From contig CM033391.1 in assembly GCA_019426215.1 (NCBI GenBank), positions 9,784,708 to 9,848,707 of the forward strand: 64,000 nt of DNA, read 5' to 3'. The translations under genes and the position numbers were made by a program. The DNA comes from Buddleja alternifolia. Taxonomy: Eukaryota; Streptophyta; Magnoliopsida; Lamiales; Scrophulariaceae. Each line of letters opens with the position of its first letter. Positions within the stretch are counted from its first letter, which is position 1. Of the stretch, positions 1 to 64,000 are shown one piece after another. The notes under the pieces are model-generated. The model searched no databases. It had not been told where the DNA came from and worked only from the letters and a program-made list of their open reading frames with translations.

Positions 1-240
1 AATACTTGAGATTACCCAAGTCTTTTATCTTGAACTTGTCATCTAGCATCTGTTTCAAGTCTTGAATAACTCTCATGCTTGTACCAGTCATAACCACATC
101 ATCCACATACGCTAGTAATGCTATGAATTCATCTTGATCTGTTCTAGTGAAAAGAGAGTGATCACATTGGGATTGAGTGAAACCAGCATCCAAAAGTGTT
201 GAGGAAAATTTTAAAAACCATTGTCTGGATTCCTGCTTGA
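1..240 (-). pseudogene. Ty1/copia reverse transcriptase, downstream half of a split gene
   Basis: Read on the minus strand, this segment carries the copia RT signature YVDDVVMTG followed by DLKQMLDDKFKIKDLG, the usual copia RT context. The other side of the gene lies at 11765-12395 and stops at KSLYGL, while this piece starts at KQESRQW. In copia RTs the two are contiguous, so one RT gene was split by the Athila insertion at 241-11764. RNase H and the 3' LTR of this copia element are left of the window. No stop codon is seen in this piece. Confidence 0.9.
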
Positions 241-1473
241 TGATAAGTTCACATTTTACGATTATTTACCCCCTTTATATAGGTATTTTCGTCGCAGTTT
301 AGTAATGATAATCCCGCATGTTGCTTTGATTTGTTGTCATTTCAAGTGTACAGGGATTCAAGTTGAATAGATCGATAATCGAGTGAGAAGGCTGAAGAAA
401 AGGCGCAAAGCAAGTGAAAAGCTGGATTCTGTCTTTCTGAAACGCGGTCTAGGACTGCGGTCCTATTGGGTGGACCACGGTCTGCCACATTTCAGACCGC
501 GGTTCGTTTTCCCATGCCCTAGTTTTAGTCTGCCGTTTTTGCCCTTTTTGGGTCACTTTTTACCTACCAAAAGGATGATTCTTGCTCTCCAAGTCCCAAG
601 GAAGCTTGAAGAGTCATTTTTCATCATAAAATCTTGGAATCACACTTTGTAATAGGGAGTAATTCAACTCTTTCTCTTAGATTAGTATATCAACTTTGTC
701 TTTTGGAAATATTGGAATATTTTTGTTGCAAGTATGAGCTAAGTATCTTTGTGGTTAGGTTATGTGAATACTTTGTGATATTTTGTGTTTAATAAATTCC
801 TAGTTTCCGGATTTATTACATTCTTGTTGCATGTTTGATTTTTATGCTTAATGCTTGCACATGCTTGATCACCATGTGTTTGATTTAATGCTTTGTCTTG
901 AGACCGAGAGGAGATAGATAAAGGTAGATCATAAAATCAAATATCATAACGTAACAATTGACTAGAGATAGAATCAATTGCGTTGTGTGGCTTTTTGTGA
1001 TAAGATGACCCTAGTGAATGTAGGATCTTCGTAAGCAAGGAATCCCTTTGAACCTTAATGCATGTTAGTTAATTCAATCTTCACTATAGAGATATGGGAA
1101 GTTATTAACTAGTATAGGATCGTTATTTCAAGAGATTGAGTAATGAATACATTAGGGGATTTCGGAATAACAAGGGTATTCTAAAAATCCAGGTAATTTA
1201 GAGTTTGTGAACATAAGATAGAACATAGTAGGATCATAACCTAATCATCTCTTTCCATTTGATATAATACCTTGTTTATCATATAGTTGTCTTTAATTAT
1301 TTTCATAGTTCAACCATCTATCATCTTATAATTTGATTTAGCTTAGAGTTAGGTAATATAACAATTACGAGCATGGAATCCAATTGTCCCTGTGGAGACG
1401 ATACACCCCGGGCTAATAGTCCACTTTATTACATTGCACGACCTAGTATACTTGCTAGGAATCACACGTGTCA
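241..1473 (+). repeat. 5' LTR of Athila-1 (1233 bp)
   Basis: It begins TGATAAGTTCACATTTTACG and ends GTGTCA directly before the primer-binding site. The first about 500 bases recur at 10737-11223 (direct) and 11242-11764 (inverted). It holds several diverged copies of the GACCGCGGTC palindrome near 440-505. It lacks a 20-bp internal duplication (beginning GCCATGACAAG) present in both other LTR fragments. Confidence 0.93.
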
Positions 1474-1478
1474 AGTTT

Positions 1479-1498
1479 TTGGCTCCGTTGCCGGGGAC
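1479..1498 (+). other. Primer-binding site matching tRNA-Asp
   Basis: TTGGCTCCGTTGCCGGGGAC lies five bases after the LTR end. It is complementary, with one mismatch (CT for CG), to the 3' end of plant tRNA-Asp(GUC), the known primer of Athila-type elements. The second Athila-type element in this window has the unmutated version at 35876-35894. Confidence 0.9.
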
Positions 1499-1629
1499 AA
1501 TTGTGTTATTTGATATTGTAATTCACCTATCTATTCTAAGACTAAGTTGCTATTTTTGCATTTTGGTTTGCTGTTTTTATGTTTTAAATCTTTTGATTCT
1601 ATTGTTAGGTTGATCTCTTTGAGTAGTGT

Positions 1630-3156
1630 ATGGCCCGCACATCTCAAGGAGACCTTGAAGATTTTGATCCGGAGATCGAGCGAACTTTCAATAGAAAAAG
1701 ACGAGCACAAAAACAAAATGAGAATCAATTTAAGGCAATGGAAAAGAACAATCTCATCAATCTAGAGGACCCGGGAATTCAAGCCACGGTTGCTGCCACT
1801 TTAGCACAAAGACAAGAACAAGTTCCTCGCCCTTTACGTGATTATATGCAACCCACTGTTCATGGAGCCGCTGGTGCTATTGTACTACCCACGGTAGAAG
1901 CAAACAATTTTACAATTTCACCGGCTATCCTCCAACTCATTTCCAATGAACAATATCGGGGTGCAGCGGATGAGGCACCACATGCTCATATCACCAAGTT
2001 CCTTGGCTATTTGAGCACATTTCGACAAACTGGAGTGACCGATGATGCTATTAGAATGAGACTCTTTCCGTTCTCATTGAGGGATAAAGCAAGAGCCTGG
2101 CTTGACTCATTGCCAACTGCATCCATTCATACTTGGGACCAGTTGGTGGAGAAGTTTTTGAGTAAGTACTTTCCACAGGGGAAAACAGCCGCTATCAAGG
2201 TTGAGATACAAGGTTTTCAACAAATTGAAGGGGAGTCACTATATGAAGCACTTGAAAGATTCAAGGAACTTCTCCGAAAATGCCCTCACCATGGTTTTGC
2301 AGTTTGGACTCAAGTGACCATCTTTTATCAAGGCCTTGGACCCGGCCTTCGCACTCATCTTGACGCAACTGCGGGTGGTTCACTTATGAATTTACCACCA
2401 CTAGTGGCTTGGGATACGATCGATAGAATGTCGGAAAATAACTACTAATGGCCTACCGAGAGAGTAATACTTCTAAAGAAAGCAAGTGGAGTTTATGAAG
2501 TGGAGGCTTCCACTTCACTAGCTAATCAAGTAGAGTTATTGCACAAGAAATTGGATACTATGAATTTGTCGGTAAACCAAGTGCAAACGTTGTGTGAAAA
2601 TTGTGGTGGAAATCATCACCTTACGGAGTGTCAACATGGTAGTCCATCTTATCAATCCGAATGTGTTGAAAATGCGAATTATGTGCATAATTCAAATAGG
2701 ACACAAAACGACCCATTTTCTGAAAGGTATAACCCGGGGTAGAGAAATCACCCGAACTTCTCATGGAGTAATAACAACAATGTGGTGAAGCAACCCCCCG
2801 GATTTCAAACACATGGTGATAGACCGCTATTTCAACGCCAAGGGGGTTTTCAACCCAACACATTTCACAAACAAGGAGGCTCCCAACCACAAGAAAAGAG
2901 CCCGAGTTTTGAGGAATTGATGCTCCAATATATAAAGAAAAATGATGAATATATAAAGAAAAATGATGAGAGGAGCCACAACCTTGAAATTAACATGAGC
3001 AACATACAAACTCAATTGGGACAATTGGTTAGTCAACTTTCGGTAAAACACCGGGGTCACTACCTAGCGATACATAAAAGAACCCGAAAGAGCAGATTCA
3101 GGCCATCGCATTGCGAAGTGGTAAAGAAATACGTGCTGAAAATTCCCAGAAATTAG
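1630..3156 (+). pseudogene. Athila-1 gag (capsid, zinc knuckle), interrupted
   Basis: It opens with MARTSQGDLEDFDPEIERTF, an Athila-type gag start. A retrotransposon gag domain follows (FLGYLSTFRQTGVTDDAIRM, then ARAWLDSLP and EKFLSKYFP). The frame is broken by TAA at 2446-2448, just before WPTER, and by TAG at 2740, just before RNHPNFSW; both stops sit inside conserved sequence and the frame reopens at once. A zinc knuckle CENCGGNHHLTEC lies near 2611-2650. A short imperfect repeat (YIKKNDE twice) lies near 2930-2970. The region then runs into RSGKEIR and the palindrome cluster before protease. Confidence 0.9.
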
Positions 3157-3161
3157 AATCC

Positions 3162-3238
3162 GACCGCGGTCCAACAATCCAGTGTCAGAAGAAGACCGCG
3201 GTCCTGAACAGTGGTCCAATACTGAGCAGACCGCGGTC
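3162..3238 (+). repeat. Three copies of palindrome GACCGCGGTC between gag and protease
   Basis: Perfect 10-bp palindromes occupy 3162-3171, 3194-3203 and 3229-3238. The spacer after the first copy (CAACAATCCAG) resembles that after the first copy of the 7325-7417 cluster (TTACAATCCAG), so the clusters are related by duplication. No known retrotransposon function is assigned to this motif. Confidence 0.9.
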
Positions 3239-3367
3239 CAACTGCCTGCTTCGGATGGCTTCGACTCTGCGTCCCGTGCAGCTCATGTACCAGTGCAGCC
3301 TCGTCCACCCTTTCCTCTTGCACTATAAAGGGGGAAACTCGATGCTCAATTTCTTAAATTCATAGAA

Positions 3368-4633
3368 ATGTTTAAACAATTGCGCATTAACATTCCTTTT
3401 GCAAATGTTATCCTTCAAATGCCAAGCTATGCTAAGTTTCTTAAGGAGATTCTTTCGAACAAACGCAAGCTTGAGGAACATGCCACCGTTGCACTCACCG
3501 AGGAATGTTCCGCAATACTTCAAAATAAGCTTCCCCCTAAGCTTAAGGATCCAGGGAGTTTCTCGATCCCTTACACCATTGGCTCTCTTACTTTCTCTAA
3601 AGTTCTTTGTGATTTAGGAGCAAGTATTAATCTACTTCCTTTCTCGCTTTTCAGGAAGTTGGGATTCGGAGAACCAAAGCCAACCACAGTTTCTCTCCAA
3701 TTGGCGGATCGATCCATTAAGTACCCACGGGGGATGGTAGAAGACGTACTAGTCAAAGTTGATAATTTCATCTTTCCGGTGGACTTTATAGTTTTGGACA
3801 TGGAAGAAGACGTCGAGATGCCACTTATTTTGGGTCGTCCACTCTTGAATACAGGTAAAGCTTTAATTGATATAGCTAATGGTAAGCTCATACTAAGAGT
3901 AGGTGGTGATCATGCTACTTTCAATGTGTATCAAGCAATGAGGCCTCCTTCCCCTGCTCCCACTTGTTTTCGAATTGATGTTGTTGATCATGCCTCTGTT
4001 GAGTATTTTCAGCTTCACAGTTATGATGACCCACTAAAGACATGCTTAATTGGTCCTACAGATAAAGAGGCCGACGTGGAGCATTTACAAGAGACATTGG
4101 CTAGCCTAGAAGCCAATCCGCATCATAAGCGGGGTTACCGACCAAGATTCGAATCTTTAGACCGCCCACTAGCCTCTCCACCAAAGCCATCTATAGAAGA
4201 ACCTCCGAAACTCGAACTCAAACCTCTACCTTCTCATTTAAAATATGTTTTCCTTAATACTTCAGAAACCTTACCTATGATTATTTCTTCATCTTTGACA
4301 GAAAGCATGGAAGAAAAGCTTTTGCGAGTGTTGAGAAAGCATAAGAAAGCGTTCGGTTGGAAAATCGTAGATATTAAGGGAATTAGTCCAGCAATTTGTA
4401 TGCATAAAATCTTAATGGAGGACAATTACAAGACCACAGTCCAACCTCCAAGGAGATTAAACCCAATGATGCAAGAGGTAGTGAAAAAGGAAGTGATTAA
4501 ATTGCTTGACTCAGGTATCATATATCCTATTTCTGATAGTGCATGGGTAATTCCAACCCAAGTCGTGCCAAAGAAAAGAGGAATAACTGTATCTCCAATG
4601 AGAAAAATGAGTTACTCCCAACTCGTACGGTGA
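3368..4633 (+). pseudogene. Athila-1 aspartic protease and start of reverse transcriptase
   Basis: This is an open 421-codon frame. The protease active-site block LCDLGASINLLP lies near 3607-3642, in the form used by Athila-type elements. PLILGRPLL follows near 3820. The later part leads into RT with PPRRLNPMMQ and SDSAWVIPTQVVPKK. The frame is then lost by an indel near 4590-4600, and RT continues in another frame. It is part of a gag-pol polyprotein, so no independent start is expected. Confidence 0.9.
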
Positions 4634-5217
4634 CGGGTTGGCGTGTGTGCATTGACTATAGGAAATTGAATGATGCTACTAGAAAAGATCACTTTCCACT
4701 TCCCTTCATTGACCAAATGCTAGAAAGGTTAGCGGGACATGAATTTTATTGTTTTTTAGATGGTTATTCGAGATATAATCAAATTGCTATTTCACCTGAG
4801 GATTAAGAAAAAACTACTTTCACTTGTCCTTATGGTACATTTGTTTATAGAAGAATGCCATTTGGGCTTTGTAATGCACCCGCCACCTTTCAGCGGTGTA
4901 TGATGGCTATCTTTCATGACATGGTTGCAAATTTTATTAAGATATTCATGGACGACTTCTCTGTTTTCGGATCTTCATTTGATGCTTGCTTGACTAATTT
5001 GTCATTGGTTTTACAGAGATGTGAGGACACTAACCTTGTTTTAAATTGGGAGAAGTGTCACTTTATGGTACAGGAGGGCATAGTTTTGGGCCATCGTATC
5101 TCACAAAAGGGCATTGAGGTAGATCCCGCTAAAGTGGAAGTAATTGAAAAACTTCCTCCTCCCACATCTGTCAAAGGAGTGAGGAGTTTCTTGGGTCACG
5201 CCGGGTTTTACAGATAG
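4543..5217 (+). pseudogene. Athila-1 reverse transcriptase core
   Basis: RT motifs appear in order: VCIDYRKLNDATRKDHFPLP, FIDQMLERLAGHEFYCFLDG, MPFGLCNAPATFQRCM and FMDDFSVFG (the catalytic YXDD-type motif, here FMDD, as is common in this group). A stop TAA replaces a codon at 4804 between SPED and EKTTFTCP. Another stop (5215-5217) falls inside HAGFYR-FIKNFS. The copy is not functional. Confidence 0.92.
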
Positions 5218-5760
5218 TTCATTAAGAATTTCTCAGATATTTCTAAACCTCTGTCTAACCTCCTCATCAAAGATGTATCATTTTATTTTGATGCTTCATG
5301 CTTGCAGGCATTTCACACTCTTCGAGAAAAGTTGATCATGGTTCCTGTGATGGTAGCACCCGATTGGAGCCTCCCATTTGAGCTAATGTGCGATGCCAGC
5401 AGCTTTGCAGTCGGTGCAGTCCTTGGTCAATTCAAGGACAAGGTATTTAGAATGATTTACTATGCTAGTAAAACACTTAATGATGCACAATAGAATTATG
5501 CAACTACTGAAAAAGAGTTACTAGTTGTCGTATTCGCCTTTGATAAGTCCCACTCATACCTTGTCATGAATAAAGTGATTGTATACACCGACCATTCGGC
5601 TCTTAAGTACCTCCTCTATAAAAAGATGCCAAACATAGGTTAATCCAATGGATTCTGTTGCTACAAGAATATGACTTAGAGATTAGAGGCAAAAAAGGGG
5701 TAGAAAACGTTGTAGCGGACCACCTATCCAGAATTGAGGAATATCGGGTAGATACTTTAG
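5218..5760 (+). pseudogene. Athila-1 RNase H and connection domain
   Basis: RNase H begins with the first catalytic region FELMCDASSFAVGAVLGQ (near 5369-5420). It continues through NYATTEKELL and YTDHSALKYLL, and closes with [14 protein letters not shown]. Stops at 5491-5493 and about 5641, plus a frame change near 5645, break it. Confidence 0.88.
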
Positions 5761-7113
5761 ATGAGACACCAATATCAGAAGATTTCCCGGATGAACATCT
5801 CTATGCTATCGTTAATGGACCCCACCCTTGGTATGCTGATTTTGCAAATTATCTTGTCACGAAGGAACTTCCTCCAGATCTTACTTATCATCAGAGGAAG
5901 AAATTCCTATCTGAAGTTAAGCACTATCTGTGGGATGATCCCTTTCTATTTAAGGTGTGCAGATCGGATTATCCAGAGGTGTGTTCTATTTGAGGAGACA
6001 ATGTCCATTCTAAGCCACTGTCATGATGGTGTCGTTAGTGGACACTTCGGAGCCACTAAGACCGCTCTCAAGGTGCTACAGTCAGGTTTCTTCTGACCTA
6101 CTTTATTTAAAGATAGTCATGCTTTTATTGCATCATGTGATAAATGCCAACGTGTTGGCAATATTTCTCGATAGCATGAGATGCCTTTAAATAATATGCT
6201 GGAATGTGAGCTTTTTGATGTGTGGAGAATTGATTTTATGGGTCATTTTCCTAGTTCTCATTCCCACAAATACATACTAGTAGCAGTTGATTACATTTCA
6301 AAGTGGGTTGAAGCCGATGCCTTGCAAACTAATGATGCTCGGGTAGTGATAAGATTTTTAAAGAAGCATATTTTTACTCATTTTGGCACTCCCCGAGCAA
6401 TCATTAGCGATGGTGGCACCCATTTTTGGAACAAGCATTTTGACGCTCTTTTAACTAAATATGGTGTCACTCACAAGGTCTCTACCCCATATCACCCTCA
6501 AACGAGTGGACAAGTTGAAGTGTCAAATAGGGAACTTAAACGCATCCTAGAGAAAACGGTTAGTTCCTCTAGGAAGGATTGGTCTCTCAAGTTAGATGAT
6601 GCCCTTTGGGCATATCGGACTGCGTTTAAAACCCCTATAGGCATGTCACCTTATCGTCTCGTTTTCAGGAAAGCATGTCACCTCCCCGTCGAGCTTAAGC
6701 ATAGGGCGTATTGGGCTATCAAAATGCTTAACTTTGATATGCAAGTTGTAGTTCAAAACAAGTTGCTCCAACTCAACGAGCTTGATGAATTTCGACGTGA
6801 GGCTTATGAGAATGTGAAGTTGTATAAGGAAAGAACTAAGAAATGGCATGAACAACGCCTCACACCTCGGGAATTTAAAGTTAGGGATGTGGTACTTCTA
6901 TAGAATTCTCGTCTTCGCCTTTTTCCCAAAAACTCCGCTCAAAGTGGTCGGGACCCTTCACTATTACTAAGGTTTTTTCATCCGGAGCCATTGAGATTTC
7001 TGACGAAGTGAAGGGCGCTTTTACCATAAACGGGCACCGATTGAAGCATTATTCTCATCACGGATGGAGCAAGGACAAGCAAAATGTCCCGCTCTACGAT
7101 CCATTTCCATGAC
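5761..7113 (+). pseudogene. Athila-1 integrase
   Basis: The N-terminal H2C2 zinc finger is seen as HCHDGVVSGHFG followed by CDKCQ (6018-6160), with stops at 6094-6096 and about 6174. The core then runs open from 6181 to 6903. Its acidic residues are in [18 protein letters not shown] and [11 protein letters not shown], matching the D,D-35-E layout. The C-terminal part (INGHRLKHYSHHGW) continues to about 7113 through a stop at 6901 and a frame change. It would integrate cDNA into host DNA, but this copy is inactive. Confidence 0.92.
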
Positions 7114-7125
7114 CCACACTCGAAA

Positions 7126-7171
7126 AGTCAAGCTAATGACTATAAACAAGCGCTTCGTGGGAGGCAACCCA
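7126..7171 (+). other. Conserved post-pol block of Athila elements
   Basis: The block begins AGTCAAGCTAATGAC and ends GGGAGGCAACCCA. Nearly the same block follows the ORF of the non-autonomous element at 36970-37016, although most of the intervening sequence differs. It is noncoding in both. Its conservation suggests an RNA-level role such as splicing, packaging or translation of the downstream ORF; that role is inferred. Confidence 0.8.
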
Positions 7172-8160
7172 CATTTCTACATGCTTTCTTTCATTTTCGT
7201 TCTCTTCTTTTCGTTTTTGTTTTCGTCAGCTGAATTAGTTCAATTTATCGTTTCAGGGAATCGTGCCGTCAGGGATGTTGCATTCTTTCTTGGAAAAATT
7301 CAATTGTTCAACACCTGGTCACCAGACCGCGGTCTTACAATCCAGGGGGTCACAATTTCAGCACCAGACCGCGGTCCAAGAATCCTGTAGCCATTTTTTT
7401 GGAGGCAGACCGCGGTCCTGCACAGAAACAGCAGCAACATAAGGTCTGTTTGGGTTCAATTTTTCATTCCCCTTTCACATTTTATCAACCCTAGACGCGG
7501 CCTTGAGCATATCCCCCACCCGAATCCGAAACTCTTTCACTTCAAAACATCAAAATCACCCCTACCCATCACATTTTCGACCTTTCCATCTCTTTTCCAC
7601 CGATCAATTTCGGATTTTAGGTCTCCTTGCGCGATTTTGGGTAGGGTTCTTGCTTTGGCCGAATTTTGTTTCAAATCTTCAAATTGTGGTGCGATTTGTG
7701 CTCGTTTTCAACCTTCTACGAGCCAATTTGTTCGAGTTACTCAGCTTGGAGATCGATATATGCAAATATTGTACATGTGGGGGCTGTTTGTGCACTCTCC
7801 ATAAAAGCAGGGGCTGTTTATGAAATTTTTCGGAGTTCAATTGGGACAAATTGGCAAAACGTTCTCACTTTTAAGCATCTCCGGGATTATTTTTGGTTGG
7901 TAAGGACTTTCGCTCTCCATTGTATTCTTCGTCTATTCATGTGCCTTGCCGGCGTATAGTGTGCTTGATTGGGGTTGTTGATATATTGGAATATCTATTC
8001 GTAATTCTTGTTTGGTGAAGATTATATTGGGGTGTTGAATTTGGATTGTTGCTGGCATTGTGGTTCATTTCATAGTCTGTTGGTGTGCTAGGGGGTCATT
8101 ATTGTCGGGGTTTTCATTGAGTTTGAACTTTCTAGCATCTATTTGAGTGTCACCGATACA
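7172..8160 (+). other. Athila-1 spacer between integrase and the extra ORF
   Basis: No convincing coding sequence was seen. It contains the second cluster of three GACCGCGGTC palindromes (7325-7417) and pyrimidine-rich stretches. Such a spacer between pol and the env-position ORF is usual in Athila-type elements. Confidence 0.7.
7325..7417 (+). repeat. Second cluster of three GACCGCGGTC palindromes
   Basis: Perfect copies lie at 7325-7334, 7367-7376 and 7408-7417. Each is set in AGACCGCGGTC(C/T). Spacing is about 41 bases, compared with 32-35 in the 3162-3238 cluster. The motif contains CCGCGG. Confidence 0.9.
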
Positions 8161-9299
8161 ATGCGCCCTAGAAAACGTTGCGCCGCTGATGCCTCTACTT
8201 CTCAGGCTTCTCCTTCACCACAAGAGCCCGATGAACCCGAGACTCCTCCTTATGATGAGACCAAATTTGTGAGTTTTGAGGCTTCTGAACGTTATAGTTA
8301 GACTTTCTTATCCAAGAATTCAGTGTTTGAGCGAGGCATCAGTGTCACACGTAAAAACCAAGACGTCCTCCATCGAATCAACACCCGAGGATGGACGAAA
8401 TTTGTGGCCACCCCTCAGCCTGCTGTTGTTCTCTCTGTGGTCCATGAGTTTTATGCTAATGCTCATGATTTATCTCTCACTAAAAAAACATAAAAAGGTT
8501 AAGGTGTGGGGTGTGTCGGTTAAATTTGACAAGCAAACTATCAATGAACTCTTTGAGCTTCCATACGTGGGGAACGAGGCCTTTCTACAATTTGATCCCG
8601 ACTGTAGTGCTATTATGCAATACATTTGCTACCCCGGGTCCACTTGGATTATGACTCGGAATGAGCCGGTCAAGTTTCCGCGTTCTTGTCTCCTTCCCCA
8701 GGCTAAGCTATGGTATCTCTTCATTACAGCCCGTCTACTTCCCACCACATCTGTCAATATGGTATTGAAGATCTGTGTTACACTCCTATATGCCATTATG
8801 AGTGGCGTCAGCATCGATGTGGGCCGTTTGTGGCAAAAATCTCTGTTAAAATCCATTGTTAAGAGCACAACGCAGAACTTGGCTCATCCTCATTTGACGA
8901 CGGCTCTAGCTCGAAAGGCTGGTGTCTCCATTCTTTCTTCTGAGGCCACAATGAAGCCTATGGGGGATCTTGATGATGATAGCATTTCTGTACTGCTTGC
9001 ACCGCTTCATGCGAATGCCGATATTGATGATGCGCCTCCTGATATGCAGGCTCCAGCTGTCCCTCATATTGCCCCCCGTTCTCAGAATGCGAGGTATGAA
9101 CACCTCGAGACACAGATTTAGGCTTTGAAGACGAATGTGCGTGATGGTTTTGACGAGGTGATGGAGGCTTTACAAGGGATTCATAGACAGATGGACCAAG
9201 CTGAGCGGTGCCAGAAGCGCCTGTGGGATTATCAGATGGCTAGGTTTTATTGGCAGCTTTTTCACCTTCTTGCTCATTTACTACTTGGACATCCGTGAG
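8161..9299 (+). pseudogene. Athila-1 extra ORF (putative plant transposon protein type), broken
   Basis: From ATG 8161 the frame encodes MRPRKRCAADASTSQ, meets TAG at 8299-8301, and continues with FERGISVTRK, INTRGWTKFV and VVHEFYANAHDLSL. A frameshift at an A-run near 8480 moves reading to the frame 8276-9121, with VKVWGVSVKFD, LFELPYVGNE, LLPQAKLWYLFITARLLPTT and LLYAIMSGVSIDVGR. After TAG at 9119 the frame stays open to 9299, with a helical, charged tail. The pattern matches proteins annotated in plants as putative plant transposon protein, which occupy the env position of Athila elements. No signal peptide or membrane anchor is evident, so an envelope role is not supported. Confidence 0.8.
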
Positions 9300-10724
9300 C
9301 TTCAGCTATCGGGGACGTCTTTCTTTCCCTTACTATTACATGTTTATGTCCGCTCATTGGGGACAATGTGCTAGATTGGTTGGGGGTGGTTTAGACGTCC
9401 CAATTTAATTATGATGTGGCGATTTGGCGCAATTTGTATTCATTTGTTAAATTTCATACTTGATTTGGTGTTAGCAAGTAAAGCTTTGTTGAGTTTTAAA
9501 TTCGTGTTTTGTTATATCTTGGCTTGGAGCATGATTTGTTTGAGCGTCTCCACTTTATCTAAGATGAGATCCTTCGTCTTTGATCAACATATCGTATTTT
9601 ATACCTTGAAAGCCTTTTTAGCCATGATTATGTGAATTTTTTTGAGGATGTAAAGCATTGAACTTTCACTTTTGTCGACTTTGAAGTGTGTATTGATTGT
9701 GCGAAGTCATGAAATGATTTAGGTCATCTTTCATTGTCTTTAGCCATACAATTAGCCTTCACTATATTGCATATCTCTAGGCCTTGGATTGAGCTTTATT
9801 GATAAGAATGGAGTGTGCTAAGCACACTAGAAACCACCATTCGCTTTTCTTTCATAAGCCACGCCAATCACCCTCTAGCCTAAAAGTAAAACAAAGTCTA
9901 ATTTCTAATTGAGAGAGCATGGAACTTCATATCATTTGTCAATTATTTGGGTATACACTTTGTTTTGGGTATTGAGGCTCATTGATTAGTGGTTTAGAAG
10001 GTGGTGTTGTTCTTGCTTGTGATAAATAATTGGAGGTTTGGATTTTATGTGAAAAGAGGAGATGAGATGAAGAACTGAAAATTGGCTAAATAGTCGAGAA
10101 AAAAAAATTAGTTATCTCGACTAGGCTATGAAATGGAACTCCATTGTGAATTGATTGGCTGTGGAATCATTACGCCCCGGTATCAAAAGAAATAAGTTTG
10201 GGGGTTATGTGAAAAAAAAAGTGATAAGTGATGAGATGTAGAGATTTGTTCGGTTGATAAGTGAGTGTTTAGCTTGATGATATTGAGTTGTATGCTCTCT
10301 TGAATTTAGTCATTTTATCCATATATTCCCGTCCAAGCCATTACCTAGCCTTACATTACAAGCCGAAAAGACCTTTTGATCGTGACTTTCACAGTTCATG
10401 CATACCGATAGGTTAACAAGTATTGGAGTGTTTTAATGTCTTTAGTATCTAATAGGTTTGCATAATCTTGTTTAACGTGAGCTCTTGGCATAAAAATGGA
10501 TATGGAGTTCATGATTTAGAGATGGAGTCGAAGATGTTTTGGAGGCTTTCAAATTGTTGAGTGTTCTAGGTAAAGTGTAACTTGTCATAATCATTTTCGA
10601 GGTTTAATTTTTGCCTTTATGTGTGAAGTTGCCAATTTTCAAAAAAAGATCCCAAATCAAATTGTAAAATATGAACTTATGAATACTTGTTCGCCATTTA
10701 TAGATCGAGACGATCTAAGCCTAG
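9300..10724 (+). other. Athila-1 3' noncoding region
   Basis: No coding sequence was recognised. It includes CATTGGGGACAATGTG near 9357 and purine tracts (TTGGGGGTGG near 9378, AAGTTTGGGGG near 10193). These match motifs at 37301-37330 of the second Athila-type element. They may be internal polypurine tracts; that is inference. Confidence 0.65.
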
Positions 10725-10736
10725 TTGGGGGGTAGT
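10725..10736 (+). other. Polypurine tract before the Athila-1 3' LTR
   Basis: TTGGGGGGTAGT directly precedes the TGATAAGTTC start of the 3' LTR, where plus-strand priming is expected. Confidence 0.85.
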
Positions 10737-11223
10737 TGATAAGTTCACATTTTACGATTATTTACCCCCTTTATATAGGTATTTTCGTCACAGTTTAGTA
10801 ATGATAATCCCGCATGTTGCTTTGATTTGTTGTCATTTCATGTGTACAGGGATTCAAGTTAAATAGATCGATAATTGAGTGAGAAGGCCGAAGAAAAGGC
10901 GCAAAGCAAGTGAAAAGCTGGATTCTATCTTTCTAGACCGCGGTCTACCACGTTTCAGACCGCGGTCCGTTTTCCCGTGCCCTAGTTTTAGTCCGCCATT
11001 TTTGGGTCACTTTTTACCTACCAAAAGGATGATTCTTGCTCTCCAAGTCCCAAGGAAGCCATGACAAGTCCCAAGGAAGCTTGAAGAGTCATTTTTCATC
11101 ATAAAATCTTGGAATCACACTTTGTAATAGGGAGTAATTCAACTCTTTCTCTTAGATTAGTATATCAACTATGTCTTTTGGAAATATTGGATTATCTTTT
11201 GTTGCAAGTATGAGCTAAGTATC
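10737..11223 (+). repeat. Truncated 3' LTR of Athila-1
   Basis: It matches LTR positions 1 to about 507 (241-747 of the window) and stops at AGTATC, so about 730 bases of the LTR 3' end are missing. It differs from the 5' LTR by a deletion in the palindrome region and by a 20-bp duplication (GCCATGACAAGTCCCAAGGA). It contains perfect palindromes at 10936-10945 and 10958-10967. Confidence 0.92.
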
Positions 11224-11764
11224 ACATAACCCAACCACAAAGATACTTAGCTCATACTTGCAACAAAAGATAATCCAATGTTTCCAAAAGACATAGTTGA
11301 TATACTAATCCAAGAGAAAGAGTTGAATTACTCCCTATTACAAAGTGTGAGTCCAAGATTTTATGATAAAAAATGACTCTTCAAGCTTCCTTGGGACTTG
11401 TCATGGCTTCCTTGGGACTTGGAGAGCAAGAATCATCCTTGGTAGGTAAAAAGTGACCCAAAAACGGCGGACTAAAACTAGGGCACGGGAAAACGGACCG
11501 CTGTTTGAAACGTGGCAGACCGCGGTCCACTGAAGTTCAGGACCGTGATACCCTAAACCGAGGTCCAGAAAGACAGAATCCTGCTTTTCACTTGCTTTGC
11601 GCCTTTTCTTCTGCCTTCTCACTCGATTATCGATCTATTCAACTTGAATCCCTGCACATATGAAATGACAACAAATCAAAGCAACATGCGGGATTAACAT
11701 TACTAAACTGCGACAAAAATACCTATATAAAGGTGGTAAATAATTGTAAAATGTGAACTTATCA
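11224..11764 (-). repeat. Inverted LTR fragment forming a long hairpin with the 3' LTR
   Basis: On the minus strand it reads as the LTR from its TGATAAG edge (11764) to GGTTATGT (11224), corresponding to 241-765. The direct and inverted arms are separated by only 18 bases (11224-11241), and those bases are themselves LTR sequence in inverted orientation. It shares the 20-bp duplication with the direct fragment but keeps palindrome-region sequence that the direct one lost. It is therefore not a simple copy of its neighbour. Confidence 0.92.
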
Positions 11765-12395
11765 AGGCCATACAAAGACTTAGTAAGCCTACAAGCAGGT
11801 TGAGACACACATTCCCCCTTCATGACAAAACCTAGAGGTAGCTGCATGTAGACTTCCTTAGTGAGTTCTCCATGGGGAAAAGCATTGTTAACATCTAATT
11901 GTTGTAAAATCCACCCTTTAGAAACAGCAACTGCCAAAAGAGTCCTAACAGTAGTCATCTTAGCAACAGGGGCAAATGTGTCATGAAAGTCTAAACCTTC
12001 AATCTGTGTGTACCCTTTAGCAACTAGTCTAGATTTGTAACTTTCCACAGATCCGTCAGAGTGGTACTTCACTTTGAAAACCCATTTGCAACCCACTGTC
12101 TTCTTTCCAGGAGGCAAACTGGTAATATACCAAGTGTCATTAGCTTCAAGAGCCTGAATTTCAGTAGCCATAGCTTCTCTCTTTAGGATTGGAATAAGCT
12201 TCATGATAGGTTCTGGTTCTTTATGAATGGTAATGGTGTGTGAAAAATGAATGGAAGCAGCAAAATGAGACCTGTCAGACGAGTGGTTAGTAGACAAGTA
12301 AGATGCACAAACATAATCTTGCTGCCATTTAGGTGGTTGTTTATGCTTAGAAGACTGTCTAACAGCAGGAGGAAAGAGACTATGGATAGATTCCC
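11765..12395 (-). pseudogene. Copia reverse transcriptase, upstream half
   Basis: On the minus strand it reads the usual copia RT entry: EIQALEANDTWYITSLPPGK, CKWVFKVKYHSDGSVESYKS, RLVAKGYTQIEGLDFHDTFA, PVAKMTTVRTLLAVAVSKGW, LDVNNAFPHGEL and CRLTKSLYGL. It stops there at the Athila insertion and continues at 240. NAFPHGEL, where copia RTs usually have NAFLHG, is a single likely substitution. The frame is open here. Confidence 0.92.
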
Positions 12396-14065
12396 TGACA
12401 CGCTAAAAGCTAACGTGCTATGATAGCAAGTGCACTAGACGTGTGTAGTAATAAGTGGACAAAAAGTCCGGGTTGTCGAACCACAAGGACTTGAATTCTA
12501 GTTCATGATTTTCGATAAAAGATAAGACAATTAAAGTAAAGTGCAAGAAAAAGATTAAGCAATTAACGAACCAAAGAGAAACGTACTATAGATTAAATCT
12601 CACGTATGATAAAATGACTAAGGCACATGCTACAACCAAATCTACTCGTCAATATATATGAGCTACTCTTCGAATTATTAGACTCCTATTGCTTTGGTGG
12701 AAACTCCTAAATTAACTATTACCCGATGTCTCGGCACATAATAATCCTATGATTAATTGACGGTTCTCTAAATATGTCTATCCGAGAATCTAATCAAAAA
12801 TCACGCATTAACGTTCTAGAGCTTCCCCGAACGAAGCCGGCTAACAACACCCGGGAATCTTTACCTATTTCTAGGGCAATCCCTCATTTGTTTCGGATGA
12901 TGTGTTAATTCTCTTGCACCCTAATCTATTTTCTCTCGAACAACTAATAGGCAAGATAGCAAGCATATGGTGATCAAACACATGATTGGAATAAAAGCAT
13001 AGAATTAACACACAAAGCAATAGGAGAATTAATACAAAGAGCAACTTCACATATATTGATTCATAAATTTGGCCTTCACATGGCCTTAGTTCTACAATAT
13101 TAGCCTCTCATCAAAGCCTTAAGAAAATCTAATACAAACATATACATACTCATGGAAATAAACATGTAAATGCAAATAATTAAAACTCCCTCAATTGATT
13201 GATGATGGATCTTTGCTCTTGATCTTCAATCCTTAGCTCCTCTCTCTTTGTTCCCCTCCAAAAGTGATGAAGAAAAATGGTGATGAATGATAATGAGTGA
13301 AAAGTGATGGACCAAATGCCTCTCTCTCCCTCCTCTCCTCAAGATGTCTCGGTCAATTGCTCCCTAAAATCCTTAAGAAGACCACCCAAAATCAGCTCCT
13401 CATGTGTATGTCCCCCCTAGTGTCCCCTCCACTACTCTTAAAGTGAGTAGTATAAAATTCCCTAAAGTAGATCTAGTAAGAAACATACTTATGACATCCC
13501 CCCCATACATGTGATGACCTCTTGGCTTTAAATGTTCCATTCCCCCATCAAATGATGATCTTTTGGCTGAAAGGAATCAAATCTCGGATGTGGCCACGCC
13601 TAGGCGCGGGATTTATGGCGCTCGGGCGCCCAAATCAGAATGTTGGGAGTATTTGCCTCTGTCTGGCGCAGTAATTGTATTTCCTTCATAACTCTCTCCA
13701 CAAAACTCCGATTTGGATGATTCAAGTCTTCATTTGAAGCTAACACATAGTTCTACAACTTTGTAGAAGGAAACTTCATCCAATTCAGTCTCTAAAAATA
13801 AGAAAATATCGCTCGAACGTGGAAACTGGTGCAGATACGGCGCCCAGGCGTGGGCAAGATGGCGCCTAGGCGTAGGGGTGCATAGCAATTTGGCCTAAAC
13901 TTGTTTTATACGTCATTTTTCATCCCGTTCTTTGATTGTATCCATTTAAGACCTGAAATCACTTAATGCACGAATTAAACGCACATGTGGCAAGAATCAA
14001 GCGATAAATGAACCTAAGACATAAATGCAAAGGGGCTTAAAAACACGTAAAAATGCCTCTTATCA
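12396..14065 (-). mobile_element. Solo LTR of Athila-type family 2, minus strand (1670 bp)
   Basis: On the minus strand it starts TGATAAGAGGCATTTTTACG (14065) and ends GCGTGTCA (12396). It is flanked by a perfect 5-bp duplication TTCCC (12391-12395 and 14066-14070). No internal region remains, as expected after recombination between two LTRs. It closely resembles the LTR at 34235-35869 and the solo LTR at 21890-23277. It carries family-2 palindromes CGCCTAGGCG or CGCCCAGGCG at 13597, 13841 and 13863. Confidence 0.95.
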
Positions 14066-15139
14066 TTCCCCCTCACTTGAAGAGTGAGAAGTAGCTGAGG
14101 TAGATAGAGCAAAAAATTAGAAAGAGAGGTGTCAAATTCAGTGGAATCTAATGGGAAATGAAGGACAGATGGATGTGTGGGAGAGTTGAGAGCAAAAGGA
14201 CATATATGTTCAAGGAATCTAACATCTCTGCTAACAGAAATCTTGCGAGAATGAAGATCATAGACCTTATAGTCCTTTCGGCCATGAGGGTAACCAAGGA
14301 AGATGCAAGAGATGGCTCTGGGATCAAACATATCCCAGTTAGAGGCAATGGTAGATGTGTAGCAGAGGCAACCAAACACCTTGAGGTGTGAATAATTAGG
14401 TGTGGAGTTAAAAAGAAGCTCAAAAGGAGACTTATTGTGGAGAATAGAAGAGGGTATTTTGTTGATGAGGTGAGTGGCAATAAGCACACACTCACCCCAT
14501 AAAGCAATGGGCAAAGAGGCTTGGAATCTGAGAGCTCTTGCCAATTAAAGTATATGTCTATGCTTTCTTTCAGCAACACCATTTTGCTGAGGGGTGTGGA
14601 CACAACTTGTTTGATGAATAATGCCCTTATCAGTAAAGAAAGCTTTTAAGGAGTGATTCAAAAATTCAGTGCCATTGTCAATTCTAAAAATTTTAATAGA
14701 GGAATTGAACTGATTGACAACCATCTTATAGAATTTTTATAGTAATATGGGAACTTCACATTTAGTTTTCATGAGATAGACCAAGTATTTCTGGTGTAGT
14801 CATCCACAATGGTCGAAAAGTATTTAAAACCAAGGAGAGTTGGGGATTTATAGGGTCGCCACACATCACAGTGAACAAGATCAAAAGCATGAATAAAAAA
14901 CTGATCTCTTTTATTAAAAGGTAATCTGGATTGTCTAGCAAGGGGCAGATAGTACAATCCATATGAGTTACATTCTTCAAATCAGGAATACAATGAATAA
15001 GAAGTCTAAGTCTATCTGTAGGAATGTGGCCTAGTCTGTTGTGCCACAATACAGTTTTGTTTGGAGACACAGAAGTTAAACTATGAGAAATGGGCTTGAG
15101 TGGTGGTTTTAGATGATGCAGCAAGACAATAGAGTCCAT
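14066..15139 (-). pseudogene. Copia GAG-pre-integrase and integrase
   Basis: The minus strand shows LWHNRLGHIPTDRL and CTICPLLD (pre-integrase zinc region), FDLVHCDVWRPYKSP and IVDDYTRNTWS (first catalytic region), IDNGTEF (second), and TPQQNGVAERKHRHIL (third). [20 protein letters not shown] and KVFGCLCY follow toward the C-terminus. Stops include one directly after RHIL near 14547, and there are several frame changes. The end continues across the solo LTR to 12395. Confidence 0.92.
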
Positions 15140-15159
15140 CTATATGTTTACCAAGCTCT

Positions 15160-15500
15160 ACAGGAGTCTTCTACACATGGACCTGCATCAAACATTAGTT
15201 AGGATTGAAAATGATAGAACGGTGTATATCAGTGGACAATTTACTGATAGAGATCAAGTTATGTTTAAAAGAGGGAACAAACAGAACATTATAGAATGTG
15301 ATAGAAGAATCTAGAGTGACATTTCCAAAGTGAGTGACTGTGGTTTGTGTGCAAGCAGGAAGGTGCACAGAATGAGGTAATGGTAGTAAGTGTGATGATT
15401 CAAGAGTTGAGAAACAATATGTAATATGATCAGTGGCACCACTGCAATGATCCAGTTATTGACATTATGAGTAATGCTTAAACAATGACTTATACCTGCT
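15160..15500 (-). pseudogene. Copia protease region, decayed
   Basis: The minus strand shows SGATDHITYCFS, the copia aspartic protease block, followed by VTLDSSITFYNVLFVPSFKH and NLISISKLSTD. The active-site Asp position is altered and preceded by stops, so the enzyme is inactive. Confidence 0.8.
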
Positions 15501-16660
15501 AGATGATCTGTGGATTCAGAGGACGATTGAATGGTTTGTTTATTAAGTAAGGTGAGAATTTGAGTGATCTGCTCATGTGTGAGTTATGGTAAGGGTAAGA
15601 GAGAAGGATTGGCAGTACTGATTTGAGGCTGTGAAATACCAACAACACTGTTATAAGTGCCACTTGATCCCATAGAAATCTGGCTGTGAGGAACACTTGA
15701 GTAATTTAGAGATCCTCCATAATTCACATTATTGCGGCGACTCTTCTGAAAACCTCCAATTGCTCTTCTACCCTTTGGTTTCCAATTTGGTGGATAACCA
15801 TACAACTTGAAACACTTAGCCTGCACATGACCTGTGGTTTGGCAATTTCACATCTTATTCCAAGTCTGATTCCCCACTTGTTGGTTTCCTTGATTGTTCG
15901 AGTTCCAGTTTCTTTGACTCTGTGAATTGTTGGCTAGTAGTGTAGCTATGTTGTCATCCATGGATATGAATGATGACATATCCATTTACCTTTCTTCCTG
16001 CTAGATCATACAGTAGGTATCTTCAATGGATGGAAGGGGTTTCATTAGCAGTATTTGTCCCCTAACTAGCTTAAAGTTATCATTTCATCCCAATAGAAAT
16101 TGCATCAGTATATGTTGTTCTTGTTGTTTTTCCCAAGCTCTCATTACATCATAGTTCAAACTCCCTCTACATACAGGCATTGTGATCATTGCATCCAATT
16201 TATTCCAAAGTTGCTTTAACTTTGTGTAATATGCTTCAATACTCATATGTTCTTGAGTGGAAGCTGAAATTGACTTTCTAATTCCAAATACCCTAGATCC
16301 AGTGCTATTTGAGAATCTCTTATGTAGATTCAACCACATAACAACAACTATGCTCCCATGTAAGATTGATTTTCCAATTTCCTTTTAAACTGAGTATATC
16401 AGCCAGGAAATCACCATGTTGTTGACTTGCTCCCATTGAGGTAAGCTCACATCTCCCTCTGGTGGTCTAGGTATGGATCCAGTCACAAAACCTTGTTTAT
16501 TTTTACATGATAAAGCGATTTTCATGGATCTCCTCCATGGAATGTAATTGGAAGTTCCTTTCAATACCTGATTTACCAAGGTCATTCCAGGCATATCTGA
16601 ATTCTGCAGATTCAAATATTGCGACAGATTTGAAGATGAACTTTCGCCCAATTAATTCGC
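15501..16660 (-). pseudogene. Copia gag
   Basis: On the minus strand the N-terminus at 16651 reads MGESSSSNLSQYLNLQ, then LVNQVLKGTSNYIPWRRSMK, the copia N-terminal gag domain. A gag core follows (IRKSISASTQEHMSIEAYYT, KLKQLWNKLDAM). A zinc knuckle lies near 15815-15855, where its first Cys has become a stop while CQTTGHVQAKC remains. Several frame changes separate the pieces. Confidence 0.88.
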
Positions 16661-16747
16661 GAAAGCCATAATCGATCACAAAAAGAAAAAAAATAGAAGA
16701 TCAAATTAAAGATACACAAACAGATTTCAGCAAGAATCGATCGAATC

Positions 16748-16761
16748 CTACTCTAGTACCA
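16748..16761 (-). other. Copia primer-binding site (initiator tRNA-Met type)
   Basis: The minus strand reads TGGTACTAGAGTAG directly after the LTR end. It resembles the usual TGGTATCAGAGC site complementary to initiator tRNA-Met, with substitutions. Confidence 0.7.
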
Positions 16762-17049
16762 TGTTAGAATCTAGAATTTGTGATATGAAAGCATGAAATG
16801 TAAAGAAAAGGATTTAGGGAGAAAGATGAAGTGTTCTCCATTTCTGATATTGAAAAAGTGTTTTCTGAATTACAAGAATGGAAACTCTACAGCAATCTAT
16901 ATAGATACAGGTAGGTTAGCTTAACATTTTAACTAACTAATTTACCCGCCTAAGCTATTTACATAAATGTCATTAACAAACTCTTAACTAAACTAATCCA
17001 GCTAGACTAACTACCACGTGTCCTCTCCAATACTCCAAGCTCTTCAACA
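16762..17049 (-). repeat. Copia 5' LTR (288 bp)
   Basis: On the minus strand it begins TGTTGAAGAGC (17049) and ends TCTAACA (16762), the TG...CA form of an LTR. A TATA-like CTATATAG lies near 16893. The matching 3' LTR is outside the window, so the duplication cannot be tested. Confidence 0.82.
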
Positions 17050-17127
17050 TGTTTATCATTATCCATTCATCTTTGCCTAATTTTTGTACAAATCTAAGGA
17101 TTTAAAATATATGTTCATTGAATAGAA

Positions 17128-17398
17128 AAAAAAACTAATCAAGTTTGCACACGAGCCAAAATTTCGAGCTTTGCTTGAGCTCGAACGAGCAAACGAGTCG
17201 AGCTTAAGTTCGGTTGGAGCTCGAATGAGCTAACAAGCCGAGCTTGAGCTTGGCTTGTTTGCCTCAAGCTCAATCCCTAGCTCAAAAGAAATGGGCTCGA
17301 TTAGCTTAAAATCAAACTCAAGCTTAAATTTTGTAAGACAAGCACGAGTCTATAGATATTATAAGGCTCTGCTCAAGCTTGCTCGTTTACAGTTCTAG
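17128..17398. repeat. hAT-type terminal region with GAGC/GCTC subterminal repeats
   Basis: The stretch is dense in short repeats such as CGAGC, GAGCT and AAGCTTGAGC in both orientations. Its right edge reads on the minus strand TAGAACTGTAAACGAGC, very like the hAT ends at 19481 and 25211. No partner end or 8-bp duplication was found, so it is probably a remnant or an internally deleted element. Confidence 0.6.
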
Positions 17399-17615
17399 GC
17401 CTTACATCAACTAGAGATGCCCAATAGATTTTTTAGAGCTTATTTAGGCTCTTGAATTATCTGAATAAGCATTTAATTCCAACAATATCTTTTTTTGATT
17501 TATATGTATGTCTTAAGTAATGGAGTCTTCTTAGAATCTTACAGTTTATAAGCACATAGATCTCATTTTTTATTTTAAAGAAAGGGGATCACTTTACTAT
17601 TTTAGTCCAACAAAC

Positions 17616-17720
17616 TCGGATTAATAATTATGTCTCTAGGCCACTTTATCCCTAACATAACTTTCTCTCGGATTAATAATTTTGTTTCTAGGCCACTTTA
17701 TCCCTAACATATATCTTTCT
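17616..17720. repeat. Tandem duplication, about 55 bp
   Basis: Two adjacent copies begin CTCGGATTAATAATT and include GGCCACTTTATCCCTAACAT. They differ by a few bases. There is no coding content. Confidence 0.85.
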
Positions 17721-17744
17721 CTAAAATGTGTCACAGGGAACCGC

Positions 17745-18215
17745 CTAGACTCTAAGCTATGAACTTCTTCCATAATACAAGTCAACCCTGCCTTTGCAAG
17801 GCGATCAACTAGTTGATTAGCTTCAGGAAATTTAGGGGGAAAATAGCTTTACAAAAAACATGCTTAATGTGAGCATCCGAGTTTAGATTTAATGTGGTAC
17901 AAATTTGCAGAATCGTATCGAAGTGGTGGTGGGAAAAGGAGGCATCCTTGATGCAGCCCAGCGCCTCAAAGCAGTCTGTTTCAAGTGTGAATTTTTGATG
18001 CTCCAGATTACGAGCCAACCTCAATCTATGTAGATGGCTTTGAGTCCAGCCCCTAACAGAGTATCACGCCTGGCTCTCCCCCTAATTCCTTGAAGCCACT
18101 GTCCGTAGCTATTTCTCAAAATAATACTAGTGGCAGCCTCGCCCAACTCAAGCCCTTATGAAACACAGTAGCATCAACTTTAATTTTAATATGATCAATA
18201 TTAGGTTTGGTCCGT
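17745..18215 (-). pseudogene. RNase H-like domain relic, probably from a LINE
   Basis: On the minus strand fragments read IKVDATVFHKGLSWA, SIILRNSYGQWLQGIRG, LETDCFEALGCIKD and PEANQLVDRLAKAGL, separated by stops and frame changes. This is the order of plant RNase H domains (RVT_3 type) found at the end of non-LTR retrotransposons and in some host proteins. No reverse transcriptase is adjacent. It could also be a degraded host RNase H-like gene. Confidence 0.6.
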
Positions 18216-18337
18216 CTAACAACGGAAAATGGTTAATTTCACATCTTATTTTTGGACGTTACAATACATCACCTAAAATCGGTACCCAAAAATCTTTTGA
18301 CCTTTTATGAACTCGATGAGGAGTATGCTATTGTCGT

Positions 18338-18517
18338 TAGGGATGACAAGGAGTAGGAATTTGTTCTGAATGCCGTGGGTCCACCATGTTGGAGCCAGCG
18401 CTTTCGGTTCCTAACGGGACGGACCCGTTGGTATCCGGATCTGTATCTGGTTCTTGGTGGACCTAAGCGGGACCTGCCAGATCTGCCCCAGAATTAATTG
18501 GCCCGTTGCTATTTCTA
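18338..18517. mobile_element. hAT-type MITE (180 bp)
   Basis: The ends are TAGGGATGACAAGGAG and, on the minus strand, TAGAAATAGCAACGGG, giving imperfect inverted repeats. The flanking 8-mers are ATTGTCGT (18330-18337) and ATTATCAT (18518-18525). They match 6 of 8 with two G/A transitions, fitting an aged 8-bp duplication. There is no ORF. Confidence 0.7.
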
Positions 18518-18620
18518 ATTATCATCTCATAGCAGATGAAGACGAAGGACTTGAGAGGCATATAAGACCCAAACTCCCCTCTCACTAATAAGACGTGTTT
18601 TCAGGACAAAACCATGACGT

Positions 18621-19256
18621 CAGGGACAGAGGGAGGAGGGGCCGGTGGGTGCCACCCCCCCCCCCCCTCAAATTTTTAAAAATCTCCTTTCTGCTTGTAA
18701 AACTTGTAAGATTTGTAATTTCGCCCCCCCCCCCCCCCCTCCCCCCTCAAAATTTTAAAATTATCACTTCTACCTATAAGGCTATCACATTTGTAATTTC
18801 GCCCCCCCTCAAAATTTTAAAATTGTCACTTCTACTTATAAGGTTATAACATTTGTAATTTCGCCCTCTCCCAAAATTTTAAAATTATCACTTCTACCTA
18901 TAAAGCTATAACATTTGTAGTTTTGCCCCCCTAAAAAATGACAAACATAACCCCCTCTATTAGTCAAAAATACTTAGTATGCCATTTGACTTTTTCAATC
19001 CATTTCCCAATTCCCAAATTTTCACTTTCTCCCTCATTCATCACACATTTTTACACCTCAAACAAAGTGGAAAATAGAGATAGGCTTATGAATAGGATAA
19101 TTCTAGTTCCTTATTATATTTCCCCCCATAAATATAGTGTATCGTACCGCGGGGGGCCCCCCTTAAATCCTTTGTCTATGTGGCAAAAAAAATGTATAAC
19201 TATATCACAATATATAATCTCGCCCCCCCTCGATAAAATTTCTGGCTCCGCCCATG
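18621..19256. mobile_element. hAT-type non-autonomous element with C-rich tandem repeats (636 bp)
   Basis: It is flanked by a perfect 8-bp duplication CATGACGT (18613-18620 and 19257-19264). The ends are CAGGGACAGAGGGAGG and, on the minus strand, CATGGGCGGAGCCAGA, diverged forms of the CAGGGGCGGA-type hAT end. Inside, a unit of about 65 bp (long C run, then CAAAATTTTAAAATT and ACATTTGTAATTTCG) repeats about four times between 18650 and 18930. C runs exceed 15 bases at 18654 and 18725. Confidence 0.85.
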
Positions 19257-19642
19257 CATGACGTCATAACCAAAGCAGACAATATATCGAGCAAAGGAGT
19301 TTGGTATCCAAAAACACAAGTGCAATCTGATATAGCAAATAATGATATAAAAGGTATATAATGTATTTTAGTCCCTCGTACGAATTACATAAAGGTGCCT
19401 TGTATAATTGCACAAGGGTCCTTAAAACTTTAATATTTGCATAACATAGCCAAATCCACGTGTTTTTATAATCCAATGAGTAGGACTGTCAATGAGCCCA
19501 AGTCGGCTCCTAAGCTCGGCTTGGTAATTTTCAAGCCGAGCTTTATACGAGCCAAGTCGAGCCCGAGCCGAAGATTAAGGCTTGAAATCCGAGCGTGAGC
19601 GAAGGTAGGCTCGGCTTGAACTAGGCCCGGGCTCGTAAATTT

Positions 19643-19674
<32 letters not shown>

Positions 19675-19681
19675 TCTATAT

Positions 19682-20990
19682 ATTATAATAGTTAATAATA
19701 TGTAAATCATATATATTTAATAATATGTAAATCATTCCAAATTAAATGGAGAATTCAAGATTTAAATTAGGAAATACAATATGTAGGGTGGTCAATCACC
19801 ATCTAATTCTTATATTTTCCTTTTACACACTAGTCCATAAATAATTAATACACGTAAAAAGATACCTATCTAATTCTAATCTCTAAGAGTTTGAAATCTT
19901 CTAATACAAACAATACAGATTGAAAATCATCGTTGCTCCTGCTAGGTTTCATCTTTAAAAGTCTGTCGTTCATCATAATTCTTATCACCCAAAAGCAATT
20001 TTCTTGTAAGTAAACTAAATATATATTCAACTGAATGTTTTTTTTTTATCTTAAATACTATATATATGGAACATGTATCTCTTCTGTGTGATTGGATTTT
20101 AAAATTTTTGATTCGATACCATAATTGAAGGGTTAGAGATTTTGTTCAAAATACTTCTGATGTTCTATAGCTCGTATTAGAAATGAATAAATTTGATTAA
20201 ATACCTTTCATATCGTTGTAATTTGGATCTTAATTTGAGATATTCCTTATAGCTGCTTTGCTACAAAAAAAGAGTTCTCGAAATTAAGTCAAATATATAT
20301 TAATCATGTGCATTTTCGACATCCAAGTTTCATTATATGCAAAATAAAGAAACATGACAGCATATCCAAAGTTTAAAGATTATTTTCTTGCAAAAAATAT
20401 ATACACAATTTAGAATTTTGGCATATCAAGTTATTCGATTTCGAATTGACGTTTCATATTAGTATTTCATTCATCATAAGCATAACAATCATTTAACATC
20501 TCGTGACGTATATTTTACAATTAATGGACCCCGAATGCAATTGAATATGATTCTAGTCTTAGTTTTTAATGGAAAATTAAGCCATAATTTGAACAAAGAT
20601 TGAGAGAGAAACTTGATACCTCAATATCCTTGGATGGATTATTGACTTCCAACGAACCGTAACTGCATTTTTGGTACCTTTCAAGTGTCTTGAGCATGCT
20701 GACAGAAAAGGCAGATAAGTTAATTAAATCAATATATTATATAGTTTCAAAAAGCGGTATTTCATCTCAGGTGTCAGAGATTAGAAACAAATCCTTAATC
20801 ACACTAGCTGCTCAAACACTTGAACTCATATAGTAGAAATAAAGCTTTAAACTTTCTTCGCAAAATCAAGAGAAATGAAAGCAAGACCAAAGTTTAAAGA
20901 TAATTTTCTATATCAAAGGTATTTAATCAACTTTATACATATATATAATTTTTATTTCTTTTTATTATACTATAAACACTTATTGTTTAA
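19682..20990 (+). other. hAT 5' noncoding region
   Basis: AT-rich with no coding signal. A TA/CA microsatellite lies at 19643-19675 and a short repeat (AATAATATGTAAATCAT) near 19695-19735. It probably held the transposase promoter and an untranslated first exon; that is inference. Confidence 0.5.
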
Positions 20991-20998
20991 ATGTTTAG

Positions 20999-21889
20999 AT
21001 GGCTCAAAATACTTCTGATGTTCATCTCGATGACAATAGTCCTAATGACGCTGGTGCTTCAAATAATTCCCAAGAAAGAGAAGATAAGAGTGAGAAACGG
21101 AAGAGAGACCCAAAGAAGAGGTTTATGGTGTGGTCGCATTTCTCTAAGTTCACAAAGAAAGAAGGAACGAGTGGATGCAAATGCAATTATTGCAAGAAAA
21201 TATTTTCTTTGCCTCTAAATGGTGGGACAAGTCATATGCGACGCCATATAACTAATTTGATATGTCCTGTTTACAGTTTACAAAAGGATTGAAGCTGAAA
21301 AACAAAAACAGGTCGAGAATGGGCAAAAAACTTTAGCCTTTCAAAAAGATTACTCCAAAGACGGTCCTGATGTGGTTGTTTGGAAGTTTGATCAAGAATG
21401 CAGCAGACGTGATCTATGCGAGCTCATAATTGTTAAGGAGCTCCCATTTAGTTTAGTTGAAGACCCCGCTTTTCGTAAATTTGTTTGGGGATTAAGTAAT
21501 AAGTTTAAGTTCATATCTAGGAACACAATGAAAAGTGATTGTATGAAGTGCTACGAGGTTGAAAAGAACAATTTGAAGGAGATCTTTGGAAAAGCTAATC
21601 CAAGAGTGTATTTGACAACTGATACTTGGACTTCTAAGCAAGAGCTACCTTTTATAGCACTAACAGCTCACTTTATTGATGATGAATGGAAGTTGCACAA
21701 GAAAATTATAAATTTTTTTATTGTTCCAGTCAAGGCAACCGGAGAGAATCTCACTGATATAATAGAAAGTTGTTTGCTTAACTGGAACATTGAGAGGATT
21801 TGTACAATCACCATGGATAATCACTCTGCTAATGACATTGTTGCTAGGTTACTTGCAGAGCATTATTCTTCTAGAGGTCATTTGATGCT
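20999..21889 (+). pseudogene. hAT transposase, N-terminal part (BED zinc finger)
   Basis: From ATG 20999 it reads MAQNTSDVHLDD, then a BED-type zinc finger: VWSHFSKFTKKEG, CKCNYCKK and TSHMRRHI. That frame ends at 21292. The next frame is open from about 21280 and continues with KDGPDVVVWKFDQE, LPFSLVEDPAFRKFV, YLTTDTWTSKQELPFIALTA and RICTITMDNHSANDIVA. The change may be a 1-base indel or a lost intron. The sequence breaks at GHLML, exactly where the solo LTR inserts. The product would bind and cut the element's ends. Confidence 0.9.
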
Positions 21890-23277
21890 TGATAAGAGGC
21901 GTTTTTACGTGTTTTTCAGCCCGTGATGCTCATGCTTTGGATTCAACTATTGCCTAAATCATGCTACATTTGCGTTTAATTGGGATGTTAAGTGATTTCA
22001 GGTGATAAATGAGAGCACACAAAGAAAAGGGCGAAAGATAGCGTATCAAACGAAGTCCAGGTGGATGCTTCGCAGATCCGCGCCCAGGCGCCACATTACC
22101 CATTCCTAGGCTCCAGCCAAAGAGAAGATCAAGTAGCCCATGCAGTACGACGCTTATGCGCCACACATCCCGCGCCTAGGCGCGATACCTTCCACGCCCG
22201 AGTGCCAGATTACCCACGCCTGGGCGCCGACCAACTTTTCCTCCACGAAACTCCAGCCACGTAGACGACGCCTAGGCGCCGATACACCCGCGCCTGGGCG
22301 CCGCTGTAACTGTTTTTTGGAAGCTATAAAGCGAATTTTTCAGCTCATTTTCAAGGGTTCGAACTCCTGGGGATTCAAGGCGATTTTCTGGGTTTTTAGG
22401 CCACTTTCTCATCAATTGGAAGAGATCAAGAAGGAAGGTTAGCTTGGGGATTGAAGATTGAAGTGAAGATCCATCATCAATTCAACATAGGGAGTTTTAA
22501 TAGCTTTCTCTTTTCATTATTGTCCATGAATATGTATATGAATCTATCTATGTTCTTTATGCCATTAATTATGAGATAAGCTTGTAAGACTAGGGCCATA
22601 TAAGGCCAAATTGTGATTTATGCTTATAATAGAGGATTGTTGAAGTGATTCTTATGTTGTTATGTGGTGTGAATTTATGTTTTTGCTTGTTTGACATATG
22701 CTTGATCACCACATGTTAGAATCTTATGCCTAGGTGAATATTTTCAGAGAAAATTGACTTAGGGTGAAAGAAATTCACACCATAACCCGCAACCAATGAA
22801 GAGTTGCCCTAGACTTAGGTAAAGATTCCTGGGTGAAGTTGTTCGATCTAAATCGAGCGAGCTCTACTGCATTAATGCGTGTTTGGTGATTAGATTTTCG
22901 GCTAGATATACTTAGGAAACCATCATTCAATCATAGGAGTTTAGCTTGAGACATCGATTATTCTTTACCCTAGGAGCTTTCACCATAGAAACATAAGTGT
23001 AACCTTCAACGAGAGCCTTTATAAGTATAATTGAGCAATTTGGACTTTGCATGTGCCTTAGTCTCCCTTTATAATTGGTCTTCACTTTGTGTATCTTCGT
23101 TCTTATCTTACGCGTTTTACCTTCAATTTACCTTTACTTTATTTGTTCTTTTTCATTATAAAATCATAAACTAAAATCCAAGTCTCCGTGGTTCGACAAC
23201 CCGGACTTTTAGTCCACTTTTATTACTATCACGACTAGTGCACTTGCTATTCAAGCACGTTAGCTTCTAGCGTGTCA
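21890..23277 (+). mobile_element. Solo LTR of Athila-type family 2, plus strand (1388 bp)
   Basis: It begins TGATAAGAGGCGTTTTTACG and ends CTAGCGTGTCA. It is flanked by the perfect 5-bp duplication ATGCT (21885-21889 and 23278-23282). Removing it rejoins the hAT transposase reading frame (GHLML to GGKNLQVRCWGH). Five copies of CGCC(T/C)(A/G)GGCG lie at 22081, 22173, 22217, 22269 and 22291. Confidence 0.96.
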
Positions 23278-24509
23278 ATGCTTGGTGGTAAAAATCTGCA
23301 AGTACGTTGTTGGGGTCATATCTTGAGTTTAATTGTTCAAGAGGGACTAGATGATATTAGGGAATGTATTAAAAGAGTACGACAAGCAGTGAAGTACGTG
23401 AAAGCATCACCCAAGAGAAAGAATGAATTCCTTCAATATGCTGATCAAGAGCGTATTCCTCGAGGCAAGATGTTGGTTTTAGATGTATGTACTCGATGGA
23501 ATTCAACTTACTTGATGCTTAGATCTGCATTGCATTATAGGAAGGCTTATGATCGTATGAAATCTCGTGATTTGCAATTTAAAGATCCACTAACTTCAGA
23601 AGATTGAGAAAGAGCTGAAATAGTCCATGACTTTTTAGAGACATTTCATGATGTACTAATATTCTTTCAGGAAGCCAATTTTGTACAGAAAATGTGTTTT
23701 TTCGTGAAGTGTACCACATTTTAGTACTTTTACGCGAAAATTCTAATGATCAGAGTACATTACTTGGAGGTATGGCATTGAGCATGCTCATAAAGTTTGA
23801 GAAATATTGGATAGAAAAGGAACCGAATATTTTATTATCTGTTGCCTTGGTTCTTGATCCACGATACAAGCCCAAATACTTAAAGTTTTGTTACAATAAG
23901 ATTTATGATTCTCTTTTGGTTGGAGGTACAACGGAACGTATAGAAAAAGAGTTGCATGCTCTTTTTAATGAGTATTTGGCATTATATGAAACTTCACATT
24001 GCAAAAAAGAATGTTATGGCAAAGATAATGAGGTGAACCACGAGGCAAATTCAGATAAGTCTTCTCTTAGAAAGGTTACAAACTTTATGGAAGAATTTTA
24101 CAAGTTTTGTGAAGAGGAAGATGCAACTGGAAACAAAAGTGAATTGGATGTTTACTTGGAGGAGAAACTACATCCTTCAAAGAATAATGACAATTTTGAT
24201 ATACTTCAATATTGGAAAGATAATGAGTCCAAATTTCCAGTTTTATCTAGAATGGCAAAGGACATCCTAGCCATTCCTATGAGTTCAGTTGCTTCTGAAA
24301 GTGCATTTAGTACTAGTGGAAGAGTTCTTAGCAAGTTTCACAGTTCCGTACTTCCTTCTACTGTTGAAGCTTTGATTTGTGCACAAGACTGGATTAGGAG
24401 TGGACCTGTGCATATTGGCTATGATGAAGAATTTGATACAAGTTTCTCTCTTCTCTGGTATGTATCAAATACCTATGTGCAATTTTTCATTTATTTTAAT
24501 GGCTATTAA
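23278..24509 (+). pseudogene. hAT transposase, C-terminal part (dimerisation domain)
   Basis: It reads VRCWGHILSLIVQEGLDDIR, then VCTRWNSTYLML, broken by TGA at 23605 and a frame change near 23690. The frame from 23694 shows FFREVYHILVLLREN, VALVLDPRYKPKYLKF and the C-terminal dimerisation domain: FDILQYWKDNESKFPVLSRM, DILAIPMSSVASESAFSTSG and LPSTVEALICAQDWI. These are hallmarks of plant Ac-like transposases (RICESLEEPER type). It is not functional as it stands. Confidence 0.93.
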
Positions 24510-25211
24510 ATTAGGTAACAATTTTTTTTATATCTCTCCATATGTTTCTATCTTATTTTATAGCTCTTTACGTATCCAAGACATCATAGGGTTAATTATG
24601 CTTTCCTTGAAGCAATGCAACTACTATAAATTATTAGCAAGTATTTTCTATTGATATATTTTTGCTTCAAATATAATTATTATCAATTATTTTTTTACTT
24701 TTTCATTTTCTTTAATTACTTTACTCTATAATTGATTTATTACTCATAATTCTTTAGAGGAATCTTTTTATAATTTTTGATGGCTTTTATAATATATACT
24801 TCTTATTTGCAGAATTGTAGTCTAGGTGCAAGATAAATGGATTGGAGAACTAACAAGAGGCGATACTATTTACTATAAATTTTCGACTATGCAAACTTAA
24901 GTTTTATGATTTGTCGTTAGAGTATGGATGATGCCAATTTTTTTAATGTTTTTGGGAATGCTTCTTTCTTTTCTTTTTTTGTGTTGATTTATCTATTAGA
25001 TTTCATTTTTACTTGTAGTTTTCTTTTTTAAAAAGAACAAATTTGGGCTGGCTTGGGCACTGCTCGAAACTCGTATAACTTTTCAAGTCAGACCCGAGCT
25101 TTAAAAAAAAAGCTCGTAGAAATTCAAGTCTTGACGAAAAAAGCTCCCATAATATGAAGTTGAGTGTGAGCATGACCAGGCTCGGCTCGCTCGGCTTGAT
25201 TGACAGGCCTA
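24510..25211 (+). other. hAT 3' noncoding and subterminal region
   Basis: AT-rich to about 25010, then GAGC/GCTC-rich subterminal sequence up to the terminal repeat. No gene is seen. Confidence 0.6.
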
Positions 25212-25472
25212 CCAACAAGGTATCATCCGGACCGTTTGTAGTGCTTACGTGGCATTATCTGGATAAACCACCTGTCATCTTGTCATCCGTACAACGTGGA
25301 ATATCTATAAATAGCACTCTTCACAACATGATAAGGGTGGAAGATCTCTCTATTAATCACACTTTAGAGGCAACATCGTATTTATTGATACTCCGACTAT
25401 AAACTTAGAAGTATGATCCCTCTATACAAATTTGGATTCTCTCTGTCTGACCCTACGACCCTAACACTAGAT
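25212..25472 (+). other. Short intergenic piece with TATA-like element
   Basis: ATCTATAAATAGCAC near 25289 resembles a TATA box, followed by a downstream stretch rich in CTCT. It could be a fragment of an unidentified LTR promoter, because plant LTRs often end in similar CTCT-rich U5 sequence. No gene follows. Confidence 0.3.
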
Positions 25473-26117
25473 TAGGGATGGCAATGTGGCGGATACGAAA
25501 TGGGTTTGGCTAAATCCGCTACCCCCTTCATTTAACTTTATTGAAACCCAAAACCCCCCCTCCTCAATACCCTGTGAAGTAGGGTTTTACCCGTTATACC
25601 TGGATGAGTCATAAAAATTCATTAATTCATCCAACCTGTAATGACCCAATCCGAATGCGAATAATCCAACAACTAATAAACATACAACATAGACAAACAT
25701 CATGAAATTCAACACAAATAATCAAATCACATTCATAAGTTAAATATTAACACCCATATCAATACGATACTACACAAAATAACACTCATGACCATGTACT
25801 TCAATTCTTTCTGAGACTTTTCAATTTTACTAATCACTTTTGGTTCACGAATAAAATTTAATAAAAAAATAAAAAATGTTAAGTTATGCAAAGTTAAGCA
25901 GCTTACTTATGCTGAAACTATCAAATAAAAAATCTATTTACTGAATAATATTAACGGGACAGGTTGCACCAAACTCACTACCCGCTCCATACCCGGGCGG
26001 ATCATAAACTTAATATTCATAACCCGCCCCATAACCCATTTGGTGAACCCAAACTCATCCTAACTGGGGCGGGTTCGGGGCGAATACTCATATAACCCTG
26101 CCCCATTGTCATCCTTA
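25473..26117. mobile_element. hAT-type MITE (645 bp)
   Basis: The ends TAGGGATGGCAATGTGGCGG and, on the minus strand, TAAGGATGACAATGGGGCAG match well. Flanking 8-mers CACTAGAT (25465-25472) and CACTGGAA (26118-26125) agree 6 of 8. It includes the GGGTTT/ACCCG-rich subterminal sequence common in this group. There is no ORF. Confidence 0.78.
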
Positions 26118-28129
26118 CACTGGAAGCATATTAATGAAGTGAACTACGTTTAAACCTGATCCTCATGTTGGTAAGTAACTAGGTAGTTTGACTAATCCAA
26201 GTGCAGTTATAGTCTAAATTGTTCTATATTGGGTCCGAATACAAATCAATCCAAACTTAGATTGGCCCCAAATCCACCAAAATCACATACCAAAATTAAT
26301 GAATCAACTACGTTATGAGATTAATGGTTTTTGGCTAGTGTGAGCATTTTTTTTAATCACATATAGACATATATATTGATTTTTTTTAATTTTTTTTGGA
26401 GCTTAAGAAATTGATATAATCTTTTTTTATCTAACAGAGTTTTAAGTGAGTCAAACTCAAGTAAGTTGATCATTTATACACATATATTTTTAAACTTAAT
26501 CGAGTTCAATTTCAAAGTTTATCGAACATAAAAAGGTCTTATTTATTTTATTAAACAAAAACTCAACGGACTTTTGAAATCCATCTCGAGTATTGAATTG
26601 TTTTGAACCCTAACCATATGCACTATAGACAATATTTGATCTTGCTTAGCATATTATTATGCTCTAGCAACTATACAGGGCAGGAAATCACCAAAACAAC
26701 TGGTGAAATTAAGTTCAAGTTGTTCACTAATTGAGTCATTTCAGGTCACTAAAGTTAAATACTAATTAAATTTCTGAATCAGTTCATCTACCACTAAAGT
26801 TAAATACTAAATAAATTTCTCAACTAGTTCATTTAGCATTGGAAGGGGAGATTCAGCTTTACTATTGATGAAAATAAATATGAAAGATGCCTATAAAATA
26901 AGGAATAATAAAACAATAAATGTAGATTTTATAAAAGATGAAAAAATTAGAAGTTCTAAAATTAAGTTCGAATCCCCTAAAAAATTTAAGTTTGAACAAT
27001 AAAGATTCTTTTAATAATTCTTTTACCGTTTCATCACACTCAAGTATGTTTTTGTGTGTGCGCGTGCATTCTTAGCAAAATAGTCCCATTATCGAACTAT
27101 TCTCAAAATGAACGTAAAAATATAATTATTTTAGCATGAATCTATTGCATTAAATAATCCCTAAATATTTAATTTGATGACATAATCTATAACAGTCATT
27201 TTAATTTTTATTCTATTAGTCACGCTCTATAACATTTTTGTCTATAAATATTTTGAAATTTTGATGATATCTTACTCTCACACGTACTTTTATTCTTGCT
27301 CACTTTATGTGACTTGCGATGCCACTTGTAGTAATATCATAGACTATATAGATCATTGTCACCCATCTTTATCAAAAAATATTTGGACTTGTATATTTTC
27401 ATGTATTTTCTAATCATTAGTGCAAGATCCAAATTAGTCTATTTCATGAACGAACTTATTGTTTACGTTTGAAGTTGACTAGGATTTGAGGATATCCAGA
27501 CACTTGTACACGTGCACACTTATTTGTCACTTTATTAGTAGTTAATCCATCCTTAAACCAATCATAATCCTTGTTTAGTATACCGAAATTCAGATTATGT
27601 CAGGTTTGTCCCAAATCAACCACCCTTTATTTTATTAGCATAATCTTTCTTTCGGTGACAAGTGACAAGTGACAACTGAAATTTTATTACAACTCACAAA
27701 ATTTTTTGTGGCTGTGACACCTCACATGTGGCGATATGTGTCAAAACTACAGAAAACTATTACTTCAAGAAAGAAAAAAAGTATTATTTTTTATTATTTA
27801 TTAGAAAGATTTATAATAATATTCAAATCAACATTTCGTGTGACTATAGCTTATTAATTAGGGTAAAATATAATTTACTCCCATCAACTATGAGTTACAA
27901 TATTTTGCCGCTCAATTAAAATGTCAAAACTTACTTAGACGATGAAGTTTTAAGTGATATATGTCAATACATCTATCACAAGGTTAAGATTAAAAATGTC
28001 GTTGTAACTCTATGAGATAAATGAATATCCTTTTCAAGATCCTCTTAGGTGGGTCGCGATTATACATAACTATAGTGTATAGACAAAACATAATTATTTT
28101 GCCTGAGGTAATGGGATGATATTTATAAG
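26118..28129. other. AT-rich intergenic sequence
   Basis: No gene or intact element was recognised. It contains a tandem pair of about 44 bp at 26747-26834. Short reading frames near 27669 have no recognisable features. Confidence 0.5.
26747..26834. repeat. Tandem duplication, about 44 bp
   Basis: Two copies share CACTAAAGTTAAATACTAA, then AAATTTCT and AGTTCAT. They differ at several bases. Confidence 0.85.
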
Positions 28130-28552
28130 CAGGGGCGGACTTACAGTACTTGTAAATTACATTAATCCCCCTCAATTCCAATTTCCATCCCCCTCCCCTC
28201 CCCTCCCCTCCCCCCCCCCACCCCAATTTTTAAAAATCAATTTTTTACCTGATAAAATTTTTTATATTTGAATTTCACTCACCCTAAAGATCGAAAAACA
28301 TCACGTTTTCTCCCTTTATTTTGAGTTTGCTCCCCGCCCCCCCCAACAAAACAAAAATCCTGACTATAACGAAAGAGATATAAGAGTATAAAGTATACCA
28401 AAAGTTGTAAATGAACCTAATTTCTTATTATATTTTTCCCCATAAATATAGCATACCGTACCCCCTTAAATATTTCATCTTTGCCCCCTCGGTAAAATTC
28501 CTCGTTCTATCATTGGTGCCCCCACTGAACTAAACTCCTAGATCCGCCACTA
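28130..28552. mobile_element. hAT-type MITE (423 bp)
   Basis: It is flanked by the perfect 8-bp duplication TTTATAAG (28122-28129 and 28553-28560). The ends are CAGGGGCGGACTTA and, on the minus strand, TAGTGGCGGATCTAG. Like the 18621 element it contains C-rich tracts and CCTTAAAT-type sequence, so the two are probably related families. Confidence 0.87.
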
Positions 28553-30232
28553 TTTATAAGGTTTAGGATACCTTTGTCAAATATGTGGTCGTACATATAA
28601 TATCATCTAAGCGAATCATGTGTTACGGTGTGATTGGAATCGATGTTTGAGGTCGATGGGATCAGCCCTACCTTATCCATGTACGTAGGTCAGATACTTT
28701 CTGATCTGGCTTATGAACCTGACTTCTTGAGGGAGTAATTTTGTTTGGTATATTTCAATAATATTGAGTATGACATATTTTATCTATGTCAATAAGATGG
28801 TCTGTCGAAATCAAATTCCCCTCAAGTTAACCATTACTTTATATTTCCCCACTCTTATTCAGTATTTGTCTTTACCTTTCCACCCGACCCCTCCATGGTC
28901 CTGTTAAAGATCAAATGATTTCAATGGATGAATAATTTAAAAATAATCAAGCACAAAAGAAAATAATGCGTAAAAATAACACAAAGATTTATAGTAGTAA
29001 CCCTAAGGAAAAAATTACTTCCACACTAATTAGTCTATTATTTTTCTCAACTCATCAATAATTACAAATTAAATTCTCCTATTTATAATACTAGTGGGAC
29101 TTAGAAAGTAGGGACAAGGACCTATCAAGTTAGAAAATACAATCCTTGTCAAACTAGGAAATAATTTTTATCAATTTAGGAAGCAAGATCAACAATTTTT
29201 CAAACCTTATCTGCAGGAATGTCGTGTCTATACATCAAGATGTCATGACTTTCTGGATCAAATCAGGCTGTTGTTGTGGCGATGTCAACAATTTGTTATC
29301 GCCGCAATCAATTTCGACCACCGCAGTGACCAAGTGCAATATTTATGCCCCTCCATTCTCCAACTGAACCTTCTCGCCTCTCAATCTCTTCTTTGATTTG
29401 ACTCTATTATTCCAATGATCTCCTACTTGGATAGTGATAAAAAATATCAACTCAACTTTCATAAAACCATTACACTCTCTGAAGTGAATATCAATCTAGT
29501 GCAGCTCACCTCCAAAATCAATGTAGATCAATTGAGCAATCTCATTGCCTCAACAATGCATCTGCCTCCAACGCTCCCACTTAATGCGTTCACTCTTGTT
29601 CTTGGTTGTGTATAATTTCATTTCTTTGAACCCTTCACCACTATTATATTATTCGGATCATAGTGCGAATTTCTATCACATACACATATAAAACTATATT
29701 TGATTAATTAGGATGAAAGTCCATGATTTAGGATCATAGTGATAGAAATTCCTTTATATATAATTACGATTTCCAAATAATTCCACCAAAGTGGGAATAG
29801 ACTTTATACTCATGGTTGAATGAAAAATGAGTTTTTTCATTTTTAACGAGAATAAGTAATTCCATAAACTCTTCGGTTCTACTTGTTTAAGCCATGCCAA
29901 AAGAATTGTGTTTCAAAACAGAGAAAGTCTTTCCTTGACATCACCATTTCCTGTACCGAATGTATCGTCAATGTTATAATAATATTATCAATTAGCATTA
30001 AATTTGTAATGATATATGATTTATATAATAATAATTCCATTAGAAAACTAAGAAAGTATGAAAACTTTCATAAAAACTAAAAAGTCTATTAAGAAAATGC
30101 AGGAGATAGTATAACCATTCTATTTTCTTTTTTTCTGTTTTGGTAAGCTAAATTTATTCTATTTTCATTTTCATTAATTTGAAAAATAGAAATGTTTTCA
30201 TAATTTCTTGACTAAACGGTAATAGTGTTGGC
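28553..30232. other. Intergenic sequence with a possible copia LTR remnant
   Basis: No gene was recognised. From about 28904 (TGTTAAAGATCAAATGA) the sequence resembles decayed copia LTRs, which often contain ACAAAGATTTATAGTGGTT-like blocks; here ACACAAAGATTTATAGTAG. No end or partner LTR could be fixed. Confidence 0.35.
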
Positions 30233-30240
30233 CCAAATTA

Positions 30241-30617
30241 GGGAAAATTGCATAAGACCCCATGTGATATGCGAAACTTGCGCCAAACTTTTTTGTGTTA
30301 ATTTTTTTGCGAATCACCCCCTTGTATTATTTTTTATTCTGCATATTCCCCCTTTTTGTTTTTTGTTTTTGTGTTTTTTTTTATCATAAATGTCAATCCA
30401 AATGCATTTTTGCTCCAAATATATTTATAATAGTTAAATAATTTAATTTGGGCTGGATCTAGAACATTTATGATAGAAAAAAATACTAAAAAAAAAATCA
30501 AAAAAGAAGGAATATCCAGAATAAAAAATAACATAGGGGGTGATTCGTAAAAAAATTAACACAAAGAAATTTGTGATTGGTATCGCGTATCACAGGTGGT
30601 CTTATGTAATTATTCCC
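30241..30617. mobile_element. Fold-back MITE with long inverted repeats (377 bp)
   Basis: Each arm, roughly 130 bases, reads GCATAAGACC or ACATAAGACC, then TTTGTGTTAATTTTTTT, GAATCACCCCC and TTATTTTTTATTCTG. Flanking 8-mers CCAAATTA (30233-30240 and 30618-30625) are identical; a 9-bp CCCAAATTA reading is also possible. The size of the duplication leaves hAT or Mutator origin open. Confidence 0.85.
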
Positions 30618-30625
30618 CCAAATTA

Positions 30626-30945
30626 AATACACAGTAACTACCTGCCACCACATACAGCTCCTCGGGATACGTGGCAATAGCTTATTTTAAAAAATATCAA
30701 CGCCTTTCCTAGGATCCTATGTTTTGAGCCTACCAAAATAACTAAAGGCCGTGTATTTACTCTGCCAACCAAACAAAATTCATTTTCTATATTTGAAGTT
30801 TGAACTCATTATATTCTCGATGTTCCAAATTACGGTGAAATTCTAGAATAAATCAAGTTCAATGGAGCCAGTTTATTTAATATTATTGGATACAATTATT
30901 TTGAATGATTTTTATTATCCTGTTCTTACATTCAATAATATATAG
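30626..30945. other. Intergenic sequence left of the Tat element
   Basis: AT-rich sequence without recognisable genes. Its last five bases, TATAG, are the left target duplication of the Tat element. Confidence 0.6.
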
Positions 30946-31739
30946 TGTTTACACCTAAAAAGAAATGAACTTAAATTGAAGGGCCCAAACAGTCTTATTA
31001 ATGAAAGTAAATGGGCTTAAAGTGAGAAAGCCCAGAATAACTCATGTAATGATTAATGAAAATCGAGAAAAAGGACCTAAAGCAATTTAGTCCGATTTTT
31101 TATAATGAATGGGTTCAAACTGGATATGCCGCTAAGTCAGAAGCCCGCTAAAAGAAGCCCAAAAAGAGAAAGAGGTTACCCAGTTCAGAGACGCGCCAAT
31201 CAAATAATTTGAAAACCCAGTTGAAGGAGGTTACTAATCGTAAGGGAAGTGGGTACGTGATTAAGGGCAAGGCGGAGAAAGGAAGAAAAACACAACAGAA
31301 CAACTCTACACAGTTTTTATCTTTTTCTCTAGGAGTAGACATAATCTTAGGAGCAGCGTAATTTAGGTAATCTTGTAGATCAAATCCTGGTGATCAAGTG
31401 TTGTTGACACCGGCTTATTTACTTGCTCGAAGCATCTTTGTAACACACGACTGGGGATCAATATGGAGGTATAAAATTTATCGTTTTATCAGATTTAAGT
31501 ATTTGGTAGATAATTTTATATCTGGACTTGTATCTTCCTGTCTTATCTATTCTTCCTTATCAATTGCGATCCGAATAACAATTTTAAACAACACGCCAAA
31601 GTGTTAAAGTCTGAACCACCGTCTAGCGTATCAAACTTGAGTGCGGGGGTTGTTAGATAATTTTAAGTGGAGAATTATCACGGGGCTTGATTTAATTGAA
31701 TTAGCTCTTCCTTATTCAATTTGTTTTCATCCAAAAACA
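30946..31739 (+). repeat. 5' LTR of Tat-1
   Basis: It begins TGTTTACACCTAAAAAG and ends CATCCAAAAACA. It matches 42879-43671 throughout with roughly one difference per 20 bases, which makes the insertion fairly old. Confidence 0.95.
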
Positions 31740-31745
31740 AATTTT

Positions 31746-31763
31746 TGGCGACCACAGTGGGAG
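31746..31763 (+). other. Tat-1 primer-binding site
   Basis: TGGCGACCACAGTGGGAG lies just after the LTR. The form resembles sites of Tat-type elements (TGGCGMCCAC...GTGGG). The priming tRNA was not identified. Confidence 0.75.
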
Positions 31764-31821
31764 TTGGTTCACGTAAAATCAACTTCTCAAAATCGTCTAA
31801 GTCTTCCTGATAAGACTAGCA

Positions 31822-32646
31822 ATGGCAGACAAGGTAACTCGTGATGACTACACCGAGGATTTGGATATCCAGCCGGTGACAAAAACTAAAGTCAGAGCGG
31901 ACAAAATGTACGAACAGTTTGTCCGACTTATGAAACAAACCCTAGCAGGTGCTCGAGAGGATCAAAGAAGAGAATTCAATGATCAGTACCGAGCATTGGC
32001 ACAAGAGTCTGCTCGAATATTCATGGCAATTGTACAGGATATTGCTATAAGTACTCGAGATGGTTTTTCTCGAGAAGTCACCCAGGTTATAACTGAACTA
32101 GGTGAAATATTTAATCAAACTTGTGATATTTTTTCGAATATGATAAATACACAAGTAGTATTAGGTCTCGAACCTTTAATTAACGAGCATAATATTTTAA
32201 TCGAAAAAGTATCACAGCTGTTAGAACCAAGGACTCAAAGTAGATATATAAATCCAAATGAGATTCGTCTGGGATATCCTCGAGAAAACAGGCCTCAAAT
32301 TAGTCAATTTGAAATTGGTCAGACTTCAAGACCCTCACATCTCGAAGGCAATAGTAATGTTAATAATAATAACTCTCAAAATATAAATTCGAATTATAAC
32401 CAAACACCGCATCCTAATGTATATAATACAAGTTCAAATCCACATGGTAATCAAAATATAAGGCTTAATGGTCCCTTACCACCGAACGGAATGGGACAAA
32501 CTCCGGCAGGATATCCTCCACGTGAGTTTAGAAATCTCGAGACAGGATTTAATTTTGCCCAAGGGTATTTTGCTAGGGGGCAAAACCAGCATCAGGTGCC
32601 AAGTTTTCCTGGGATCTCGAATAATCCCATGAATACAGGGAACTAG
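31822..32646 (+). CDS. Tat-1 gag, N-terminal ORF (274 aa)
   Basis: The frame is intact from MADKVTRDDYTEDLDIQP. It is mostly helical and charged (MYEQFVRLMKQTLAGAREDQ), then Asn-rich and low in complexity (NVNNNNSQNINSNYNQ), ending at TAG. It has no zinc knuckle, because the element is deleted soon after. After the stop, the same reading continues in another frame (QMPYVGGQTIPND) up to the deletion junction near 32799. Assignment to gag rests on position and style, not on a clear motif. Confidence 0.7.
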   Translation: MADKVTRDDYTEDLDIQPVTKTKVRADKMYEQFVRLMKQTLAGAREDQRREFNDQYRALAQESARIFMAIVQDIAISTRDGFSREVTQVITELGEIFNQTCDIFSNMINTQVVLGLEPLINEHNILIEKVSQLLEPRTQSRYINPNEIRLGYPRENRPQISQFEIGQTSRPSHLEGNSNVNNNNSQNINSNYNQTPHPNVYNTSSNPHGNQNIRLNGPLPPNGMGQTPAGYPPREFRNLETGFNFAQGYFARGQNQHQVPSFPGISNNPMNTGN

Positions 32647-32789
32647 CCTTTTCGGGATTTCAAAATAATCCGAATTATGCTCATACCCCAAATAATTTCC
32701 AAATGCCATATGTTGGGGGACAAACCATTCCCAACGATTATATGGGGGGCAATCTTGGCCGGAATATTTAAATGTATCAGCCCAGTAGC

Positions 32790-33404
32790 AATAACCTTGT
32801 ATGCTCGAGTACATCAACTATTAAGCTATTTCGAGTCTGTAGAAATTACGCACGTGCCAAGGGAAAGTAATCAAATTTCCAATGATTTGGGCCAAATGGA
32901 ATCAGGATATAGGATCAATCCTGACTTACTCGAGTTAACAATTCAACTTGAGACAAGGATTCTGCTACCTTTCGAACAAAGGGCGTTGCAAGTTAATAAA
33001 ATTGATATCTTCAAAGAAAAAGAAGATTGGCGTCTCGAGATTATAGAATACTTGAAGGATCCATCCAAAGGAGGATTTTCCAATAAGTTAAAACTAACGG
33101 CTCACCATTATTTTTATGACGGGCAAGATTTGTATCGAAAAGACCCACAAGGAGTTTTATTAAAGTGCCTCGATTTAGAGGACGCTTTGGCTATAATGGC
33201 AGAAACCCACGAGGGGATTTGTGGGGCTCATCAAGCTGGCCAAAAAATGAGATGACTGATACATCGATATGGTTTTCATTGGCCCACTGTCCTTCGAGAT
33301 TGCATAAATTATGCAAAAGGATGCAAATAGTGTCAAAAATATGGCAGAGTGTTAAGACAGCTCACAATGGAGCTTAACTCAATTGTGAAGCCGTGGCCAT
33401 TTCG
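32790..33404 (+). pseudogene. Tat-1 RNase H end and integrase zinc finger, after internal deletion
   Basis: The frame 32677-33255 switches near 32799 from gag-like sequence to RNase H tail: YARVHQLLSYFESVEITHVP followed by RESNQISNDLGQMES. Protease, RT and most of RNase H are therefore missing, a loss of probably more than 2 kb. The integrase H2C2 finger follows with ETHEGICGAHQAGQKMR, a stop at 33253-33255, then HRYGFHWPTVLRDC and CKQCQKYG. Confidence 0.85.
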
Positions 33405-34234
33405 AGGATGGGCTATAGATATCATAGGTGAGATAAAACCAGCTTCTTCGAAGAGGCACAATTATATTTAGTAGCTACAAACTACTTTACTAAATGGGTT
33501 GAGGCTAAGGCATTCGAGAACATCAATTCGAAACTGGTGGTTGATTTCATTAAGGAATATATCATAACTCGATTCGGGATACTTGAGTCTATAACTTTTG
33601 ACCAGGCTAGGGTTTTCAACAGCACGGAGATGTTCGAATTTCTGAGTCAGTTTAAGAAAAATTTGTTAAATTCAACCCCTTATTATGTTCAAGCAAACGG
33701 ACAGACTGAATCTTCAAATAAGTTAATTAAAGGATGTATCCCCAAAATGATACAAAACAATCCTAAGATTTGGCACGAATTACTTATTGATACTTTATGG
33801 GCGTTAAGGACTATCAAAAATGATAGCCTAGGGGTTACATCTTTTCAATTAGTGTACGATCATAAGGCTGTTATACCAATGGAAATAAACATTAAGTCAA
33901 AAAGAATTTTAGAACAATCGAAACTCACACAAAAAGAATATGTCGACAATATGACCATCGAAAAACTAGATCATGAAATGATTCAAATAATGGCATTGCA
34001 GCAAATCGAACTCCAGAAAAAGAAAGTGGAAAAAAGCTATAATAAAAAGGTCAAGATAAGATCCTTTGAAGTAGGGGACTTAGTCTGGAAAATGATATTG
34101 CCAAAAGGCTCGAAAGATCATTTTTTCGGAAAATGGTCCCCTAAATAGGAAGGGCCATTTTCAATCTCTAGAGAATTATCGGGAAACTCATTTGGACTTC
34201 AGTATTTAAATGGTAAAGAATATAGAAGGAGCTT
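33405..34234 (+). pseudogene. Tat-1 integrase core, first part
   Basis: After RGWAIDIIGEI (first catalytic Asp) the frame changes near 33455. It continues YLVATNYFTKWVEAKAFENI, ITFDQARVF (second Asp) and NGQTESSNKLI (Glu). DTLWALRTIKND and FQLVYDHKAVIPMEI are typical of this integrase group. TAG at 34146 falls inside the C-terminal part. The coding sequence is cut at 34234 by the Athila-type insertion and resumes at 38754-39000. Confidence 0.9.
34093..34234 (+). repeat. 142-bp duplication, left copy
   Basis: This integrase-region segment (from TGATATTGCCAAAAGG to AGAAGGAGCTT) is repeated without a difference at 38754-38895. The copies directly abut both sides of the 34235-38753 insertion. 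Confidence 0.97.
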
Positions 34235-35869
34235 TGATAGGAGTCATTTTTACGTGTTATTAAGCCCCTTTGCGTTTATGTTTTAGGTTCATTTATCGCT
34301 TGATTTTGTCACTTGTGTGTTTAATTCGTGCATTAAGTGATTTCAGGCCTTAAATGGATACAATCGAAAAACGGACTGAAAAAGGACGTATAAAACAAGT
34401 TTAGGCCAAGATGTTCCACACCTCTACGACCAAACAAGCAAGAAACAAGCTGGAGTTAGCCAAAATCATATTTTAGTACCATTTCCGCACACCTGGGTGC
34501 CAAATCAAAAACAATCTCCACGTTGGAACGCCATTTGGATAAATTTAGAGACCGAATTTGATGACGTGTCCTTCTACAAAGTTTTAGATCTATGTCTTAT
34601 CTTTACATGGGGACTTGAATCATCCAATTCGGAGGTCTGTGGAGAAGTTTATGAATAAAATACTATCCCTGCGCTGGAAAATACGAAAGTGGCAGCTCCC
34701 ATTCTTAGTAGGTGGAAAACAAGAGAATGGTAGTTCACATTCTTGGTAGGAGGAAAGTAAGAGAATGGTAGGTGAAAAACAAGAGAATGGTAGCTCACAT
34801 TCTTGGTAGATGGAAAGCAAGAGAATGGTAGGTGGAAAGAAAAGAGAATGGAAGGACATGTTCTTGGTAGGTGGATTTTTTTGCTATAAAAGGAGGATTG
34901 AAGGTCATCCTACAAACACACTTGAAAACACATTCCCCATTGGGGGAGCCTAAACACATCCTATCATCTTCATCATCCTTAGATTAGTTATGAAGATTAT
35001 CAACAACCTCTGAAGGTGAAGAAATCAAGAAGCATGGAAGAGACGAAGATCGAAGTTCAACCATCAAAATACGAGGGAGTTTCTTAGATTTAGATTTATT
35101 TTTGTCTATGAATATGAATCTTAATTTAAGTTCCTATCTTTTATCTTTTATGATGAAATAGATTCTTCGAACTAAGGCCATGTTGAGGCTAAATTATGAT
35201 AATTGAGTTATAAATTGTGTTTTTCATATTAATTTTATTGTTGCTTTGTGTCTTGATCTTGTTTGAATGCATCATATGCTTAGCTACCATATGCATGATT
35301 TATTGCTTAAATTATTCGTTCGAGAGAAGTTAATTTAAGGTGCAAAGAGGATCATCACATAATCCGTAAAAAATAGGGAATTGCCCCTAGAGATAGGTAG
35401 AGATTCCCGGGTGCAGTTAGCCGGATTAATCCGGGGAAATTCTAGAACTTGAATGCATGATTGTTGGTTAGATTCTCGGATAGACATATCTAGAGAACCA
35501 TCAATTAATCATAGGATTATTACAGCCGAGAAATCGGGTAGTAATTATTTAAGGTTTTTTCTACCAAAGCAACATTAGTCTAATAATATGAGAACATGTT
35601 TATAATGAAAATTGATTAATTTATGCCAACACATGTATCTTAGTTGCTCTTTTCCATAGCTATCTTGATTTCGACATCTTGTTTCTTATATCTTACTTAC
35701 ATAATATTTTAGTTAATTCTTGTTTTAGTTTAAGTTCTTCAATTGCTTTAAAATCATAAACTAAAATACAAGTCCTTGAGGTTCGACAACCCGGACTTTA
35801 TTGTCCACTTTATTACTACACACGACCAGTCCACTTGCTGTTTAATACACGTAAGGGTTTTTCGTGTCA
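34235..35869 (+). repeat. LTR of Athila-2 (1635 bp)
   Basis: It starts TGATAGGAGTCATTTTTACG and ends TTCGTGTCA. It resembles the solo LTRs at 12396-14065 and 21890-23277. A minisatellite-like block at 34690-34875, built of AAGAGAATGGTAG, CACATTCTTGGTAG and GGTGGAAA units, is absent from the solo LTRs. Only a diverged family-2 palindrome (CACCTGGGTGC near 34489) remains. Confidence 0.93.
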
Positions 35870-35875
35870 AGTTTT

Positions 35876-35894
35876 TGGCGCCGTTGCCGGGGAC
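35876..35894 (+). other. Athila-2 primer-binding site (tRNA-Asp)
   Basis: TGGCGCCGTTGCCGGGGAC is an exact complement to the 3' end of tRNA-Asp(GUC), including the terminal CCA. Confidence 0.95.
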
Positions 35895-35992
35895 TTGTTT
35901 AATTTTAGTTTTTGATTTTATTGCAAGTTTTAAGTATTTATTTTATTTTTATTAATTTTTTTATTATTTTTTTCTTACACTATTACCTCGCA

Positions 35993-36952
35993 ATGGCTAG
36001 AAATTTTTCAGATATGACCCTTCCGGAGAATCAATTATGGCTGCAAAGCGTCATTCAATTCGCAAAGGATAGCAATTTTCCTGATATGACACTACCGGAG
36101 AATCAATTATGGCTCCAAAACGTCATTGAAGCGTGTTATGCACAAGGGTTCTTTCCACAACATTACCAAGAAAGAATTCCTACTCCGGAGGAACAACTTG
36201 ATAACACCATTGGAGAGCTCCACTTTATGATGAAGGACGCACGGCGGGAAATGAAGGAGATGAATCATCAACTCAAGCAACTAACGAGCGACATATCTGA
36301 GAAAGTACCATGGGCATTGCTTGGTACCACTGAGATAGATCAAAAGGAGGAATTCAACACCGTGACGTTGAATGAAATGAAGTTGGAAAATTCGAAAGCA
36401 GATTCCTCCAACGATGAGCATTCGACTCCTATCCTTCCTGAGGGTGTTGACATTTCTTTACTTTCTTCCCTAGCCACAGGTAAATCGGTATTTGATGCCG
36501 ACGATGGTAAGTTGTTATTGAATGTAGGAGATGACATGGTTAATTTCGATAACTATGAGGTTTTTGAGCATCTAATTGATTTTGATTTGTCTTTACACAT
36601 TGATGTTTTTGATCCTTTTAGTGTTGAGCACTTTCATGAAAAACGAGCCAATAATCTTCAACATCCATACATGATGGAGCTGAAATATGTCAAGGTGATT
36701 GGTGAAGAAAAACGAGACATTATCTCTAGCTTGGAGAAAAATCTGCACCACCATCCGGAGCATGAGGAAGAAAAGGTAATAGAGGTATTGAGGGACCATA
36801 AAAAAACTCGTGAGTGGATGATTGCTTGGTCTCAACCTAGGGTATTTATCACAGACGATGGACCAATCCTCAATACCAATATCCAAAGATTGAATCGATA
36901 CCCGAGAGTGGAGTGGAGAACAAACAAAGCATTCATACGTCATCCACCTTGA
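35993..36952 (+). CDS. Athila-2 chimeric gag/protease-derived ORF (319 aa)
   Basis: The start MARNFSDMTLPENQLWLQ corresponds in place to the gag start of Athila-1; an in-frame ATG at 35912 adds only 27 hydrophobic residues and is less likely. The N-terminus has a tandem repeat of about 25 residues (DMTLPENQLWLQ twice). A helical stretch follows (ELHFMMKDARREMKEMNHQL). Residues about 165-290 resemble the segment of Athila-1 between protease and RT: GKLLLNVGDDMVNFDNYEVF against GKLILRVGGDHATFNVYQAM, then IDVFDPFSVEHF and VIEVLRDHKKTREW. The protease active site and RT are absent. No stops or frameshifts are present. The function is unknown. Confidence 0.75.
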   Translation: MARNFSDMTLPENQLWLQSVIQFAKDSNFPDMTLPENQLWLQNVIEACYAQGFFPQHYQERIPTPEEQLDNTIGELHFMMKDARREMKEMNHQLKQLTSDISEKVPWALLGTTEIDQKEEFNTVTLNEMKLENSKADSSNDEHSTPILPEGVDISLLSSLATGKSVFDADDGKLLLNVGDDMVNFDNYEVFEHLIDFDLSLHIDVFDPFSVEHFHEKRANNLQHPYMMELKYVKVIGEEKRDIISSLEKNLHHHPEHEEEKVIEVLRDHKKTREWMIAWSQPRVFITDDGPILNTNIQRLNRYPRVEWRTNKAFIRHPP

Positions 36953-36969
36953 GCCAATCTCTTACATAA

Positions 36970-37016
36970 AGTCAAGTTAGTGACTTTAAAACAAGCGCTT
37001 CTTGGGAGGCAACCCA
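36970..37016 (+). other. Conserved post-ORF block in Athila-2
   Basis: It opens AGTCAAGTTAGTGACTTTA and closes GGGAGGCAACCCA, about 90 percent like 7126-7171 of Athila-1. In both elements it follows the main ORF by a few bases. Confidence 0.82.
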
Positions 37017-38739
37017 AGTTTGTAAGTTTTCTTTTCTTTTTGCTTTTCTTTTTGTTTTGTTTAGTTTGTTTCTTTATGTTGTGTTCTAGCATGCACTTTT
37101 AGCATGTATATTTTCATATGCTTGATGGTTTGTTTGATAAGTATGTTGAACCTGTTATAGTAGCAATTCCCCGTTGTTTTGAGAGGCCTATTTTGATGAG
37201 ATGGGTTTGATTTGGAACACATTTGTGATGAAGGATTGTTTTTCAACAATCATTGATTATAAGTACTCTTATACCTTTTGCATGCGTTTATGTGAGACAA
37301 CATTGGGGACAATGTTGAGTTTAAGTTTGGGGGAGTAATATGTGGGTAGTACTTTGTGGTTTTAATACATTCATATGATTGATCACCATGTGTTTGCTAT
37401 TTTTGTCATGTCATGTGTACCTCGTTTAGCTCAAGTTTGGGGGAATTTGTATGCTATCATGTTTATATGTGTTTATGTTGAGAAAATCAAGCATGATTGT
37501 CATGTCATGTGTACCTCGTTTAGCTCAAGTTTGGGGGAATTTGTATGCTATCATGTTTATATGTGTTTATGTTAAGAAAATCAAGCATGATTTTTTTTAG
37601 TCCTTCTAATTGATGCATTGAAATTGATTAACTTGGAAAAATGGCACTATTTCTTGAAATAAATTGAATTTAATGGAACATATATATCTTTGAAATTGCT
37701 CATGGAGACCCTAGATGAGATTGATTTCTTAGATGATTCACATTGCACAATAAATCGAGGGTAGAGGAGTTGAGAGGATAACCATCTTGAGACACTTAAG
37801 GAGTTTTTCCCGGAAAAATTAACTTAGATTTTTCATAAGGTTATAAGTTGAGTAGTAATTTTTTTATGCTAAACAATGAATTAAAAAGGGTGAAGTTTGG
37901 TATGACCACAAGTGGTCAGGCTAATATGTACTGGAGGTGAAAAGTTTCATGCTTATATACTGTACTATTATGCTAATTTGAGCTAAGCTCAAGCCAAAAA
38001 GAAGCGAATTGTTTAAAAGATCTAGTTTTATTTCGTGGCCTTTGACACTCGAGTGATTAAATCCTTAGGAGTGTTTTTACACTTAATGCCCCAAAACTAT
38101 CTAGTTTGGGAGTCATTGATCTAAAACTTGTTACATGGGTGTCATAGAAAGCCTAATGGAATAAAACATTGCACATGATCTAGCCTTAATGAAGTTAATT
38201 GGAAAGTTTCATATGAATTGAAAGTTTGAATGGTTGAGATAATGAAATTTAAATGGCTATGAGATTTTCTATGATTCTTATGCTTTGTGTTTGATCAAAA
38301 GTTGATAGACATGGGATTAATGTCCAAAATTTGGTAAGGATGCCTTTCGACTATAATACCTTAGATTTATTTTCACTACACCCTATGGAGTCTTTTCGAG
38401 TATTGATGTCACATGAGCAAAAGTAGTTGATATGCATATATATTTGTGAGCTATAAAAGGATGATTTTGTGCCATTTATTCTTGTTAATTATGTTGAGAT
38501 GTATTCATTTGGTTGGGATTGAAAGTTTGTTAGATTTTGTGGGTATATCTTCTGCAAACCCTCACGAGATTATAACTCGTCCTTTGAGGTAACTCAAAGG
38601 TTTAAAGGCTTGTTGCACATGCTAAGTGCAATCGTTTACTCCACGAAAGTGAGTTCGTTTGTTGTTTTTGTTTTCTCCTTTTGGTTGATGATGTTTTTTG
38701 TGCCCTAGACCTTTTATTGCTCGAGGTCGAGCAATTGAT
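37017..38739 (+). other. Athila-2 3' noncoding region
   Basis: No ORF of substance. It contains CATTGGGGACAATGTTG near 37301, repeated polypurine motifs TTTGGGGGA (near 37327, 37435 and 37529), and the 94-bp tandem duplication at 37405-37592. Its composition is close to the 3' region of Athila-1. Confidence 0.7.
37405..37592 (+). repeat. Tandem duplication of 94 bp with polypurine motif
   Basis: Two almost identical 94-bp units begin GTCATGTCATGTGTACC. Each holds CAAGTTTGGGGGAATTT, a polypurine-type motif. Confidence 0.93.
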
Positions 38740-38753
38740 AAGTTTGGGGGAGT
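38740..38753 (+). other. Athila-2 polypurine tract
   Basis: AAGTTTGGGGGAGT sits where the 3' LTR should begin. The next bases TGATA match both the LTR start (TGATAGG) and the host sequence (TGATATT). Confidence 0.85.
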
Positions 38754-38895
38754 TGATATTGCCAAAAGGCTCGAAAGATCATTTTTTCGGAAAATGGTCC
38801 CCTAAATAGGAAGGGCCATTTTCAATCTCTAGAGAATTATCGGGAAACTCATTTGGACTTCAGTATTTAAATGGTAAAGAATATAGAAGGAGCTT
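38754..38895 (+). repeat. 142-bp duplication, right copy
   Basis: Identical to 34093-34234 over all 142 bases, including the TAG stop. After it the Tat-1 integrase C-terminus continues in frame. Confidence 0.97.
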
Positions 38896-39000
38896 AAATG
38901 CAAAACATTTGAAGAAATATACGCCAAGAAAATGCAGAGGTTATATTCGAAAGACTGCCAGAAATGGGCAGTTTGTTCATAAATAATAACTAGAGTAACA
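38896..39000 (+). pseudogene. End of the Tat-1 integrase
   Basis: Following the duplicated NGKEYRRS, the sequence reads AKHLKKYTPRKCRGYI to a stop near 38987. This is the usual integrase C-terminus of this group (target chain NGK.LKKYY). Confidence 0.75.
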
Positions 39001-39030
39001 AATAATATTCGAAAGAAGTATTCTACAAAA

Positions 39031-42000
39031 TTACTCTAGAAAACGTACCAAATCTATTAATACATTGATAGGCAAAACAAAAGCATCTTTTTCTAGCAAA
39101 GTCGGCTTCACTACTGCCTCAAACTCATCAGTAAGAAGAGCAATCTGGTGGGTAACAACAACCAACTCCTCATTAGTCTTGTTGGCTAATTCGAGAAGGC
39201 AATTCCTCTCGGCTTGAAGATCGACAATTCTGGCGTCAAGATCCGCGATTTGGGCTAAGTAATCTGCTCGGGTATTTTCCAGAGTCGGGATTCAAACCTG
39301 AAGTTGGCCCAATTGATGTGACCTACAGGATATATCTCTGTTTCGAAGGGAGTAAATCTTTGATCAATTAAGCCCTGAATAGCAACAAGGCGACTCTCGA
39401 ACATCTGCCTCGCCGCAATAAACATAGGGCAACACTGTGAGGAAATCCTCGGCGTTTCACTGTCCAGGAATGATCGAAGCCTCCCAAGCATCTCCTGGTT
39501 AGTCGGATCAAGTCTGATCACATTAAGGGTTTCACTTAATTCATCCCTCGAGAAGGGCAGAAGCTCAACAACCCCTGAGAATGATAAACAAAATAATGTA
39601 AAGAAAGCAAAAAGTCATGTAAAAGGGGTATGAAGATATGATAAAGGTATTTACCTTCGGCGAGGATGACATTCATGGGCACCGCTGCATTCAAAGTAGA
39701 TGGGGCATCCAGGAATCTCAAAAGACTATGTTGCAATTTGATTTTCGAGAATCTCCTCAGGGGAGATTTCGACACCTAAGGAAATAAAAGGTTAATTTGA
39801 TGGTAATGTTCCAAAAGAATGTTGACTACATTACAGCTTACCTTCGAATGGTGTGGCTTCAGCGGTTTGTCCAACAGGATGTGAAGAACCCAACTCGAGA
39901 GCTCCTTCACCATTGGTTTTCTCTTCTGCCACGAGGACATGCTTCTCGACTGAGGTTTCTTCACTTAAAGAATCTACAAAAATAAGGATTCGTGAAAATC
40001 CAGGTTAAGAAATTGTTGTACAAATAGAAATAAAACCATTACTAATATACATACCTAGAGAATGGTCCTCGAGGACTTGAGTATGTTCCTCCGACTGAGA
40101 TGGGATATCATGTGAAGGCGCTTCGAATGGAGCATCCGCCAGTAAGGGCATGTCCAATTCAGCCTCATCTTCTATCTCGATTACTGGAGTAGAAGTATGA
40201 ATGGTTTCTTTCAGGGGAATCAGTTTGGAAGGAGTCTCACTCGAAGGGCATGCATGCAGATACCTCTCAATATAAACGAAGAAAGATATAAAAAACTCAT
40301 AAAACTGGAAAAGAAAAGATGCTAACCAGCCTCGAAAGACCCATGTAATTTTCGCCTTTGGAACACGATGGGCACATCCTCATCTTCATCGTCGTCCTCG
40401 ACAGCAGTTTGAATAGCTGGGGAAGGTTCTCGAATAGTAATGTCCTCAGTTCGGCGTCTTCGAGTGACAGGTGGAGATGTAGCAGTAACTGGGGCCTTGG
40501 CCTTGTCTGCCCTCGAGGGGCGAGCGTGTGGAATAGATCTGAGAGGAGGCACCGCTAGAGCTTCAGATTCTCGAAGGGCCTGGTAAAGCCTCTCATGTGC
40601 TTGGGCTAAGGGGTTATCCCTCTCGAATCTCCACCCCGATGTGAGTGAAAAGGGGATAGCATATGCATCGTCCTGTTTATACAAACCGAAATCAAAAGAT
40701 CAAGATACTTTAAAGTGCAAAACAGAAATGAAAAAAGGAAGACCTTTCGTTACGCATACCTCAAAAGACAGCACTGTTGATAGTGCATTCATTTGGACGG
40801 ATCCCGAACAGAGTCTTGTAGCATCCATGACCAACTTTCGAATGATTTGCCTCGAGAAGTTGCGCTGCAAGACTTAATTCTAGAACTCGGCAAAGTGGGG
40901 ATCCACTCGAAGGATCCTACAAAAGGCCGGGATAGGGAAAATGACAACCTGGCTGGAAGGTTTCCCTCGAATGGTTGCCTCGGCCAATTCCCTTTTTGTC
41001 TTGGGAAAGATGTTTGATCTACCTGACCATGGGCGATTCAAAGTGCCCAGAAAAGGCAGAGCGAAGCTTTGGCTAATGCCAAACTGTCTCAGCACAACTG
41101 CAAAAAAGGGTAATATACAAATAAAAGAGGACATCCATTCGAATTCACTCAAAATATAGAACATGAAGAATATTGAAGGAATACCTGAGGGTTGTAAACC
41201 TCAACTCCAGGATTGTTATTCGCATACAGGAGATCTCGAGAGGAAAGGATAGATCTCCAATAAGGGCGATCATCATCAGTCCGCCTTAGCCCAAACGGTA
41301 GCATCCCCATAACATGCCCAATTCGAAATGGGCTGAACAATATTCGAGGACTGGGATTCCTCCTCGAATGATGGAGTCCTGATATTTAGCAACTCCGTGT
41401 AGTATAAAAATGACCAGCAGATTAGTAACCATAACGAACCCGCAACCTTTTTGACTTTCGAAGGGTCTTCGTAAATATGAAACATCATCCTGTAAAAGTG
41501 GGCCAGAATGAAAGGGCCTAATTCGACAGGATCCAAAGTTGTGGCAATATTGGCAGCTAGAGGCAAGAATGTCTTGTTGACTGCATAACATGTATTCATG
41601 AATAGGCGGCAGAAAACATAATTCAAAAATAGTACCTTTTCGAAATCGGTAACCTCGTCATCCATCTCGACGAAGTGCTTAACTAATCCTGAATAAGAGA
41701 TATTGGCGCCCCCACTTTTGCCATGATATTTAAACCAGATATTGGTAGCTTTCAAGAGTGCTCGAGCATCACCCTCCACTTCACCAGTTCGAAGTACAAC
41801 CCGATGGGGTGATGCTCCGGTAATAAGGGCCACGTCTTCGAGGGTGACCATCTGAAGTCCTCGAAGAAATATAAAGCAGTTATATGAAAGATGTCACGAG
41901 AGAGAAAGGGCATCCGTCATTACCTGTTCGAATGGGAGGGTTTGGTAGCAGGCTATCCGAATTAGCCTTAATACTCGATTGCTCTCCCATTTAGCATGAA

Positions 42001-42421
42001 ATCGATTGAGGTGATTGAACCAGGGAAATGCATCTGTGTTGCCAATCCATCCTATGGTTGGCTTCGTCGAGTTGATCCAAGCCAATTTACAGGACCCCTT
42101 AAGACAAAGAGAGGCATTGTCAGACTCAAGGGAAGGCCAAGTCCCGATTAGATTGGGAACATGTGGAGTGTCTGTTTCGAAGGCAGATGACTCGAAATAG
42201 GGACCCAAAGTCAGATGGCTAAGATTCTGACCGTGACGGTCGGAGGCCCACCGAGGGACGATATTTGTCGTATTGAGAGAGAAGACCTTAGCGTCAGAGT
42301 AATGGGCTTCGAATGCCCTAATTTCCTCGTAGAGGTCCGATGCTTCCTCACAGTCCAAGATGGACGCCTGAGGAATTAGAGAGGTCAGGTTGTGCACTGA
42401 ATGGTGTGGTGGAAAAGCCAT
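39031..42421 (-). pseudogene. Captured plant mobile domain (PMD) gene, antisense in Tat-1, seven exons
   Basis: The minus strand encodes a PMD (aminotransferase-like, MAIN/MAIL1-type) protein. Exon 1 (42421-41185) reads LTSLIPQASILDCEEA, FNHLNRFHAKWESNRVLRLI, TLEDVALITGASPHRVVL and LWLLICWSFLYYTELLNIRT. It is broken by TGA at 41894 (Trp to stop) and a frame change near 41290. Exon 2 (41097-40760) has VLRQFGISQSF, a hallmark near the PMD end, with stops at 40880 and just after. Exons 3 (40672-40327), 4 (about 40264-40055), 5 (39973-39842), 6 (39775-39655) and 7 (39574-39031) encode a basic, then acidic, then coiled-coil tail (ADYLAQIADLDARIVDLQAE). All introns are short (about 60-90 bases) with GT..AG ends. 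The decay suggests loss of function in this copy. Confidence 0.88.
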
Positions 42422-42554
42422 TGTCGCAAAGAAATGGTAAGAAGCACGCGAACTAAGGAGAAGGAAAATGGCGATTCTTTGCGCTAGTTAGCCCGATGAT
42501 GAAGAAAAAAGGGAAATTTTAGATTTTTGTGTATCTTGAGAATGAAATGTGAAG

Positions 42555-42563
42555 ATTTATATG
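42555..42563 (-). promoter_or_regulatory. TATA-like element upstream of the antisense PMD gene
   Basis: The minus strand reads CATATAAAT about 135 bases before the ATG at 42421. The second copy has CTATAAATATC at a similar distance. This supports an own promoter inside the retrotransposon; transcription is not shown. Confidence 0.55.
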
Positions 42564-42866
42564 TTTGCTTGGCACTGTTCAATGAAGCGATGCACCCAAT
42601 TAAATGAAGGATAATGGGGAAGATGAACGCAAAAGGGCGCATCTTTCCATAGCCGCCAAATCTATTAGAAGTCTGTTACAAAAAGGCATGACTTTTGATG
42701 ACCTGGAATCCGAATGGTCACCTATTACTAAGAATAGTCACCAAATTTATTAAAATTCTGTTGTAAAAGACATGATTTTTGATGTCCTGGGATCCGAATG
42801 GTCATCTGTTATTAAAAAGAATGAATGTGTCTTTTAATACACGTGAATCTGAATTATTCACATGTA

Positions 42867-42878
42867 TTAGGGGGCATT
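42867..42878 (+). other. Tat-1 polypurine tract
   Basis: TTAGGGGGCATT directly precedes the 3' LTR start TGTTTACACC. The same tract flanks the second Tat element at 62236-62247 on the minus strand. Confidence 0.85.
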
Positions 42879-43671
42879 TGTTTACACCTAAAAAGAAATG
42901 GGCTCAAATTGAAGGGCCCAAACAGTCTTATTAATGAAAGTAAATGGGCTTAAAGTGAGAAAGCCCAGAATAACCCATGTAATGATTAATGAAAATCGAG
43001 AAAAAGGACCTAGAGCAATTCAGTCCGATTTTTATAATGAAGGGGTCCAAATTGGATATGCCGCTAAGTCAGAAGCCCGCTAAAAGAAGCCTAAAAAGAG
43101 AAGGGGGTTACCCAGTTCAGAGACGCGCCAATCAAATAATTTGAAAACGCAGATGAAGGAGGTTACTAACCATAAAGGAAGTGGGTACGTGATAAAGGGC
43201 AAGGCGGAGAAAGGAAGAAAAACACAACAGAACAACTCTACACAGTTTTTATCTCTTTCTCTAGGAGTAGACATAATCTTAGGAGCAGCGTAATTTAGGT
43301 AATCTTGTAGATCAAATCCTGGTGATCAAGTGTTGTTGACAGCGGCTTATTTACTTGCTCGAAGCATCTTTGTAACACACGACTGGGGATCAATATGGAG
43401 GTATAAAGTTTATCTTTTTATTAGATTTAAGTATTTGGTAGATAATTTTATATCTTGACTTGTATTTTCCTGTCTTATCTATTCTTCCTTATCAATTGCG
43501 GTCCGAATAACAATTTTAAACAATACGCCAAAGTGTTAAAGTCTGAATCACCATCTAGCGTATCGAACTCGAGCGCGGGGGTTGTTAGATAATTCTAAGT
43601 GGAGAATTATCACGGGGCTTGAGTTAATCGAATTAACTCTTCTTTATTCAATTTGTTTTCATCCGGAAACA
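42879..43671 (+). repeat. 3' LTR of Tat-1
   Basis: It begins TGTTTACACCTAAAAAG and ends CATCCGGAAACA. It is followed by TATAG, matching the left flank. Confidence 0.95.
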
Positions 43672-43830
43672 TATAGTACATCAACTTTATTAAATCTGAT
43701 GTATAGAATCACCCCAAATTATGTCAATAAGACACACGAGAAGAATTCGTATTGTAGTCCCTCCAACGTTCAATCAATTATCAATTATAAAAAAGAAAAT
43801 AATTGCTTTAAACGAAGAGTATTAAAGATA

Positions 43831-44121
43831 AGCAAGGGGGTGTGGCCAAAGTGGTCACAAGGCCTTTGGCCGTGAGAGCCCACCTGGGTTCAAAACCCAG
43901 GTGTAGTGGATTGGGAGAAAGGTGATAGTTTGGGGAGTTTACTCCTCCGTCCTCTCCCTGATCCTCCCCTGGGGGGCCCTGCGCTTATCGAGCACGTCGC
44001 CTATGGGTAACCTAGGGCGGCTTACTTGTATACGTGGTTTGCGGGCTATTGCGTATGGACAGGTTTGTTCTGCTGGGTGACCGGCGGAGATTTATCCTGG
44101 AATTTCCAAAAAAAAAAAAAT
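43831..44121 (+). mobile_element. tRNA-derived SINE (291 bp)
   Basis: A tRNA-like head carries an A box (TGGCCAAAGTGG near 43844) and a B box (GGTTCAAAACC near 43894). A body and a poly-A tail (44108-44120) follow. It is flanked by a perfect 15-bp duplication AGAGTATTAAAGATA (43816-43830 and 44122-44136), showing target-primed integration. It depends on LINE proteins. It is not a tRNA gene: the stem pairing beyond the B box is lost. Confidence 0.95.
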
Positions 44122-44160
44122 AGAGTATTAAAGATAGTTTAAATGATGTATTTTTCACTC

Positions 44161-44264
44161 TGAGATTTGTATCATATTTATATATATAAGAAAAAACTTA
44201 TGTGTTTATAGGCCCCATAAATGCATGAGATTTGTATCATATTTATATATATAAGAAAAAACTT
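44161..44264. repeat. Tandem duplication of about 64 bp at an insertion site
   Basis: The block beginning GAGATTTGTATCATATTTAT occurs at 44161 and 44225. The second copy is cut after AAAAACTT by the element starting at 44265. The rest of the block (ATAGGCCTCATAAATGCATG) resumes at 52215. Confidence 0.88.
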
Positions 44265-44519
44265 GGGGAAAATGACTCTTATAGTCCCTCTTGTCTATGG
44301 TTTGTCTCACTTTGGTCCTTCATCTAATAAAAATGGCACATTAGTCCCTCTTCTAGAAAATATGTGTCACTATGGTCCTTCATTCTCTTGTCTTTATTTC
44401 AAATTGGACAAAAAAGTTTAAACTTTCTCAATTTAGTCCGTTAAAATAATTCATGCCCAAAAATAATCCTTATTCTTTTAAAGATTTTGCAAAAGATTTT
44501 TCTGATTGATTAGGCCCAA

Positions 44520-45447
44520 CATGCCTCCGAAATAAAATTAACTTTACATAAATCTATACCTTCTTTTGACCGTCTTATCGCCGGGTATTCCGAGTCCCCG
44601 TTTTTACGGACTTTTTCCAACCACACAACCGCAACCGATGGTTCACAAGTCTTGGCTCCTTCAGCGATACACAACACAACCCAATTTCGTTTCCTACCTT
44701 TGGGCGTAAAAGGCATAAGTATATATAAATATAATTGAAATTTTGGACAACTAGATAGAGAAAGCCTTTGCTTTTATTGATGAAATACAAATTAAAATTA
44801 CATAATATTATTCTACTTCGCTATTGGAGGAGAAAACCTTTAGCCTCTCATGAGAGGACTACTATTGGGGAATTCCCCATACACGTGTAACAAAAACTAT
44901 GAAAGAAGAAAGATTACAAATTTTGTATGAATATTTGTATTATGAAAGAGTTGAAGAAGTTTTCTGATGTCCTCCATCTGCTTTTGAGCTTTCTTCTTAT
45001 AGCCATCAGTTTTCAGATTCCAAATGCGGACTCCAAAGCTTGTTTAATTTTTTGACGTCATTGCCTACGTCAAACTTCCTTTATTAATGCGCGTGTGTCC
45101 TTATTTTTATCACTTTGTCTGCCACGCCTATCCTTTTACAGTTGTTTTCTTTCCAGCTATTCTTTTTAATCAATCAAATGATTGATTCTTTAATTATTGA
45201 GCCTGACTATTCAAGCCTTTTTTTTTACATGATTTTACCCTGGTTTGTGAAAACCCCGGGGGTAAAACTTCTTTTTTCCCGTATCCTTGTCGGATTCGGG
45301 TTTCATCTTGGTAACCCGTACTTTTGTACAAAATAAGGGTCTTTCTTGGAACTCACAACTTGAACACTCCCGATTGTGCCATTGATCAACATGCATCATG
45401 TTGCAGGCCTTCTTTCTGGTAGCTTTAGTTGCTGGTAACTTGTTTTC
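44520..45447 (-). other. Pararetrovirus intergenic region
   Basis: No conserved ORF was recognised. A TATA-like AT stretch (ATATATAAATATAATT, 44721-44736) could be part of the viral promoter, which in this family precedes the genome-length transcript. That role is inferred. Confidence 0.4.
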
Positions 45448-46551
45448 CTAGATCAGCGTCCTCTTTTGTTCAAAGAGCTTTTCTGCGAATTTAATACTTT
45501 TCCCTGTCATAGAGTTTAACAGGAATGATCCATTCACTGAGTTTGAAAATATTTTGAATGGGTACTTGACCTTATCCATCTCTGTTAGACAGACCCACAT
45601 TCCACATGCCCTTTGGGTGGAAATATCATCTTCATTAATGAAACTGACCAAAGGAGCTTCTCCTGTTGCAACCTTAACTCTGTTGTAGGCTACCATATAT
45701 GGTCTCTGTAACTTAATGAAATGAAGCACTGGATGAGACCCTTTTCCTGCAATTTCTAGTGCTGCCGAAATAAACTTCAACTCTAGAATAACACCCTTTT
45801 TGAGGTGTTGGTTATTTTTCCATGAATCATACACGGCAATGGAAATCCAATCCGGAAGTTTGGAAATCTCCGGAAAACATGGTGATATAATATGTATTGA
45901 AGCTAATGCCCCAAAATCATACCATTTTTAGACTTCGTCGGGATTTGATCCTTCCTTCATCCAAATCCTAGGATATTTCCCTGATATTTCTAGCAAGGAC
46001 TTATTAGGATTTATTCCTTTTCTTGAGATTAATTTTTCCCAAGAGCGTTGATAAACCTGCCAGTGCAAATTAATTTTATCAGTATTAACCTTAGAGGTGC
46101 TGGTCTGTGGCCTAAGGTTAATCTCTCCCTCTTTTACCCCAGAGGTGCCAGGTTGACTTGAAGCAATGGAAGTTTGCACTTCTGATTGTTCAATTTTTTC
46201 CCTTTTTTCAGAATCTAAAAATGGACTTGTGCAAGTGGTATTTGAATCCACCGCTCCGGGTATAGAGCCCCGTTCTCTAAACGTAGGTTTTGAGTCCTTG
46301 TCTCTTAATTTGCGAGTCATCACTGAAGATGATGCCTTTCGAATTGGCACTTGTAATGTAGTCCATAATTGAGTCATGACATACATTGTTCCATTGATTG
46401 TGTCCTGGACCATGCCCAGATCAGCTTGTTGTATATGGCCAGCTACTTCAGCATTAGCTGATAACTGTCCAAACTTTTTTTCAAGCTCCTCAAGGTTTTC
46501 CCTGAGATGCCTGTATCTCTTGATGATGGAATTGGCTTCAGACACTTCCAT
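45448..46551 (-). pseudogene. Pararetrovirus ORF downstream of pol (transactivator/inclusion-body position)
   Basis: Two frames, 46551-45928 (207 codons) and 45834-45448 (128 codons), lie after RNase H. The first has a heptad-like N-terminus (RENLEELEKKFGQLSANAEV) and a Ser/Thr-rich middle. It occupies the place of the transactivator/viroplasmin gene of related viruses. Only position and general style support that, because no diagnostic motif was recognised. A stop or frame change separates the two pieces. Confidence 0.55.
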
Positions 46552-46553
46552 CT

Positions 46554-48645
46554 CTTGTCAGGAAATCTGCAAGAACATTTTCATGAGATTTCACGATAAT
46601 AATGTCAAAACAATAATATTGACATTCAGCTTGCCATCTGATAATACGTGTCTTTTCAATTTTTGATTCAAGTTTATTTTTCAAAAAGGCTTTTACATTA
46701 GTATTATCAACTTTCAATATAAATTTTTTAGCTAATAAAAACAGAGGCCATTTTTAAATGCCTTCCAAAAAGCAAAGAATTCTTTTTCGTTTATATGCCA
46801 AACTCAGGCTTGTTGTTCAATGAACAATCCTCCTGTATATCTACAAGGTTCTTCCCCTATAGTTGTCTTTTTCATGAGCACTGCTGCCCATCTATAATCA
46901 TTGGCATCTGTATAGACTACCAAATCATCATTGTCCTGTGGTATTGCGAGTTTAGGCAAGTTATTGCAAACTTGTTTCAACTCACGAATTCTTTGAGTGT
47001 TAATTTTTTCCCACTTCCACTTTGTGCTTTCTATTTCTTTTAAGAGAGGTCAAAATCGTATCAGTATCTTGCCAGATCTTTGATGAAGATACCTGCAAAG
47101 TTAACAATCCATAAAAAGCTTTGAAGTTGTTTTTTATCTTTTAGAACATCAGGAAAATTGTGTATTTTTTCCACAATATGTTCCTGTAGTTCAATACCTG
47201 TTTCGTCAATAAGAATACCCAGAAATTCAATCTTATTAACTCCAACGATTACTTTTTTTATCTTCAGAAAGCACTAATCCTTCTTTATAACATGCATCAG
47301 AAAATATTTCAAGGTGTTTAATATGCTCTTTCATATTTTTGGATGCAATCAGGATGTCGTCAACATAGACAAACATAAATTCGAAATAATTTTTAAATAG
47401 ATTATCCATCTTTCCTTGGTATATCTGGCCTGCATTTTCCAAACCCATTGGAAGTATGTTCCAGATATATTGACCTTGTGGAGTAGAAAATGCCGTATAT
47501 TTTTTAGACTCCTTTTCCATCTTAATCTGATAGAAACCAGATTTACAATCGAATTTAGAAAACACCTTTGCACCTTTAATGCAGTCAATTAAGTGTTCTC
47601 TGCTAGGAATATAATTACCATCAAAATCAAGTATTTATTGATGCCTTGATAGTTGATTACTAGTCTAGTTTTTCCTCTTTTCATTTCACCATAGTTTCTT
47701 ACCAGAAAACCAGGGCTACTATAAGCAGAGACTCCAGGTTCTATGATTAATATGCTCTTTTATGATTGTTTGAATATCCTTCTTATCCTCTATATTCATC
47801 TGGATTGGCTTGTATCGAACATACTCATACTTGCATTATTTTTTTACTTTTCGAGTAGCTTCGATCTTGTTTTTGTCCCACCAAGCTAAAGGATTCTCAT
47901 TGGAATTGGATCAATCTTTTGATATTTTCGAGAGAAAATTTACTTTCTTCATCTATATCAAAGAAGGACTTCTTCTCTTGTAAAGCATTCTTAAGAAGTT
48001 TTATTCCTTCTTCATCCAGATCTTTAACCTTAATATTTTTAAGAAGGTTAATTCTTTCTTTATCTAGATGAGATACTTCACAATATTCCTCATATCCCTG
48101 TTGTCTAAAAGACAGCAGAGCCTTACCAAATTTCCGTTTATCCTGCATTTTAGGATGCGTTAATTTGGAATCAGCATAAAAATCACCACGTTTGCTGCGA
48201 AAATTAATAGGCATAATCCTATTAAAAGCTTTTGCTCGCCGCAAAACTTGTATCTCACTACCCCAATTTGTAGTAAAAATCAAAAAAATTTGTTGTTATC
48301 TTGCACATATTTTGCAAAGGTTTGAATAAAATTATTACCCAACAAAATATTTGCTCCGGTATCATGCAAATAAATAGGTGGCATTTTTACCTTGAACCAA
48401 GGTGCTCCAAATGATCCTCCAATCATGATATGTTCTTCTCTTATTCCCTTATTGAGTATGAGGATTTTTTGAGAAAAATCTCTTCCTGCAATAATAGGTA
48501 AAGATTCCATAGCATTGCTAGGGAAAACACCAGGTTTTGCTGTACCAATTCCTGATCCGGAATCAATATAAGCTTCAAAGTATTCTGACTTATATTGTTC
48601 ATATAACATACCAATAGATATGTATATTGAAAAGAGACTGGTCAT
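46554..48645 (-). pseudogene. Pararetrovirus pol: protease, reverse transcriptase, RNase H
   Basis: The minus strand starts at ATG 48645. The protease active-site type motif DSGSG lies near 48560 and a second Asp region (HDTGAN) near 48360. RT shows FSKFDCKSGFYQIKM, LPMGLENA and the catalytic YVDD near 47370. RNase H ends with ENVLADFLTR near 46585. Frames break near 47240, 47600-47640 and 47900. The enzyme set would copy the viral RNA into DNA; there is no integrase. Confidence 0.9.
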
Positions 48646-48773
48646 TTATTCAACTCGAATAAGATGTCCATCCAAGCTAAATTCCATGTCTTTTCCTTTT
48701 CTTCCCCAAGGTTTATGTTCCTCAAGAAAACTTAATCCCAAGGTTACCAGACCTTGGTCTTGTCCAGCTCTTC

Positions 48774-49720
48774 CTAAGACAAATACTTAATGCCTGCTAT
48801 TTCTAACATACCTTCGTATTTGACCACTTTCGGTTGTTCCAAGTAATATAAATCATCACACGGGAAATAATTTTCACCTTTTGTGATATCAAATAAAACT
48901 TGGACTTCTTTCCATCCTTCAGGGCACCTAATCTTTACATTATTTACCCTAATAGCTTGAGGAGTTGAATCTTCAATTAATTCTTTTCCTTTTAAACTCC
49001 TAATCCTTTCCTCTGAAAAGGACATTCTACTATTAAAATCTGTTCTAGAACTCATTGAGCGATCTAGAACTGGATGATCTCGGATTAAGATATCAACACC
49101 ACCAATCCTTGGTATTTGAATGGGATCAAGTGCCATTACCTTAGCAAATTTCTTGAAAATTCTTAGAACTTCAATATACTCTTTCCTAATAAACAAATTA
49201 GAATGATGTGTATTGGAAAATGCATATGCAATTCTATATGTAATAGAATATGGTCTATTCCCTTCTTTCATAAGATCATTTCTTTTAAAGTCTTGATGAA
49301 GGGTTAAGACTCGGCTGAAATCTTGGTCAGCTAGGTTATATGCAATTCTTGGATGAATATCAAACATAAGTTGTCTGCATATAAGTTTCCTACCATTGTA
49401 CCAAGACAACCATTTCTTAAATTATTTATTCTCTTATCCATTATCGATAAGTGTAATGGAGAATTAACTTCCTCTTTGAAAGAGGCTTTAATTACTTCTT
49501 CAATAGTTCCTATATGGATCCATTTCATAGTAACAACTACTTCCTCTTTAAGCTTACTTAATTCCTCTAGAATTTCTTCCTTTGGAATAAGTTGCATATC
49601 CATCACATTATCGGTTAATTCTATAGGAATTGCAAACTCCCCTGAACTTACCTTGTATATGATGTCATGCCGCCTTTGGTTTAATCCTATTTGATTTAGG
49701 ATTCGGCTGATTCCACTAAC
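48774..49720 (-). pseudogene. Pararetrovirus movement protein (30K type)
   Basis: The minus-strand frames 49606-49331 and 49409-48774 overlap through a frameshift near 49370. IHIGTIEEVIKASFKEEVNS resembles the conserved N-terminal part of the 30K movement protein family. A hydrophobic/charged pattern with YRIAYAFSN follows. It lies between the capsid zinc knuckle and protease. Confidence 0.7.
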
Positions 49721-49829
49721 TCTGAAACCATTATATGGTCCAAGGTTAGAGTCTTGTCTGATATATATGACCTTGAAAAGAACCTTGATAGGCTATATGA
49801 TGTTTGGAGCCTATTTTCTCCGTGAAAAT

Positions 49830-51256
49830 TATTCTGATTTGGTTGAAGATCCATCCGAATCTATTTCTTCCTCATAGACACTTTCGTCTGAGGGTATATT
49901 TTCAAATTGGTAAACTGGTACCAAATTTCCATAGAAAACTGCATCCAGTATGTCCGCAGTGGCTTCAAATTGTTTCAATTTACCACTTTTTTGTGAACAA
50001 TCTGGTGAAATGTGGCCACGAGCTCCACATGTCTAGCAGTTACAATCTTTAAAACTTTCATTTGTTCGGGTGTGAGCCCTTCTGAAAGTTCATCTTGTGG
50101 AGTTTTTTCCATCGGATTTTCGAGATCCTTGAGAAGACACCCTTATTGGTCCAGATCTCTGGCTAGATTTGTAAGATCAGACTTTTGATTTTGACCACCA
50201 AGACTTTCGCCTGAAAGAAAATCGCCTTTTTTGGCTCCGATTGGTATCAGCGCTTATAAACCGTTTTCTCTTCTTTATCTGCTCAATTGATTCTCCAATA
50301 ATTGTTGAAAAATCATTATTATCACAGCATAGAGGGGTTTTCTTTATCTTTCCTCTAAGCTTTTTCATGTTCTTTTGAAGGGAAGCCTGATAACACCAAT
50401 CCTTTAGTTTATCTTTTAAGAAAGACATATGTCGGGCTACTGAATCAAGTTGTCCCTCTGGTATCTTGTAGGATTGTTAACATTTCTCTCCAAGAACTGC
50501 AAATTTTTGCAAAGAACATTGATGCCACAATCTGTGGTGTTACGTCACTCTGAAAGAAGTATTTGCAAAACCAATAGATATATTCATCTATTGCACAAAT
50601 ATTTCTTAATTCAATACCATAAGAGCCTGTGTGTACTCTCTGGTTTTTTCCGTATTATTTTGATCGAAGTATCCATCTTCAATAAAATGTAATTTAATGA
50701 GTTTTCTAAATCTTTCTGCAATAGTGCTTTTAGATTCTCCTTCTAAGGCTCCTTGCTTGGTTGTTTCAGGGGTACGTTCCCATCTGGGTTTTACCGATCC
50801 TTCCAAGCTTAACTTCATTAATCTAATGAAGTTTTCTTTATCGAGATCCAGTGTGGTTGCTGCTATCTTTATAGTTTCTACCCATTCATCGATTAATTTT
50901 TCGATGTTTCTGAAATCGATAACATCCAAATTAAGGATAGTACCATATGGATGCAAAAGTTGTAACATAGTCCTTGGCCAGGGTGTATTTTCTGGTATCC
51001 TATTTGGATTTCTTATGGGATTTGCTCTAAACGTTGTACCCCTAAGAGCGGGTCCCGCGTTTGTATGCAAATCACTACTTTCTCGCATCGTTTCACCCGG
51101 TGGAGGATTATTAGATGCGGAACTTTCTCCTGACATTGTTAAAGCCAGAGGATTTGTTACATTGGCTGTGATATTAACCAAATCCACAAAAGTTAGTTGA
51201 GAAAAAGACTCAATTAGTTCTTGAAGATCAGATGGGTCTACCCTTGAAATATCCAT
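49830..51256 (-). pseudogene. Pararetrovirus capsid region with CCHC motif
   Basis: The minus strand has a 216-codon frame from 51256 to 50606, a basic stretch (RSQKRRFSFRRKSWW, near 50200), and a zinc-knuckle sequence TCGARGHISPDC near 50010-50040 whose first Cys is followed by a stop. An acidic tail (SDESVYEEEIDSD) lies near 49870. Capsid, basic region, then CCHC is the usual caulimovirid order. It is broken in several places. Confidence 0.72.
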
Positions 51257-51366
51257 ATTAATTTATATTTCTAAGGATTTCATTGATTAGATCTTCCTGT
51301 GTTTTAGGTTTTGGAATTTCCGTCGCCTTGCCCTTCTGATGTAGAAGAGGCACTCTTCCCAGCGCA

Positions 51367-51850
51367 TCACTGATTCGTTCCTTTTTTGGTTTGAAAGTAC
51401 CCGAGATACCCTGTTTTTCTTTCAGATCTTGAACTATATATTTTACATACTCTATTTAGATCTGGATGAATCTTGAGGACTTCCTCAAGTTTTTGGTTTA
51501 AGTTTTCGATTTTCATAGGTAGATGTTCTAGCCTATGTCCGTAATCTTGAACTGTCTTTTGGATTTCTCTAAGATCTTTAGAGAGCTTAAAGGTATCCGA
51601 CTCAATCTCTTTCCAATTCATAATTATAAATGAATTAAATAAAAGAGTTACCTTTATTTGCTTTCCCTGGCCATTTGCCTTGGATCTCTGCGAGTTGTAA
51701 ATCAGTCGCTGTGTTGCCTTTGAAGTTATCATTTAGTGATAATCTCCTTTGATAATACTTTATCGATTCTGGTAGATCAGCTACAGGTGTTTTGGTTTTT
51801 CATTTAGCTATCTCTTTCCTGATGTCGTATAAAGTCATATCCACTTACTC
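51367..51850 (-). pseudogene. Pararetrovirus N-terminal coiled-coil region
   Basis: A frame from about 51841 (MTLYDIRKEIA), then 51732-51367, reads heptad-like sequence (LREIQKTVQDYGHRLEHL, IENLNQKLEEVL). Related viruses carry a coiled-coil protein or domain before the capsid. There are stops in the first part. Confidence 0.55.
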
Positions 51851-51940
51851 TTTTGTGTTTCCAGAATCTGAAAATTCCCCTCCGTTAGGGGTAAAATAAA
51901 TTTATGTAACTAATTTAAATATTTCATCAACAAACCTGGG

Positions 51941-51953
51941 CTCTGATACCATT
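51941..51953 (-). other. Pararetrovirus primer-binding site (tRNA-Met)
   Basis: The minus strand reads TGGTATCAGAGCC, the initiator tRNA-Met site shared by all caulimovirids. It begins the recognisable viral genome. Confidence 0.88.
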
Positions 51954-52205
51954 TTTCAAGCAGATCCTTCTTTTGCTTTAATTAGTATATATAAAGATTA
52001 TTTTTATTTTCTGAAACTTTTTGAGAGTAATTTAAACCCTTAAGGACTTATTTGAAATAATATTTTTCAATAAAACCCAGGAAGGACTTAAGTGATACGA
52101 AAATAATGACATAAGAAACTTAAGTGATAAAATTATGACATGAGGGACTTAAATGATACAAACTTGAGAGATGGGGGACCATAAATGTTATTGTCCCAAA
52201 AACCT

Positions 52206-53090
52206 ATGTCATTATAGGCCTCATAAATGCATGCTGTATCCTAGTTGAGCCTAGCTATATGAATATTGTTGTGATGAGTGCATTTGAGTAATGTGATTTT
52301 TATGTAGACAATGATATTAATTAATTTAAACAATCTTTAGAACTGTTAAAAGAATTATTTTGTCCTTAGTAATTTTCTTGAACTCTTTACGTATTCATAG
52401 ATAGACTTTAAACTTTAGAAGTAATTTCGAAACTGAGTTTGAAGCCTCACAACAATACCGTATTGGTCATAGATTTAGCACGTTGTGTCCAACCACCGCT
52501 AGTTACCACGAGAATGGCCCCAAACAAGTTCACTTGTAAAATCAAGAGCTTGAATCTGTTCGAGAGATATGGTGCCAGGTTTAGAAAGGCCGGCACGTGA
52601 GTTTCGCGTAGCCTTTATAGAAATAATAGAAAAATCTGGTGCAATTCGTTTGATTAAAATAAGATGACTATTCATAAATATTTATGTTCAATAAATAATC
52701 AAATAATAGTATATTTTTAAATTATCATAAATAATTTTAAGTAATTAATAGTCATAAGAACAATCATTTGGAAAATGAAAAAAATACTAAGAAAGAGTAA
52801 CATTCTATCTTCAGAATAAAATATATTGGAAATTACATATTTTCTTGACCTTCAGATATTGGATATGCATCAACACACCAACACACATACATGATCCTAT
52901 GGTTTAGAAGACTTGTTTTTTCATACACAACTGTCTTAATCTGGTTGCTTCAATCTCACTTGTGAGAAAGAAACCCTCGTCGAAGTTATCAAGTTATTTT
53001 GAATTTTTTAGAGAGAATTGTTTCGAACCATTAATACCCCTTTCTTAGTCACATTTGTTGGTGTTTGGACTTTCGAGCTTTTAGACCATC
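52206..53090. other. Intergenic sequence with a possible exon fragment
   Basis: Mostly AT-rich. On the minus strand, 52616-52501 is open and coherent (NSRAGLSKPGTISLEQIQAL, then ELVWGHSRGN, stop), preceded by an AG. It could be a remnant last exon of an unrecognised gene. No further exons were found. Confidence 0.35.
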
Positions 53091-53093
53091 TCC

Positions 53094-53270
53094 AATAGAA
53101 CGACAAAATGCTGTTTGTTCACCATTTCGCCGCTCCGCCCACTCTATATATAGTGTGGGTGGACCCCAATTTTTCTTTTTCTTTTTTATTTTTTAATTTC
53201 AATTTGGTACTATTATTTATATAGTTGCAACTAGGTCCTATATAATTATATATGATTTTAATTAATTATG

Positions 53271-53325
<55 letters not shown>

Positions 53326-53818
53326 AACTAGTACAAAATGCATATAATTTAATTATGTTCTATCCATTTCAATCGTGTTGTATTAATGTTAATTTGAATG
53401 TTTGTTTTGTATGTCTCCTTTATCAAATTTATATTTGTGTAATATATGAATTGTAAACCTGGCCTATATATTTTGTGTGAATTTTTAAATTTACGAAATA
53501 TCAAAATAGATTTAAATTAGTTTTATTATTATTTATTATTAAATAATTATTTATTCTTATTAAATAACAAAAATATTGTTGTGTAATATTATAAATCAAC
53601 ACAATATATTTACTTGGATGAATACATAACAAAAAACTTAAAGTTAAGTGTTATTTGTAAAATATGAGAAATAGTATAAATGAGGTGTAAAAAAGAATAT
53701 TTTAGGGAATATACTTTTTGTGTGAAAAATAGTGCAGTATATTGGAGTGCTATTACTGTAGCTGCACAAAAAAGGTGCAAAAATTGTACCAATTTAGTGC
53801 TACACAATGTAGATGCTC
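53094..53818. mobile_element. Tourist-like (PIF/Harbinger) MITE (725 bp)
   Basis: The ends GACCATCTCCAATAG and, on the minus strand, GAGCATCTACATTG form terminal inverted repeats. The 3-bp duplication TTA is present at 53091-53093 and 53819-53821. It contains an AT microsatellite (53273-53322). There is no transposase. Confidence 0.78.
53273..53322. repeat. AT dinucleotide microsatellite
   Basis: About 25 AT units without interruption inside the MITE. Its length is likely to vary between individuals and assemblies. Confidence 0.97.
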
Positions 53819-53821
53819 TTA

Positions 53822-54498
53822 TAAATTTGTTTAAATAACAATTAAGAGGTAAATCAAATTTTGAATAAAAAATATTTTTATAATAAATTACTATAAAAAC
53901 TATGTCATCTTAAGTTGGTCTAGTTAAATTAGCTATTTTATACTATTAAGTGCAAATAAAATTCTAAAATTTTAATATTTGAACTCAATATTTTGCCAAG
54001 TATATATTGAAAACAGAAGTGAAGTTAAGAAACAAATATTTAGCAAAAAGAAAAGGTTAAAATCTAAATTATAGTATTTTGTAGTTGGAGCCTTGGAGGA
54101 GGTAAAAAGCATGTTTTCATAGTTTAAAGGGGGCAAACTGCAAAGTGGAATTCCCTAATAAATACAACCAGAGCCACCAAATTTCACACGTCATTTAGCT
54201 GTACGCGCTATAAAATACACCCAAAATTTATTACCATAACCAAAACAATATATGCACCAAATATAAACCCAAAATAAAGGAAAGAAATACAATTAAATTT
54301 CTTGTAAATTCTGAAAGGTTAACAAAAAAACATATTAAACCTTACTTTCTCTCTCTAAAATTCTCGTCTTTTACAAATCTTTCTTCTTCCCATTCTCTGC
54401 CATAGGCTCTGTTCTATAGCTGTAGCTGGGAGAGCAAGAGATATAATATACATACACAAAATATATACGTATATATATCAGCGAGAGGAGACGAAGGC
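53822..54498 (+). promoter_or_regulatory. Kinase gene upstream region with TATA-like box
   Basis: CTATAAAATA at 54209-54218 lies about 290 bases before the ATG. The leader is CT-rich (ACTTTCTCTCTCT near 54345), common in plant 5' untranslated regions. The start of transcription is not known from sequence. Confidence 0.5.
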
Positions 54499-57400
54499 AT
54501 GGGGTGTTTCCCTTGCTCCGGAGATTCGTCGATTGACGATAAACAACAACGAAAGCGAAAGAATAACAACAAGTATAATCGGTGTAGAGGAGACGATCAT
54601 GCGCATCCACAACCAGGTAGAAGAGACGATCAATCGTATGAAAGTGAAGTGAATCTTTTTTCAATTGTGTCCCTAAAATTCTGGATTTTCGGTGACGATT
54701 TTTTATTTTAATTTTTTTCGTGTATTTTGGAATTGATTTAAGGATTTATTATTCTTGATTTCTGTTATGATTTATTTTTAGGTTAATTCATTCTGATTGA
54801 CTTGCATGTGTTTTTTTTCTTCTTTTTTTTTCTCATTTGATTTGAATTGGTTAATTGATTAATAGATTTTTACGAATTTAAATTTATGTTTTTCTGTGTA
54901 ATGGCGTTTTTTACTGACTTGTGGATCTTACATTTCTGTGCATGTACATATATATGTTTAGTTTGTTGCATTTAAAGCTGAATTCTTGACTATTTGTCGA
55001 TAATTGGGTTTTAGAGACGTTTAATTTTGTGCATGTATGATTGTGTGTCCATATATATATATATGTATATGTTTCTTAATCTTTTGTAATAATAATTGGG
55101 TTAGATATGATGTGAGCTCAGGGTGTTTGACTCAGAGGTGTTTATTGCATCACCAATTGCAGATATCATTTTGTTTGTTCTGTGACTGTATCCGGGAATG
55201 GTGTAATTGATGATGATGATGATGATGGTGAAAAACATATTTTCAGAGGGTATAATTTAATATTCAATTTTCTTCTATGTTCCAAAATTTTGTCTTCAAT
55301 GTTCAAATTTAATATCAATTTTTTCAGTTCTTGTCACTATGGTTATCTCTATTTCTGCTTTTGGTGAAAATCACGATTGACCGACAATCGTTTTAGTTTT
55401 ACATCTTGCTTCATCGCTTTCGTGTCGTTTCTATTTGTTAATAACTTATTGCTCATACTTTTGTTTAATTTCCTTTTCTTTTCTCTGTGTTTGGTATATG
55501 TTATTTAGATACTCCGAAGGTCAGCGAGCATAAATTTGTGAAGGAGGACCCCAAAGTTGTAAATCAATCTTCTGTCGATAACACAATAAGGGAGCAAGAT
55601 TCTAGTAAAAATCCTCCTTGTGATGGAGTGGCCAATAGCACAAAAGCACGATCCTTCAAGTTTTCTACCTTGGTTGCTGCGACTCAGAATTTTAAGGAAG
55701 AATATTTTTTGGGTGAGGGAGGCTTTGGAAAAGTCTATAAAGGTCGTTTACCGGATACCGGTGAGGTAAGTTAATATTTATATTAAATAATTTAATTCAA
55801 TATTTTAAGGTGTATCAATTGCTCTATTGAATGGTGTAATTGCAGATTGTGGCTATCAAGCAACTTGATCGTAATGGATGTCAAGGGATTAGGGAATTTA
55901 TTGTTGAAGTTTTAACATTAGGTGTGGCTAACCACCCTAATCTTGTTAAATTGATTGGTTATTGTGCTGAGGGAGATCAGAGGCTTTTAGTCTATGAGTA
56001 TATGCCTCTTGGTTCCTTGGAGGACCATTTACATGGTATGTCGAGGGCAAGTAATACGTTTTAGTTTTATTCGTCTCTTCTTTTCGTATTATAGGTTGCT
56101 AAGTTATGTTTGGAGTCATTTCCTCAAAATGAATTCACATTCTCGAGGAGAGAACATGTTTATTTTGAGATGTTTTAGGAAATATTTTCTGAAAACATTA
56201 CGGGGACAACCCTTAGTTTCTAACCGTTGCCCTAATTTTCAAGCCTATTTTCCAAAGCCTACACCTTATTTTCAAAAAGGTTACACCACATTTTCAGAGA
56301 AACCAATCTTTATTTTACATTTGAAAACAAGTAACCCAAACTAAATGAAATGTCAAAATCTACTTGGCAACTCTATTTGTCAAACGTTGCAACTAGTTCA
56401 CCCAAAACACATTTTCATCTCCAGACATTCCCTACTGAATCTTCTCGAAAAAGTTGTATAAAACATTTCTTGAAACTGAAACCAAATTTCCCCGTGTATG
56501 CTACTTTCCAAAACAGTGAAGTTGATGAACTTACTAGCTGTATTTGCCTATACAGGCCCTCTACTCAATAGAAAGCAGCTAGACTGGAACACTAGGATGA
56601 AGATAGCAGCGGGGGCAGCACAAGGCTTAGAGTATTTGCACGACAAGATGCAAAAACCTGTTATATACCGTGATTTGAAGTGCTCCAACATTTTGCTTGG
56701 AGAGGGATTTCATCCCAAACTTTCTGATTTTGGTTTAGCCAAAGTGGGCCCGTGCGGAGATCAGACGCATGTTTCCACTAGAGTGATGGGCACATATGGA
56801 TACTGTGCGCCTGATTATGCAATGACTGGCCAACTTACATTCAAATCAGATATCTATAGTTTTGGAGTCGTTCTTCTTGAGATCATAACGGGCAGGAGAG
56901 CCATTGACGATAGAAGAAGTGGTGCGGAGAAAAATTTAGTTGCATGGGTAAGTATACGAAATTTTCTACTCTTTACTGTTAGATTCCGTTTGGATTGATG
57001 GATTTGAGAGCCAATGATTTCAAATCCATAAATCACAAATCTATTGAAATTGTTTGGATAATTCTGAGTTGTTATAGATTTCAAATCCCGTAGCCCTGCT
57101 TTGAGCTGTTTTTTCGATCACTATGATGGATTTCAAATCTACCTTGTATGGGAGTTGTGTGAAAGCTTTTATCGGTTCCTCAAATCAAATCCTTCCATCC
57201 AAAAGACACCTTAATTTTTTGTTCTTTGAACTGTAGAGAAGACAGAGTATCTTAAACAGAGTATGTTAAATAGCACTATATGATAATGTCATCGTATAAA
57301 GCATTCATTTCAATAAAACCGTCTATGCTTATTTGAAAGACCGGATAAATTTTTTGTACAGTTTTATTACTTAGTGTATTGGTTGTTCTTGACGGTTACA

Positions 57401-58510
57401 TCTTAGAATAACTTTTCTCTATGTTTTGATAGGACTGAGTTATAAATATGTACATATTAATGCTAATCTTGTAAAAGACGCAATTTTTAGATCCCGTTTG
57501 AGGGAATCAGAGTTCTATCTGGGTGCTGCATAAGTGCAGGGGATGTATTTTTCAACTTTTGATTTATATAATTTATTATATCTTTTTAGGTATATGGTTA
57601 TAATATAATGACTAAATTACCCCACTGTAAAAGATTATAACAAGGGAGTTTATATCTCGCCCCCTCTCTCCTCTTAACCTTTTTCATTTCTCTTTCTCTC
57701 CCCCTTCTCTTAGTTTTCTTCTTTCCTCAAGTATATATTTCATCTTACCTTTTTACTTATCATAACCCAAATTTCATTAACCATGATACAAGAAAGCATA
57801 TAGGTATTGTTAACTTTAAAATTAAGCAAACACATCGAGTTGGCCAAGATCACTAATTGTTTTGGTTCTGTTCAGGTTCATATTCTTTCACATTGTTTAG
57901 CTACCTTGTTCGATTTGTGTTGGCTAGCTGGTGGTAGTCGAGATGGAATTATCAATTTTCGTATGGAGTTTAGTGTCTTCCAAAATTGTCTCTTTGATTT
58001 CCTTAAAGAATATTACTTTATAAATTGACTTATCTACATAGAAATAAGGTCTCAGGGGGCAATTTATTTATTTCCTTTCTTTTCTCCAATAAATTATGAT
58101 TTATGAAGGAATAATATTGATATGCTTCGATAAACTAATATCTTCTAGTGAGCTTACTGCATAAAATTCAATAATTTGTTTGTTTGCAGGCAAGACCACT
58201 GTTCAAGGACCGTAAAAAGTTTTACCAAATGGCTGACCCGGCACTCGAAGGTCAATATCCCGTGAGAGGCTTGTACCAAGCTCTGGCAATTGCTGCAATG
58301 TGCGTCCAAGAGCAACCTAGCATGCGTCCACTCATTGCTGATATTGTTACTGCATTAAATTATCTCGTGTCTCAGAAATACGATCCCAATATTCATCCAA
58401 TTCAAGATCCCGGAAGGAGCGCTACTTCTCGAAGAAGTAAACGAGATGGTGAAATCAAACATGTTAGTGGCCATGCAAATGAGAATATGGAGTTCGAGGA
58501 ACTACTTTAA
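54499..58510 (+). CDS. Receptor-like cytoplasmic kinase, RLCK VII (PBS1/PBL-like), five exons
   Basis: Exon 1 (54499 to 54616 or 54643; both donors keep phase) starts MGCFPCSG, with Gly2 and Cys residues suited to myristoylation and palmitoylation, so the product probably sits at the plasma membrane. Exon 2 (55509-55765) ends with the Gly-rich loop [11 protein letters not shown]. Exon 3 (55846-56035) has VAIKQLD (catalytic Lys). Exon 4 (56556-56947) has [18 protein letters not shown] and [16 protein letters not shown]. Exon 5 (58190-58510) has [19 protein letters not shown] and a basic tail. The protein is 425 or 434 residues. All junctions are GT..AG and phases agree. The family relays immune receptor signals; PBS1- and PBL27-type members share these motifs. 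The usual APE is APD here, a conservative change. The frame is intact, and an active gene is likely. Confidence 0.95.
55207..55227 (+). repeat. GAT trinucleotide run in kinase intron 1
   Basis: About seven GAT units in the intron. No coding role. Confidence 0.9.
56982..57210. mobile_element. Tourist-like MITE in kinase intron 4 (229 bp)
   Basis: The ends GATTCCGTTTGGATTGATGG and, on the minus strand, GGTGTCTTTTGGATGGAAGG are inverted repeats. TTA duplications lie at 56979-56981 and 57211-57213. It sits 34 bases after the exon 4 donor and leaves the splice site intact. Confidence 0.75.
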
Positions 58511-58516
58511 GTTATA

Positions 58517-58769
58517 ACATCTTTTGTTACACACACTAATGCGTGACATGTGTGCAAAAAAGGAGTGATTGTGATATGAATGGGTATTTTTCAATTTTCT
58601 CTCTCAAGATCACAACTGTCCATTTGTACACGTGTCACACATTTGTGTGACGTGTGCAAAACGGGTGGTTGTGATATGAAGAGACACTCTTTGTATTTCT
58701 CTCTCCATATCACAACTGTCCATTTGTACACGTGTAGCAGATTTGTGTGTGTAGCAAAAGATGCTACAT
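58517..58769. mobile_element. Fold-back MITE in the kinase 3' region
   Basis: Inverted ends ACATCTTTTGTTACACACAC and, on the minus strand, GCATCTTTTGCTACACACAC. Inside, a unit of about 103 bp with TCACAACTGTCCATTTGTAC is repeated (58610 and 58713), partly in inverted form. The flanks suggest a TA duplication. It starts six bases after the stop codon, so it probably forms part of the mRNA 3' end and could supply the poly-A signal; that is inference. Confidence 0.7.
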
Positions 58770-60060
58770 ACTTTTAGCATAGATTATTTGGGGTTTAGTT
58801 AGTTTTGGTCCGTTTTGCATGACCTCCTCGGCCCGTCTTACTATGTAGATGTGAGCTTGAGGTATTATATATGTGACACCCCTTGCTTGAAAGTAGTCGA
58901 CTGGTTTGTGGAGGGATGGTATATTAGCTAGGGTAGTAAAGCTTTTGTTCGGTTAAAATGATAAGAAAACGATGTAGGGGAATTTTTCGTTGTAAATTAA
59001 GAAAACCCGACTCTCTGATAAATGGATTTGGAATTGCCAGATATTAGCTATTGGTTTTTGAGATGTGAGAATTTTGGTTGCATATATTTATCTGAATAAT
59101 ATGAAGAAGGTTGTAACATTTCTACATACGAGATTTGTGTTTGGAAGGGTTTCCAGCATATGGATGACATTAAGCTGAAATTGTTTTACATTAATTGCTG
59201 AATTTGTGGCATAGACAATTTCTTGAAATTACACTGGGTGATTGGATTTATTCACCTTTTTGGAAGTAATAAAAATGTCCCTTGAAAACCTAAAATCCAA
59301 CAAAAACACCAGGATTCTCGTGTTTAGAACGGGTTGCGTTGATAAACCCGAACCTGACCCAATGTACCTCTAATATGGCCGTTGGATCATGCCACGTGCC
59401 ATCACCTACATGACCCATGTGCCAATGCTTGGTCCGTAAATGGCGTCATTATGACTGAATAAGAATTACACAATTATTCTACAAATCACTCTAGCATTTA
59501 TTGAGAGCATAACGACCCTAAATTTCTTATCTAAACTGTGAGTAAGTTCCCTAAATGCAATACGAGGCTTATGTCCGATACGAATTAGACCTTTGAAGTT
59601 TGAACTGTGTTAATCTTGATTCTCACGATAGTTACGTAGGTAGCATTAATCTTGAGTGCAGTCTATAGTCTTTATTCTTGATGGTGCCCGATCCAAGACT
59701 CGATTGAGTTTGTTTGTTACCAATTCAAAAAATGATCTAGATCAGTCGTTCAAACTGGGGTTATGTGAGAAATCCGAGAAAGAAAAAAAAAAAACACCTC
59801 ATGATAGGTTTTCTATGATTTTTAGAATATTTGAAAGAAATATGGCACATCATGAGCGCTAAAAATATAGAGAAGATAATAAAGAAAAACGAGGAGGAGA
59901 AAAGCAACAGAGAAGTCACGTGCCCAGCACGTGAATTAAGAGGTAGAATTTCCCGCCTCAGCCAAGCCCCATTAACGAACAATCAAAAGGCGGCCACCAC
60001 AACCCTGATGATTTCAACTAACTCGAAATCAACTGTTTTTAACACCATTCCTTCTCCTTC
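58770..60060. other. Intergenic sequence between kinase and membrane-protein genes
   Basis: No gene was recognised. An open frame from 59831 joins the next gene in frame, but its first part has no protein-like character and probably is the 5' leader. Confidence 0.5.
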
Positions 60061-60092
60061 TCCTCTCTCTCTCTCTCTCTGTCTCTCTCTCT
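60061..60092 (+). repeat. CT microsatellite in the leader of the membrane-protein gene
   Basis: A run of CT units with one G interruption, about 100 bases before the likely ATG. Such tracts are common in plant 5' leaders. Confidence 0.9.
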
Positions 60093-60190
60093 TTGCAATG
60101 CACAGACAAACCAACACCTCACGCGCCGCCCGTACCATAGACCTAACCCAGCTTTCACAACCCCAATCGCTACTCTCACCCAGAAGAATA

Positions 60191-61202
60191 ATGGACGGAA
60201 CCACCCATCTTCCGCTCTACAACAGAATCTCCGGTGATGGCAATAGGGAGATTCCATCGTCCCGACGAGCAGAAAAGCTGGTGCATCTCATCCCTGTCGT
60301 GCTGCTGCTCTGCCTCTTCATTCTGTGGTGGTTTTCTTATCCAGGTACGCTTTCAATGATACTTTCAAGAAATTGAAATGCATACAGTTTTTTCTATTTC
60401 TTTCTTCAATTATTTACATGAGTGCTCGATCGCAGTGTTCGTGTGTGTGAATCTGAGATTTTTGCCTAAACCCAGACCAGAAATTATTAGAGTAATTGAG
60501 GGATTTAATTTGTTTTTTCTTTTCTATTGGGAAGTAAATGAATCAAGATTAATTTATGTTATTCCTGTTATTTTATTTATTTTAAATTTTCTGCAAGATG
60601 TGTTGGCATATTCCTGTATTAAAACTGTAACCCTCTGTTAATATAACATCTTTCTGAATATAAGCTACACCATAGCTTCCAATAAACACTAGGTACCAAA
60701 AATTTTCTACTTAATCTTGTATTTTCTGATTAAATGATTGTATGTACAACCATTATGTTTTTACCGTTTCTCACTTCTTTTATTTGACTGAATTTCTGTA
60801 ATTTATGCTTATTAGTTAAGAATTACTGGTGGTATATAGCATTGTTCTTTCGTACTTGTAATTCATGTACTCGAAGTAACTTGTTCTTACTTTTTGTTCT
60901 CAAGGAAAAAAAAAAAAAGAAGAAAAAGAAAAGAAATCGACGCTCTTCATGATTCGTTAAAGAATGCAGTATGAAGCTGTTTGATTAATATTAATCCCTT
61001 GTATATTTATCTGAGAACAGTGGAATTGGAGATCAGGGACGGACGAATTACAGCTGTTTACCAAGTTATAACGCAGAATATACCGTTTCTTCATCTCACC
61101 AACCTTGCAACAGTCTCTGCGCCATATCCAATAATTTCTGAAATGCTGATAATGAACAATGGTACCGTAGCAGAACCAGCAAGTAGCGTACTAGAACGAT
61201 GA
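60191..61202 (+). CDS. Small single-pass membrane protein, two exons (111 aa)
   Basis: Exon 1 (60191-60344) reads MDGTTHLPLYNR, a basic stretch (SSRRAEKL), then one hydrophobic segment VHLIPVVLLLCLFILWWFSY. Exon 2 (61021-61202) adds VELEIRDGRITAVYQVITQN and a tail ending SSVLER. Donor CAG|GTACGC and acceptor AACAG|TGG keep the frame (phase 1). An in-frame ATG at 60098 would add 31 residues lying next to the CT tract, so 60191 is preferred. The topology suggests an N-terminal cytosolic side and a short outside domain. The family was not recognised. The intact frame and clean splice sites argue for a real gene. Confidence 0.72.
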
Positions 61203-61373
61203 ACTAAATATCGGTGGTATAGTGTTCCCTGAAATTAGTATACACATTTAAATCAGAATTAGATGAGTTTCTAATATTTTTTCCAGTTGTATATTTTGAT
61301 TTCATTGAATTTTTTGAATGTAAACACAGCTAAAAGGGCTCATTCTGTTACAATTTATAAACAAAAATAAACT
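61203..61373 (+). other. 3' region of the membrane-protein gene
   Basis: AT-rich sequence with an AATAAA-like AAAATAAAC near 61363. It ends at the second Tat element (flank AAACT). Confidence 0.45.
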
Positions 61374-62235
61374 TGTTTCGTAAAAAAAACAATCTAGACT
61401 AGGGAAGGATTTCGAATAGTCGTTCCAAGCCCGTGATAATTCTCCACTTAGAATTATCTTTCAACCCCCGCGCTCGAGTTCGATACGCTAGACGGTGGTT
61501 CAGAATTTAACACTTCGATGTGTTGTTTAAATTAGTTGTTCGGACCGCAATTGATGAAAATATGTATCTTCTTCGAATGATACAATAATACTAAAAGAAC
61601 AATTCAAATACAGATAAGAATTATTTCTATGATACTTAAATCTAACACAAAATAATTCTATACCTACGTGAGAATCTTCTTTTCTTAAAACGATGAAGAT
61701 GAATAGAAAACTCAGGTCAAGATACAAATTACTGTCAAATAATGAAATCTGAAAACATGTAATCTATACCTCCATAAAAGTCTTCAATTCGTGCTACAGA
61801 GAAACACTGGTATAACTCCGGGATTGGATCCAGCAATTCTTGAACAAATCTACACTACAAACTACTCCTAATTATATTTACGCCTACTCCTATGATAAGA
61901 GAGAAAAATAAGTTGTTCTGTGTTTTTTGTTGTCCTCTTCTCTCTCTTCTTTCCCGCTTTTATACTTCTGTGTCGTGGGTTTGCTTTTTCAACCGTCGGG
62001 AACCGCTTCTCTCTTCAACCGTCGAGAACTGCTTCCAACTTCTCTTTTAAAAATCCTTTTGTTTTAGCGGGATATTATTGTCGGGTTTTTTATTCTAATT
62101 TTATCAGACCTGTTTTCTTCGATGGGCTTACCCTTTTAAACTTTTGGACCCATTAATCGTTGTTGGGCCTGTTTTAGGTCTTTCACTTTGGGCCTTTCTC
62201 AGGTTTTTCAACCTATTTTATTTTTAGTGTAAACA
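61374..62235 (-). repeat. 3' LTR of Tat-2 (862 bp)
   Basis: On the minus strand it starts TGTTTACACTAAAAATA (62235) and ends CGAAACA (61374). Its internal block (plus strand CCGTGATAATTCTCCACTTA) matches the Tat-1 LTR in reverse; elsewhere it is clearly diverged. The minus-strand polypurine tract TTAGGGGGGCATT lies at 62236-62248. Confidence 0.9.
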
Positions 62236-62531
62236 AATGCCCCCCTAATGTATATGAACGTTTCGAGTTCATGTATATTAATGTACACGTCTCCTTATTA
62301 ATCTTTGTTTCGTTTCAAAAGGGTTCGTGAATGATATGACGAATGTGTTCGTTCCTTTTCCTAGCACTTTTTCGTGATCAGGGTTTTAAAACCTCCCTTC
62401 TTTTTGTTGACGTTTTTAAATCATCTTTCTGTAAGAGCCTCTTCGTATTTTTTTTTTAAACGGGTGAGAATGATTGAAATTTCCCACTTTCTGATCTGCA
62501 AGTGTCTTTTCGTGATCAAACACCTAGAGCC

Positions 62532-62542
62532 CTATAAATATC
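62532..62542 (+). promoter_or_regulatory. TATA box of the Tat-2 PMD gene
   Basis: CTATAAATATC lies about 160 bases before the ATG at 62701. Its position mirrors that in Tat-1. The leader between them is TC-rich. Confidence 0.65.
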
Positions 62543-62700
62543 TCGTTCCTGTTCTTAGCCATCACTATCATCCTTCACTTTATTTTCTTTCTCCAACTAT
62601 TCATCGTCTTCCTTCTTTATCTTTCTCTATTTCGAAAATTCCTTCGTCTTCGAAATCTTCTTCCATCTCTTTCGACAACCTTTTCGAACCGTTTTCGAGT

Positions 62701-64000
62701 ATGTCTAACCTCATTCTATTTCGCATCTAGTGGCTCGAGCAACTCTTTTGGATAGCGAAGATGCCCAAGATCTCTATCACATCATCAAGAATTTCGAGGC
62801 TTACTACAGCGATGTGAAGATTTCGACTCTAGAGTCTACCCATATCATACAGCCTTGGGTCCGCGATCGTCGGGGTCAATCTATCAACCATGTTGGGCTC
62901 GGACCTCGATTTCAATCCAAGGCATTCGAAGCCTCTGAGGATGGTGTTCCTGATTTACTCGGTACTTGGCCCGCTTTGGAGGGTGATGCCCCTCTTTTTC
63001 AATGTAAGGTGGAGAACAAATATGAGTGGACGAATAAGACCAAACCCATCAATGGATGGATCGGGGCCATCGATGCATATCCTTGGTTCGAAAAATTGCA
63101 TCATCTTCATAATAAATGGGACGGTAACCGAATTCTTGGGCTTATTCGAATAGCCTGTTACCCAATCATCCCTTTCGAGCAGGTAACAACAGATGCCCTT
63201 GCGTATTCGTGGCATACTTCGTATAATTGTTTTGTATTACCTCGTGGTTTTCAAACAATTACGTTAGAAGATGTTGCTCTAATTACTGGTCTTTCCCCTA
63301 CGGGCATGAATCTTCCTACGGGTGAACCTTTGCCTAATTCTCGAGCTCTTTTACTATCTACCGAAAATTGGCTAAAACATCATGGTAAATCAAAGGGAGC
63401 AAATATCGCTTATACTGCCTTAGTCAAATTCTTTATCAATTGTGACGATCCACCGACGCCTTTCGAAGAGGTTTTATTTTTAAATTTCGTCTTCTCCCGG
63501 TTGTTTATGAATGCCGGTTGCGTGGTGAATAAAACCTTTTTTACTTTGTCTGCTAATATTGCTGTCACCATGGGGCCCATCGAGTTGGCTCCACTAATGC
63601 TATCTCACTTTTACCGCATGATGTTTAATTTGAGCAATGACCCTTCGAATGCTCACAAATTATCCGGCCCCCTTTGGTTATTGACATGTTGGTCTTTTCT
63701 GTATTACCCTGAGCTATTGAATATCAGGACTATAAAATCGTTCGAAAAATCGGTTGAGCAACGACAATCGTCGAAAAAACCCTCCAACTTCCGGCTCGAA
63801 CCAATTTCGAAATGGGTTTGCTATGGGGAGGCCGCTATAAACTTATTAGTTCCTCTCGAGAAAGTATCTTATCTCGAAGTTTTGTGCGCCATTTATAATC
63901 CGCTCTATGTTTCCACATGGTGCCCCTTTTTCGAAACAAGGCATGACCAAACCCGAAATCATTGGTCGCACACTGCTCTACCCAATTGGATGCTAACGAT
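62701..64000 (+). CDS. Captured plant mobile domain (PMD) gene in Tat-2, antisense, partial
   Basis: From 62709 the frame is open to the window end (430 codons, no stop). It reads RATLLDSEDAQDLYHII, INGWIGAIDAYPWFEKLHHL, NRILGLIRIACYPIIPFEQV, TLEDVALITGLSPTGMNLPT and LLTCWSFLYYPELLNIRT. It aligns along its length with the Tat-1 copy but lacks that copy's stop: Trp is kept where 41894 has TGA. The ATG at 62701 is out of frame by one base with this frame (MSNLI against PHSISHL), so the start is damaged or lies elsewhere. PMD proteins such as MAIN and MAIL1 act in gene expression and transposon silencing in Arabidopsis. The role here is unknown. Confidence 0.85.

Follow-up and report, generated by a model that had tools for sequence, protein, structure and literature searches.

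The window, a stretch of 64,000 nucleotides of the Buddleja alternifolia genome (C2:9784708-9848707), contains a retroelement at positions 30946-43671 that carries a gene for a plant mobile domain (PMD) protein on its minus strand. The element is delimited by a 5' LTR of 794 bp (30946..31739, plus strand, TG..CA ends) and a 3' LTR of 793 bp (42879..43671, plus strand), which open with TGTTTACACC, close with CA, and differ by 39 substitutions over 793 aligned sites, corresponding to a K2P distance of 0.051. Matching copies of TATAG, one on the left (30941..30945) and one on the right (43672..43676), form the target-site duplication. LTRs with TG..CA ends and a 5-bp duplication are as expected for a Ty3/gypsy element, and the LTR pair and the matching duplications enclose the PMD gene, marking the whole as a single insertion. 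The element also has the antisense extra gene between the integrase and the 3' LTR that is a trait of the Tat group.

On the plus strand, the internal region begins with an ORF of 281 amino acids (31801..32646), called gag from its position and without a Pfam gag match. It is followed by a pol remnant (32647..33255) that includes the end of an RVT_3 RNase H domain (≈32788-32895, scoring below the cut-off) and the start of the integrase zinc finger (≈33190-33344, interrupted by a stop), and then by a remnant of the integrase core (33432..34148; rve, E 0.027, below the cut-off) with 75% identity to the integrase of a second element in the window. No reverse transcriptase (RT) was found in the three frames of 31740-36530 that were scanned, and the first RNase H of the Tat-type pair was not found in the window element, RVT_3 itself being present only as the fragment below the cut-off. 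The first-pass annotation had described a Tat element with pol; the LTRs, the target-site duplication and the antisense gene bear out the element, but pol survives only as a remnant, and the scan for RT gave no match. An extra 4661 bp (34250..38910) lies in the interval between the integrase and the PMD gene, with a 157-bp duplicate at its bounds (34093-34249 and 38754-38910).

The PMD gene occupies the interval between the end of the integrase (34148) and the 3' LTR (42879-43671), in antisense orientation. The minus strand matched the PMD profile PF10536 with an E value of 4.3e-15 and a score of 56.2 bits, well above the curated cut-off of 34.9, in agreement with the identity, strand and position proposed on the first pass, in which the gene ran from an ATG at 42421 to a stop at 39031 and coordinates of the single exons were not listed. 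Based on an alignment of related copies, the minus-strand gene consists of exon 1, containing the PMD domain (41185..42421), exon 2 (40760..41097), exon 3 (40327..40672), exon 4 (40055..40249), exon 5 (39842..39973), exon 6 (39655..39775) and exon 7, encoding a coiled-coil-like tail (39031..39574). These are separated by introns 1 (41098..41184) and 2 (40673..40759), both in phase 0, and by introns 3 (40250..40326), 4 (39974..40054), 5 (39776..39841) and 6 (39575..39654), all in phase 1. A TATAAA sequence is found 140 nt upstream of the ATG (42556..42561, minus strand). The introns are AT- and T-rich, with 26–32% GC compared to 45–53% in the exons, a richness reached by none of 20,000 random GT-AG sets (for five introns, chosen post hoc), and all six have a high T content and no consistent codon periodicity.

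Searches outside the family returned little. A protein designated P0001 was the sole relative identified in protein searches, which yielded none for exons 2–3; a PDB search with part of exon 1 gave no match, and scans of the viral_contigs and genome_contigs collections revealed no relatives. TRP28 (PF04195), a marker of Retand elements, gave no match in the antisense pieces scanned in the broken window copy, all of them outside exon 6.

The first-pass annotation had considered this a complete gene, which does not hold for the window copy: it is dead. When compared to 29 relatives from the same genome, the codon at 41896 in exon 1 was TGA where 24 of the 29 have TGG, the codon at 40882 in exon 2 was TAG where 26 have TGG, and the codon at 40876, also in exon 2, was TAA where 21 have CAA; these in-frame stops are common to two, two and one of the relatives, respectively. 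A deletion of ≈164 bp near 41290, in exon 1, was absent from 27 of 28 measured copies. Both anchors could be aligned in these 28 relatives, of which 22 have an additional 164 nt, five have an additional 120–162 nt, and one, L021, is 7 nt shorter; the 5' part of L021 is found ≈15 kb away, making this copy uninformative there. The acceptor of intron 3 (40251-40250) is AT in the window copy, compared to AG in 27 of the 29 copies. Exons 1, 2, 6 and 7 deviate from the modal lengths by amounts not divisible by three, with the frame broken in exon 6 and changed near 39290 inside exon 7. Given the LTR divergence, the 1805 coding bases taken into account would be expected to have acquired ≈1.8 stops, and decay after insertion could therefore explain most of the damage. 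Some of it may be older than the insertion, because a few relatives share each stop.

One further intron-like stretch was considered, at 41852..41923 on the minus strand, which has GT...AG ends and covers the TGA at 41896. P0001 and the window's second PMD copy both continue across it without a break (PFE.VTT.AL..SWHTSYNCF), 15 of 24 residues are identical between the two window copies across it, and dN/dS was 0.39 for this stretch among the 29 family copies. It was therefore rejected as an intron and assigned to the coding sequence of exon 1.

The 29 family copies were the best-scoring matches in the same genome, taken as loci with the window copy itself left out, and are those closest to the dead window copy. 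Their alignment supports a family gene of seven exons and six GT-AG introns. Over the six introns, donors were GT at 167 of 170 aligned sites and acceptors AG at 162 of 174, and all six GT-AG pairs were kept in 15 of the 29 copies. Wherever both ends of an intron were aligned its length was 64–90 nt, and no intronless copy was seen at these places. The seven exons and short GT..AG introns read on the first pass are thus upheld for the family, as is the conservation of the intron positions among copies, while the window copy departs from the pattern in the AT acceptor of its intron 3. For comparison, control dinucleotides were kept at 0.76 (GT) and 0.78 (AG) on average. The mean conservation of the donors was reached by random sets of six GTs 9 times in 100,000, and that of the acceptors by random sets of six AGs 5379 times in 100,000, so the acceptors alone prove little, and their conservation is weak evidence when taken by itself. 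The TATA-like box noted on the first pass also stood up to the comparison: the TATAAA at 42561 was kept in all 26 copies (of the 29) in which the site was aligned, ranking first for conservation among 165 upstream hexamers, which had a mean of 0.35.

Integrase was found in 24 of the 29 loci examined, in each case on the strand opposite to PMD. The two are 233–255 nt apart in 23 of these 24 copies, and overlap in the remaining one (−192); on the strength of this spacing, we rejected the idea that the PMD gene arrived by nested insertion.

The modal exon lengths in the family (1401+339+346+195+126+120+545) add up to 3072 nt, or 1024 codons. All exons could be mapped in 26 copies; 21 of these begin with M, and the spliced frame is open in none of the 26, so no intact protein was seen. 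We determined dN/dS from 120 copy pairs, sampled from 406, over ten stretches that leave exon 6 outside the set. Eight of the ten gave values of 0.29, 0.30, 0.39, 0.22, 0.29, 0.40, 0.44 and 0.22, where the third stretch overlaps the first two. For the other two the frame entered was doubtful, and the values of 0.59 and 0.97 became 0.38 and 0.32 when the frame was moved by one base; for the 0.97 stretch, a phase finder gave the frame yielding 0.32. With these two doubtful stretches set apart, shifted frames gave 0.70–1.54. These ratios indicate that purifying selection acted on most of the PMD reading frame during the active period of the family, and the retained reading frame shows that the protein mattered at that time.

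To extend the intron comparison beyond the 29 copies, the plant's own genome (853.6 Mb) was searched, giving at least 205 PMD matches and 150 scored matches to exon 2. At 81 of these 150 places, an exon 3 partner could be paired by eye among the matches listed, and at all 81 the gap corresponding to intron 2 was 71–92 nt. A peptide spanning the intron 2 junction (residues 29/30) gave 198 matches. Among the matches listed, most covered one side of the junction only, several started at residues 18 to 25 and one at residue 9. On read-out, the residue-9 match (54% identity) proved to contain intron 2, bringing the total to 82 of 82 places measured; these include the paired matches starting at residues 18–25 and exclude four that start at residue 18. 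In a set of 51 partly overlapping loci, none had an ungapped intron 2 junction, and 50 showed the two sides of the junction as separate matches 73–151 nt apart.

The second element starts at 62.7 kb, near the end of the window, and carries a second antisense PMD gene, whose exon 1 (62709..63998, plus strand) is preceded by a TATAAA (62533..62538, plus strand) that aligns with the TATAAA of the first gene. The gene continues past the window end and was followed in loci L059 and L061. The second copy matched PF10536 with 77.4 bits, and P0001 with 71.5 bits, against the cut-off of 34.9. Exon 1 is 57% identical between the two window copies, with 121, 78 and 203 mismatches at codon positions 1, 2 and 3, respectively, over 351 codons, while P0001 is 50–52% identical to the second window copy and 46% to the first. 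In the second gene, exon 1 ends in NPQ followed by GT, and L059 and L061 have the same six introns in the same places and with the same phases (0,0,1,1,1,1). Introns 1 and 2 were located by script and introns 3 to 6 by eye from the sequence. Their lengths partly differ from those in the first gene, intron 1 being 440 nt long. P0001 ends at the intron 1 donor, which is consistent with an intron there, although this may be a contig end. The opposite strand of the second element encodes an integrase, followed by RVT_3, RNase H, RT and protease; the presence of RT, two RNase H domains and integrase (PF00078, PF17919, PF13456 and rve) is as in the Tat group. For TRP28 (PF04195), the second element gave no match in the three exons scanned (1, 2 and 7). 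A structure prediction for the second PMD from a two-row alignment had a pLDDT of 31 and was set aside. Because this diverged element has the same introns, a similar tail and the same antisense placement, its sequence indicates that the intron-bearing gene predates the split between the two elements.

The tail encoded by exon 7 was described on the first pass as an added coiled coil, and it is indeed coiled-coil-like and conserved, with 43% identity between the first and second genes. In the window copy, the heptad score was weak to moderate: when three alternative stretches were tried, it was reached by 103, 892 and 284 of 5000 shuffles, respectively. The heptad signal was clear in the second gene, where none of 400 shuffles reached the score in any of the best four stretches (picked from a scan), and coiled-coil models gave weak, sub-threshold matches there.

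One objection to the gene model would be that the introns are an artefact, consisting of GT-AG stretches picked to skip over the stops of a decayed single-exon ORF. The stretch at 41923-41852 was just such a case, covering a nonsense codon at a place that is coding in relatives. The six other introns, however, are present wherever both of their ends could be aligned, their donors are kept, and they lack consistent periodicity and are high in T; moreover, the same six recur in the diverged second element, with partly different lengths. For these six introns we consider the artefact explanation refuted, and its overall probability is negligible. Alternatively, a host PMD gene might have been captured recently, introns included, by the window element only. 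The gene does have introns and its own TATA box, and PMD proteins exist as host genes (PMC5418596). However, the gene is present in 29 copies and in a second element whose PMD is only 57% identical, and the candidate host loci are distant: the three best-scoring ones have 23–25% identity to the second copy over 197–230 residues, and two other PMD loci have 38–41% identity over 37–48 residues. The published PMD phylogeny also contains clades found in Gypsy elements only (PMC5418596), and we regard a recent capture as very improbable.

Regulatory antisense transcripts have been described for LTR elements (PMC7264820, PMC12786077), and the antisense unit could act as RNA, through double-stranded RNA or promoter interference, rather than as a protein. 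The purifying selection on amino acids in the correct frame and the excess of third-position differences make this improbable as its sole function, although selection on the protein would be compatible with an additional RNA effect. Another suggestion is that the PMD protein antagonizes silencing by the MAIN/MAIL1/PP7L-MORC1 pathway of the host. Silencing requires host PMD proteins (PMC5418596, PMC9899485), and the idea of counter-silencing has been proposed before (PMC8616336). On the other hand, the DOWN motif, a 10-base motif of the MORC1 promoter, was not enriched in the window (three matches with one mismatch, compared to 5.75 expected), nor in the LTRs. We consider direct antagonism of this pathway possible, but on balance unlikely.

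The explanation that we favor, with a probability of roughly 0.86, is that the window element is a decayed member of a Tat-type Ty3/gypsy family, and that this family has a separate PMD gene in antisense orientation, with its own TATA box and seven exons, whose introns persist because of the strand on which they lie. Located between pol and the 3' LTR, the unit would encode, in seven exons separated by six short introns, a PMD protein of ≈1020 residues with a coiled-coil tail. In the sense RNA of the element, the introns would be present as reverse complements without usable splice signals; since the splicing machinery would not see them, they would be retained in the cDNA, and each round of reverse transcription would copy them back intact. 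Transcription from the antisense promoter would yield an ordinary mRNA, which would then be spliced; both transcription from the TATAAA and splicing are deduced from the anatomy of the gene. This account of the mechanism draws on the anatomy and is supported by the fact that no intronless copies could be found. At the level of the family, the data support the survival of introns through reverse transcription that was suggested on the first pass: no copy among the 29 was seen to lack them, intron 2 was in place at 82 of 82 sites measured, and the same set of six recurs in the second element.

The PMD protein presumably benefits the element, its most probable role being that of a nuclear accessory protein acting on element expression or silencing; an accessory function in the nucleus is likely by analogy with gene23 of Grande (PMC7264820). 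More speculatively, and in our view doubtful as a whole, the antisense strand might be a safe place for genes with introns, the complete unit having been carried through repeated RNA passages while the protein diverged to 43–57% identity in the parts compared, with the spliced nuclear protein acting in trans on host PMD/MORC1 silencing. If so, the dependence on splicing would mean that only nuclear, chromosomal copies could make the protein.

Retroelements are expected to lose introns through their RNA passage, which a gene on the opposite strand would escape. In the present case, six introns have endured across tens of copies and two element families whose proteins have diverged, suggesting that retroelements might be carriers of fully regulated, intron-containing genes. 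There is also a warning for annotation, in that gene finding based on long ORFs only would miss such genes or label the elements as lacking ORFs, and intron-bearing PMD genes of elements can pass for host PMD genes. For the question of what PMD proteins encoded by transposable elements do, a concrete gene model is now available.

The extra ORFs of these elements were reportedly first described by Steinbauerova et al. in 2011, a study outside the coverage of our literature search, in which no multi-exon antisense gene with long-retained introns was found. The HBZ gene of HTLV-1 is spliced. Like the PMD gene, HBZ is an antisense gene near the 3' LTR (PMC11963269, PMC6317226, PMC5408684). Several parts of the picture are already in print, including PMD in Ty3/gypsy elements and other transposons, antisense ORFs in the Tat lineage, both of which the first-pass annotation had pointed out, promoters belonging to the antisense genes, and the counter-silencing idea. 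PMD was present in 57% of Ogre elements (PMC6317226), is encoded in some clades by Gypsy elements only (PMC5418596), and was the commonest of the non-canonical domains when plant LTR elements were surveyed (PMC9289625). These PMD-bearing Ty3/gypsy elements (the PMD-A1/A2 clades and Ogre) have PF10536 as an extra ORF, as here, whereas a seven-exon antisense gene with surviving introns does not appear in the accessible portions of those descriptions (PMC6317226, PMC5418596, PMC9289625). PMD proteins associated with MULEs similarly reside in a mobile element, but that element is a DNA transposon; in the same genome, an open PMD frame of 639 amino acids lies near a MULE transposase, with both PMD pieces in one frame.

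In one survey, every Retand element had antisense coding regions between pol and the 3' LTR (PMC11963269), and elements with antisense genes, such as gene23 of Grande and those encoding TRP28, have them in the same position and orientation as here (PMC7264820, PMC11963269). Grande gene23 has its own promoter upstream (PMC7264820), for which the conserved TATAAA is the candidate counterpart here, and some antisense-gene elements encode SMC domains (PMC7264820, PMC11963269). In contrast to the TRP28 genes, the window gene encodes PMD, did not match PF04195 in those pieces that were scanned, and is multi-exon. A search for antisense and spliced transcripts was advised in one of these studies (PMC7264820), and the word "intron" is absent from both PMC7264820 and PMC11963269. 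Provisionally, we consider the retention of six introns in an antisense retroelement gene to be new. Splicing as such, proposed here for the PMD gene, has precedents among LTR elements in the Ogre gag-pol intron and rotifer ORF3 (PMC6317226, PMC5408684, PMC11963269), but in Ogre it is a sense-strand intron, kept through partial splicing, whereas in the PMD gene the strand alone would protect all six introns.

In the first element, the Tat-type Ty3/gypsy copy, the interval between the integrase and the antisense PMD gene contained 4.66 kb of additional sequence (34250–38910), whereas the spacing between the same two features was 233–255 nt in 23 of the 24 related copies of this genome in which an integrase was found. 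The extra sequence was flanked by a 157-bp duplicate, the two units of which were 96% identical. It also contained a 94-bp tandem pair (37403–37590; 99% identity).

Outside the PMD gene, the first element and the second, diverged element family could be aligned at the DNA level only over a stretch of ≈131 bp near the LTR end (61426–61555 versus 43491–43621), with 90% identity across both families, and over a 66-bp piece at the border between the LTR and the internal region. In the second PMD copy, an ATG was present at 62701, upstream of and out of frame with the long PMD frame, whose start at 62709 is therefore tentative. Intron 1 of this gene, read from L059, a locus of the same genome into which the second element continues, was 440 nt long (L059 220–659), compared to 87 nt in the first element, and its sequence seems to include short internal repeats.

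Downstream of the first element, the minus strand at 45448–51262 carried disrupted reading frames resembling those of an endogenous plant pararetrovirus. At 49331–49792 within this stretch, a profile search matched PF01107, the movement protein domain of plant viruses, with E = 1.6e-14.

Elsewhere in the genome, at locus L060 (contig C15), a MULE transposase frame of 700 aa (L060 3163–5262; PF10551, E = 7.8e-18) was found close to a PMD match whose open reading frame spans 639 aa. This MULE-near PMD represents the second kind of mobile PMD in this genome, beside the Ty3/gypsy-borne one.
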